The notes below the pieces were generated by a model. It saw only the letters and a list, made by a program, of their open reading frames with translations. It had not been told where the DNA came from and ran no database searches. A stretch of 64,000 bases of DNA from Arbacia lixula (Eukaryota > Echinodermata > Echinoidea > Arbacioida > Arbaciidae): NCBI GenBank assembly GCA_963669155.1, contig OZ022576.1, positions 3,949,822 through 4,013,821 of the forward strand, given 5' to 3'. Position numbers and translations under genes: made by a program. Each line of letters starts with the position of its first letter. Position 1 is the stretch's first letter. Positions 1-64,000 of this stretch are shown here, in pieces.

Positions 1-1097
1 CGAGTATTCACTCCGTGGACCTAGATCTATTCGCATGAGCACGCCCGGCCGGTCGGCCGGCTGGTTAGATTTATCATAACAACAAGATAGACCTACTGGC
101 TACCCATGATACCGTACGGTCGAGTCCAGATCCCGAGTCCAGATCTAAAAGAAAACATGAGTAGTAGACTGGCTGCTGAAGAAACTTGTTTGGATCTGGG
201 AAATCTACACTCTGATTAATAGACCTTACACTCTAATTAATAGACCTAGACCCTCTAGATATCTGTGTTGTTATGAGTTGGTGCATCGTAGCCCTGGGAC
301 TGCTATCGCGTAGCGGGAGCGTGAGCGGGCTGGTCGCAGTATAAAGTGTATCTGGATCAATGATACGTTTGTCGTTAGATCTCACTTCGATCTCATGACA
401 TTTAAAAGCATAACAACCATGTTGACCTCGAGGCTGTAGACCTGTAACTTAAGTTTAGATCCAACGTATGAATTAGATCTAGATCTATCTATTAAAACTC
501 TGACATTCGAACAGAGTGATTAGTAAATACAGAACACACTACAATTAACTGCAGTACCGTTTAGAGGTATAGTAGAGTACGCGTATACTATTACGGATGT
601 TTATGTTGAACTGTTGGTTATGCAACAGCTTTCTAGCAGTAGATCTAGACTAGAGCCTAATCCGAGTAGGACAGGTTTACTCAATTGATAACGTTCAATA
701 CCAGTCTAGACCTCTAAAACTGGAATTACAATGTATGTCCAGGCCTTTCAAAGTTAAAGTGCGATTTAGATCTCACAAGACTTTCAAGCGTAGAATGATG
801 ACATTTATGCAGGTAGATAACTCATAACAGTTGCATACACCATCAATCATCGTTGACCTTTTTACATAGACCCTTGGCCTTGGGTCTGTATAATTTTTAA
901 CGTTTACTTATAAATACGACTACGTACACCTACTCGAACGTAAACATCGAGTCGAGTCTTTAAAACTAAATTACCACTGAATACCGAGATTAACTCGCTA
1001 TTAGCTGACATTAATAGACATTGATTAACTTACCGCCAATAAGGAATCACATTTTGCCCATCTTTCTTTACAAACGATGGCAAAAAGCTTCACCAAA
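1..1097. other. Left flank of the retrotransposon, no gene seen
   Basis: No open frame or RNA gene could be supported here. The stretch is AT-rich, and its first 760 bases are unusually dense in AGATCT, TAGATC and TAGACC words (for example around 470-490 and 640-655). It ends at the 4-bp target duplication of the LTR element. The repeated words could come from an old tandem repeat, but no clear period is visible. Confidence 0.5.
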
Positions 1098-1101
1098 ACA
1101 T
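1098..1101. repeat. Target-site duplication ACAT, left copy
   Basis: ACAT directly precedes the TG of the left LTR. The same four bases directly follow the CA end of the far LTR at 29270-29273. This pairs the two LTRs as the ends of one insertion, despite the 28 kb between them. Gypsy-type elements usually make 4-6 bp duplications. Confidence 0.85.
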
Positions 1102-1825
1102 TGTGGCGGTTTTGTACTATAGCCGGGTTATGACTATAATAAAAATGTGGTGTTAAATATGATGAAGTTAAGGTTGATAAACATCGGTTCATGCAGTAAT
1201 CCTAAAATCACTATCAATCGCACGTGAAACACCTCAAATCATCATTGCGTGCTCTCATCACATTTGCCAACATAAAAATAAAAACAATTACGATTGGTCA
1301 GACACTATACAAAACTTCGTTGTACACAAATGTACGGTTGAATGTGCGTTTAATTATATGTATTCAAATCTCTTGTGAAGTAATTCTCCTTCCGTGAACA
1401 CAATATATATGCATGTAATTTACTTATGGAAAATACCGATATACCTTTATCTTTGGTTGCTGTTTATTTATCAACAATATAATTAGGAAATAAATGGGTA
1501 TTCGTATAGTTATAGTTCGTACTAATGGGTACGATGGTTTGTGTTGGTTTATCACGATAGTGTATCCATATGACAATAGCGATGCAAGTCAATAACTGTC
1601 GTGAATATCCAACGGTTAATATTCATCCGTTTACTGAGCTCTAGTAGATTTTGTAATCCACAAGCGTTTGTTTTTATAAACAATATGTTAAGCCTACTTG
1701 GGCTATAGAATTTATCTGTATTGCCTTATTATAAAGGCTGTGGTTATTTAACCTGCAATGAAATGTGCATCCATAAAAAGTGCAACTCGGTAACATGCAC
1801 GTCACGAGTGAGGTGCTAAAGTTGA

Positions 1826-1840
1826 CACTAGATGGCGCTA
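1826..1840. promoter_or_regulatory. CTCF-like motif in the LTR
   Basis: CACTAGATGGCGCTA resembles the animal CTCF core (AG(A/G)(T/G)GGCGC preceded by CCA-like bases). It lies just past the putative polyadenylation signal on the element strand. The other LTR carries the same bases at 8928-8942. A near-identical site lies upstream of the LysM gene (30350-30364). Binding is inferred from motif likeness only. Confidence 0.35.
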
Positions 1841-1944
1841 ATTTAAAATGATCCTTTATTTAGGAGGCTACCAATGTTTGGTGCGCGTAATTAGAACATC
1901 AAATTACGCTCTTCATCGACCGGCGCAACTTGTTGCGGGTCGGG

Positions 1945-1954
1945 TATATATATA
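1945..1954 (-). promoter_or_regulatory. Candidate TATA box of the LTR
   Basis: A ten-base TA run lies in the LTR, with AATAAA about 90 bases downstream on the element strand, the usual spacing of an LTR promoter and its R region. The equivalent site in the promoter-side LTR is 9047-9056. There the nested transposon separates it from the outer 1.06 kb of U3. Because TA runs are symmetrical, the orientation rests on the gene direction. Confidence 0.35.
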
Positions 1955-3974
1955 CTGGAATTATTACATCAGCTGAATATTACCGAGGAAATACTCTCAA
2001 GGTAATTGATAAAATGATCCCCCTCTTATTTGGTTAATTTATACGCTGGCAATGTTGAACCAACAACAGCCATTAACTAACCAAAAAAAGGGTTGGAATG
2101 AAATATTATATTTTTATCATAACATCAACCTTTAAGGGATGTTAATCGCTTTTGGTATTATAACGCAATGTAGCGTGTATGCGTCCTGGCTTTATTTATT
2201 TGTAATTTAGCCGGACGTGCCGTGGCAATAATGGCTCACGATTTAATGATGTATTTAGATCTATTGGAGCAGCGGTTTATAAAGCTGGGCGACTGTGGAC
2301 GTTATTTGCATCAACACCTTATACGTACTTGTACATGTATGTCTAAATACCCTGGCTACAATTAGTCATGATATTGCTCCAAGAAAACATAACTGATGGT
2401 GGTTGAATTAATTCTTTACACGGTAATCATATAGAATTCTAAATAACTCAACATGAAATAACCAGAATTAATACACTACAGTCTTAATATTCTTACAGGT
2501 AAATGATACCTTAATTGGTATGAATAGGGAGGTTGAACTTTAGATAAGCTTATATATCTGCTTAGATGTGGGTTTATCCACAATAAGTATATAACCTCTA
2601 CCTTTAACTTTCAAACATGAAACTTTATAAGTTAAGTAATATTATCATCAACACCTTCTTTACAGCAGTAAACTTGAGTTTAGTTTAGCTTTTGCTTAGC
2701 GGATGATTTATACAATTTATATCAATGACTTTGGGTCATTAAATGTTATACAGAACGGGCTCACCGGGAGTTCGATGCAGTAATATGCAAATCCGGAATA
2801 CCGCTGAAATGTCCTCTAGGAATTCATATCCGAGGTAGATTGCGAAATCGCTCGTAGTTGGTTCTCTAGCTCGGCTGATTCGCGGCGAGAATTTAGCGTG
2901 CACGCTGTTCGGGGAAGTGTCCCTTGTAGTCCGCGATAGGTGACGCGATCGAACGGTGACGCGAGATGTAATCTAAAGAGTTTGCGACAAGTTGAACGGG
3001 CTTAATTGCTGAAGAAGATCAGGAAAACCTTACTTGTCCTTGGCTTGCGATGCATTACAATAATGCAATAATTGTTTGATGCATGGGACTCTTGTCATTA
3101 GCTGACGTCCGCTGGGATGTGTATCGACCTTTGTACGGCGTCTTGCAATATAATTGTGTCCCTGCAGTGGTTAGACCAGATCTAGGTCCAGGTCTAGTTG
3201 ATGACGCTCTTAGCGTAGTGCTGTGATTTTAGCGAGAAGTTGAGGCGACAACCCTGGCTGTAATAGTGTCCAAATATCACTTTGTACGGGTTGTACGTTA
3301 GGCTGGATGTCACGCTGATAATGTAAATTGTTCGCTGTAAATTCACAGTTTAGATGCAGTAGCTGCATATATATTCTGACAGTCCAATTAGTTGAGTTTC
3401 TGCCGTAAAATATCGCTCAGTTTGGCTTTGCAAATTTCACTGTCTCGTATATAAAATACATTGACATTTGCTCGGTCGCGGAGCGAAGTTGAAACGTGTG
3501 TTGACTCGACGCTATCTTCGTGCGGAGTTTTTTGTTAACAAAAATGGCTGAACATCGCGAATCCGTATGGAAATTGCGAAATATAGACGCGATCGGCTCT
3601 CGTGCTGATTCGCTAACGAAACGCGTACTAATACATATTCATTACTAAATTAACATATTTACACTTGATTGGTTAGAAGTACTACGCTTACGCTAACACG
3701 TCAGAATATATACATACATGAATATATTAGCATACGTTATAAACTGAAAACGTAAACACCTGTCTAGACATGCTAATGGACGGGTTTACTGATATTTACA
3801 AACTGATATGCCAGTGATACAATATGGAACATACAAGGCAATCTTATGTGAAGTGTGCGTTGCCTAATAATGATTTACAATGAATGAGTAATTTACAGGC
3901 AACATTTCGTTCATGTTCATGACATTTTAAAGAAAGAATCTAATTAAATGACATAATATAACCAACATGCTACA

Positions 3975-3990
3975 TTTAGCCCCCTCCTAG
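3975..3990 (-). promoter_or_regulatory. Polypurine tract next to the 3' LTR
   Basis: Read on the minus strand this is CTAGGAGGGGGCTAAA, directly followed by the TGTAGC start of the LTR. This is where plus-strand primers form during reverse transcription. CCTCCTAG here pairs with CTAGGAGG at about 4008-4015, so the tract could fold into a small hairpin. Confidence 0.7.
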
Positions 3991-4078
3991 TCGCGACTTG
4001 CTGAAAGCTAGGAGGGACGATATAAAAAAGAACAGTAGCGTGTGGGTAAAAGTACCCCGGGAAATTACCCTTTAAACA

Positions 4079-7000
4079 CTAGCCTACAAACGTAAGAAAA
4101 CGTTGTGGCCAATGAACGTGCCTGCCTGAACGCGTAATTCGCACAGGTGGGTCCGGCTGCACGGGAGGATCAGGGGCAGGTTGTGACCGGGGAGGAGGTG
4201 TTTGGGCTGGAAGATCATCCGCCCTGGGAGTTTCCCTAGGCCCTTGCCTATGAGTTTGTGGAGATGTGGCTTTCTCCATGAATGCGGGTTTTAGACGGTC
4301 TACACTCACCGTCACTCGTTTGCCCCGCTGATCTAGCACAAAATACTTTGGAGTGCGCTGTGTGACCTTGAATGGGCCACAATAGGGTGGTTGTAGAGGT
4401 TTCTGAACATGGTCTTGTCGGATGAAGACATGTGTACAGTCGTCCAAAACTTTTGGAATGTACGACTTGACCGATTGTTGGCGCGTGCCAGCAGGCGAGA
4501 GGTCCACCATGTGGCGTTTAAGCCTATGCGCATAATCGGTAGGGTCAAAGGATTCTGTGGGTGAGCTCGGAGCTACCATTTGTCCCGGGAGCCGAAGGTT
4601 GGTCCCATAAACAAGCTCCGCTGGTGTACAGCCGATATCTTCCTTGACTGTGGCACGAATGCCGAGTAGTATGAGAGGCAAGTGCTCTGTCCATCGAGTA
4701 GGTTCCGGCTGTGCCTTCAGGGAGGCCTTTAGCTGCCTGTGGAAACGTTCCACAAGTCCGTTGGACTGAGGGTGATATGCAGTGGTGCGCACTGATGTAC
4801 TGCCTAAAAGATCTGTCAATGTCTTGAATAAGACAGACTCGAATTGTCGGCCACGATCGTGAGTAATGGATATGGGTGATCCAAATCGGGCAATCCAGTG
4901 CTCAAATAGCACTTTCGCTACGGTTTCGGCCGATATATCCCTGATGGGGAAAGCCTCAGGCCATCGGGTGAACCTGTCAACTACTGTGAGTAGGTAAGAG
5001 TACCCTTGTGATGGGGGCAATGGCCCAACCAAATCTATGTGGATGTAGCCAAAGCGGGCATCAGGGGCAGCGAAGGTGCCCAGTGGGGCTCTGATGTGTC
5101 TGTGTATCTTTGCGCGTTGGCACTGCACGCATGTGCGTGCCCATTCCCGGACGTCCTTATTGATCCCTGGCCAAACGTAACGCGCAACTACCAACTTCTG
5201 GGTGGCGTTGATGCCGGGATGGGACAATCCGTGGAGGGACTCAAAAACAGTCCGCCTATGGCGCTTTGGGATGAACGGTCGTGGTTGACCGGTTGATGTG
5301 TCACACCAGATGTATCCTGCTTGAGAAGCTAGGAGAACTTTTTCAAGTTTTAAGGACGAGTCATCCTCGAGGAGTAATCGCAATTCTGCATCATCCTGCT
5401 GGTCCTTACTGATTTCGTCGAGATCGACGGTCTGAGATGAATGTAGGGCCATGACTGGGATGCGTGATAGGGCATCCGCCACGACATTGTCTTGGCCTTT
5501 AATGTGCCGGATATCCGCCGTGAACTGTGAGATATAGTCCAAGTGGCGTATCTCTCTGGGCGAGTGCCTGTCAGGCTTTGCGCGCAGAGCATAGATCAGA
5601 GGTTTGTGGTCCGTGAAAACTGTGAATTCACGACCTTCGAGGAAATGGCGGAAATGCCTTATTGCTAGATAGATAGCTAGGAGTTCTCGGCCAAATGTGC
5701 TATATTTGACCTCGTTTGGTTGCAGTCTCTTGGAAAAGAATGCAATTGGTCTCGATTCGCCTTCGTGTTCCTGCTGTAGAACAGCGCCGACGGCTGTGTC
5801 GGAGGCGTCGACCATGAGGCAGCTATGCCGGTCCGATGAGGGGTGTACTAACATAGTTGCGTTGGCAAGATCATGTTTGATCCTGCGGAACGCAGTAGTA
5901 CACTCCGGGGACCATGGCAATGGTTTGCTTGAGCGGCGTGGTTGATTGCGGAGCAGATCTGTCAAGGGCGCGAGAATTTCAGCGCAGTGCGGAATGAAAC
6001 GGCGGTAAAAATTTACCATGCCTAGGAACGCGCGCAGCGGTTTCAGTGTAGTAGGTTGCGGGAATTCCCTGATTGAGGCAACCTTTTCTGGAAGGGGATG
6101 GCAGCCCTGACTGTCAAGGTGATGGCCTAGGAAGTCCAGCTCCTCTTTGCCAAGCTCGCACTTTGTGGGGTGCACGACCACACCATACTCTTGTAGTCTG
6201 GAAAAGAGTTGGCGCAGGTGGTCACGGTGCTGGTCGGGTGTGTCGCTCGCAATCAAGAGGTCGTCTATGTAGGCATAGACGAAGGATAGATCCCTTGTAA
6301 CTCTATCGATGAACCTTTGGAAGGTTTGGGCCGCGTTACGCAGGCCGAATGGCATCCGGCGGAAATTGAATAACCCAAATGGGGTTGTAATGGCCGTCTT
6401 GGGCACATCCGCCGGGTCGATAGGTATCTGGTGATACGCCCTGACCAGGTCGATCTTTGAGAAGATCTTCTTCCCCACTAAATGCACTGCAAAATCCTGC
6501 AGGTGTGGGATTGGGTACCGGTCAGGTACGGTCATTCTGTTCAGTGCCCGATAATCCCCACACGGGCGCCAGTCTCCCGACTTTTTGGGCACCATGTGGA
6601 GCGGGGATGACCACGGGCTGTCTGAGGGCTCAATGATCCCTAGATCGAGCATGTGTTGAAATTCGTTTCGGGCTATGTTGAGCCGGTCTGTGGGCAGACG
6701 ACGCGGGCGGCCTATGCATGGGGGCCCTTCGGTGACGATATGGTGCGTCACGTCATGCTTTATTGGTGCGTCCTTGTGCATCGGACTTGTGATGTCCGGG
6801 AATTGCGCGAGAATCTCCTCGTATGAGTTGGCCGGTTCTATCGGGCTCATGGTAGGACTAATTCCACCAGTTGAGGGAACCGGGTCCATGCCTACAACTG
6901 CTAATTGAGTTGTGGAGTCGCGCAGGCACTGTGCACGGACGTCTACCACAAGTCCATAATGGTGCAGAAAATCTGCTCCCAATAGTGGCGTGGATACATC

Positions 7001-7267
7001 TGCCAGGATGAAGATCCACCTGAATGTCCGGCGTAGGCCGAGGTCAAGGGTCAGGGATCGCTGACCGTAGGTGGCTATTGTTGTTTTATTGGCCGCTTGT
7101 AGTGTGAAAGGCGATGCGGACTTTCTGTCCTTCACTGCGGCGGGTATGACACTTACTGTAGCGCCAGTGTCCACCAAGAATTTGCTCATAGAAATATGGT
7201 CTCGAACGAAGAACAAGCGGCAGTTTGTCCCAGCGGGCAGTGCCGCATCTACTGGCTGGGTTTCCCG
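4079..7267 (-). CDS. Pol polyprotein (protease, reverse transcriptase, RNase H, integrase), read by -1 frameshift
   Basis: This frame gives about 1062 residues when counted from the first codon after the putative slip. In order it shows: protease with DTG at 33-35; reverse transcriptase with YIDD at 333-336 inside [11 protein letters not shown]; RNase H with acidic residues near 487, 528 and 553; integrase with zinc ligands H679, H683, C713, C716; and a catalytic triad D745, D804, E840 with the usual 35-residue D-E spacing. The tail [12 protein letters not shown] is like other Gypsy integrase ends. There is no chromodomain and no stop inside, so the protein looks intact. The frame opens about 30 bases upstream of the slip site and has no good ATG at its start, so it is probably made only as a Gag-Pol fusion. 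Its domain order and motifs are typical of Ty3/Gypsy elements. Confidence 0.95.
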
Positions 7268-8121
7268 TTTCCCGACTCTGTCGGTTTCGTAGGAAATTTA
7301 CACGGTGAAATACACCTGAATGACTTGGCCCCAAATTTATGGTGGTACCAACAAAGATCGCCGACCTGCTTTCTGTCACGGCTCCGACTACGGTTCCGAC
7401 CTGTATTCCTTCCTCGGGAGGTAGAACGCGATCGGTCGAGCTGAGTCTGGAGCTTGTCCACCGCGGCGACGAGGCAATTTACCTTCTCCTCAAGGGAGTG
7501 GTAATTGGATGCGGGTACGCTTGGCATTGGCGCAGTCTGCGGTATAGGGGCGGCTGCGGCGATTTGGGGGACATGAACGTCCATGATCCGGTCCGCTAGG
7601 TTTGCTAGGGCGTCCAGCGAAACTGAGTCCACGGATGCCGCAAGGACAACACGGATGCTTGGGGTTAGGCGTTGTAAGAACAATTCCTTGAATATGCCTT
7701 CCTCGAGGTGTCGGTCCCCGAGTAACTGGCGCATACGACGCAGCAGCTGGGATGGTTTTTTATCCCCTAGTTCTTCCTCGCTTAGGAGGAGCTGTACCCG
7801 TCGTTGTTCAGACGCTGATGTGCGCTTTATTAACTCCGCCTTAAGGGTGGAGTATGGCTTCTGAGCGGGTGTGTCTATGATGAGGTCACGAACCTCTACG
7901 GCCACCTCGGGCTGGAGTGCGGAGACTATGTGGTAGAATTTTGTTTCTTCTACCGTGATGCCTCGTGTGGCGAACTGCGCTTCCGCTTGCGCGAACCAAA
8001 CCATAGGGTCCGCCGGCCAATATGGTGGTAGCTTTATGGCTACGAAGCCGACGTTCGGCTTGACGTCTTTCGCCTCCATTGTGGGCGGCTTTACCTCATC
8101 AGGCTCTTGTTTATGGGCCAT
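7249..8121 (-). CDS. Gag structural protein of the Gypsy-type element
   Basis: This 290-residue ORF starts at an ATG about 60 bases inside the primer-binding site. The N-terminal part (about 25-100), rich in [19 protein letters not shown] residues, matches the gag domain of many arthropod and marine invertebrate Gypsy elements (I believe the DUF7041 type). A basic RS-rich stretch lies at 230-251. It is followed by a single zinc-finger-like motif with C257, H260, C270 and C274 (CWYHHKFG...). It should package the RNA and form the particle. Gag ends at a TAG at 7249-7251 and overlaps the start of the pol frame by about 45 bases, one base back (-1). Confidence 0.9.
7267..7273 (-). promoter_or_regulatory. 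Candidate -1 ribosomal frameshift site GGGAAAC
   Basis: On the coding strand the gag codons read TCG GGA AAC, giving G GGA AAC in the X XXY YYZ form needed for a -1 slip, eight codons before the gag TAG. After the slip the frame runs into CGG GAA ACC and on into protease without a stop. The heptamer GGGAAAC occurs twice in a row (7260-7266 and 7267-7273), but only this one is in the gag register. No downstream pseudoknot was worked out. Confidence 0.65.
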
Positions 8122-8183
8122 GATGTGTATGAATGTGTAAAAGCAGTATTAGCTCAAATTACGATATAATTTATGTGTCGACC

Positions 8184-8202
8184 AATCACGTCGGGGTCAC
8201 CA
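8184..8202 (-). promoter_or_regulatory. Primer-binding site for tRNA-Trp
   Basis: The plus strand reads AATCACGTCGGGGTCACCA, the 3' end of animal tRNA-Trp including the added CCA. It lies one base from the 5' LTR. On the element strand the site is TGGTGACCCCGACGTGATT, so a tRNA-Trp would anneal to prime minus-strand synthesis. The match runs 19 bases and then stops, so this is a primer site and not a tRNA gene. Confidence 0.85.
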
Positions 8203-8203
8203 A

Positions 8204-10020
8204 TGTGGCGGTTTTGTACTATAGCCGGGTTATGACTATAATAAAAATGTGGTGTTAAATATGATGAAGTTAAGGTTTATAAACATCGGTTCATGCAGTA
8301 ATCCTAAAATCACTATCAATCGCACGTGAAACACCTCAAATCATCATTGCGTGCTCTCATCACATTTGCCAACATAAAAATAAAAACAATTACGATTGGT
8401 CAGACACTATACAAAACTTCGTTGTACACAAATGTACGGTTGAATGTGCGTTTAATTATATGTATTCAAATCTCTTGTGAAGTAATTCTCCTTCCGTGAA
8501 CACAATATATATGCATGTAATTTACTTATGGAAAATACCGATATACCTTTATCTTTGGTTGCTGTTTATTTATCAACAATATAATTAGGAAATAAATGGG
8601 TATTCGTATAGTTATAGTTCGTACTAATGGGTACGATGGTTTGTGTTGGTTTATCACGATAGTGTATCCATATGACAATAGCGATGCAAGTCAATAACTG
8701 TCGTGAATATCCAACGGTTAATATTCATCCGTTTACTGAGCTCTAGTAGATTTTGTAATCCACAAGCGTTTGTTTTTATAAACAATATGTTAAGCCTACT
8801 TGGGCTATAGAATTTATCTGTATTGCCTTATTATAAAGGCTGTGGTTATTTAACCTGCAATGAAATGTGCATCCATAAAAAGTGCAACTCGGTAACATGC
8901 ACGTCACGAGTGAGGTGCTAAAGTTGACACTAGATGGCGCTAATTTAAAATGATCCTTTATTTAGGAGGCTACCAATGTTTGGTGCGCGTAATTAGAACA
9001 TCAAATTACGCTCTTCATCGACCGGCGCAACTTGTTGCGGGTCGGGTATATATATACTGGAATTATTACATCAGCTGAATATTACCGAGGAAATACTCTC
9101 AAGGTAATTGATAAAATGATCCCCCTCTTATTTGGTTAATTTATACGCTGGCAATGTTGAACCAACAACAGCCATTAACTAACCAAAAAAAGGGTTGGAA
9201 TGAAATATTATATTTTTATCATAACATCAACCTTTAAGGGATGTTAATCGCTTTTGGTATTATAACGCAATGTAGCGTGTATGCGTCCTGGCTTTATTTA
9301 TTTGTAATTTAGCCGGACGTGCCGTGGCAATAATGGCTCACGATTTAATGATGTATTTAGATCTATTGGAGCAGCGGTTTATAAAGCTGGGCGACTGTGG
9401 ACGTTATTTGCATCAACACCTTATACGTACTTGTACATGTATGTCTAAATACCCTGGCTACAATTAGTCATGATATTGCTCCAAGAAAACATAACTGATG
9501 GTGGTTGAATTAATTCTTTACACGGTAATCATATAGAATTCTAAATAACTCAACATGAAATAACCAGAATTAATACACTACAGTCTTAATATTCTTACAG
9601 GTAAATGATACCTTAATTGGTATGAATAGGGAGGTTGAACTTTAGATAAGCTTATATATCTGCTTAGATGTGGGTTTATCCACAATAAGTATATAACCTC
9701 TACCTTTAACTTTCAAACATGAAACTTTATAAGTTAAGTAATATTATCATCAACACCTTCTTTACAGCAGTAAACTTGAGTTTAGTTTAGCTTTTGCTTA
9801 GCGGATGATTTATACAATTTATATCAATGACTTTGGGTCATTAAATGTTATACAGAACGGGCTCACCGGGAGTTCGATGCAGTAATATGCAAATCCGGAA
9901 TACCGCTGAAATGTCCTCTAGGAATTCATATCCGAGGTAGATTGCGAAATCGCTCGTAGTTGGTTCTCTAGCTCGGCTGATTCGCGGCGAGAATTTAGCG
10001 TGCACGCTGTTCGGGGAAGT
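8204..10020 (-). repeat. 5' LTR of the retrotransposon, inner part (1817 bp)
   Basis: This is identical in layout to 1102-2918 and differs at 8278 (T for G). It holds the putative TATA run (9047-9056) and the CTCF-like motif (8928-8942). It stops at AAGT, where the 18.2-kb DNA transposon begins, and continues at 28214. Confidence 0.95.
10019..10020. repeat. 2-bp target duplication GT of the DNA transposon, left copy
   Basis: The intact LTR reads GGGGAAGTGTCCC at 2911-2923. In the split LTR the left side ends AAGT and the right side resumes GTGTCCC at 28212, so GT is present twice. Two bases is a short duplication; TIR ends one base in or out would change it. Confidence 0.65.
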
Positions 10021-10955
10021 CCCAGCTAACAATTGGACGTTTTCTGAACGTTCTAAAAACGTTCCAAGTTGGTTCTATGGACGTTCTGTCAAAACGTTTA
10101 AAAAACGTCCTTTTGTGGAAGGTTTTGGACGTTAATAAAACGTTCCAAATGGACGTTTAGAAAACGTTTTTTAAACGTTTTAAAACGTTTAATAAACCTA
10201 AAATGAACCTTTCAAAATTATTAAGGACCTGTAGAAAACCTTTGGAACGTTATGGACGTTTAAAAACCTTTCAAAAATATTTTGAACATTCCGTGGACGT
10301 TCTGTAGACGTTCTGTGAACGTCCAGAAAACCTTTTAAAAACCTTTGGAACGTTTTAAAACGTTTTAAGAAAGTCCAAAAAACCTAATGAACCTTTCTGG
10401 AACGTTAAGAGAATCTTTTGCATCAGCCTAGGACGTTTATAAAACGTTTTAAGAACGTTTAGATAACCTTTAAAAAACGTATGGAACCTTCCAGGAACAT
10501 TCAGAGAACCTATCATAACCAAAAAGGACGCCCAGAAAACCTTACAAACGTTCTAAAGCAGTCCAAAAAACCTAATGAACCTTTCTAGAACGTTCAGAGA
10601 ACCTTTTCTATCAGCCTAGGACGTTTATAAAACGTTCTAAGAACGTTTAGATAACCTTTAAAAGACGTACGGAACCGTCCAGGAACGTTCACAGAACCTA
10701 GCAAAACTATAAAGGACGTCCAGAAAACCTGTAAAAAACATTTAGAACGTTCTAAAAACGTTTCGAGGAAGTCCAAAAAACCTAATGACCCTTTCTGGAA
10801 CGTTCAGAGAGCCTTTGATCACTGCCAAGAAAATGTTTTAAGAACGTTTAGATAACTTCCAAATAATGTATGGAACCTTTCAGGAACGTTCATGGAACAT
10901 GTCAAAACAAAGAGGACGGTTAGAAACCTTTCAAGGACGTCTAAATATATTCAAT
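10021..10955. repeat. Left terminal repeat and subterminal AACGTT array
   Basis: After CCCAGCTAACA, the DNA holds about 32 ACGTT words in 0.9 kb by eye count, often as AACGTT or AACGTTC. Near variants such as GGACGTCC and AACCTTT are mixed in. AACGTT is its own reverse complement, so it can serve both ends alike. Such arrays are binding sites for the element's own protein in CACTA transposons; here that role is inferred. Confidence 0.85.
10372..10950. repeat. Three tandem units of about 190-210 bp within the left array
   Basis: Units begin with AGTCCAAAAAACCTAATGA at 10372, 10560 and 10770 and carry the same order of AACGTT words. They differ at scattered positions. The right end has no such long units, so the left end has grown by local duplication. 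Confidence 0.8.
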
Positions 10956-10986
10956 AAACACTTTCAAAATGTTTTACTTGTGAAGG

Positions 10987-11340
10987 ATGTTGAGAGAACT
11001 TTTTAAAGATTTTCTTCTTTTTTTTTATTATTACTTTAATGTCCTGGAAAAGTTAAAAGAACAGGCAATGAATATTGTAATAACTATAAACAGTTTAAAG
11101 ATCATCCAACAAAGAGTATGCAACAATTATAATACAACGATGTCACATATATCATTGGTTTCACTATTTTATTATCAAACATACATAATGTATGTAAAAA
11201 GACTTGTTGATACAGAGCATTATATATCACAAAAATGAATGAATGTTAAAAAACACGTGTAAGAAAAGGTATTTTTCCGAATATACAGTAGTATCAAATA
11301 ACAAATACTTCTACTCATATTTAGCCATCTACTACAGTAT
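10987..11340. other. AT-rich spacer inside the transposon, no gene seen
   Basis: A short AT-rich open frame occurs at 10987-11238, but its composition is that of random AT-rich DNA and it resembles no protein I know. It lies between the subterminal array and the diverged tandem array. Confidence 0.4.
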
Positions 11341-11350
11341 CATATCAATG

Positions 11351-14300
11351 AATAATAGACAAGTTTAAGAATTTAGTACAGTCATGTATCAAAAACAATT
11401 TGGTACAACACATGAAAATACAATAAACTTGAGCGATATATAGAAACGGGAATTTCCCGAAGAAATACATGCATGCTGAGAATTCCATACAAGTATGCGT
11501 AAACTTGGGTAACAACAAATTGTGCAAAAAATAATTCACAAAGTGTATTTCTGCTCAGCGTAGTGTAGTGAATCTTCATAGGCAGATCAAGATTTGAGTT
11601 GGAACCAAGTCTTACCACAGCCAATGTTGGAGTTTGCAAATTAAATCGCAATAGAACTATGTGAAGTAGAAGATATATGTTAACAATTAATTGGCAAAGT
11701 TTGAATAGTCAACATTTTTTTGGTCAAGAATTTGGCAGCATATACATTGTGGCTTTGGTAAAATAAAAGTAGAAAATATACATATACATGTATGTTAATA
11801 AATAGCTGGCAAGTTTGAATAGTCTAAACTCACTGTCTATGAACAGAAAAAGCACATTTTTTTTCAAGAATTTGGCAGCACCTTCATTGTGGCTTTGGTA
11901 ACATAAAATACAATAAAAAGTAACTTTAGCAATTTAGATAACTTGAATCTTCCCTTCCTGAGATGTTTTTGGATTTCATACTAAAAGATTCACCAAGAAA
12001 AGAATACATGAAACATTACATTATTCATCCCCATTATTAAGTATTACACAAGAACAACAACAGAGTACATGTATGTAGGCAATGCTTTCGTAAAGGAGTC
12101 TTTGCTCGATATGATGAGATTTTGTTGCAAGGAAGCATGGTCATAAAACTTCATTATAATGAGAATGTATTGTTAGTTTTGTTACTTTAATCAACAAAAT
12201 ACTTTGTAGGCAGATTTACATTTGAGATAATTAGAGGTGAGTTTCATTGTAGCCAATCTGGACCTTTCAACACAAAATCATCACCTGTATACATTTTGAA
12301 ACACAAGAATAATCAACACAAAGTAATTAACAATAAAACTATGTACAAGTTGTATACTTATATATACATGTAGAGTGGGAGCTAGCCTTCATCCGAGTAG
12401 GTGAACGAGGTACCAGCAGCCGAGTATTCAAAAACATGAGAAAGAACCCCACATTTACCAAACTAAACGTCTGGCAGGTCATCTCTGCTGCATAAGGTCC
12501 CTACAGCCGGGGGTGTCCAAAATGAGTGCCGATTTCACAAAAATTTCTATTTTGAATAACAATAGCACATCACAATTTATTTTCTAAACGCACTGAGTTT
12601 GTTGAGTATTACATTGTCTTAACACTTGTACCATTTTGCAATCAGACTGAAATTGAAAAATAATGAAATCTTTCATGAATAGATGTTTTTTCTTCCTTTT
12701 ATCGTGAAATATATTTTTCTCCCCTTTTCAATAATTTTTAATAAATAGTTTTACAAAACATTGATGTTTGCAACTTTTTTTAATAACTACCTTAATGCAT
12801 GTGATTGATGGTGTGAAAAGAAGGGAGTAACATCTTATCCCGAAAAAGAATTATGATTCCCGAATGTTAGGAACGCAATATGGACAAATATCAACAATTT
12901 GTCCCGTAACGGAGGAGAACCACATACCGGCACATGTATTACGAAAGGCCGACACCATGCTATAGCTTCTAGCAGGAAAACAAAACCAGCGAAAACACGG
13001 CACAAGCCGGACAAATCTTCTCTATTTGGTTTGCCTGCTAAAAACTATCACAATTATTCGGCCTTTCGTAATACACGTGCCGTTCTTCTCTGTTACGGGA
13101 CAAATTGTTGATATTTGTCTTGTGTTCCTAACTTTTGGGAATCATAATTCTTCTTCGGGATAAGATGCTACTCTCTTCTTTTGACACCATCAATCACATG
13201 CATTAACATAGTTTTTAGAAAAGTTGCAAACATTAATGTTTTGTAAAACTATTTATTAATAATTATTGAAAAAGGAGAGAAAAATATATTTTGCGATGAA
13301 AGGAAGAAAAAAAACATCTCTTCATAAAAAATTTCACTATTTTTCGTTTTCAGTCTGATTGCAAAATATGGCACAAGTGTTAAGACAATGTAATACTCTT
13401 TACTCAAAATAGAAATTTTTGTAAAATGGGCACTCATTTTGGACGCCCCCAGCTGTAAGGACCTTTTGTAGCAGGGATGACCTGTCAGATGTTTAGTTTG
13501 GTAAATGTGGGGTTATTTCTCATGTTCTTGAATGCTCGGCTTCTGGTACCTCGTTCATCTACTCAGAAATGTCACAGCTGCCTCTCTAAAGGATGGAAAT
13601 AAATAGCTGGCAAGTTTGAATAGTCAAAACTCATTGATTATGAACAGAAAAAGCACATTTTTTTTGTCAAGAATTTGGCAGCTCCTTTATTGTGGCTTTG
13701 GTAACATAAAATACAATAAAAAGTAACTTAAGCGATTTAGATAACTTGAATCTTCCCTTCCTGAGATGTTTTTGGATTTCATACTAAAAGATTCACCAAG
13801 AGAAGAATACATGAAACATTACATTATTCATCCCCTTTATTAAGTATTACACAAGAACAACAACAGAGTACATGTATGTAGGCAATGCTTTCGTAAAGGA
13901 GTCTTTGCTCGATATGATGAGATTTGTTGCAAGAAAGCATGGTCATAAAACTTCATTATAATGAGAATGTATTGTTACTTTGATCAACAATAGACTTTGT
14001 AGGCAGATTTACATTTGAGATAATTGGAGGTGAGTTTTATCATAGCCAATCTGGACCTTGCAATACAAAATCATCACATGTATACATTTTGAAGCACAAG
14101 AATAATCAACAAAGTAATTTACAATAAAACTATGTACAAGTAGAAGATATACATGTACATGGAAGTTAATAAGTAACTCGCAAGTTTGAATGGTCAACTC
14201 TTTTTGTGCGAACAGAAAAGGCAGCATTTTGAATATATATCTGTTGTGAAGAATTTGGCAGCACATATACATGTATTGCATCATTGGAAACATCTCACAC

Positions 14301-14375
14301 AACAAAAACTTCAGCGATTTATAGAACCTGTAATTTCCATACCTGAGAAAATTTTTGGATTTCATATCTAAATGA
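11351..14375. repeat. Diverged tandem array, units of roughly 0.57 kb, interrupted by a foldback
   Basis: Recurring blocks share the order: a CAAGTTTGAATAGTC-like start, then AAGAATTTGGCAGCA, then TTGTGGCTTTGGTAA, then GATTTAGATAACTTGAATC. The two best copies are 11797-12375 and 13598-14160. Shorter or more diverged ones lie at 11351-11670, 11671-11796 and 14164-14375. The foldback at 12392-13567 separates the two best copies. No coding frame is shared by the units. Confidence 0.75.
12392..13567. mobile_element. 1.2-kb foldback (long inverted-repeat) element
   Basis: The left arm begins CCGAGTAGGTGAACGAGG and the right arm ends with its near reverse complement. Pairing continues inward through GGTAAATGTGGGG, AAAATGAGTGC, ACAAATTGTTGATATTTG and TACGAAAGGCC, down to a loop near 12990-13015. 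The arms are about 580 bp with scattered mismatches and small indels. No ORF with recognisable likeness is inside. It is probably a nonautonomous foldback of unknown superfamily; no target duplication was clear. Confidence 0.8.
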
Positions 14376-14646
14376 CACACCACCCATTAGTTTATAGTAA
14401 AGTGAAATCATATGATCTACTTTACTCATGTAACTCGGCAATTATGGTGGCAATTATCATTTATTACAAGTGAATATGCACTTTATGTCTATCACTTGCA
14501 CAACTTTTCAAATGAGAGTTCATGTATTAATTAATTTGTACACATAAAAAAAAGAAACAAATATCACATAAAGACTCATTTAAAGACAGCCTTCTAAATA
14601 CTGTTAAAAAAAAATGTACGTATGATCTTGAAATTGGAATGTATGT

Positions 14647-15694
14647 ACAGTTGGCAGCAACATTATTCTACCCCCCTTATTTTTGTCATTCTGTCATGAT
14701 GAATAATATTGCGACAACAGATTGCTACTGTACTAAACCATTTAGATAGTTTAGAAGACAGTTAATTACTAAAGAATACCAGAGAATACCAAAAAGCATG
14801 TTGCAAAAGTATTCAACCCCCTATTTTACACACAAGAAACAAATGCACAAATGATAATTTAAAAGCCAGTGCATATATTCTGAGGTGGAAGCTGATTTTA
14901 TTTATCCTCCACCTGAAACTGGAACCTTTATAAGCACAACAAAGAAGTTGTAATGTCATTCGACCCAGATGGGTGTGTCTTTTGTGTAGCATCCATTTGC
15001 TGCAATGACTTCGAGCAGAAGAGATGAATAGCCTCTCACAAGCTTCTCACAACGCTCCTTTGGGATGTTGGTCCATTCCTCTTGCGCACCTTAAGTGGCC
15101 ATCACAGTCTCCAGACCTAAACCCAATAGAGAATTTGTGGTGGGATCTGAAGAAAGCTGTTGCAGCATGTAGACCTACAAGCATCGCTTACCTTAAGACC
15201 ATTATGAGAGAGGAATGGGCCAAAATCCCAGAAGAACCTTGTGAGAAGCTTGTGAGAGCTAGGCCATTCATCTCGTCTGCAGGAGGGCTTTGCAGCAAAT
15301 GGATGCTGTACAAAGTATTAAAGACACACTCATCTGGGTTGAATGACATTACAATTTGTTAGTTGTGCATATAAAGGTTCCAGTTTCAGGTGGAGGATAA
15401 ATAAAATCAGCATTCACCTCAGAATATATTCACTGGCTTTTACATTGTCATTATTTGTGCATCCGTTTCTTGTGTGTAAAATAGGGGGTTGAATAATTTT
15501 GCAACATGCTTTTGGGGCGCAAATTACTATTTCAGGTGAGCTATGAAGTAAAATTTGATTTTTTTCTCTGGGATTCTTTAGTAATTAACTGTCTGCTATC
15601 TTAATGGTATAATAGCAATCTGCTGTTGCAATATTATTCATTATGACAGAATATCAAAAATGAGAGGGGGGTTGAACAATTTTGCTGCCAACTG
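14647..15694 (+). mobile_element. Tc1/mariner-derived foldback element, 1048 bp, flanked by TA
   Basis: The termini are CAGTTGGCAGCAA and its reverse complement, each next to TA (14645-14646 and 15695-15696), which is the Tc1/mariner target. The arms pair over roughly 440-490 bp, including CCTCCACCTGAAACTGGAACC and the CACAAGCTTCTCACAA region. The centre and right arm carry the end of a Tc1 transposase. The left arm is an inverted copy of the same 3' part, so the 5' half of the gene is missing. It is nonautonomous. Confidence 0.85.
15085..15310 (+). pseudogene. Tc1-like transposase, C-terminal fragment
   Basis: The frame reads WPSQSPDLNPIENLWWDLKK, the signature around the last catalytic acidic residue of Tc1 transposases. 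A tail like WAKIPEEPCEKLVRA follows. The N-terminal DNA-binding part and the first two catalytic aspartates are absent. The fragment is enclosed in the foldback at 14647-15694 and cannot act by itself. Confidence 0.85.
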
Positions 15695-15741
15695 TATACC
15701 TTAATCAGGCAATACCGGTAGCCTAGAAAACGATATAGCAG

Positions 15742-18700
15742 TTAATCCTTCATATCCTCAACATCATCGTTGCCCTCAATGTGATCATTGCTGACATCTA
15801 GAACAGGGACAGTTGGAACTTTCTGCAAAACAATTAGAGTAATCAAGAAATATTTAAAATTTACTTGGTGCCTATTTCCAAAATCAGGCATATGAGAGGG
15901 GTGTAAAATAAAAGGCCAATCTAAAGCACACAAAATCACATACATGTAAGGCACTCGTCACATGTAACCCGTAAGAAAAAAAAAAAACCCATATAGAAAA
16001 AACGTGTTGACTTTCCCATTTGTTTTCATTTGTTTTCTTTTTCTTTTTTTTTCTTTTTTTTTTGGGGGGGGGGGGGGTGAAGTACATGTAGTTGCTTCAC
16101 ATATAAGACCTTTCTAAATGTAATAGTAATTCTACAATCCCAGATCTGTCATTCAGGCAAGAAATCTTAAATGAAAAATGACGAGTTCGTTTCCCCGAAT
16201 TTGACCCTCCGATGACTGTTATTAAATCTGGGACTTACCATGCCGGAAGAGAGAAGACAATATCCTAGTCAGCATTTTGCATGCAGAGTGTCAGAACATT
16301 AGATTCTGTGTTCATTTTGTGATTTTCTGTTGTTTTGCACCTTCATTTTGAGAAAATTAATATAGCACTTTTTTATAATCTTACACAAAAGTAATTATTT
16401 AATTGGATTCACAGTCTTGTGGTTTTAGTTCGACTGAATAGCATTTTTCTCTTATAGCGTGAAAACAGCACTTACCTTGTGCTTATTCCCACCGGGAAGA
16501 AATGGGGTACGCTTCACATAGTCACCAATCGCTTCCTCCACCTCAGGTTCAGTGGTACCCTCATGGTTTTTCATGCAGGCTCCTAAGGACAAATGTGCAA
16601 ATCCCATGTAACATTACATTAAGATTAGAGTAGAAGTTTGGCAAACCTCCAAATATAATCTTCCAAAAGGATGTGTATAATATACAAATCACTTTTTTGT
16701 AATATAAAAAATCAAAACAAATTTTTGAGCATAGATAGGGAGAAATATTTCATGATATCTTACTTACTAGCTCTCTGACAATGCAAAATCTAATAAGTTG
16801 TCATTCAAAGGCCAATTAACAGGGAACAAAATGTGTCTGCTAATAAAGGGTAAAGAGCTGCTCAAGTTCCTTTATATTTGTTTTTATGGTCATGACAGTT
16901 CGTTAAGCTAGATAAAAGTAGTTGTATCAACGCTTTAGTATCTAAACCGCCAGACATGCTATAGTCAAGATAGTATCAAAAATATGTGATGAAACATCCC
17001 CATACTTGTTGTGGATAAACTATTGGATGTGTGCTGTCCAAATTCTGCACAAAAAGTATGTATTGAGAGCAATACTTATTGAAAAAATCTGATCGATACA
17101 CAGCATAGCCTTTTCCGCAAGTGAGTAAACAGATACTTTTCACGCAGACTCTAGGTGCTAAAGGGTTAATCACTGAATCTTAACACTCACTGACGATGAC
17201 TGGGAAAAACTTGGTCGACTTGAGGGACCTTTTTCCTTTCCTTCCCAGGATGTTGAACTCAGACCAAAGTTGATTGGTCCCCAACTTCTGCATGATCCTT
17301 CTCCCAGTTTGCGATAGCTTACTCCCGCCAACCAGACTCAAGAAAGTTATCTGAAAAATATAAGAAGCCTTGTGAATTACAATGTTGCAGAATTTCCTCC
17401 AAATAAATGAGTTACACCTCTCTTTCATACACAGTACAATGGGGGTTCTTTCAAGATAAAACTTTTCTCTGATGCAGTAAATATTTCCTGACCTATTTAA
17501 AAGATGCACACTTCAAATATATATCACACCAAAACATTACTATATCAGTTAAGGACCTAGGATTTAAAGTGTACCCTGGTCATTGCATTACTTCAAGATT
17601 CTGCATTTACTGCATAGTGCACTACATCTATTTCCTGAGGATCATTTCAACTGGTTGCCTATTAAGCAAACACAATTCAGCTAATCATTATTCCACATAT
17701 GTATATCCTACTGGGTATTCATTCTGAAACTTGAAGTGTGTCATAAGTAAAGATAAAATGCCCTCCTCAAGGTACTGAAATATCAAGATAAAAACCACTT
17801 GGATCAGGCCTCCTACCCCAAAAACAGCCCCCCTTGACATTTTTCGCGATAAATTTGTAACGCGAGAAGATCACGCCGCAACATTTCATGACTTTTTCAC
17901 TTCAAGTCTCACGCAACTTTTAAGACCAAATTTGCGACACGGGGATACACGGTTCCGAAGTTGCGTAACATTTTGTACGTGCATGTCAGACCAAAAATTG
18001 CTCAAAAACGTGATTTCATGTACAAAACTAATGCAAATTCTGTATCTAGCCATAATTCATAAAAGTATCATTATTTTTATTTTTACTGATGAAAAACAAT
18101 AGATTTCATGTTATTTATGACTGAAATAATGTTGCCAATGATTTTCATCGAAAAAAACAATGAAAAACATAAGAAATTCAAAAAACAATAAAATACATAA
18201 GAAAAATTAGATATTGCCATTTTTTAAAATCCTAATTTGATAATAATCCTAAGAAGAGTGTCTGGACTGAAATCTAGCAGTTTTGGGGGTAAATTTAAAG
18301 ATTTACAACCAAATTGTGATTTTATGCATTTAATTAGCATAATTAATTAATTAAAAATAAATTTGAATAATTTTGATGCAATTGACAGTTGAATTGTGGA
18401 GACTACGTCTTCGGTGACGTACGTGCCAATTTTCGTCGCGATCGCGTGATCAACGGTCGAGATCTTAGGGGGGGGGTGGCTGTTTTTGCCCCCCCCCCCC
18501 CCCCCCCCCCCATCCCGGGCTATGCGATTTCAAAATAGCCCGGGCTATATAGGGTTAAATTAAGAAATTGGAAATTATTGTGACTTTTATCTTTTAACAT
18601 GGTTATAAATTAATCAAGGCATGCATCACTTTGAAACTCAGGTTACTTTGTGTATTCCAACTGTAGAAAATGCACATGATTATTCATCTTGTAAAACTTA

Positions 18701-21700
18701 CCATACGACTCTTAAATTCAGCGTCATTTAGCCTCCCTTCCAGCACCTTGAAGTCTTCAATGGTATTCAAAGGTTCACTGAAAGGCTCGCACAAATCAGC
18801 AGAGTCCATGGAGGAAGGTTTGGGCTTCTCCCCCATAGCATTTATTGCTGCCATGATCCTTCTTTGTCCCTCCTCCAGTGCCTGCAGCTTGAGCAGAACT
18901 TGTGTCTGGAAGTCTGGTCAACAACAAAAATGAAAAAAAAAAAGAATAAAATAAATAAATAAATAAATAGCAAGCAAATAAAATGAAAAACAAACAAATG
19001 GGTACACTATTTAGGTCACTAAAAGGCTTTCAGTGCAAACAATGCCATATTCCACATTAATATAGCAGTTGTTCAATGTTATCATTTCAGGAGTGCCATA
19101 ACACCTCTGACAAGTACATTTAAGTGGACAAAGCGCCAACAACCGTAAAAAAAAAAATAATTCAAATACCCTTTTTTTTTTTTGGGGGGGGGGGGGGGGT
19201 TATTAACCTTCATCACATTATGTAAGTGATGGGTCGTACAATAAAAAATGGGAAAACTTTGTCATCAACTCCCATTTGCACAAAATTACCCATAAATGTT
19301 CCATCTAACTCCTGTTCCATCTTAGATAGTGGAGGCCCCTATTTTTTTTTTAATCAATAACAAATTTTAACAAAATCACAGATCATATTTGTAAAATTCT
19401 TTGTGAAAACACTTACATGTACTCTCTGGACGGGACTTTGGGCTGGTGACTGGGGTTCTAACCGTAGACTCGGACTGCAGAGGGGTAATGATGGGGAGGG
19501 ATGGTCCAGGAACATCACGCCAACTGGGTTTTTTTAATAGGGGCATAGCCAGCTCCTTAGGCTTCCCCTGGGTCTTTCGTGGGCTTCGCCTGACAGGTTC
19601 TGGTGTGTCTGACTCCATATCTAGAAAACATCATGAATAATATTAAACAAGACTTGATCATTAAAGACAGCCCGTCCCTTTTTCAGATCATCACAAAACC
19701 ATCGAAACATTGGCAAAACATATAGAGAAGTGTTAGCAAGTTGTATATTCATAATTTGAAACTGATACGTAGTGTAAAATTCAAACAATGCATGTAAACA
19801 ACGTCTCATTAATAGTCTTTACCTCAGGCTCTTAGCAGTTTGTGTTGAAATATTTGCTTTATTGATTCATCTGTTTGTGAAATTATAAAACGCATTATGG
19901 AAGAAATTGTTCTATAGAAGGAATCATCTCCAAAGTTTGGTAATTACTCATAAAAGTAGGATTTCACACATGCATAATAACCACATAGATACTGTAACAA
20001 AGACTAATACTTTTTTCGCAGTACGAAAAAAGTCGGTTTGAAATTTAACGGCTGAAATTTTTACATATACAGAAAGCTTCAACATGCTATATTCTTAGAA
20101 ATGGTCTTGAATCACACTTTCTTTAATTTACGATTGTGATACACGATTTCAAATTTTAAGCTTGCAAAAGGGACGGACAATCTTTAAGCTACATGAATGA
20201 GCCTGTCTTAAGTATTTATATATGCCTGTAACAGGGCCCTGCAGCAAAATAATAACTCTTCCAATTTTGCCATAAATGTACCAATCATCATTTTCTGGCG
20301 CAAACAGAAAACCTAAATTATTTAATCAGTGAGCACAAAGCCTACATGCATGGCATGAATGATTGTGGTGTTTACGTTCAGGAATCAAAATGAATAACAA
20401 AGCTCAGAACAACACAAGAAACAGATAATATGTATGCTCGTCCACATCCAGCACATGAGAGCACCCTGGCCTTATATGCTCTCTTTCCAAATGTTGGCCA
20501 TGTATCATATGGAATTCGGCCTTCAGCAGTGATGCCAACAGAAATACTTCTGAAGATCAGGATCTTAAACTTACCATCATCTGAAGAGCTGAACCTAGAT
20601 GGAGCTTGCCTCTTCCTGGGCCTTTCTTCATCAGACTCTACATTTGACGTTTCCTCTGCCTTCTTGGCAATATTCCTTGCCTTCTCATAGTTATCTGTAA
20701 ACATAATTCATCTTGGTATGAATTCCTGATGGTATACATGTGCAAATGTATATCAGCCATTTCATTAAGAAATTGTGTGATAATATTAAGAAAGATCTGT
20801 GTACCAATACAACAGAAAATACATGTAAAATAAACCAAACAGAAAATTTGTCTCACTTTTCTTTGATTTTGCCTTTTCCAAACAAGAATTAACTGCAACG
20901 GTGATGAGTAAATGTTTGTGTACAATTGTGTGCATGCCTGCATGCAGTGTTGTCATTGTGCAAAATGAAATTTGAAGAAGAGTTTTGAACTTTAAAAGAT
21001 TATATACTTTGGCATAGGGTGTCATTTTTTTTACTAGCTGGTATACATTTTAAATAATGGTTTTGCAGTTATTTTTGGGAGTAAACCAGAGTCAAACAAA
21101 CATGCCAAGAAAGGCAATAAAAAGTTCAAAATTATGTATTACATTGTACCATTTTTTTATCCAACATTTTACATCAGAGGCATCTGGCAAAAACAGTATT
21201 GAAACAGTAATTGAAAGTATTGAGACTTCACAAATAGCTTCAAGTTAAACAAAAAATAATTTGTGAAGGGTTCAGCTCTCATATTTTTGCAAGCTACACG
21301 AAGTTACTGAATCCCTTAAAATAAACCTATTCACATAGAGGTGGGGTAAGATTCATTTGAGTACATGTATACAAGTGCAAAATACTAACCCGTTACACGG
21401 AGTAAACGTATCTCATGCTTTCCCCACGTCTGCGTATCTGGGATCTCATGTTTCTTTGCCTTAGTGGACTGCCTGTGTCCAGGCCAGTAGCAGTACGCCG
21501 CCTAGATTAAAACAAAAAGTCAGCCACAAGCATGACTTACTGAAAAACAAAACAAATTACAAATTCTGAAATGGCTATATAGCATTATAAAAAATCCTAG
21601 GTGTATTGTGTATATAAATCTACCATATTTGAAACTTAAAATGTAACAAATGCAACGTTTGAAGTTTCAATAGTAAATTTCATTTAATCAGCGTTTTATG

Positions 21701-21870
21701 ACCCCTAAATGAAATCGGGTGAATCAGAAAAGGGGGGGGGGGGGGGGGAGAATACATGTACTTGTAAATTGTTGACTTACATTTGAATCTCCATCATTCT
21801 CCAGCCACAAGGTAGAGACCAGTGCAACTGTGTTCTCATCTTTGAATAACACTACAGCATAGTCCTTCAT
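15742..21870 (-). CDS. DUF4806-domain protein, second gene of the DNA transposon (eight exons)
   Basis: Exons on the minus strand are 21781-21870, 21390-21501, 20575-20694, 19417-19620, 18702-18913, 17191-17350, 16476-16582 and 15742-15822. Every junction is GT-AG and all phases fit, giving 361 residues and a TAA. Residues 1-67 (AVVLFKDENTVALVSTLWL, then CYWPG) match the N-terminal region of invertebrate DUF4806 proteins. Residues 68-107 hold an EKARNIAKKAEETS helix and a basic KRQAPSR patch; 108-175 are proline- and basic-rich (RRSPRKTQGK). About 223-332 is DUF4806 itself, with GGSKLSQTGRRIMQKLGTNQ and LGRKGKRSLKST followed by an EEAIGDYVKRTP helix; the tail is acidic. An AG directly precedes the ATG, so a leader exon may splice there. 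Its molecular role is unknown. Given the AACGTT arrays, DNA binding by this protein is a reasonable guess. Confidence 0.85.
17817..18505. repeat. C-rich repeat with inverted ends in an intron of the DUF4806 gene
   Basis: The left end has CCCCAAAAACAGCCCCCC and the right end has GGGGGGGGTGGCTGTTTTTG, roughly its reverse complement. A 25-base C run follows at 18487-18511. The interior is AT-rich and noncoding. It may be a miniature transposon; no target duplication was identified. Confidence 0.4.
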
Positions 21871-22211
21871 CTGTAAATTACAAAACAAACAAGATCAATA
21901 ACTGTTTCTTACATGTAACTCAAAAAAGTGTGTGCATTGCATCTTCGTATACACCCATTGAGGAAAACTATTACATACATACATTGTGTACAGCACAGGT
22001 AAAGAATATCATTTTATAATATGTGATGTGACACTAATGGAGTTGGTAGATTGTAATAGGAGCAACATTTGTACAGGGAATAATTTTCCTTGTATTGCAT
22101 AGCTATTTGCTCTGCAATATTGCTTAACAAAATCAATTTTTGTTTTACATGTACATAGGACCGACTGCACATACTCTGTCGGAAACAAAAAAAAAATTAC
22201 CATTAATTCTA

Positions 22212-24221
22212 TCAGCAATGCAACAAAGCCATAAAGATGAATGTATTCCTGTTGACTTCAACCTTAAGAGCTTTCTTCTTTAGGGATCGGTGTGGGACCA
22301 TCCGCATGCTGGCATTGCGTTTGCTGACCTTGTGGACACCAATTACTTTAGAATCACAAGGTGTTGTGAATGCACTTTCACTGTTGGTGTAGACCCTACA
22401 AAGGAAAAGTTTGTCATCAACTTCGCTGGTTTCATTAGTTTCCTCTTCGACCTCACAGCATGAAGATTCATTGAGGACATAGCAATTATCAGGTTTCTTT
22501 GTAGATACAGCTGAGGTCTTCGGTTGGGTTGGTGCGCTTCGAAACTGTTCAACTTCACAAAGTCTCTTGATAATCTGGACAATGGGTCTTTTGCCAGATC
22601 TCACCAGTTTTTTCATGTACTGCAGGTAATTTTCAAAAGGGAATGCAGCACAAGTGTTGAGGTCTCCAAATGCACGGGCTTCATCTGCCAAATGGATCAT
22701 ACTGTGGACATTGTATACAAGAAATTCCTGGCCATACAATGCACCTCCCTGATCATTGAAGAAAACCAGGAGATCTTCTGCAAAGGCATGGTACTCTGCA
22801 GCAAGTTCTCGGTTCACCAGCAGGCATGTACCAACACTAAGGGCCATGAACAGGTTGTATGAGACTGGCGTCAATACTCCTTTAAGGCAAATTTTACCAG
22901 TATAAAGGAGAAATTGACGCAGCTCTGTTGCCTTCCATCTGTCAATATCACAAAGGTGACGTGGCTTTCGCTGGAAATCACTTGTTATGGAGTCTCTCAA
23001 ACCAAGAAGCTTCTCACTGATGACACCAACTTGCACTGAACTCAATTTGAAATTTAGTAGTCTCCCTTTTCCTCTCATCCATATCAGAATCAACTTTTTC
23101 ATGACACCAAGGCAGGATTGGTGCATATAGTCCAATGGGAAACATTTGACCATATCTATTGGCAGCTGGCAAAGCGGCGATTCAGTGTTATGATGCTCGG
23201 GATACTCTTGTGCCCGAAATGACTCATCCGTTCTTTTTTGAACATTACTAGTCTGTGGGTAGGTCATCCTCCCCTTCCACTCTCCACGCTGAGTACACTT
23301 GTCGCATCCATAGTACCCTGAATACAACTTGGTACCCTTCACCATGGCCTTAGCAGGAGCGTCACACACAATGCACTTTAGGTTGACTTGGATTTCTTTT
23401 CCATCCATGACGAGGCCGTGTGTCAATATACCACCTAGATCTCTGACTGTATCATTGAGAAAATCCAGATTTTGGGGCTTTGAAGAGCCATATGTCAATG
23501 CTATTGGAAAAACATGCACAGGTATAGCATTAGTTATTGAGCAAAGAACTGGCCACAAGCTTTTAGAGGTGTCCTTATGAAGGGGAATTCCATCAATGTT
23601 CATAGCAAGATGGATAATGTTGGTATCTTCCATGTTCCTTTTACATGTCTTATATGCCTTAGACAATTGTTCACGAAATCCCAGGTACACATATTCCATG
23701 CCTGATGAAATGTCAGTCTGAACAGTTTTAGGAGTTTGGAGAAGTGTTCGGGCAGTGGCTGGTAAATCTGGGTGTCCATGTCCTTGTAAGGTTTTTAGGA
23801 GACCATCAACTGCATTATGTTTGACTTGGTAGTCATTCACCCATTTTGCCAACTCATTTCGTAAGTTGACAGGCGGCTCTGCATCCAAATGATCTGAATC
23901 ATTTCCATATTCTGAATCTGATGATAAAACAGGATCTACAGGTACATGAGCATTATCAGAGTCAGAAGATACCGGGGAATCAGCATTCAAATCGGTCCAA
24001 CTATCGCCAGAGTCCTCATCGTTAACGGGAATGGGGTCGTTGATTGCGACTTCCCCATCTGGTTCAGAACGAAGACCTTCGGCATCTTCTAAAAGAGCTT
24101 CTACCTGTATGACATCCCTACTACTGCTAGTTTCATCATCAGGTCTGTTCTTTTGCAATAAACGACGAGCACCCATCCATCTTCTATTGTAATCTTTCTT
24201 CCCTGACCACGATGAACTCAT
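22212..24221 (-). CDS. TNP2-like transposase (CACTA/EnSpm-related), intact
   Basis: This is a single uninterrupted frame of 669 residues. The N-terminal 120 residues are acidic and serine-rich. The catalytic region begins near 200, with D210 in MNIDGIPL and D287 in CDAPAKAM. A zinc-like YYGCDKC (C306, C309) follows, then FPLDYMHQSCLGVMKKL at 361-377, then FPFENYLQYMKKLVRSG with E530. This order matches plant and animal Transposase_21/DUF4218 proteins; D210, D287 and E530 are my candidates for the DDE triad. The end, FIFMALLHC, is like other animal members, so the protein looks complete. A splice acceptor (TTTAG) lies 12 bases before the ATG, suggesting a noncoding leader exon upstream. The protein should cut the element at its CCCAGC ends. 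Confidence 0.9.
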   Translation of the reverse strand: MSSSWSGKKDYNRRWMGARRLLQKNRPDDETSSSRDVIQVEALLEDAEGLRSEPDGEVAINDPIPVNDEDSGDSWTDLNADSPVSSDSDNAHVPVDPVLSSDSEYGNDSDHLDAEPPVNLRNELAKWVNDYQVKHNAVDGLLKTLQGHGHPDLPATARTLLQTPKTVQTDISSGMEYVYLGFREQLSKAYKTCKRNMEDTNIIHLAMNIDGIPLHKDTSKSLWPVLCSITNAIPVHVFPIALTYGSSKPQNLDFLNDTVRDLGGILTHGLVMDGKEIQVNLKCIVCDAPAKAMVKGTKLYSGYYGCDKCTQRGEWKGRMTYPQTSNVQKRTDESFRAQEYPEHHNTESPLCQLPIDMVKCFPLDYMHQSCLGVMKKLILIWMRGKGRLLNFKLSSVQVGVISEKLLGLRDSITSDFQRKPRHLCDIDRWKATELRQFLLYTGKICLKGVLTPVSYNLFMALSVGTCLLVNRELAAEYHAFAEDLLVFFNDQGGALYGQEFLVYNVHSMIHLADEARAFGDLNTCAAFPFENYLQYMKKLVRSGKRPIVQIIKRLCEVEQFRSAPTQPKTSAVSTKKPDNCYVLNESSCCEVEEETNETSEVDDKLFLCRVYTNSESAFTTPCDSKVIGVHKVSKRNASMRMVPHRSLKKKALKVEVNRNTFIFMALLHC

Positions 24222-24426
24222 GTTGCAACAGATCTAAACATGGACATAAAAGGTTACATTAAGTATGGTTTGTTTTTACCAGGTCTAGGAAATACTAAAA
24301 ATGAAATGAATAAATGAATAATATTGATTCTGGTAGATTTTGATACTTGTCATTAAATACGTTTGCCTGTATGAAGGGGGAAGGAGGGGGGGTTCAAAAT
24401 CTTATATACACAACGTAATCAAAAAA

Positions 24427-25526
24427 TATATATCATACCTGCCAACTTTTGCTCAAGAAAATTAGGAATCTATTTCGCGTTACCTTAGGGCTCTATCGCT
24501 ATCCGCGCGCGCACAGCGCGCGAGGGGGAAGGTGGGTGTGCCCACCTAGGTACAGATTTTTACAATTTTTTAAGTTGAAATGAGGCAATTTCTATCATTT
24601 TCTTTACACATGTCAATCAAAATAAAACCTACATGTACATGTAAATACCTTGGTTTGATGCCTAAAAATGATGGCAGTCCTACTGCTGGCTGCTGAGTGC
24701 TGGAGCCTGCCAAACCCACACTGGCCACAGCAGTCATGGCAGTAGCCCGCTCAATTTGCTTTCTCTAAAACCTCAATCGAATGGTGAACAGTATGACAGG
24801 GTGTCTATGTGTGCAGAAGTTTGAGATTGGACTGGTTTTATTCCTTAACTCACTGAGAGATTGATGCTTTGTTTAATTCTGAAATCGACAGAACAAATAA
24901 TACGTTGTCATGGTTGTGCTCACCAAGTTTGGATGAAGAAACTAATCTGGGTCTGGGACTGGGTACCGACTGTATTCCTTTCTAAACTTTTATGCAAGAA
25001 CCTTCTTCTCTTTCCCTGATTTGCTCATGTTGCTGTCTTTCTCAGTTATAATCCACTCGGTCCGGTTTCCGGCGTTCCAAACTCACGTTAGAGGCATGTA
25101 TACGATCATGCAGTCCCACTCATAATCATTGGCGTTTGTTTTGATTATCACAAGCTAGATGTCTGCGGTGTTCCACGCATAGCACATGCCAGGTCCTCGC
25201 TAACATTGTATGATATGCGATGCAATGATTCTGCTGCAAAAACCATGCTGTATACGGTTCGCAGACCCACGTAGTTCTATTTCTATCGGCGTAAATATAT
25301 GTGCATACATGTGGAGCAGCGCAACACACTATAATCGCAGCGGAGGTCGCGATTTTTTTTTTCACCACTAAAATATGTTGTTGACCTAGTTGTAGCTCAA
25401 GCCATTTTCAGTAATTTTTTTTTCAAAATTCGGAATATTCAGAGTACAATTTGCAATTCCGAATCAGGATGGAAAAATCAGAATAATTTCACCCAAATCG
25501 GAATAGTTGGCAAGTATGATATATAT
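24427..25526. mobile_element. 1.1-kb inverted-terminal element upstream of the transposase
   Basis: The left end reads ATATATCATACCTGCCAAC and the right end carries its reverse complement with one change (GTTGGCAAGTATGATATAT). TA-rich bases flank both ends, so a TA or TATA target is possible. No transposase-like frame is inside, so it is nonautonomous. It sits in the putative leader intron of the transposase gene. I do not recognise the family. Confidence 0.6.
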
Positions 25527-25978
25527 CAGTGCACTGAGAACATTGGTCAACTCGTCAAAAATGGGTTCCAGCAATAATACGTAGATCTGGCCTACATATG
25601 TACTTTAAATTAAAAGTTAGTGTAGCTCATCAACTCTGCCAGTTCCCCCTTAAAAAATGCTCATCTGGGCGAACAGTGCAATTAAATCATTTTGACGAAA
25701 ATTTATCAATTTCTTCACAACGAACTATTGTCCATAGACTGTGTACAACGGATAGACCGTCCGCGCACAGCGATTCGGAGACCGCTGATTGGGCAATCGC
25801 GCAGATCACGTCATGACCACGTGGTTGCCTTCCGACTGCGTGTGGAAGTATCGATAGCGATAACGATATCCGGTCACATTGTGTACGCAGGAAATGGTCT
25901 TGGTTCGTGATCGGATCGCTCCAGTATCGATCGAAATTATCGAAACTCTGCAATTTCATGCATATTGACTGACGGTCC

Positions 25979-26275
25979 TAAAACCTGGAAGCCAATTGAC
26001 TTTGTACACGTTGCGATAGATTCTACAAATTCCAACAAACACGATGCGGGGGTGACGCTAATTCGTTCGATTTTCACGGAAAAGCAAGAAGCAATCGAAA
26101 TTCGCTTACCTGTGCGGTATCGGTGAGAAAATAGAACCTCTGAGAATACCTTTCAAAATTCATATAAAATATAGGAAAGTGAAATTCTAGGTCGATTTTG
26201 GTACGAGGTGATAGAGAATTTTACACTTGTTTTGGTGGAATACTGTGTGGGGACATAGAAGGCTTGCACTGCGCA
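25979..26275 (-). repeat. Dispersed repeat with a splice-donor-like site, copy 1
   Basis: About 300 bases match 45390-45690 in the same orientation, with many substitutions and a few indels. Both copies keep AAGCAAGAAG, then CTTACCTGTGCGGTATCGGTGAG, which on the minus strand is GCACAG|GTAAG. In this element it could be an alternative leader exon for the transposon genes. The other copy lies in host DNA. Confidence 0.6.
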
Positions 26276-26289
26276 TGCTTACTAATTAA

Positions 26290-27290
26290 CTTACTATATT
26301 TTCATTCATAAATTGGCTCTCGGCAGTGGCTGGATGACGTCATGTAATAAGCAAAAATGGACACGACCGCTAGCGACCACGCTCCGCTATCCGTTGTACA
26401 CGATTGTTCGTTGTGTTCTTCATCTTACTGTCACTCGTTCGACCATTTGGATAAAATCGGATGAACCCGAATGATAGTTAATGCATGTGTCATTACTTTT
26501 CATGTAGGTTGTTAACAAAAAATAATATTTTGTTGATTAAACCTTTTCATCTTGACTTGTTAAAAGTTTGCAATCACCATTGTCTCCATTTTTCAATGAG
26601 GGTCGACTGTGCCGTTGGCCGATTCCTCCGGACCAGCACAACTGCCACACCCTGTTACACGTGTACATGTACTGTTTTATGCTGAGAGTGTTTTATGCTG
26701 AAGTCAGAAGAAGTCAACGTCGGGTCAAAATCAATATTAAACATGTTAAAATTCCATTTGAATTTAACTGGTCACATCAATTCTTATCTAGGCCTATTCC
26801 ATTTCTTGATAATATAGTTTGAAAAAATATTTCCGATCTTGAATTACCTGAATTTTGAGAAATAAGACATTTTGCAGGAGGCATCGTGACAAAAAATGTT
26901 GTTAATTGCTCGCCTGTAACAATATAATAGTTAAGTAGATCTAGGCCTAGTTCTCTTTGACTTTGACATGACGTTGAACACAGCTCAGGCAGATTATGCT
27001 CTAAAAATCCCTTCAAGTGATAAAAAAATCAGAACATTTTCATTATGAATTAGTATATAGAAGACAGAAAAATGTAAAAATGAAGTTATTATTAATTAAT
27101 GGAATTTTAATATTGATTTCTATCCGATGTTGACAACACTCAACAAGATCAAGACAACACATGCTCGATCACGAGCTCAATGTCAATGTCTGGCCCTGTC
27201 TGGACCATTTTCATTTAATAGTTTGAATGCCTCAGAATCACTCAAAAAGACGGTTAACGCCTTTCAAATTTCATAATAAAACAAAATTAC
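26290..27290. other. Putative leader intron of the transposase gene, no gene seen
   Basis: Between the leader-exon donor at 27294 and the transposase acceptor at 24234, this part holds only AT-rich DNA and short frames. Nothing coding could be supported. Confidence 0.4.
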
Positions 27291-27294
27291 TTAC

Positions 27295-27690
27295 CTTGAT
27301 GTTACTGTCTGATAGGTAGAATCAAGATGGCTTGAGGATATGATGTATTGGTAGAAAAAGCTTGATATTGCATGAAAGCACGTGGCATCGATTCGAGAAA
27401 ATTTTCAGCTACTACAAACTCGTACTCCACGTGCGATCGCAATCGCGTCATCGCGAGCGCGCGAGCGTACGTTGCCTGCATACTATAGAGTGTATCACCA
27501 AAATACCAACAACAACAACAACAATACGTGCCCGTATAATGCATGCTGCATTGTTCGGGAGTACGTACGTACGTACGAGTCGCCGCTATCGATCGCGCTG
27601 CGCGGTGTTGTTGTTGTTTATCATTGTTTCTTTTTCTCGGGAAACGCGATGATTTCAGTGCAGTGGCGATCAAGAATAATCAATGCCTCA
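27295..27690 (-). promoter_or_regulatory. Putative leader exon and promoter region of the transposon genes
   Basis: On the minus strand ...AACATCAAG is followed by GTAAGT (27294 to 27289), a consensus donor, and there is no long reading frame upstream. The region behind it (about 27420-27610) is rich in CG-containing words such as CGATCGC and GCGCGC, unlike the AT-rich surroundings, as expected near a start of transcription. Which acceptor it joins is unknown; both gene starts downstream carry one just before their ATG. Confidence 0.45.
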
Positions 27691-27904
27691 AGTATAATTC
27701 TCATAACTTATATTAAAATTACTATCATAATTCATATTTGTGCACATAATCATTCTTGTATCTTTGCAGAAGAATGTGCTGATTATCTGTTCTTGTTTTT
27801 TATTTAAATATTGGGGAAAAATAATGATTCGAGGCCTTAATATCTTACATATTATAAGAGGATAAGAAGAGTGTTATTTGTTCATATTATATAAAAATTG
27901 ACAT

Positions 27905-28211
27905 TTTCAACATGTTGAAAAACGTTCAACAAAATAGGTCTGTGGAAAACGTTCTGAGAACGTTCTGAAAACGTTTCATACAGAACGTTTGATTTTGTAA
28001 CTTCCGAAAACGTTTTATAAATGTTCTGTAAAGGACGTTCCATTTTGTAACGTCCATGGACGTTATTAAAACGTTTGGAAAAAACCTTAAATTTTAAGTT
28101 CTTACTACAACGTTATATAAACGTTTTAAAAACGTCCATTTTGGACGAAGGACGTACGGACCTGTACAAAACGTTTTAAAAACGTTCTGAGAACGTTGTG
28201 TGTTTGCTGGG
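27905..28211. repeat. Right terminal repeat and subterminal AACGTT array
   Basis: About 14 ACGTT words lie within 0.3 kb by eye count, including AACGTTCTGAGAACGTT twice. The element ends GTTTGCTGGG, the reverse complement of the CCCAGC end. It is three times shorter than the left array and lacks its long tandem units. Confidence 0.85.
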
Positions 28212-28213
28212 GT
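28212..28213. repeat. 2-bp target duplication GT of the DNA transposon, right copy
   Basis: This is the second copy of GT, between the GCTGGG end and the resumed LTR at 28214. It pairs with 10019-10020. Confidence 0.65.
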
Positions 28214-29269
28214 GTCCCTTGTAGTCCGCGATAGGTGACGCGATCGAACGGTGACGCGAGATGTAATCTAAAGAGTTTGCGACAAGTTGAACGGGCTTAA
28301 TTGCTGAAGAAGATCAGGAAAACCTTACTTGTCCTTGGCTTGCGATGCATTACAATAATGCAATAATTGTTTGATGCATGGGACTCTTGTCATTAGCTGA
28401 CGTCCGCTGGGATGTGTATCGACCTTTGTACGGCGTCTTGCAATATAATTGTGTCCCTGCAGTGGTTAGACCAGATCTAGGTCCAGGTCTAGTTGATGAC
28501 GCTCTTAGCGTAGTGCTGTGATTTTAGCGAGAAGTTGAGGCGACAACCCTGGCTGTAATAGTGTCCAAATATCACTTTGTACGGGTTGTACGTTAGGCTG
28601 GATGTCACGCTGATAATGTAAATTGTTCGCTGTAAATTCACAGTTTAGATGCAGTAGCTGCATATATATTCTGACAGTCCAATTAGTTGAGTTTCTGCCG
28701 TAAAATATCGCTCAGTTTGGCTTTGCAAATTTCACTGTCTCGTATATAAAATACATTGACATTTGCTCGGTCGCGGAGCGAAGTTGAAACGTGTGTTGAC
28801 TCGACGCTATCTTCGTGCGGAGTTTTTTGTTAACAAAAATGGCTGAACATCGCGAATCCGTATGGAAATTGCGAAATATAGACGCGATCGGCTCTCGTGC
28901 TGATTCGCTAACGAAACGCGTACTAATACATATTCATTACTAAATTAACATATTTACACTTGATTGGTTAGAAGTACTACGCTTACGCTAACACGTCAGA
29001 ATATATACATACATGAATATATTAGCATACGTTATAAACTGAAAACGTAAACACCTGTCTAGACATGCTAATGGACGGGTTTACTGATATTTACAAACTG
29101 ATATGCCAGTGATACAATATGGAACATACAAGGCAATCTTATGTGAAGTGTGCGTTGCCTAATAATGATTTACAATGAATGAGTAATTTACAGGCAACAT
29201 TTCGTTCATGTTCATGACATTTTAAAGAAAGAATCTAATTAAATGACATAATATAACCAACATGCTACA
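28214..29269 (-). repeat. 5' LTR of the retrotransposon, outer part (1056 bp)
   Basis: This matches 2919-3974 and completes the interrupted 5' LTR. On the element strand it is the outermost part of U3, now 18 kb from the TATA run. It ends GCTACA and is followed by the ACAT duplication. Confidence 0.95.
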
Positions 29270-29273
29270 ACAT
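29270..29273. repeat. Target-site duplication ACAT, right copy
   Basis: This pairs with 1098-1101 and marks the right edge of the retrotransposon insertion. Confidence 0.85.
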
Positions 29274-30586
29274 GATAAAGCTATGCATGATGCGTATAGG
29301 GAAATATTGTCCAACATACATTTTAGTAGATGGGACTAAAGTGGGGCCATCGCAGAGATTTTCCGCGAAGCAAAAGTCTTTTGACAAGCCAAACTTATGA
29401 AATGACGTCATAGGAATCCGCCGTTGTGATTGGTCTCCGGCTAAATGTCGGATTGTCGTGCTTGAAAAATCGCTACATGATCCGATTTTTTAATACGACA
29501 AAATGTGTCGGACACGACTTTTTTTGTCGTGTTGCCTCAGTGTGAATGGACACATTGGATTTGCACTGTTTCGATTTTTATTTTGTCGGATCAAATGTCG
29601 GAAAGTCGTATGTCGTGTCGTATGTCGGAATGTCGGATGCAGTGTGAATCCGCCTTAATTCATTAAATTTAGTTTCGACTCGTAAATATACATCATTGAA
29701 TACATGATAGCATGCACTGGTCATGTTCAAAGAGAAGTTACACCATGACAATCAGTTGGAAACGGTGAGAAGTATCGAGTCTATATGATGAGGAAGTTGT
29801 GGTTAAAATCATACACATTACCATCAAATCATGGGCAACTTCATTGATCCGCAATTGCGTAAATCATACACAAGCAAGACAATGCCCAGAACATCAATGG
29901 CCCATGGGCGGAAATCCCCCCCGCCCCCCGACTATTTTTCGGACCTATACCCCCAAAATATATATATACAAAAAAAAATACCCCCCCCCCCCACCATCTT
30001 GGGTCCTGTACACACACAATATGTAATGCCCCCCCCCCACCCCCCCCCCCCCACACACACACACACACACACATACACACTATTTTCGTCCCCCCGCCAG
30101 CCGAGACTGGGCGGGGGAAAAAAATATGGACCGAAACAATTTTAATGTTATATTGAAATGTATTAAACACCGTTTAGCACAGCTAAACTGGTCGATATAT
30201 TGGAATAGACACACAAGGGGATGAGTCATTTGTAATAAACATAAATAGGATTTTTATTGTTATGCTGTGTCAGCTTTCACTCTGAAACTTATGCAAACCT
30301 AACAGTAGCCAGCTAACAAATCAAGTATGCTGGTACGTCAAGAGCCGAATAGCGTCATCTAGTGACCAAAACACGCTCCGTCATTTTCTTCAGCGCATTC
30401 ATTCAATGCTTTGTAACATGTATGCGTGCATTAGTGCATTTGCAGTGTATAACCACTTACCACTAGCACAGACATTGGATTGAGATTGCACTGGTGGTAG
30501 ATTTTAACGTGAGTTATTAGTGAAAGCCGAGCAGCTGTAGATCTACTGTACCATTGCAAATGCAGAGGTAGACTAATCAAAAGAAG
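29274..30586. other. Spacer between the retrotransposon and the LysM gene
   Basis: A decayed repeat (about 29400-29660) is full of TGTCGGA and TCGTGT words and ends GTGTGAATCCGCCTTA, the look of an old miniature transposon. Around 29915-30075 lie poly-C and CA runs. The last 300 bases should hold the promoter and 5' UTR of the plus-strand LysM gene. The 5' LTR would transcribe away from it, so the two are head to head. Confidence 0.55.
30350..30364. promoter_or_regulatory. CTCF-like motif upstream of the LysM gene
   Basis: TAGCGTCATCTAGTG is the reverse complement of CACTAGATGACGCTA, one base off the LTR motif at 1826-1840. It lies about 225 bases before the start codon. Binding is inferred from the motif alone. 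Confidence 0.35.
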
Positions 30587-31168
30587 ATGGCGAGTGTTGC
30601 TCTGAAAGGAGAAACAACCCGTCTAGGGTTAGCTAACAAGAATTATGGCCGATCTTACGGGGCAACGATGAAGTCGCAGCAAGAAACATTCATCCAGCAC
30701 GACATACAGCCAGGAGAAACCCTACAGGGCATCGCAATAAAATACGCCATACCGGTAAGAAACTGCCAACGTTCATTATGTGTTTTCTTTCTCTGCCTTT
30801 GGTTTGATCATTATCATCAGCTGAATGAATGATATGTAGCATTCAAATATGTTAACTTGAATTAGAGCCAACATAAAAGACGTAAGCACATTTACATAAC
30901 AACACATGATGATGTTGAGGCCCAAGCAATAGCATCAATTTGAATGGTACACAGGCTGTGCGCCAGTCCACTTGACACTTGGCTGGCCTCACTGTCTTCC
31001 AACACATAAGACTGAAGTGTTGTTATTGTCATTGTGACCTAGACAACATGATGCATTTCCTTTGTTTTAAAACTAAATGCAAATGTACTTATATTGCCAA
31101 TTCGTGTCTGCGTATTTGCTTCTGCTATGCATTGATGAATACTGGACTGGCCTGTGCCCAGAAAGAAA

Positions 31169-31202
<34 letters not shown>

Positions 31203-34200
31203 TGCGTTTTTATGCACTGTACATGATTTTCTGAAAATATGGTATATTTCATGTACTAAAGGTATGGGTTGGAGCACTTCATTTTGCGGGCCCATATCGC
31301 AGGTCTCAAGACAAATGGGCCTTCAAAATTATGCATCATAAGTTGGAAAAATCACAGTGCACTGACAAGAGACACTGTCTTAGCTAGCTAGTGGTATTGA
31401 TCGCGGTGCTTGAAATTACAGCACATAGTACGCCACCCATTTTTTAGGATGTTGGACTACAACTTGTAGCTTACAGCGATGGAGCGTATGTGTGCAACCC
31501 AGAAATGACGAGTATGATTCAGCTTAAAGTCTGTTTCAAATTATAATATTCTGAGGGAATTTCTGATGCAATATCTTATTCAATTTTCTGTGGTATTTGC
31601 ACAATCCAATTTGTTGACCTACTAAAATGCCATGCAGTCTATACTAGGCTTTACGAGTGACTGAATGAATGGCCACCAAGACAAGTTTGTCAAGACTTCT
31701 TGTGAAACAGGAAGTTCTACATTTTAGCGTACAATCCATAAAGGTGTCTGACCCAGTTTCATATTATAAATGTGCCAAATTATAGAAGAAGCCACATTTA
31801 TCATACTATGTAATCAGGAATTAACTTGTTTATAACATATTTTAATCAACCTGTTTTTGGAAAGGAAAGTGTCAATATTATTATAAACAGCACTATCAGG
31901 CAATATATTATCCTGCAGGAAAGAGCTGACCAATGAAAGTGAATATATTTCCTCCCTGGATATGTATGATGTCACATTGATGTTGGCTTCACATAGTCTT
32001 GACATGGCACATAGTCTTTTTTTTTTATATATTTTCATCATCTTTACTGACTCAGTAATGATGATGGAATAAAAAAAAATATTAAAAAATATATATAAAA
32101 AAAAAAGACTGCCAAGACTATGGGAAGCCAACATCAATGATTGATGTGATTCAGTTCGGGATGGGAACATGGGTGGAATCGTGTTATTTACTTCTCCCTT
32201 CAATAACTCTTACTTTTTAGGGTAATATTTGAGGGGGCAGTGCAGTGTCAAGTGCTACCATCTCTGTTCCCCCTCAGATTGAACATTTGATTTAACAAGT
32301 AAGCCCAGTTATGACTTAGATGTTTTGCTCATTTTGAAAATGAGATCTTATGATTCACTATGACCATGCTCTCTGCAGATTGTGGTTTGAGAAACCATTC
32401 GTCATTCTCTGATGAAGATAGATAGGCTGCAGAATGCTATACAAGGTGCATGTATTTGATATTTGAATGGTTGGAGTCATTACTGGGTTGGGGTTAGATT
32501 CACTTCTGGTCTGAATTGACTCACTTCCCCTGGCTCAGACAAGGACCAATTCATGATTAAATAGTAAGGTTAGCTGTGTACACATGTAGCATGTATCTCA
32601 GGAAATGTAGGGTGAACCTCTTACTAACATGGGGTGTTATGTACTTGAAGGCTAATGAAGGAGGGTGTAATTTATGCTTGCTGTTTGGCTGATTTTGTAC
32701 ATCAATATTGTAAAATACATACTACGAAGTACATTATTATTCCTACTGATATCTCAAGTGTGACTGCTACTTCTGTATTCTGTATCAGCTTCTCTGGAGA
32801 GATTTTGGCAAAAGTTATTTTAAAACTGATGAGCCAATTTTAGTTTCACTGTCATCATCAGGGAAAACTACATGTTGTTATGGTGCTTAAGCATAGATGA
32901 GAGGTAATAAGTACAATTGTTTTTATTATTTTGGGAGCTAGACTTGAGTGATTAAAAAGCATGTTTTAAAGGCAGTGTGTCCCTTTTGCAGACTGTCAAA
33001 AAATAATATTTTGTTAAAAAAAACATGGAAAATGGAAGAAGATGTATTAAACCGTCCCTCTCAATGATAGAACTGAAAACTGACTTCAAGTGTTATCATA
33101 ACGATCAGTAGATTTTGAATATGCTTTTCACACTGGCAAAAATTAGCCCCGTACTATCCTTAGCCCCGTACTATCCCTAGCCCCGTACTATTTTTTTAAG
33201 CTTTTCACACTGGCATTTCTTAGCCCCGTACTATTTCTTAAACCCGACTAGCTTTTCACATTGTTCTCACTCGAAATCGTTAGCCCCGGACTTTCTCGAC
33301 AGCTTATGAATATTTATGAGTGTACGTCTTGCACATCGGCTCTTTACCACTCCGCATCAAGGTCACTCGCCCGTCGGGCCTTATCTGATTGGTCTCGGCG
33401 TTTCGGCCTTGAGAGCTGACATCGCATTTCCTTAGCCCCGTACTATTTTTCGTTTCTGTTCACACTGGCGCTCTTAGCCCCGGACTATTCGGCTTGGCCC
33501 TGCAATTGCGGTGTTAGCCCTGCTTTTTTGCAGGGCCAAATAATCCCGGATTATTGGTGGGGCTAGCCTACTTTGGTAAAAACCAATGTGAACAGAAAGT
33601 GGTCTAAGCTTAGCCCCGTACTATAGGTGGGGCTAAGGAAATATTTGCCAGTGTGAAAAGCATACTAGAGGTTTTGTGCAGTTTTCCCCGAACCTGCAGC
33701 TTTGAGATTAGAGACCGATGTGCGCGATGGTCTGCATTTGTACGCTCGACAGTGCATGCATTCAATGGGAGTAATGCCCACATCGTGCACTGAGAGGATC
33801 AATACAATTATGAATGTAGACTATGCTCGCTGCATTTCAAACGTAAACAAGGATAGTTTTTCACTTTTCCTGAAAATGTTTATTTTCTGAATCTTGTGAG
33901 ATTTCATACTCATTATTGTTAGCGTATTCTGCTGAATCCTGCCGAGTTTCATTACTCTTCCAATTGGACACCCTGTCTTTAAGTGTACTTGTACTTTCAG
34001 GTATGAATCACCTCAGAATATAATGGTCGCTTTCGAAAGTAAGAACCATGTGTGCACTGCATGTACAGTGAAATTTAATTTTTCTATTCTGTAATCTGTA
34101 AACGTACAATCTAGTCTTCATTTTCAACCTATTTGCATTCTGCTTTCTCACATGTCTAATTTGCTATGTCACATATAATTAAGGCATATTATAAGATCTT

Positions 34201-37040
34201 CACGATGCCAATTGTGTGGTTTTTCATTAATTATGGTAACTCTTCACTTTCTTATATCAAGAGATCAAAATTGCTGGAATCTTCTTTTTTAATCACATAC
34301 CAAACAGTAACATTGTGCCAATCAGAGTTTTACTGCGATCTTTTTTTCCATGCATGTACTGAAATTAATGAAAATGCTTTTAACACTCAGAAATGCCTTT
34401 TGTATTATGCGAATGAGAGTGCGTCTTTCGCAATAGTGTAATTAAAAGTTTGTTTTGATTGATTTCAAAATAACTTATTCCAGACAGGCATGATTGTCAG
34501 CATTGCGGAAGTGATAAAATACCACAAAGCAGGTCATTTCTTGCCAACTTGATGATAAAGTATTTTATCAAAAGGGTTCCTCATGCGAATAAACCTTGTG
34601 AATGATTTTGGTCTCTGCTGTATCACTTCCCCCTCAAATGTGTTCTGTATGAGAGCACCTCAACTTGACTATAGATGAGTGGCTTGGAAAACTATATTTG
34701 TTATTTCTTTGAATTGTTTCACTGCATTTCGAATCTACATAGTATGATATTTAGTGGAACCTTGAATTGATAAAAAAATTGCATAATATACATACCAGTA
34801 ACTTCTGTCAAAATGGCTTTGTATGACAGCTGCATGGAGGTTATTATTTGATATTTCTCTGCCTAATCAAACAAATCAAGCTTGCCAACAAGCTCTGACA
34901 GTCTTTTTACCAAAAGCATTGTCATGGGTAACGTTGCCTGCACATGAATACAGTCCACTCACATTATAGCAAGGTGCTTTAGACGTCGCTATATTTAGAA
35001 GCCAAGTACCTCGTCACACTTATAATAAAAAGACACCTATTTGAAATTGTTTGAAATTAGGACCGGAAGAATTGCCTCGTTTAACAAAATCTTGTTATAT
35101 CATTGCTTGTTGTAAAATGAGTGGACTAGTGCTATTCTCTGTGAAATTACTTGTACTGTGTCCCTAATTCGTTGTTTTCTCAAATTAAACAAATCAAGCA
35201 TGCCAAAAAGATCTTCACCAATGACATCTTCATCGGTTACGGTTGTCTGTATGAATACTGCACATAATGTTTGCTCTTTTTTATGCTTCTCTCTCAAACA
35301 TATTCTTTCTCTTAGAGTTGACTGTCTGTCACGAGTTATTGTCATGTGATACTTTTCTTTCAGATTGAACAAATCAAGCGTGCCAATAAGCTCTTCAACA
35401 ATGACATCTTCATGCGCAAGAGCCTCAGCATCCCAGTCGGCGACCAGCCCTTACCCGCCAGTGTGCTCGAGAACGCCACAGCAACGGCCAACGGCAGCCC
35501 CTCCCGAGTGGCGGCATCCACGGCCAAGAGGAGAGAGGGGAGCTCTGATGAGGATGAGGAGGATGATGGGAAGGCACAGGAGGACGACCGAGATGTCACT
35601 ATGGACTTCTTTAACCGCATCGACAGGCAGGTCCGGGAAAAGAAACACAATCTCAAGAAGCTGGAGAAAAACAGCAGGTAAGCAACCAGACTCCAAACCA
35701 GACTCCTAACTTGCAGGGGTTGGGGTCTATTTTTGGTGCTCATGGTAACATCTTTGGTGAGAAATTAAAGCGAGTAAAACACAAAATATCACATCTTCAA
35801 AGCTTTCAACACCCAGGTTGTGCATGCGGTTGTACCTCATCTCCTACATGTACATTATGAAACAAATCAGAACTGTGTTTCTGCAAGCGCCACTGTACGT
35901 TTCCCATGTTAAGCTGAAAAAGAATTTCCATACGCTTACAGAACACTATTATTGAGTATTAAGTTTACCTCCCATGGGTATTGTACTGGGACATGTGTAC
36001 ATAATGATATGACGCCTGAGTTAAATTGCTTTTCTAACCATAAACATAAATGCAGTACCAGTACATTGTATGTCTGTTTTCTTAGGTCATACTTATGCAG
36101 CAGGTGATAAAAACTTAAACGGTTTTTTTAATGGCATCAAAAGGACAGAGATGATCAACAATAAACAATTTATAAGAGAAGAATAGAATTGGTCTCGTTG
36201 TTGGTCTTGATGAGGTGGCAATTACATGTGTTCTTTGGAAATTGAATCTACACCACTGACTGATATGCAATGTTTGGTATGGGTGGACAAGTTTTGAGTA
36301 CATTTATACTGACTTAAGCATCATGTATTTTTTTTTTCAGGATATACCGGTACTTTCTGTATGTAAGGGGATATTTGACCTAGATTGTAAATTTTTCTAA
36401 ACTTCATCAGAAAGATCGGGTTGCACAAACCAAAGTCTATACACACACTATTTCAGACATATGTCAATCATTCTATTCATAAGAACATTGAATTGCATTT
36501 CATAAAGGAAAGGGGAAACAAATTCCCAAAGTTTATTTGGCATTTGGGCCCTGTGCAAAGCTAGTTGGGTAATATACAAGTAAGCGTTTCTCGGGTGTTC
36601 AGTTGCTTTGAGTAAGATAGGGGTAAGAGCAACATTGTTGTAATTTTGATGTAAAGCATATTTTTAGGGTGTTCAAGAATGGACAAGACTTCTTACATTA
36701 CCATTGTCATCTAGACTGTAAAACTTACTATGATTTCACCTGTGACAAAATCATTTTCTCTCCCATGCTTTTCCGTCCTTGCAGTATAAGTGAGATCGAA
36801 GCCATGACCCCCAACATCCAGTCCGCCCCTTCCCCATCCCACAGCCTCTCCAGGATAGCCGAGGGGGGCAAGGCACCAGGGGAGAGCTACCAGCTCAGTG
36901 CTGTCACCGTGGCGACGGAGGGCGGGTCCAAGCTGGTGGAGACCACACGGCCAGTGGAGGTGGGCGGGTGTACGTCGCCGCTGCTAGGAGGTAGGGGCAA
37001 GCGCAAAACAAAGACCGCTGATAGGAGTTATCCCGTTTGA
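30587..37040 (+). CDS. LysM and putative peptidoglycan-binding domain protein (LYSMD1/2 type), three exons
   Basis: Exons are 30587-30754, 35364-35677 and 36785-37040, giving 245 residues. All splice sites are GT-AG and the phases fit. The LysM domain (about 36-81) is built across the first junction: HDIQPGETLQGIAIKYAIP joins IEQIKRANKLFNND. The intron falls inside the domain just before the IKRANKLF motif. Residues 85-130 are low-complexity and acidic; about 137-160 is the conserved DFFNRIDRQVREKK segment of LYSMD1/2. The last exon is a serine/proline-rich tail. There is no signal peptide or membrane segment, as in intracellular LYSMD1 and LYSMD2, whose function is poorly known. It is slightly longer than the vertebrate proteins (about 215-227 residues). 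The start has a good context (AAGATGG). Confidence 0.92.
31974..32141. repeat. Inverted repeat (hairpin) in intron 1
   Basis: CATTGATGTTGGCTTC near 31976 pairs with GAAGCCAACATCAATG near 32124, and pairing continues through AGTCTT...ATATAT. The left arm has an extra dozen bases from a CACATAGTCTT doubling. About 60 unpaired bases lie between the arms. It may be a small miniature transposon or simply a palindrome. Confidence 0.65.
33122..33662. mobile_element. 541-bp miniature inverted-repeat transposon in intron 1
   Basis: The ends are TGCTTTTCACACTGGCAAA and its reverse complement, flanked by TA on each side. Inside, the word TAGCCCCGTACTAT is repeated many times in both orientations. The terminal motif CTTTTCACACTGGC is also repeated internally. 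There is no coding capacity. The TA flanks fit a Tc1/mariner-like or similar TA-specific mobiliser. Confidence 0.8.
34866..34896 (+). pseudogene. Decayed copy of the start of LysM exon 2 (copy B)
   Basis: 27 of 31 bases match the first bases of exon 2 at 35364, then the likeness fades. The acceptor AG is replaced by AA, so it should not splice. Copy A, about 317 bases downstream, shares further sequence after the exon-like part. Confidence 0.6.
35183..35233 (+). pseudogene. Decayed copy of the start of LysM exon 2 (copy A)
   Basis: 45 of 51 bases match exon 2 from 35364 onward (by eye). The frame would read IKQIKHAKKIFTNDIF, still LysM-like. The base before it is A, not G (CTCAA), so the acceptor is broken, and no donor is evident. 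It lies 181 bases upstream of the true exon and looks like a tandem exon duplication that failed. Confidence 0.7.
35678..36784 (+). other. Intron 2 of the LysM gene
   Basis: This 1.1-kb intron begins GTAAGC and ends TTGCAG. It is AT-rich, with no repeat or gene of note. Confidence 0.85.
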
Positions 37041-38674
37041 TGTTGATTAGTTGTGATGCCGTAGCCAGCTGTCTGCTTGCCCGCACAGAAGGTCGTTCAC
37101 ACAGACTTAGTTTGCTGATACTGCTGCACGCTGGAACTAGTTTCACTCTAGTACTTTCCCCGCTGGCCACTACGGCAGAACAAGACAATCATTTAATGTA
37201 GTGATTTCTTAAATGCCAAAAAGGTAGACTACTTCCTATGTGCAGAGAAATCATGACACTGACCCGATAGGGTCATTGTTGTGGTTGGCAGCAACAGCAA
37301 ACTAGCTCTGTGTTAACGCATCCTGGATCTCCCACCTTTGCTGTCTCTGTGTGCTTCTCCCCCCACTCTCCGGTGAAACCCCCTCTGTCTCCCACTCACA
37401 TCTCAGGGCCTCTCTCTACCCTACATGCTGTCATGTCACCTCCTATACCAATATGGATATCATACCCACTGGTGTTCCTGTGTCCTGTATGCGTCGTGGC
37501 ATGGCGTCTGCACAACTTTCATGTGGCGATATGCAAGGGAAAGTGTTGCCTTAGTCTTAGAGATTGTGACCTCTTGTATGCTTGCTGCACTCTGGTCCAA
37601 ATCAATGTGTGTGCAACTCATTGCTAGTGAATAACAAACTCATCAACTTATTATGTGTACATACACTTTAATTGCTGATAAGCTCTCTCTACTCTCATAG
37701 TGCAGATTGGTAGCAGTGCAACATGTAGCATCATGTGCTTGTGTTGTTTGTACTTCTTTTCAGCCGTACATTTAAGTATAAACATGTCTATCATTATTCC
37801 CATGTAATAGATATTGTACATTCTCTAATTGCATTTCATCATTTCTAATGTTAGTTGTTTCCCTCTAAATGGCTTTAAATCATGAGAGATTGATGTAAAA
37901 ATATATATTTTTGATAACTTTGAATATTGGGAAGTGTTTAATGTGCTCACTTACAGGCAGATGTAGTGTGTAATTTTGTGTATGTACTATAGATACATGT
38001 ACTAATAACTGGTAATTTATGCAAACCAAGCACACATCTTTTCATCGCAGGTTTTACAAAACAACAGAGTGGCACATGGATCGAAATCACAAGTCTGAGA
38101 AAATTGCAATTCAAATATTTTTCATTCTACATGTTTCAATATAGTGGGTTTTTGTGCAATTTTTAGAAAATTGCAAAGATCTTTCTGAGGTTATAAGAGA
38201 AGATGTAGAATTAAAACTTGCTAGTTTCATAATTCCTGTGTGATACACAGAAATCTTTGTGTAGCACGATTACTTCAGGTGATATCACCATGGACCCTTG
38301 TATTCATGGTGACATCTTCCCATGCTCTCATGTAGACATGTGTGTTTTCTATTCGTAAATGTGAACATACCTGTTCAGTGTCAGTTCATAAAGCCCTCAA
38401 TAAATGATGTGTGGCTGTATTGTCTTGATCATGAACAGGGGTGAAGCCTTTCTACACCTAGTTTGTTGCCCAAAGTGCATTGGACTTTGTGTACATGCTT
38501 GTTAGCAACTAGGTAGACTAGAAATTTGCCATGAATTTGACCGTTATATTTGTATTTTCTTCTTTTCGTTTACTTTTTGATGTGTCTTTTTTTTTGCAAT
38601 CTTCTTCAAGTGCACAACCATTCATTTGAGTCCACATGTTTTGCTCCTTTCATCTTGTGCTCATACTCAATAAA
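37041..38674 (+). other. 3' untranslated region of the LysM gene (putative)
   Basis: No further exon is needed after the stop at 37040. AATAAA occurs at 38399-38404 and 38669-38674. The second is followed by GT/T-rich DNA, as expected past a cleavage site, so it is my preferred end. An open frame at 37310-37627 has no recognisable protein character. Confidence 0.5.
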
Positions 38675-41040
38675 AGTCGGTTGTGGTGTTCTTTCATCTA
38701 TTTTTTTTTTTTGCCATTTATCTTAAGTAGTGTTATGTGACCTGGTAAAGTCATGCATCTCTGTGCTCTCTATGAAATCTGATCGTAGAAAAATGCAATT
38801 AGCACTCGCAAATAGAGCCGCATAAGACATCATTGCTGGTAATGCTGTATTATTCAGAAGTCGGTTTGTTACGTCTATGTCAGGTATCATGAGCTAAAAT
38901 TTAGATTTTGGTATACAATCAAGCCTTGTCAGTTTAAGTTACCAGGTATTAATACTTGTAATTATATAATATGTTGAGTGTGGCTCATGCTGTTATTTGT
39001 AGTGTGTACATATATATGTGTCACATAGGAACAGTATCTCATACCATAAAGACCAGGCCATGACCATGTCACATATCCAGTCAGTCAACATTATATTTAT
39101 CATAACCCATGATTATATAACATCTGCTGTCATGTACCTGTCCTATCTGGAAGTAAATTGGGTATATAATTAGGTATGTAGTTCTGTGTACATGCAGGTT
39201 GCAGTGGCATTGCTAACATACAACGGAGCTGATCACTGTTTATTCATGTATGTACCTGAATGTGTTTTTCCATTTAACCCTTTGTGTGCTAGACAAAATG
39301 CTGCTCTATGGGATTCGTATGTATTATTAGTGTCATAAGCCACACTTAGCCCATACAGAGTTAGAGGGAATGTTGGGTAATGGTGTGAAGATGGGCCCTG
39401 TTCTCATTTGCTTTCCAGTACCGGTAACTAAACAACAAATGTAGATATTATTGTGATAGCCTAGGCTCTCCGATGAGAGTTTTAAAGCTTGGAAAAAAAA
39501 CATAAATAGACACTTTGGGTGACAGGTTCTGGGGCTTATGACTATATTTCTCCATATTACTTGTTATTTTTTCATTTTTGGTGCTAGTTTTGGGGCTTTT
39601 AACTTTATTTCTCCATGTTACTGATTAATAGTAACCTCATCATTATTCACAAAGAAAGAATATTCTATGGATGCACATGTATACTCTATAGTTCCAGTGT
39701 GGAATATAACTTGCTAAACTGTGATTTGTGTTTTATTCATTTGTCATACTAGCTGTGAGCACTGCTTTTCCCTCAGATTAACTGTAGTTTTGCTCTAAAC
39801 ATGGTTTGGCAATTGTGTTATTGTTGGGATTTTGAGGTCTTTTCAATTTATGTAAACTTTGATTGAAAAAGGATGTGAGCAATATTAATGATACCGTCTT
39901 TCTTTGTGTTGCAATAATTTGAGGACATTTCTGGTCCATTGAGTAGAGGCTTGTATGCTTGGTGTTACTTCTTAGTTTCTATGTGCAATGTAAAATAGCT
40001 GCCTCTGCTTTGACCTGGGATTGTGTGGTTAGTGTGATACTCTACATGTATTTATAAGGGCAGGGTGATGGTAGGAGTAATTGTAGGTGAATAAAGAAGA
40101 AGAATTTTCTTTGATAGTTGATGTTCAACTTCCCTTTCAGCCATATCCACTACCAACAAAATGAAGAAATGTATTTTTTTTCCAGAGATATTAATGACAC
40201 ATGTATTATGACGAGGACAAATACATACGGGTAGGTGTTGCTTTTGAGACAGGAAAAGACAAAGATTTATGTGAGGATTTTTGTTACTGTACTTAACTTT
40301 TTTCTTTAAATACCTTGGTGAAACTTACCCAAACAATAAATATTATCGTGTGTTTCCTAAGTACCATTTGCTCATGGTTATAAAGGTGTAGAGTTATACA
40401 TACTACATGTGCCGGTATAGTCATTAAGGTTTTATAGGGGTCTTGATATTGATACAGTAGCTGTGTTTTTGTGCAATTTTATTTTGAATGATGTGTTTTT
40501 GTTCCAGCTTTTTTAACTTACAAGTTCTTGCATATTGTTACTTGCAAATGTGTGTGGCATGCTAGTTGTGTTGGTGTGTATATTCTTTCTTTTTGTGTAT
40601 GATTTCTGTATTGCAGCTCAGCTTCTGTTAGTGTAGCCTGATTGTCTATTTGAATTTTGAAATCTCACACACTCATGCATAAAATGTTATGTTATGTAAT
40701 GTAATGATTGAAAAGTGGATATAGCTTTAAAATATGCATAGAATTATTGTATATATTTATTGTACGTAGAATTCGCATAATACATTGACAACAGTTTAAA
40801 AATATAATTTCTTGGACATGCAATCAAAATGAAGTTGACATTTTTAATTTTGTGATGTAATTAATTTGTATGGTTGATTTTTTTTAGTATGTGGAGTTGT
40901 GAGAAAATACAATATCTAGTGAGTGTATTAGTCATGACATATTGGGTACTGGTTCAAACTATGCATGATAATTGATAAGTAGGATAAGAATTATGGAAAT
41001 CGTAAGCTCACTTTACACAACTTTATTCAACCTGCTCCCC
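38675..41040. other. Intergenic, no gene seen
   Basis: AT-rich unique-looking DNA. No open frame with protein-like composition and no inverted-repeat element stood out. Confidence 0.45.
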
Positions 41041-41350
<310 letters not shown>

Positions 41351-44300
41351 TAGTGATGTCAATTCCTGTCGGATACCCCTCAATAATCAATGTGCATGTA
41401 GATTTACATAGTGCATTCACATATAGTGAATGCCATGCAATGAAACTGATTGTATATTGAAAGCATTTTTCATACACAGTACTTAAAAAAAACACATAGA
41501 TTTCACGAATATATTGATATAAATTATGTATGTCTTGCCATGAGTATTAAATGTGGAAGAATGATTATAGTCGCCATTGTCTGAATGTTTCGTTGTCATT
41601 GTTTTGATGCTTCTGTTTGTATTGCTCAACCTGTTGCACATTTTGTCATTGTATCTTGAAGACATTTGTCAGTATACAAAATTATGTTTTCTGCTTATAT
41701 TATTCATTTTGAAGAAACATCAATCTTTTAAAACAAATTCATGTGTTTAGATCATTTTCATAGTTTTCAACCTGTTAAGCTCGCTCGTAGCTGAAAGAAA
41801 ATATTTTAAGTTTCAACAAAAAGCAGCACATTTCATTGCAATGGTAGCAACAATATTAGTAATCACTGTATAATCTCAAAATGAACATTGCAATATCATG
41901 TGACAGAGGAAAAGCAACGCATTTTGAGCAGAAGAAAATATACGATTATTTTGTTAAGTAACTGGAATAAGTGATTTTGTAATACACATGTTTTTGTTAG
42001 TTTATGTTGTTATTTGTACGAGAATGAGAAGGGTGAGGGGCGGTTGTGAACGTTCTTCACATTAAGTTTTGTTTTTCTTTGCTCTTTGTGTCAGTGAATT
42101 GAAGGGCACTTTACATACTAGGAGCGGTTAGACCATGAGGGGATTATGACGGGTCTGTTTCTAGCTCTTAATTGTTTGACAGGACAGTGCAATCATCTAT
42201 TTCAATGAGTACAATGTCAGAAATTCCTTTATCAGCTTATCTAATCCCGAATTCCCCTATAACGCAGAGTAAATCGTTGTTTACTAGCCTCAGCAAATGT
42301 TTTTATTTTTGTTTGCGCTCAAATGAGATATAAAAAGGTCAAGGCATCGATAAAAAGAAGGAAGGATTTAATCGAGAACTTCCTTGAACTCCGCCAGAAA
42401 AAATTGAAAAAAAAACATGTGCTGCAGCATTCTTTGTCTTTAAAACATTATGGACATTGTCTATGTCACCATTGCAAATGTTGAGATATGTTTAACGCAC
42501 CTTGTGTTCGTCCGTTGTCTTTAGGCTGATATTTATTTTGATGAAGCATTGAGGGATCGTGTTCATCGAAAGACATCTCGTGTATTTCACAAAGTCATGT
42601 TGATAAATCAAGCCAATATTTGTCGTTGCCCAAACGCAGTCACACATTTACTGTACCGTACTACATGTCATAATCATAAACATACATGTAGTAGCCATGC
42701 CCATGGGAACACAGCGAACCTGTCATACATACGACTTGTAAGTTTGCGTTGTATTGCGCGAGTCACTCCAATCGATCTGAGGAATTGGTTGGGGGGGGGG
42801 GGGGGGGGGTGAGAGGGGGAGGGGGGCGTAATGTGATTATGGTCGCCTGTGATTGGGAATTTCGGGCATGCTATTGTGGGAGTAAAATGCAGATATCGCC
42901 CACTCCTGCTCCACGTCACACACTCAAGTATAGTTTGTTAGCAACCTTCGCCTCTTTATCAATTCGTTTACTTCGATGGCTTCTTTCTTATCGTTCAAGG
43001 GGATAAATATTTACTGCTTTCTACATACACTCGAAAGCACATTTCTCGTTATAGTAATCACACAAGTAATTAAGCTGCTCATCCATTCACTATATCTGAT
43101 TAAGAATGAATTACAAATTGTACAGGATCCTTGGATTCACAAGATTTCTTGTTTATTTTCCTCCCAGTATCGCTAGATCGCGTTGGGCATAGTACTGCAT
43201 GACCCAGACATGGTAATGAACAACATGAGTGACTTAATATGTGTGCTTGCATCACATCATTATATCGCGTATAGCCCTTCATTCAGCTGTTCATCATTTC
43301 AGTATTATTTCCCGCATAAGAAAAAGTAGAACTCATGCAAAAGGCTGCCATAGCCCTTGGGGAACACGGGCAGATTAATGGTATTGATTGGGCAGGAGAG
43401 TGGCGGCTACTCTCGGACGGCGCCGCGGGTGAGGTGGGGAGGGGGAGGGGTATGGGCAGGGGTGCGGCGACATGAGTTTACGGACAGAGATATGAATTAT
43501 ACTCTGCAGACGGGTCGATCCTGTGGAGGCAACATGTCACCTTTGCCTCCTCTTTTCCCATGAAAATCCCCCAAATCGGATGTGATATAACGCATACATG
43601 TGTGAGGTAGATGAAAGATTTTGATATAATTATAAGCTCTTATCTAACGATTTATTTTTCATTGCATGTATTAACATATTTCCCTGCCTCTAATAAAATA
43701 CCCCCGAAAAGAACATTTAAAAAATGAATGAATAGATGAATAAAACAAATATTTTTTATCAAAGAAAATATGAATACAATAAAAGATAAATAAACTAATG
43801 AATAAATAGATGAATAAATAAATGAGTATAAACTGACAAAAAAAATGATGTGTAGAATAACCCCACCAATGATGGATAATGGTTTCTCTCAAGAAAACCA
43901 TCGGGTCTATGATTATACGATGATCACCCCAGCATTGGCACAAAGCCATTACTTATGCGTGAAGAACGAGAGGAGAAATAAAATGGCGAATATGAAAAAA
44001 AGAAGATGAGCTATTAAGGCCCGTTCACACAGGAGCAGTTTGTCATAATGACAATCATATTAGGCCTTGCAGATGTGAACGGCTCACCGCCTTGGCATTG
44101 AGCAATCACTACGATACACATACATGGACTGATGTTCATGCTTCGTCGCGACGGTAAAACGATAGCAACAATGAACAGCCGTCGAGCAGTAGCGGCACAC
44201 CGCCTTCACGTGAACGGATTATTAAGAAGAGAGGAGACAGAAGTTGAATGTTACCTTCATATATTAATTGATATAACCCTCTCTGCCATTGTCATATCAA

Positions 44301-45116
44301 ATCAATATAACCCTCTTCCATTGCCACTTGTTTGTTGCCTTTGAGACTGATCAGCTTTAATCACCAATCAGTTTTAATTCCATTACATATTCAGTGCGTA
44401 TGCAGCATAATTATATGTTATTACATGTACATGTCCTAAATATCAGAAGTATCCTTCACCAGTATCCATTCATTCAAGTAGAAATTACAATATTCATTGA
44501 GAGACTATTATGTCAAATACAAGTTATGGTGCAATGGTATTGTTGGGGTACAGATGCTACCACGACTATGCTCTCATGAATATAATTTTCTACATTTTGA
44601 TTAATGATTACATTGTATCAATACAACGGTATAAACTCCATTGTCTTGCATTTGCATTAATGTCCCCTTATCTCGTTTTCTGCAATGAGTTCAACCAATC
44701 TTGGCTGATAACACTCCTTAGATTCAGCCGCAGGTGCGTTCTCTCTCAAGGTGTCTGCTATTGCTGTTTCAAGGTTTTGCAAAACCATTCACTCGTCAAC
44801 TCGTCAACAGCGAGCCTCCCGCAAGAAAAAAAAAGATGCACTGTATGACCAAAATGGTACATTAGGTACTTTTCGCAATCGTTCACATCTGCATTAGAGA
44901 TGTTAACTCTTTATGCGCCATCGAGGATTGTTTCCACTAGTTATACACACAAAGCCCAGTATTGGTATGAAGTAGGTTCAGGACGTTTACATCATAACGC
45001 TCAAGATCTTGTACGTGACAAATTGCTGTTACATACCCATATTGATTACTCAACGTAGATGGAAAGGGGATCTACACTGTAGAACATTTTGCTTTACATA
45101 CCTATTAACATGTAGT
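41351..45116. other. Intergenic with small repeats, no gene seen
   Basis: There is a G-run at 42790-42810 and a GA/G-rich patch at 43430-43465. At about 44020-44230 a decayed element has TTAAGGCCCGTTCACAC at its start and CACGTGAACGG...TTAA at its end, suggesting an old miniature transposon. No coding frame was supported. Confidence 0.4.
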
Positions 45117-45293
45117 AAGCAAATAATCAACGTCGGTGAAGGTAATGGGACGAAATATCACTTCCGAGGCGATCTGGATGTAGCTATCTTTCCGAAGCTT
45201 TTAGCTGAGGAAAGATAGCGTATACATTCAGATCGCCGAGGAAGTGATAGTTCGTCTCATTGCCTGAAACCAAGAGTTGATTATTTGCTTTAT
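45117..45293. repeat. Foldback of about 180 bp
   Basis: AGCAAATAATCAAC near 45118 pairs with GTTGATTATTTGCT near 45280. Inside, GATCTGGATGTAGCTATCTTTCC pairs with GGAAAGATAGCGTATACATTCAGATC, leaving a loop near 45192-45208. It is noncoding and probably a small miniature transposon. Confidence 0.7.
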
Positions 45294-45389
45294 ATTCCAC
45301 ATCTGATACCAAAAATCTATAAAATAAATGACAATTTAACGTACAAAAGCATTCGTGTCGGTGCGGCTACATATTCACGCGACGCTCCG

Positions 45390-45690
45390 AAACCCGGAAG
45401 CAAATTGACTTTGTGAACGTTGCTACAGTATATAGACTCTACAAATTCCAACGAACACTATGACATGGTGATGCAAATTGTTAAGATTTTGACGGAAAAG
45501 CAAGAAGTAATCGAAATTCTCTTACCTGTGCGGTATCGGTGAGAACATAGGTCCTCCGAGAATACTCTTTAATTGTAATAAATTACAGGCAAGTGAAATT
45601 CTAGGTCAATTTTGGTACGAGGTGGTAGAGAATTGCACACTTGCTTTGGTGAAGTACTGTGTGGGGGAAATGGAAGGCCTGCGTTGCTTT
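45390..45690 (-). repeat. Dispersed repeat with a splice-donor-like site, copy 2
   Basis: This matches 25979-26275 inside the DNA transposon, including the minus-strand GCACAG|GTAAG. No CCCAGC end or AACGTT array is nearby, so if it comes from a related transposon only this piece remains. It is followed by a GC-rich patch (45695-45800). Confidence 0.6.
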
Positions 45691-45799
45691 GTACGTACGC
45701 GCGCGGCGCAGCGCGCTATAACCAAAAATTTTAATTTCCGCGCGCGCACCGCGGTGTCGTCTGCGCCGATAGTCCGAGCTACGCACTTTTATTTCGCGC

Positions 45800-48700
45800 G
45801 TACTCAAAATATTTATCACGCGTTTGGACTGTGAGGAGTGAAGAGATCAGCGAAACCAAAAAGTACTATCACCTAGAGTGTAACGAACTTTCCTTCTCAA
45901 AAAAGTACTATCACCTACAGTGTAACGAACTTTTCTGCTCAGGTGATCAGATGGGGAAAAACTACGCTTCATCACGTGATCAACTCTTGACCAATCATAT
46001 AGCAACATTCTTAGTATGTGGAATATAATATCGACGAACGAACAGTGTTGCCTGTAATCCATTTTGATATTTTTTCGAATAACTAATTTCTCATTTCCGA
46101 TAGAGGCATACCCAGCTGTGTAAGACGCAGACCAAGCATATTTTCTTTGAAAATTCTTCAAAAACCGAATTACTATATAACCAGGAACCTGTACTGCTTG
46201 CACGGAAACCTAACGACATCTGTTTTGCACTAGCCTAATGTTCTTGATGGTAATAATTATTCCTCAACAAAGAACATAGACCATTGTATGCCACGCGTAA
46301 ACATTGTTCATATGTGCGATGCGAACAGGCATTGAATAATTAGATAATTCATTTTCTCAACATGATCATGTACAATACAATCCGAAGAGTAGATGCCATT
46401 CCATCGCGTTATTGTCACAATGTCACCATCATCATTATGGGTGTCCGTATAAATTGTAGTTCGAACCGCTCCCAAATGTTATATTATTAAAGGTAGTATT
46501 TTCATTTTGCTGGTTCAAAAATAAAGTTTCGTAAATACCACGACAAATGGAAGAAAACACCGTAAGAACATTCCTTAAACAGTCTAGTACTTGTAGACCC
46601 TCGCACTGAGAAAATAATTGTAAACATTATTAGCTGAGGAACTTCATGTAATCAATGCTGTAATCAGGAACACTATAAAGACGAATTAGTGTAATCCTCT
46701 ATACCATTGTCCTAACCACATCGGTTTCATTCTCTCATGCAGCGCTTATTGCCATCAACCAGTTGTCATTCTATCAGGAATAAACACATCCCCATTGTAC
46801 TCGATTACATGTATAGTCTGATACCAAAAAAATACTTAACCAACACCCATTCATTCAATCAGAAATAATAATACTAGTTAAGAAAGTATAATGACAAATA
46901 CTTATTTAGCACAGTATTAACGAGGTTCGTGATGAGGGATGATTAGGAAGGGAAACAATCATTAAACGGATGACTCCAACTAATTTGCATTGGAAAGGGC
47001 GACTGAGTCTTATAATGATTAGATGTTTCTTAAAACAACAAATGTGGGCCGAACACTGTTTTTCCTGTTTCTGTCTTTTATTACCGACCATCTGGTATCG
47101 TATCCTTAAAACATCATAACAAAAGAACACTTACGATACTACAAGCCTGGTAGGCAAACTAGACATACTGTATGATTTTTCTGCTGTATATGAATTCTAC
47201 ATCACTAGCAAGTTGTCAAAGTGAAACTTTATCTTCAGCTCATTCCAAGGGGTGCACTTCATTTAAACATCCAGTCGACCTAAACGAGAAGGAGTCCAGT
47301 TTCACATCACGGTCGCGATACGTTTGTTATACATTGCCATACGGCAACACTAACACGGAGTTATAATCTTGTGTAAATTATGTTTGTATTACTTTTATCA
47401 CACACTTAGTTGCTTAACCATGTCTTGTCGCACGATATGAATTCTTCCTTTTGTTCTTGACCCTCCTGCCTACCCCTCCACCCCACCCCTCATGTATACC
47501 CACCCCTCCACCTACCTGACCTATATCTCCCCTTGGCCATTCTTTCCCTAGCCCCACAGTTAAATATTTTTTCATCTTTTCTCCCTCCCTACACAGTCCT
47601 CACCATCCAACCAGTAATATAAACATGTTTCTATGTATTGTAATGACATAAACTAAATCATACAAAATCAAGTAACAAATAGGTTGCCATGCACTGACGT
47701 GTTTGCTATGATTCGTTTTTTTGTTTTGTTAGACATTGTAAGTTTATTTGACAGCGATGCATCTGTTAAGTTGCCCAACTTCTAAATAAATTCATGTTAA
47801 AAGTCATGAATTGATTAATATGCTTTATGAATTCGCCATTTGCCTAACCTGCCTAACATCTTGTTTGCATTATAGTATATTGCTGGTAGTAGGGCTGAAC
47901 TAACATGCTTCAACTCAATGTTAGGAAATGAAAATATTGTTCTCAGCTAAATGTTCTTTGTTTCATTTCCACTCTTTTTTTTGGCCCCTTTCTCGACTGC
48001 ACGCCGCCCACCCTTTCACCTATCCACCCCGCCCTATCATCACCGTCACTATCATCACATCATCACGATCCTCACGATCGGCACCACTGTTCAATCATCT
48101 CATTTCGACCCATCCTAATTTCGCCCTACTCCACATCGCCACACTTTCCTGTCCCATTCACCACCTTGCCTGCTTTTCATAGACTATCATATACAGCAGG
48201 AAACGTGCTTATGAGCAATAATTATTTCAAGGCAAGTACGAAAAGTGTTGGCCGTTGAGTGTTGTGGAGTAGTTGGATGTAAAGCGAATTTGTGTATCCC
48301 GAGTCAGAACCCGAAATACATGGTGTTTCTTGTCGCTTTGATCACTGTGACGTGCTCGAATGAATCTGGGCGGATCTAGGCCCCCAAACCATGGACCCTA
48401 TGCCCAAACCTTTCCCAGACTCTGCCTAAGATCAGTCTCTAGAATCCTGAAAACAAACACAGGAGAGAGGACGAATAGTGAATGATTAAAGCATTGCACA
48501 TTGCTAGTGTCGGTAAGATAATTTCTTATGTAAACCAAATTACTTTATAATTGCATTTTTCCTGAAATATTCACCAATCGTTTTTTGTGGGGTAGGGGGT
48601 CTGATACCCTACACTCAAATTGTAAAACGAGTGCCTTTGTTTCCCCGTTCTGACATAAAGAAAATTTTGGTGTCTGTCACCTTTAGGGGCATTGATAGAA

Positions 48701-51240
48701 AATACAATCTGTGCATTATACAGTTTGCGAGACGTTCATTATTCGAGCACTGTCGCAGCACTGTTAAATAATTGTTTATCATGCTCCGTAGTTGCCTTTC
48801 CATTTTTGTTTTATCAGTTCTTTTTTTTTTTTATGTTGAACATATATCCTTTAGCTCTTATTTCATTATTTGCTTTTTTTTTCTTGGAGAGATCTAGGAG
48901 TGCTTTGGTTCATTGAGGGGAGGGTATCGCAAATGGAAGGTAAACATGGTCGAGAATGATTTTATACCCAATGAATATTATTGGGTGTAAATCATTATGT
49001 TATAAACTACAACTACTGTATACACATTTCAAGTTCAAAGCAACTCTATCTTTTTTTTTTTTTAAATTGAAGTGTGTAAAATGCTGGAAATCATTCATCC
49101 TATGATACACGCTTGATGCAGAGTGAATCTAAAAACTTCAGCAGGTATTGATGAATAATCCTTGTTTCATATTGCCATTTGATCGATCATATATTAGGGT
49201 TAGTAGACCAGAGGTTATTTTGATTCCACCTTCACAAAATACTTCACAAAATGCAAAAACCACAATACTCAACAACACTCAAACCACCACGTTTGAATCC
49301 CGTCTCGCGCGCTCTGCTGTACGTATTACATTATATATGCGCAATTCGCAAATACTCGGCTTGTTTGACACATTTGAAAAACAATTGCAAAGAAGTTACA
49401 ACTCGAATCAAGCTGAAATTTACACATCAAAAAGTCAAAGAAAATCATAACTTAAAGGATGTCATCATTTTGTAGAAGTAAGTTTCGAGAAATTTCATCA
49501 ATTATCAGTCTTGTAACAATCCTTTGAATATTTAATGCGATTTTCACTTTTGAGCAAATTTGGAACGGACAATTTGTGTGTATCAGATATTTAATTCAGA
49601 AGACAACAATGACATGGAATTGCGTGTCACACCTGTCAACCATTAGCAACTTCCTTTACAGTGTCATTCATATTTCATGATGGTAGAAGAAAAAAAAACA
49701 CAACTTACTGGTTGATGCGTGTGATGCACGATAAGCATTGTTGTGTTCTGAATTAATCATTTAATACCCACAACTTTTTACGTCCAAATTAATTTGTCCA
49801 ATATCCATAATAATCCATTGATATTTACAGGCTTACTGCAAAAATGATAATTGTTAGAAATGTCACGAAAGCTGCTTCTAATTAGATTTACAATTTGATT
49901 CGAGCTGTTACTTATATCAACACCTAGTATACTCGTATAGCTACGTCAAACCAGTAATGAGTCGGTGGGCCCGAACTCTCGATAGCTAAATTTCTCTCTG
50001 TTTTAAATCAATAAAATAATTTCAATAGACCAAGTATGGATGTAAGCTCGGAATGAAATGTGTATGACATGAATCTCTTTTGACATTGGAACAAAGAGTT
50101 TGTGTGATGATGTTTGAAATTTATCGTTATTATTGTGTGCCGTGACCCCTACATCTCTGTTTTGATGGTGTTAATTCCAGACATTTGTATTCTTTGTTCA
50201 ACAAGTTGATTTACATACGTTCTAAATGTACGACCCGCCTTCCATCACCAGTACCTGGATTCAAGGGGAAATGGTCATTCATCATAAGTTGATTTTGAGA
50301 AAAGCAGAACAAATCCGAGAAACAAATTGGTTAAAGTTTGAGAAAAGTACCGGACGTATCGTAAGAAAAGTGTGAATATTTTTTTTGATAATACGTCAGA
50401 TTTTTCTTATATTCTTTCCAATCTTTTTCTCGAATTATTTCAGGGTTTCATTTCCCTTAATTAAGTAAGTCGGAGTTTACTACTCTTTCCGGAATATGGT
50501 TCGCGAAGTCTTCCATTCGACACGGACGTAATTAATATCATATTGGTGTTTAATTATAAGAATGATATGAATTAAGACGACTAATATAGGAATATCTAAT
50601 GTATGGTTGCTTAATTTTTCTCGTATCTTGTTTTATTTCATCCCTTTACCAGAAAACAGCCATTAATCCTACTAACCTCAAATTTCTACATTGCCCGCAT
50701 TGTTTTGGGAACTTCATTCCTTTTACATGCACCAAGTGTCTTGACAGTTTAGCTGTTGTTGTTTATAGTTGTCTCCCTTATTTATTCTGTTTGTCTGTAT
50801 ACATGTGCATGTTTTTATGCCGGCTTTACAGCACTGATTAAATTATCATAATTTTGCACGAATGGTGCGCATTGTTCCAACTAATTCAGTTATATTATTT
50901 TTCTCCACCGCGACATAATTTTCAATAATCAAAATCATGCAAGTGATAACAGTACTGAGATGTTAAAAGCATGATAATGAAAAGAGGCAGAAAGTAATAA
51001 CAGCAACAAAAAAAAAAGAAGAAGAAATGATTTAGAATGAAGACGCAGAAGAAGAAAGAGAGGAAGAAGAAAATGGGGAGAAAGATATTAATACATATTA
51101 TCATAATGACCATTACGACCACCACCATCATCATCATCATTGTGTTTCTAAAATTATATATATCGCAAAGATTAATACTTATGTCTCACTTTTCCTCCTT
51201 CCAACTTCTTGTACCTAACTTTCGTACCCTCTCTCGTTGG
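45800..51240. other. Intergenic, no gene seen
   Basis: AT-rich DNA with a short tandem near 45852-45935 (AAAAAGTACTATCACCTA-like units, two copies) and a GAA-rich patch at 51010-51080. Short open frames are scattered, but none is protein-like. Confidence 0.4.
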
Positions 51241-51242
51241 TA

Positions 51243-51446
51243 GCCTGGCTTCCAGCCGTTGGACATATCTGAGCCAAACCGACAAATAGAGTCTAGTGCT
51301 CTAAGACTAGTCAATGTATCATCTTGCTCCTTTTTTCAGTCGGAGAGCTGAAGAAGGAATTGAGAATGATTAGTCTACTGCAGCCAGACCTGTTTATTGA
51401 ATATTGTGGTTTGGATTAAAAATGACCAAAAGCCTGGAAGCCAGGC
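51243..51446. mobile_element. Small inverted-repeat element, about 200 bp
   Basis: GCCTGGCTTCCAG at the left end and its exact reverse complement at 51434-51446 bound a noncoding interior. The size and layout fit a miniature transposon. No target duplication was clear. Confidence 0.45.
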
Positions 51447-52135
51447 AATCTCGATGGCAAAATGTTATCTGAATGTCTGTTCTTCCTCCAGTATAATCGT
51501 TAATGCACGTTCCACTTGTACAATCATGTTCACTCATGTTTATGTCATCTCTATTTCGCATCTATTTCCATATCGCCATGCCGAATTCCTGCAGGGGATG
51601 CGTCAGTAATAGAAGCCTCTGTAGTTTGGTAATCAGCGATTGAATTCTCAGCCTTTCCCTCCTTCTGTCTTGCTCCCAGTCCTCCCATATATCAAATTCA
51701 TGTGACAAAATTATATCTGTGTCCATATAAGAGCTCGGCAAATTGTATTACTATTATATTATATATATTGTTATATATTATATATTATTTTTATTAGTTT
51801 ATTTATTAGTTAGTCACGCCTTCTTCGGTCTCCTCCATGTCATACTGTACGTATAAAGTCGCACCGGGTTGCGCCTTCGTTTTTCTCAAATACATGTATA
51901 CTCAAATTGCACTTATAGGCCTAAACAAAAGCCTAAAAGAAACAACTAGATATGTTTAATATGTACATGTATGAATGAGATGTAATACTGTAAATGCCGC
52001 TTGATATATTTGGGGAATATAGTGCAAATTATTGGTCCATTGGTGTTGGGTGATGAGTGATAGAGGCGGTAGAGAAATGTGGTAAACTTTGAGGAATTAG
52101 AAGGGTACACACGTACATAATTATACAAAATTTGT

Positions 52136-52138
<3 letters not shown>

Positions 52139-52176
<38 letters not shown>
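52139..52176. repeat. GA microsatellite
   Basis: Uninterrupted AG dinucleotides, about 18 units. Confidence 0.95.
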
Positions 52177-52178
<2 letters not shown>

Positions 52179-53149
52179 GTTGCTGTTATAATTACAGGAA
52201 GAAACAAACAATGATTAATGGATATTGCTGGATCATAATACCCAATATTATTGCCCTTTTCTCTTAAATCTCAAATCCAGGGTAACCATGACAACTACTA
52301 CAGTGAATGTGGTCACTTCCTTTTTGCTTTTTATTCATTTCAGCGATCTGTTTTGATATTGGTGTTGATTATTATAGGAAAGCTTAGCGATATCCTTCTT
52401 ACCTGTCAAATCAGTAGTTTTTATTAATTCAGATCCATGTTCACCATATTTAATTCTAACAGTCTGACTGCATTATACAGTAGAGTGTTACATTGCTACG
52501 ACTGTGTCTGTGTCTGTGACTGTGATTGGCTGCTGCGTTCGATGCATAGGCCTATTTCGTCCCGTCCATCTGTATGTTACAATAGGACATACCGATGGCA
52601 AGTCATATTCACAAACTTGACAAGGAAAAACGCTTTAATAGGACATGCAGACAACACGTCACAGTCGTAACAATCTGTGTTGCGTAACATCCCACCCCAA
52701 GCTTCCTAGAAGGAGTTAAACCTTTGTTGCATTTCTGCCCGAGCAAGCATGGTAAAAACAAAACAAAACAAAAAACACATGCCTAGTAGGATTTTGTCTT
52801 GCCTAGAAGGGATTAACTCTTTATGTGCTACGGTTGCTTTTTGAGTTTTGTCAAACTCACACCCCTTAATATAACAGCATTTAGCCTGGCATAGAAGGAG
52901 TTTACAGGTTCAGTTTGCTTTATAGGTTTTTCGTTCAGTGCTTTGAGCTCCAAATCCGATATCATCAGACTCGCATGCAGTCGTTCTTGCCACAGTTTTG
53001 ACCCCGCTTCATGAGTCCACTTCCTTCGTCACGTTTCCTGGGCTGATATAGATTACATGTCCGATTAGCATAGACACCAAAAAGGGTTTTGTTTTGTTGT
53101 TGGTGATGGGCGGGAGGAAGTTAGAGGGATAGTTATGTATGATGTGTAT

Positions 53150-53153
<4 letters not shown>

Positions 53154-53214
<61 letters not shown>

Positions 53215-53360
53215 GGAGACAGAGAGAGAGAGAGCGAGAGAGAGAGAGACAGAGAGAGACAGACAGAGAGAGACAGAGAGAGAGAGAGACAGAGAGAGAC
53301 AGAGGGAGACAGAGAGAGACAGAGACAGAGACAGAGACAGACAGACAGACAGAGAGAGAT
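53154..53360. repeat. Compound GT then GA/GACA microsatellite
   Basis: GT repeats switch at about 53180 to GA repeats with CAGAGAGA and GACA interruptions that continue for 180 bases. Confidence 0.95.
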
Positions 53361-56300
53361 GCGGAGGGTTATGGCGGCGGTGGGGAGCAATTATAAAGGA
53401 AAGTAGGGTGGAGAAAACCCAATATATAATATTTCATTGATTTGTGGCTTTTCACTTACAAATTATTTTGCTTATTAGTATGCATTATTGTGTTTTATTT
53501 GTTCATTTGTAAATTCATGTCGTCATTCATTATATCATTGGCGTTTACGCATTAAGCAGTTGTACGCATAGTGATCAATTAGCTGTAAACAGTTGATGAT
53601 TTTGGTTTCAATATTTGCTTTTGCATATTGGGCTTATATCATAATACATCAGTTATCTTTTTAACTCTCATTCCAATCTTGAGTCTCACTAGTACATTTG
53701 ATACCCTTTCTGTAACAGCAGGATTTCGTATGCATCTTTAATGACAAGACGGATATTCTAAGAAGAAAGTTTTCCGATACAAAATTAAAATCGCTGAAAG
53801 AAGTTACCAAGTACTGAGTATCACTAGTAAATAGGGCCTTACATATACAGTTTTACATATGAAATACCAAAGATATAGTCCTACTGTAATACGTGTACCA
53901 AATCTTTTAGCAAACATAGTTAAAATCCAACATGACTGTGGTTAGATGCACTAAACGGAAAAAAAAACACAAAGAAAAATAAGTATAGTTGGCCAATCCT
54001 CTTTATAAGAGAAATACTTATTTTGTGTAATGTTTTACCCTTTACTCTCCCTTCTTCTCTGTTGTTACAGACTTTGATTCCTGATAACAAGTGTGCGAGA
54101 GAGTCGGATAAAAACTCAAAGCAGGCAACACCGATAAGTCGTATAGCGCCCTCTATTAACACAACTTCAACTCTACATGTACGAAGGCTCTATTTCGGTG
54201 GCGAAATAATGGAATCGCGGACTTTATCTTGCAAGTTGAATGATTTGGTGTCACCAAACTAGTAGTATTAATTAAGATTGTCAAAAACGAATGAAATCAT
54301 CCTTCTTTAGTACAATCATCGTAAGTATCTCGACTATAATGTTGGTGTGTTTTTTTATCATTGATGACTAATGTGTATGATTATTGCCGCATTCTTGGTA
54401 TCACAATTTGTTTTAGATCAGTATGATCAATATAATTATTGTTACTATTATCATTATCATCGTCATTATCATCACTACTACTATTATGCTCAATTGTTTC
54501 TTAATTAATATGTTACAATATGATTATCATGTATCGCAAGCTCTCTGCGTTTTGTATTAATCACATTTCAGCTTGTTGCAGCTTATGAGAGTAATATTAC
54601 ATATAAATATTTTACCAATCTTGCCGTAAAATGATGCATTATTTAATAGAATAGCGTTATATCAAATCTCCATTTCGAGGCTTAACGCAAATTGAATTGG
54701 GCTCCCGTATGTAAAAGAAAAGTGGATTGCAATTTTCCGATCAATTACAAAGTTGTCATCTATTGCAAGTATCTCTATTACAAAGCAATCACTGATATCC
54801 ATTAGAAGTTCTAGCCAGTGTGTAATATTTCAATCAATAGAGCCACGGAAGCTACGATATATTGCAAGTTAAGACTAATTTCCATGGTAACTTCTTTATT
54901 TTTTTTTCTTCATGATACGGATGTTCGATAGATATCTATTTTACAATCAATACGTACGATTGATATTGATCTTACGATATGATGTGACTCTTTCTGATAC
55001 GGGCCCCTGGTATTGATTTTAAATTTGATTTAACTTTGAATTGAATTTGAATACGATACTGATTTATTCTGATCTGAAAGGTCTTTAGTAAATTAGCGTC
55101 AGTAACCAAATTGTTCTGAAGCCATCATTGTATAGGTCTACATATCCTATTCGGAATACACGACATTCCATTGCCTCTACCATGTTTATACTAATAAACA
55201 TAATAATTTATACATGCTTAATCAAGTGGTAAGTTAAATTTGAAGACATTCAAGTTTGTTAGACCTACATGCTCACAATTATGCTCGTTCGCACAAAAAC
55301 ATGAAGCCGCCCACAAAACGTGCAGCTACTCAATGGTCTAATCTTAATGACTTACGGTTTTCCTTTACTCTTCCACAACCGTGTTTTTTTTTTAAGATTT
55401 CTTTTAAATGATGAACCTGTGACTTTTCATTGCTTGAGTTTTATTTGAGTTGAGATACATTATCATGGTTACAACCGCCAAGACGCATGACATAAAAAAC
55501 CCCGATATTATAAAGAAGTGATTACAGTTGTTATGTACCATAGTAACCACTGACTCGTGCAATACTACATTTAACCTCTAGTAGAGTACCGTGTATTAGA
55601 TTGTGTTGTGTTGTGTTGTGATCTTGATGGTAAGAACGGCCATGTAGACATGTCGAGTACTCATAATTGTACTCATACGATTGACTAATGATAAGTGCCA
55701 TATAGATATAAGTGATCCTTCAGAGCTGCGGCTAAGAGTCTTAAGACGTAAACCCTCTTCGCTGAAATTGATCACGCTGACTAGGGAATAACGTGCTTAC
55801 GACAAGATTATTTAGAATATAAACATAAAATTTAGAGAAGAAGGAGAAAGTTGAAAGTTCGAGGAAAAGGGTGACCATTACAATAATAATTGAAAAATTA
55901 CGTCAAACATATCAAAGCTTATATTTGGGGAGGTGCATTTTTTGTGTAAAATGAGTGCGCGTGTGCGCATGCGTGTTGTAAGTTGTGTACATGACGCATA
56001 TGTGTATCTTGTGTTGTGTTGTGTGTGAGTGTGTGTGTGTGAATATTTTATCCTGAATTTCACTTCATCCTTAACAATTTAAAGCACCAAAATGCATCTT
56101 TTAAGAAATGTAGAGATTTATCAATGGTTTAGCTGGTACTACTCATAATTACAAAGTTGTGATCAGGAATACATTTTCCTCTCATATCAAACTATACATC
56201 ATCTGCCTATCTGCCTAAATTCAAGATTTGTTATGTCCTATCAGGTGCAAAGCTCGAGGATAGTCCCGAGATCCAATCATGTCATGTATTTGATATCAAT

Positions 56301-57446
56301 CTATTCTATTCTTGATGTGTGTACTCTGTCATAGTACAATTGATCTTCCATCACCAAATAGTTGCAGTACAGTTTGTTTTTCATCAGATAGCTAGTGTAA
56401 ATCAAAATATGGTCCCAGACGTCCTGGTTTGAATCTCTTGCATTGTTTTGTGAACAATCTGAAATGTTGTAGGTGGGAAGGTTCGTTTTGGTTTGGCTAT
56501 TTGACATGGTAGAAAATATAGATTGTTCATACATCGTGTAAACCTGTCAGCTTTGAGTGTACGAGGGGAGAGGGGAGGGGTCGGTAGGGTGAGATATTTG
56601 GTTGAGAGAAGGAGAGAAACAGAGATAGATATTCACAGAGCATGAAGAAAGGCAGAGAAAGCGAGTGAGAAAGAGAAAGAGTGTGTGATGGAGAGAGAGA
56701 AACAGAGAGAGAGAGAGAGAGAGGGGGGGGGAGGAGGGGGTGTAGAAGTGTGGGGGGGAGGTGGCAATGGTCAGAAATATTGTAATATATTTGTGATGAC
56801 CACATGAGTAATATCAAGTTATTTTCCCATTTTCCAATACAATTGATATATTTCCCCTAAATTGAAAAAAGGGATATCATTGCTATACATGTATTTACAT
56901 GTATTCTAACGATTGACCATTCTAGATATCTGTACTTCATTATTCAACGTTCGAATGGTGTTTTAGTTAGTGCAAAATGTATGTGAAAAGTGTAAATATT
57001 TCATTGAAAACAAATCCCATATATATTCTTCGTAACTGTAGTTGTTGAATATGTTCAATTGAATGAAATAAAATGGAATGTTATATTTGTCATTGTAAAC
57101 ATGATCGTGTAAATTATGTTATCTTAATGTTGTCAGTCATACAGATGGAAGAAAATGGATGGAAAAGAGAGAACAAGCTTGATCAACACGTAAACAAGTG
57201 AGTCCCTTGTGAATGTGGTGTGAGAGCATTTTCAGGTCTCTTCTCATGAGTTGAGAACACCATTGAAATGCTAATGAACATGAATGTACCATATTTGACA
57301 TAGCGATGCTAGAGCATCATGAACACAATGTGGATGAAATTCACGCTAAAACATGTTTTTCTATGTCTACCCATCCCCTCCTCAATAGGTCTATCTGTAT
57401 GTTTCCTTGTTTCCCTGTCTATCTCTGCCACCGCCTCTCTCTCTCT

Positions 57447-57449
<3 letters not shown>

Positions 57450-57509
<60 letters not shown>

Positions 57510-57514
57510 CCCAC

Positions 57515-57587
<73 letters not shown>

Positions 57588-57640
57588 ATCTCTTTATCTC
57601 TCTCTCTCTCTTTATCTCTTTCTCTCTCTCTCTTCCCCTT
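57450..57640. repeat. Compound TA then CT microsatellite
   Basis: About 28 TA units (57451-57506) are followed after CTCCCCACCCCC by more than 35 CT units, then TTTATCTC-interrupted CT repeats. Confidence 0.95.
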
Positions 57641-60600
57641 TCTCTCTCTGTAACTTTCCCTTTTCTCTCCTCTCGATCACCCCACCCCTTTCTCTCTCTT
57701 CCCCTTTCTCTCCATCCTCCCTCGATTCACTTATCTCCCTTTCATCCATCCACCATGTCCGCCAAATGTGAATAACACACTCATAAAAATACTTTTTTTA
57801 AATGAGACAACGTTTTTATTCAGCACACTTTATTCAAATAAAAGGAACAATAATTATTTCAAAGAAAGAAAGAAACTTTGTGGCATGTAGCAGATTGAAC
57901 TTCTAATATGTATGTGGTTTTGCTTTTTTTTAGTGTAAATTATATGCGATTTCAATATTATACGTAGGGATGAAGTACATATCATTACACATTTTAACAT
58001 TCTTCTTCAGACCTCTTTTTTCGCTCTCTTTTTTCCCCTCGCCCTCTCTCTTTCTCCCCTCGCCCTCTCTCTTTCTCCCCGTCCCCTCTCTCTTTCTCCC
58101 CCTCTCCTCTCTCTTTCTCTCTCTCTCTCTCCTTCTCATTCTTCACATATCTACACGCCTCTTTGTGGTATGGTGACAAGGTCTATCGGATCGGAAGTTC
58201 TGATTGGGACTCATTAAAAATTGGGCACCAATCTGGGGCCCAAAGGCACTGTCCCTTAGTTGTGACACCAGGGGTGGGGGAGGGGAAGATCCAAAGCGAT
58301 GACAGCTCAAATACATTAATATTTATACAAAATCAAACATTGACCATGACCCATGAAAGGAGTATTGCCATTTCCTGTCCAAGCTTTCATGACTGAAAGA
58401 ATGACGGGAAGAATAGGGGGGTGTGCATAATTATAGGCCTAGGACATCAATCGCATATTTAGACTGTGTTAGCAAAACTTGATTTTCTCTCAGTCATAGA
58501 TTGCGGAATATCATCTAGCACATGTCATTTATTTTAGTCGATTGTAAATACCTGTTGCAAAAAATAACTTGTTTTTAAAAATATGTAAGATGCACCTCAT
58601 TACGCATTCTACAGTATTTCTCTTTCGTTTGACACATCATTCATCAATTACGTTCTCTTCGTAAACAAACACAGTTAATTACAGTTAGGTCATGTAAGTA
58701 CTGGCTCAACAATCTGAAGGGAAAACTAGACAGATAATGACAGGAGCAATCCCCGTCCTAATAAAATGTGCTGGATAAAGAAAGCCGTTGTGCTGTCAAT
58801 GTAGTGCCTGGTTGGAATGATCGTGTGTATAAGCTGCTTAAAACTAACAAGAACATGCACAGTGATAACCATGACAACGATTAAATTTAAAAGCTGGCAA
58901 ACAGGTAAAACCAATGACAAAGAAGTAGTGTACGAAAGTGGAAAATTGAGCACGAATATAAATTTTAAAGTGCGAGTTCTCTGTTTTTGAATAAGTGCCA
59001 GCTATTTCATCTACTAACGTTGTTACCATGGTAACTTTGTGACTATCTGCACAGAAACGCAAACAGGAAACTGTGCAACAAACGAAACTATACCTAATGG
59101 AAGAAAGTGTGGCTAGTGCTGTTCTCGTAAATTAAAACAAACCTGATTGAACGACGTAAACGGGTTTCACAAATAAAGCGCCAGTCGATATTTGCTGGGT
59201 TACCTAACCCATTTCTGTGAGGGCCTATGACGCTGGTGACGACTTACAAGATAGCCGAATGATTTCTTTTTGACGGGTTTTCCCCATGTTTCTTGCATTA
59301 TCGTGTACTAACTATACGAAACGGCGATAGCATGTACAGTCCTTCTGCATGGTGAAGGGAGATATGTACAGTTTGGTCAGGGGTGACCATCGCCAGCTCG
59401 GTCAAGCAACTATTTACAGATGGCATGACAAGTGTAGCATGTGCCATTCTTAAATATTCCCTCTCTTAAATCTTAAGAAACTACAGTCTTTCATATGTAA
59501 ATGTATACTTTGTCAGCCAAGTGCTTACACGAGGCTTTTAAAATGTCGTAAAACAGCAAAAAGAAGACTTCTGCCCCAGACTGCTCTTGCATGAGATACA
59601 TATGCGATAATTATTCGCTCATCCAATCATGACATCACCTTGTGAAGTAAACGACGTGTTTTGAAACAAATTACTCATCAATAACAAGATACTCAGATTT
59701 CACATATCACACGCACTTTGAAAATATCGGCTTTTAACCTGATTATCTCTCTAAACTTTTCAATAAATTTGGAGAGCAAATCAATTATGAATGACTTTCA
59801 TTTCCATAAAGTCATGATATTTTGTTTACCTCTTCCAATGTTGTGGATTTTGGTCATACGACCAGTGGTGATAATAATGACAAGAACAACAATGAACATT
59901 ATTACGATCATATTAACCATGATAGTGATGATGACAACATTCACTCATTTTCACCTTCATGAAATATATACTTTGTATTTTCAACAAAACCATATAAGAT
60001 GAACTGTCATACCATCTCTCAACTGGAATCTGTCAATAAGGGGATTTCCCTCTCGTAAATACGTGAACGGGCGATTTTACTCGCTTTTCAAAGATGTTTG
60101 CATTTTCTAACGCCCATTTCTAGCATTCGGGTTAATATCAACGAGCATTCATAACGGTATACATATCGTTTTGTACGTTGCATTACTCATTAAATAATGA
60201 TATAATGATATAATACATGTATTTTGATAGAATGTAGTGAAATAACTGCACAAAATAATTTCTTTCTTCATCTAGATGCACCAGAAATATATTACATGGT
60301 TTTACATATGTACAATATATTCATATAATATCTGATGAAAAACTTACATTAAAGCGTAGATAAATACATGACTGATAGATTGGGCCATTGATAAACGTAT
60401 GGATGGCGGAACCCCGTTATGAAAGATACTTTGATTTGACATTAATGACAATAAATAAAGGTACCAAATATGACGTAACGTACAATAAATCAAGAAGGTG
60501 AAATACATATTTAATAAATTCGTGAGTTAAGAATGCGTAATTTTTTTTAAAGATTTTATAACCATGGTATTACAGTTTTGGAAAATAAATGTAAATGCCT

Positions 60601-61159
60601 GCCTGTTAATGTACCAATCACACTTATTTGATAAACATTGATCCTAGATAATAAGGAAATCTCAAGTTAACACATACATGTATCCGTTTTTCTAGTCTTG
60701 ATGATACTGTCTAAGTGTGACGCTCGGTATTTGTACATTTTGACGTACTTTAATCATATGTACATGTATGTATGTGTTTTGGCCCTTTTAATGTATACAT
60801 ATACCTTGAGAAACATGAACCATCATTGAAAAGCAATACTTTAACAAGAAAACATCTCGACAATTGTGCTTCATTCAATGGCGACCTCCCTGATCCCAGA
60901 TACCATATCTAGAATCGGGGAAGCTGGTGGGATAAACACAATGAAGTTGCTCGATTAATCTTCTTCATCGTGATTACTACTTCTCTTTTATGCTTGGAAT
61001 ATTTCTTTTCCATTACCATGGTTACACTAAGAGATTAGATACTAGACATGGTTAGGAAAATAGAACATGAACATGACAACTAATCAAACACAATCCTCAA
61101 GGTCTCAATAAAGAAAATAAACGACGTTCAAGATTAAAAAAAAAAATTCTAACAAATCG

Positions 61160-61198
61160 TGACACAACGTTTCGTGAGGATGATGATGATGGTGTTGT

Positions 61199-61233
<35 letters not shown>
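61160..61233. repeat. GAT trinucleotide microsatellite
   Basis: GATGAT repeats, interrupted once by GGTGTTGTT. Confidence 0.9.
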
Positions 61234-61236
<3 letters not shown>

Positions 61237-61842
61237 AAAATAAACAAACACTCGTCTTTTGACGCAAAATATCACTGTATAGCAGGTGAAATAGTTTCGA
61301 AAGAGGAAACGACAAGATTCGATCACACTTACTACATAATACTTATCTATCGACATGTGTTATTTTATCTGCTCCATAACCTTTTGGGACGCCATATTGT
61401 CTTCAAGTTGTTACTTAAAATTCTCAAATGAAAAGCACATGAAAAATGCATATTGTAATTTGATATTCTTTGCTAATCATTGATGTTTTGTGGAGTTGCT
61501 TCTCAAATCTTGCCTTATCACAATTGGAGGAGAGCGAAATACTGAAAAATTCATTTTTCTCCGTGGAATATACATTTCCCTTGATCTCCCTCAGTTCTTT
61601 TAAAATACAAAATCTAACGACTGCGATGATTAAGTAATTAGAATTCCCGCTTCATTACTAAAAAAAATGGCCTTGATTTATTCTTATACGCTAAGAAAGC
61701 GATGTCGAAAATCACGTCGATGACATGTGTGGTCGTATCCTGTCGTTTCCGTCTTCCCGTTCGTGCGCGGAAGGATGGTATAAGGCGACTCGAGTGTCGG
61801 CACGACCGCTTAGGTGAACGCGACACGCGCTTCTGTCGATGC

Positions 61843-63482
61843 TTAATCGCCGTTCTGGTCCGGCGGCGAAAACTCCTGCTTTTCTAGGGCAGGATGTCCC
61901 TCCTTAGAAATAACGATCCCTAGGCTCCGGAGTACGCTCTCGGGAATGTCTGGGTACGTTACAGAAGGAGAGGGGGAAAACGAAATATATTTTTAAAACA
62001 CATAAAAACATGTCACTTCGAGAAAAGTAATACGTGCATAATGACAAGCGGTAAGCCGTTTTCGTTGTGTATTCACAACTTTCCCCACTTGTAGCTCGTT
62101 GTTACATTCACCTGTTTTAAGTTCATGATTTAGTTTTGATGGGAGGAATGCGCTCAGAATGTATTAGTTGAAGATAGTTAGATCATCCTGTTTGGGGTTA
62201 CCACCATTAACGAGCATTGAGTTTGCGTACAAAATGAACATGATGGAAATTTTATCTGAATTAATGTTCACTTTCGTTCTCGCGTTCACTGTAATGAATC
62301 TTCACAATCCAGATATACAATTTAAAAGTTTGAAGCAACTCATGTTTTATTCTAGCATAAATTATGCGCTTTACATACATTATCTGTTGTTCTAATGTAA
62401 GAAGCATCAGAAGAGGCTTAGTATTACTAACGTCCACGTCATTATGACGTCAGCTAACAAGAGATTTTAATACGGTTAATGAATGGTCCATTTGAGCTGC
62501 CTGCGAGTTCATTCTTACTTTTGTCGAGTAGAAGTGACATGTCTTTCCAGTTCTCTTCGACGTCGCGTTCGAGGTCCTGATCGAGCACGTCGTTTGAAGG
62601 TCCTACTTTCACGACCGCCTTGGCTCCCGGTCTCTCTAACTTCATCGATTCTGAAAAAACATAAAAATAAGGCATAATTGTTAATCAACACACTTAAAAA
62701 TCTGTTCTTTTTCTTCCTTCTTCAGCTTTCTCCCTAAATGACTCATTCCTCACCAGCTGGAGAAAGATGTCAACGATATCAGAGGATACAAAAGGAAATG
62801 CGTTGCATTTATATATTCATTTATCTTTTTATTTACAGTACTAGTTAACTGTACGAACCTTGACCCAGGCTTTCCCTTGATATATTCAAATAAACATAGA
62901 TCAAGCAGACGGCATCATTGTGGAGATATATTATTCCACATTCATAAGTCTTGTAAGCTTGACTGGCACAGCCATCGGCATAAAGAATGATACAAGGCTC
63001 AAGTTAAGGATGCGTGTTACTAGTAAGTTGCCAGCCGGGGCCTGAGTAGGCTCCGTACTTACTAGCTTTAGACGAGAGGCCGCCTTCCCGGAGTTCGTCC
63101 GCCAATTCGTCGGCCAGGTTTTCTGCCTCCGCCTCCAGCTCCGTGGCGTCATCACCGCCGTTATGGTCCTCCTCCTCGATCTCGGTCATCATCCCGTTCG
63201 GTAACTCCTGCATCAGTTGCTCCTCGAAGTTTTCCTCGATCACGGGTTTGGTCTCCGCTGCAAGCTCACCATCGAAATCCTCCTCATCGTCGTCTTCCTC
63301 GTCGTCTTCGTCATCGTCTTCACTGGCGAATTCATTTTCCTCGATGTCATCGATATCGCTGGTCTGTGAGTACAGGTCTAGGAGCTGGTTGTCGGGCTTG
63401 TATTCGCTGGTCATGCTCTCCGAGCTCACGGCCTCCTGGCTTTCGCCCCAGTAGCCGTCGGGAAGGAGTTGGACTACTTTGG
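61843..63482 (-). CDS. 3' exons of an unrecognised acidic protein (5' part outside the window)
   Basis: Three exons are proposed on the minus strand: 63063-63482 (acceptor CTCCAG, donor GTAAGT), 62459-62650 (acceptor TTTCAG, donor GTTAGC, weak) and 61843-61949 (acceptor CCCAG after a pyrimidine tract, TAA stop). Phases agree throughout and give 238 visible residues. Exon one starts KVVQLLPDGYWGES, then has a long acidic run (ASEDDDEDDEEDDDEEDF) and acidic helices (ELEAEAENLADELADEL). Exon two has AKAVVKVGPSNDVLDQDLE and VEENWKDMSLLLDKS. The last is IPESVLRSLGIVISKEGHPA and beyond. If the weak donor is not used, the protein ends at a TAG at 62454. Composition and splice sites argue for a real gene, but I do not recognise the family. 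Membrane segments are absent from this part. Confidence 0.6.
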
Positions 63483-64000
63483 CTGGAGTGGGTAGGAGAA
63501 AGGGAAGCGAAGAAAATTAAAGAATGAACCACTATTTCATTATGATGCACATGGTGAGTAAAATTATTGCGTCCACACTCTTTCAAACACGATATAGTTT
63601 AAGATCGTGACCGGCAGCTGCTGTGAAAATATGATTACGCAATTGGGTCACCCCCATCCGGATGTTTCAATAGAATATACAAATTTCACTTCACAGTCGC
63701 GTTCACAGCCATGGGAATCTAAAACTCTTGTCCGCAGTCCAGCCGCCATGAACATGTAGCATGTTCTGCAGAGACATGGACGATTACTTGATTGACATTT
63801 TGAAGTGTTATTTGTTTTACTCGGACAGAAATGCGCCTAGCGTAACTGATACAACATGATACATAGTTTTATTCTTTTATTATCCTTCTAATATTCATTA
63901 TGAGTAAATAAGCAAGTTGAAGAAAAAAAAAACCTATAGGAAGCAACTTGAAGAGAGAGATTGTAATTTGCTTTTATTGTTACTGTTCAGTTTATATCTC
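63483..64000. other. Right edge, probably an intron of the acidic-protein gene
   Basis: The first visible exon begins in mid-codon, so the gene must continue to the right. No exon could be supported in this AT-rich stretch. Confidence 0.45.

Follow-up and report, generated by a model that had tools for sequence, protein, structure and literature searches.

A recently mobile 18-kb DNA transposon of Arbacia lixula carries a TNP2-like transposase frame and a DUF4806 gene between AACGTT arrays

A 64,000-nucleotide stretch of the genome of the echinoid Arbacia lixula (positions 3,949,822 to 4,013,821 of contig OZ022576.1; hereafter the window) contains an 18-kb element with two co-oriented genes, one for a TNP2-like transposase and one for a DUF4806 protein. 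This raises the question of whether the element is a mobile DNA transposon and, if so, whether the DUF4806 protein is a working part of it, acting at the element's ends, or simply cargo.

Element boundaries and recent mobility

The element interrupts an LTR of a Gypsy retrotransposon. LTR1 lies at 1099–3974, and LTR2 is split by the element into 8201–10020 and 28212–29269, which are 99.89% and 100% identical to LTR1, respectively. When the flanks of the element are joined with a single GT, they match the partner LTR verbatim at 2819, giving an empty site and the following features.

10021..28211, minus strand: whole transposon, 18,191 bp, both genes on the minus strand; empty site in the partner LTR and five further full copies
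10019..10020, unstranded: left target-site duplication, GT, from the partner-LTR empty site
28212..28213, unstranded: right target-site duplication, GT, from the partner-LTR empty site
10021..10031, plus strand: left terminal inverted repeat (TIR), CCCAGCTAACA
28201..28211, minus strand: right terminal inverted repeat, CCCAGCAAACA

The termini read CCCAGC...GCTGGG, with the consensus CCCAGC(T/A)AACA; the two TIRs match at 10 of their first 11 bases and diverge beyond. Six full copies, including that in the window, were found in the 607-Mb genome. The five others are 99.7–99.98% identical by substitutions and share the outer bases, and pairs among the six differ by 3–46 substitutions per ~18 kb. 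All six have 2-bp target-site duplications (GT, AT, AA, TT, AT and AT) in differing flanks, with the empty site demonstrated for one, the window copy. The exact empty site and the six copies rule out a chance reading of the ends and bear out the original prediction of exact boundaries, CCCAGC termini and a GT duplication. It is a genuine DNA transposon that has moved recently.

Within it lie two foldback insertions.

12392..13567, unstranded: foldback insertion, present in all six copies
14646..15696, unstranded: foldback insertion, read by us as Tc1-like, in which a DDE_3 remnant scores 27.4 bits (cut-off 28.6); present in all six copies

Their presence in every copy rules out later insertions peculiar to the window copy.

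Two genes on the minus strand

The upstream gene is a single open frame.

22212..24233, minus strand: TNP2-like (CMC-type) transposase, an open frame of 673 aa with its first ATG at 24221 and an acceptor-like TTTAG directly before 24233

It is unbroken in all six full copies. The sole Pfam match listed for it, DUF4218 (E = 1e-5; 25.8 bits, with the cut-off at 27), spans residues 499–551, including an H(3)H motif at 510–514 and E534. Preceded by D214, D291 and a C(2)C motif at 310–313, these residues reproduce the order given for CMC transposases in the accessible part of PMC12730594 (D, D, C(2)C, H(3–4)H, E); a loose D-D-C(2)C-H(3–4)H-E pattern also turns up in 313 of 5,000 shuffled versions of this sequence, which makes the motif a weak test alone. 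Pfam gave no Transposase_21 match at E values up to 10, and no P-element, Tc1, Harbinger or hAT transposase domain. A single-sequence fold prediction of the transposase has a mean pLDDT of 34.5. PDB sequence searches gave either no match or none with an E value below 1. No relatives of the transposase were found in viral_contigs, genome_contigs or phages, collections of viruses and prokaryotes only that carry little weight here.

The second gene is spliced.

21781..21870, minus strand: coding exon 1 of the DUF4806 gene, its ATG immediately following an acceptor
21390..21501, minus strand: coding exon 2
20575..20694, minus strand: coding exon 3
19417..19620, minus strand: coding exon 4
18702..18913, minus strand: coding exon 5, in which the DUF4806 domain begins
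17191..17350, minus strand: coding exon 6, most of the remaining domain
16476..16582, minus strand: coding exon 7, ending at a donor; final stop-bearing exon not found

These seven GT–AG exons (21870–16476, minus strand) encode 335 aa in frame. The spliced protein, from exons picked by hand with the family already known, matches PF16064 at 33.9 bits (cut-off 25, E = 4.1e-8); the exon 5 frame alone scores 15 bits, and exons 5 and 6 joined score 35.4 bits. Of the two minus-strand genes originally proposed, the DUF4806 gene is thus above its Pfam cut-off, and the TNP2-like frame is open, with DUF4218 under the cut-off and Transposase_21 undetected. No BEN profile match was found in the spliced protein at E values up to 10; DUF4806 is reported as a BEN DNA-binding subtype in the available text of PMC11075544, citing Pan et al. 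2023. The protein had no relatives in viral_contigs, a search of viruses and prokaryotes with little weight. In the portions of the literature within reach of our search, which mostly lay outside subscription papers and Repbase Reports, no link between DUF4806 and transposons is stated, and DUF4806 appears as a gene domain in zebrafish, mosquito, beetle and Hydra. Within the literature that this search covered, DUF4806 as the second gene of a CACTA-type element is new.

As anticipated, both genes occur in all six full copies found, and none lacks the DUF4806 gene, whose coding sequence is unbroken with all 14 splice dinucleotides intact in each. Variable codons among the six copies comprise 4 synonymous and 3 non-synonymous in the transposase, and 1 synonymous and 2 non-synonymous in DUF4806; these are few, and selection on DUF4806 does not emerge from them. 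In these six young copies the genes travel together, from which neither a need for DUF4806 nor selection on it follows.

Phased AACGTT arrays at both ends

Both ends of the element carry dense palindromic sites.

10021..11020, unstranded: left subterminal array, 23 AACGTT and 38 ACGT, the latter most often 11 bp apart (13 of 37 spacings); it includes a duplicated unit of 95/188 bp
27880..28211, unstranded: right subterminal array, 12 AACGTT and 17 ACGT, the latter most often 11 bp apart (7 of 16 spacings)

AACGTT occurs 23 times in the left 1,030 bp, 12 times in the right 361 bp, once in the inner 16.8 kb and 12 times in the 45.8 kb of the window outside the element. The counts at the two ends are far above those in 1,000 first-order Markov sequences (mean 1.6 in the left 1 kb, maximum 8; mean 1.5 in the right 311 bp, maximum 5), as expected from the originally reported arrays. 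The sites are also phased. Neighbouring ACGT sites are 10–12 or 20–23 bp apart in 28 of 53 cases, with the left array including a 188-bp duplication, compared with 12.3 ± 2.9 under random placement (0 of 5,000 placements reach the observed count). For the right array alone, 1 of 20,000 random placements reaches the observed 7 of 16 spacings of exactly 11 bp.

The same organization extends to diverged relatives. Twenty-four related ends were picked for their resemblance to the right array, and their site content and spacing partly reflect shared ancestry. They contain on average 7.0 AACGTT in 300 bp on the inner side, compared with 0.08 immediately beyond the end, and a step of exactly 11 bp accounts for 81 of their 259 neighbour spacings. 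Next in frequency is a step of 14 bp (30 of 259), and many pairs lie 25 bp apart, which is not a helical repeat. Three short relatives have AACGTT at both ends. Neither gene was found in any of six diverged ends followed ~3–12 kb inward (tblastn, E ≤ 10; three hits, none better than E 4.6), and we take these six to be non-autonomous relatives. The Markov, random-placement and diverged-end counts together rule out the arrays as chance, and the 11-bp commonest ACGT spacing, here and in the 24 diverged ends, is a new observation. In viral_contigs, 13 stretches match the TIR-plus-array pattern, each with 0–1 AACGTT per 500 bp, and we read them as chance.

Relationship to known CACTA-type transposons

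Plant CACTA elements in general have CACTA ends and 3-bp duplications, and the element has neither. It does have CCC-starting TIRs and, in six of six copies, a 2-bp duplication, two features of TRC elements, animal members of the CACTA superfamily described in 2006 (PMC1636069, accessible portion, as for the TRC comparisons below). The original prediction took non-CACTA ends with a 2-bp duplication as a distinct lineage; such ends were already known, and the published TRC and Hydra families rule out a new lineage on this basis.

TRC elements (SmTRC1 of Schistosoma mansoni and those of Aedes and Tribolium) share with ours CCC-starting TIRs (Aedes, CCCAGTCAAC), 2-bp target duplications and insertion into LTR retrotransposons, and the tandem two-gene layout recurs in S. 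mansoni, where a transposase and a second ORF are alternatively spliced (PMC1636069). Unlike TRC elements of 4.5–9.2 kb, ours is 18.2 kb, has no Transposase_21 detected by Pfam, encodes a recognisable DUF4806 protein as its second gene and carries dense AACGTT arrays with 11-bp steps. Similar ends also mark Spongebob_HMa/EnSpm-4N1_HM of Hydra, classed as TRC/CACTA, a family that starts CCCAGCCAACA and also has 2-bp duplications; its TIR, CCCAGCCAACATTGAC, matches both of our ends at 10 of the first 11 bases. Its consensus is 5.8 kb, its authors did not find an exact transposase (stops or frameshifts), and the accessible part of their account mentions no second gene or AACGTT array (PMC4298943).

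The plant elements En/Spm, Tam1 and Tgmt* resemble ours in length, subterminal repeats and a second, spliced DNA-binding protein. In En/Spm the TNP2-type transposase frame, tnpD, lies inside intron 1, TNPA binds the subterminal repeats and both proteins are needed; TNPA and TNP1 have little sequence in common and, in the available text, neither is called DUF4806. Tgmt* has CACTA ends and a 3-bp duplication, whereas here we find CCCAGC and 2 bp (PMC2613891). According to the part of PMC12730594 at hand, CA..TG termini prevail in the wider CMC group, compared with CC..GG here.

Proposed mechanism and alternative roles for DUF4806

We propose, with a probability of roughly 0.68, that the element moves by cut and paste, was active recently and may be autonomous, that it is most likely an animal TRC of the CACTA/EnSpm (CMC) group, and that it works in an En/Spm-like mode with DUF4806 as its end-binding partner. 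Transcription would start from a single CpG-rich promoter near the right end.

27295..27680, minus strand: putative promoter with a predicted non-coding leader exon, where CpG observed/expected is 1.72 compared with 0.67 for the element; 5′ limit arbitrary

A donor, AAG/GTAAGT, directly follows the putative leader, its GT starting at 27294. With this strong donor upstream, the DUF4806 ATG lies at an acceptor-like site and the transposase ATG 12 bp past one, so that two alternatively spliced products may be made: one joining the leader to the transposase frame, located in would-be intron 1, and another skipping to the DUF4806 exons. The transposase would cut the CCCAGC ends and insert at a 2-bp target, if catalytically competent. 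The DUF4806 protein would coat the AACGTT sites of the two arrays, where steps of 11 bp, about one turn of the helix, are frequent, and, once bound, could help to pair the ends for excision and regulate the nearby promoter, as TnpA does. A counterpart of the plant accessory factor fits both the layout and the reported BEN subtype, with binding putative.

Could DUF4806 proteins be what animal TRC/EnSpm elements usually encode as their second gene, with their genomic scatter following these transposons? We consider this possible, though short of an even chance. In its favour, two Hydra species have 69 and 54 DUF4806 domains, compared with 0–6 in each of five further cnidarians, and CMC elements rank among the largest repeat components of these Hydra genomes (PMC7642931, accessible text); Hydra also hosts the CCCAGC-ended Spongebob/EnSpm-4N1, with 441 copies listed (PMC4298943, likewise). 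Our analysis, however, covers one species, in which the other DUF4806 matches found are five exon-level matches in two clusters (C2 and C7). In the stretches covered there (L014–L018, L059 and L060), there are no exact CCCAG..AACA ends and 0–3 AACGTT per locus. The proposal that DUF4806 genes in general belong to transposons is not borne out here, and these loci point toward the opposite, that such genes lie away from transposon ends. One of the clusters adjoins a P-element-like transposase fragment. Parts of the SmTRC1 proteins outside Transposase_21 are, moreover, reported as not detectably conserved (PMC1636069, from the portion available).

A less probable account is that an ancestral element took up a host DUF4806 gene by chance and carries it passively, with no transposition role. 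The two clusters without such ends may represent a host source, six copies this young amount to one capture event, and the two foldbacks are likewise passengers in all six. We judge it improbable: the gene sits in the CACTA accessory position, downstream of and co-oriented with the transposase with its ATG directly after an acceptor, it and its splice dinucleotides are intact throughout, and its domain is of a reported DNA-binding subtype in an element with dense site arrays for a binder. Nor is it likely that DUF4806 represses the element or acts on its chromatin, shutting off the element's promoter by way of the right array, ~0.6–0.9 kb upstream of the putative leader donor, rather than part of the cutting complex, given arrays at both ends with more AACGTT far from the promoter (23 compared with 12), as for end-pairing sites, and the short relatives with sites at both ends.

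Implications

With DUF4806 as an end-binding partner, a domain of unknown function gains a concrete candidate job, binding palindromic sites at mobile-element ends, and the element, with copies so young and genes still open, is a promising subject for laboratory work on an animal CACTA system. A broader view, which we hold tentatively and against the odds, is that animal CACTA-type elements use a dedicated DUF4806/BEN-type end-binding partner that recognizes AACGTT palindromes in helical phase, that much of the expansion and scatter of DUF4806 genes in animals reflects transposon cargo or its domesticated descendants, and that some BEN-type transcription factors may have arisen from such end-binding proteins. 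If general, the pairing would explain jumps in DUF4806 counts between related animals, and would provide a new type of accessory DNA-binding protein for the CACTA superfamily and a source for BEN-type regulators in animals.

Insertion site and ends

The element lies within a Gypsy-type LTR retrotransposon, the parts of which are as follows.

1099–3974, minus strand: LTR1, from LTR alignment
4079–7297, minus strand: pol frame with RT, RNase H and integrase
7249–8148, minus strand: gag-like frame (DUF7041), within the Gypsy interior (4079–8148)
8201–10020 and 28212–29269, minus strand: LTR2, split by the element, from LTR alignment

LTR2 is interrupted by 18,191 bp. Sequence comparison within the window shows that the element's flanks, fused with one GT, reproduce a stretch of LTR1 verbatim; the ends of the element and its 2-bp GT duplication are therefore exact, as the original prediction held. 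The left end reads CCCAGCTAACA and the inverted right end CCCAGCAAACA, with 10 of 11 bases identical and divergence further inward. LTR1 and LTR2 are 99.89% identical over 1,820 bp and 100% identical over 1,058 bp, and insertion into so barely diverged an LTR is a sign of the element's young age. With around 2 differences in 2,876 bases between its LTRs, the retrotransposon insertion is itself very young.

Six full copies carry both genes

The right end, searched against the genome (606,990,701 bases in 590 contigs), matches at least six places at or near 100%: the window and five more, each of which we aligned over its full length. The outer 14 bases at each end are identical in all six copies; the flanks differ, and the 2-bp duplications are GT, AT, AA, TT, AT and AT. 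Whether full copies carry both genes was a check proposed with the original prediction: in each of the six found, the transposase frame is open, as is the DUF4806 coding sequence, with all 14 splice dinucleotides present. Both foldback insertions also occur in every copy, so the mobile unit is the full 18 kb.

The copies differ from one another by 3 to 46 substitutions per ~18 kb, and two are ~250 bp shorter, with gaps that fall in the stretch separating the transposase from the right end. Variable columns in the six-copy alignment number 3.5 per kb in the transposase, 3.0 in the DUF4806 exons and 3.0–5.1 elsewhere; the variable codons (4 synonymous and 3 non-synonymous in the transposase, 1 and 2 in DUF4806) are not numerous enough for selection to be shown. 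At three of the six sites of insertion (copies A, D and E; loci L049, L050 and L055–L058), ACCAT precedes the element and ATG follows it, giving a target ACCATG, and five of the six duplications consist of A/T only, a possible target preference in a small sample.

Direct repeats at 11797–12370 and 13598–14161, 92% alike, stand on either side of a foldback (12392–13567), with further diverged copies at 14135–14382; the arrangement resembles a duplication surrounding a nested insertion. An 81% repeat, a nested short repeat, links the leader region (25961–26267) to 45370–45682 outside the element, and in two of the six copies a small gap overlaps the start of the 25961–26267 repeat.

Two minus-strand genes

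Both genes predicted on the minus strand are present.

24233–22212, minus strand: transposase frame, 673 aa; DUF4218 alone in a Pfam scan, just below cut-off
21870–16476, minus strand: DUF4806 gene, seven coding exons, GT-AG borders, phases agreeing

The DUF4806 exons were picked by eye with the family already known, and no terminal exon was found beyond these seven. The DUF4806 profile scores 33.9 bits against the spliced protein, and 15 bits against the exon 5 frame alone versus 35.4 bits with exons 5 and 6 joined.

For the 673-aa frame, Transposase_21 is absent from the Pfam listing even at E 10. The residues described for CMC transposases (PMC12730594) occur in the expected order (D214, D291, C(2)C at 310, H(3)H at 510 and E534), but because a loose form of the pattern also arises in 313 of 5,000 shuffles of the protein, this order is supporting rather than decisive.

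The DUF4806 ATG directly abuts a splice acceptor and the transposase ATG lies 12 bp past an acceptor-like site, while a strong donor at 27294 closes a stretch with a CpG observed/expected ratio of 1.72, compared with 0.67 for the whole element. The arrangement matches that of maize En/Spm, whose tnpD frame is described within intron 1 (PMC2613891), and splicing here would follow the same scheme.

Phased subterminal arrays

The predicted AACGTT arrays hold 23 sites within the leftmost 1,030 bp of the element and 12 within the rightmost 361 bp, versus 1 in the 16.8 kb between; the 45.8 kb of the window outside the element holds 12. Neighbouring ACGT sites in the two arrays (10021–11020 and 27880–28211) are spaced by 10–12 or 20–23 bp in 28 of 53 cases, with 11 and 22 bp over-represented; random placement gives a mean of 12.3 (s.d. 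2.9) and attains 28 in none of 5,000 trials. The left-array spacings are not all independent, since a 188-bp duplication forms part of that array. In the right array alone, 7 of 16 spacings are exactly 11 bp, attained by 1 of 20,000 random placements, and 11 bp is the commonest spacing at both ends. This spacing pattern is a new observation on these ends. The steps look as if bound proteins shared one helix face.

The right-end search, with 40 of 84 candidates scored, gave at least 41 matches, including the six full copies; 24 of the 35 others were examined as loci. CCCAG stands at or near the expected place in 20 of these 24 related ends. AACGTT averages 7.0 per 300 bp inside them and 0.08 immediately outside. 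Among 259 spacings of neighbouring ACGT sites, 81 measure exactly 11 bp and 30, the next largest group, 14 bp. Site content and spacing here both partly reflect shared ancestry because the ends were selected by likeness to the right array. Three (L028, L030 and L044) have a matching opposite end 977–1,131 bp away, an identical 2-bp duplication and AACGTT at both ends, and are short non-autonomous relatives. No transposase was found in the 24 loci plus 1.5-kb flanks, and neither transposase nor DUF4806 in six others of these 24 ends traced ~3–12 kb inward; among the loci covered, a second autonomous family did not emerge.

Other DUF4806 matches

A genome search with the DUF4806 profile gave at least five exon-level matches in two clusters, three in C2 and two in C7; the profile missed the window's own gene, which is split by introns, and the count is therefore a lower bound. 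Each match contains one or two in-frame TAG, so some may be broken or span an intron. Seven stretches around the clusters, 3.2–7.9 kb long (one of them includes a 2.5-kb run of N, and part of C2 is N), contain no exact CCCAG..AACA ends and 0–3 AACGTT each, which lends no support to the proposal that all DUF4806 genes belong to such elements. The clusters may represent genes of the host, relics, or sequence carried by a different transposon.

C2 (L059, L015–L017) consists of tandem DUF4806-like exons with a transposase fragment on the same strand: a PF21787 RNase H domain (E 8.9e-28), which we take to be P-element-like, ~250 bp upstream of DUF4806-like frames that were matched by eye to those of L017. 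The other cluster, C7 (L014, L018 and L060), is made up of duplicated DUF4806 exons.

Relation to known transposons

The original prediction saw a distinct lineage in non-CACTA ends with a 2-bp duplication, but such ends are already known. TRC elements were introduced in 2006 as relatives of CACTA in animals and fungi, and the three animal members with known TIRs are described with CCC ends and 2-bp duplications, as in the element here; in S. mansoni, 7 of 14 copies analysed have 2-bp duplications, some copies lie inside LTR retrotransposons, and the transposase is followed by a second ORF that is spliced (PMC1636069). Hydra Spongebob/EnSpm-4N1, with TIR CCCAGCCAACATTGAC and 2-bp duplications, is likewise classed as TRC (PMC4298943). 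We therefore call the element, a real, young and apparently complete transposon, a probable variant of the known TRC kind: its ends and duplications fit, and its transposase, with a DUF4218 match just below the Pfam cut-off, is a candidate TRC transposase.

DUF4806 is reported to be a BEN subtype (Pan et al. 2023, as cited in PMC11075544). Its domains number 69 and 54 in two Hydra species versus 0–6 in five other cnidarians (PMC7642931), and a beetle gene set is enriched in it (PMC13270666). The portions of this literature that we searched state no link to a transposon and, as far as that partial search reaches, DUF4806 is undescribed as the second gene of such an element. By analogy with En/Spm, the transposase would cut, and the DUF4806 protein would bind the phased AACGTT arrays, pairing the ends and tuning the putative promoter.
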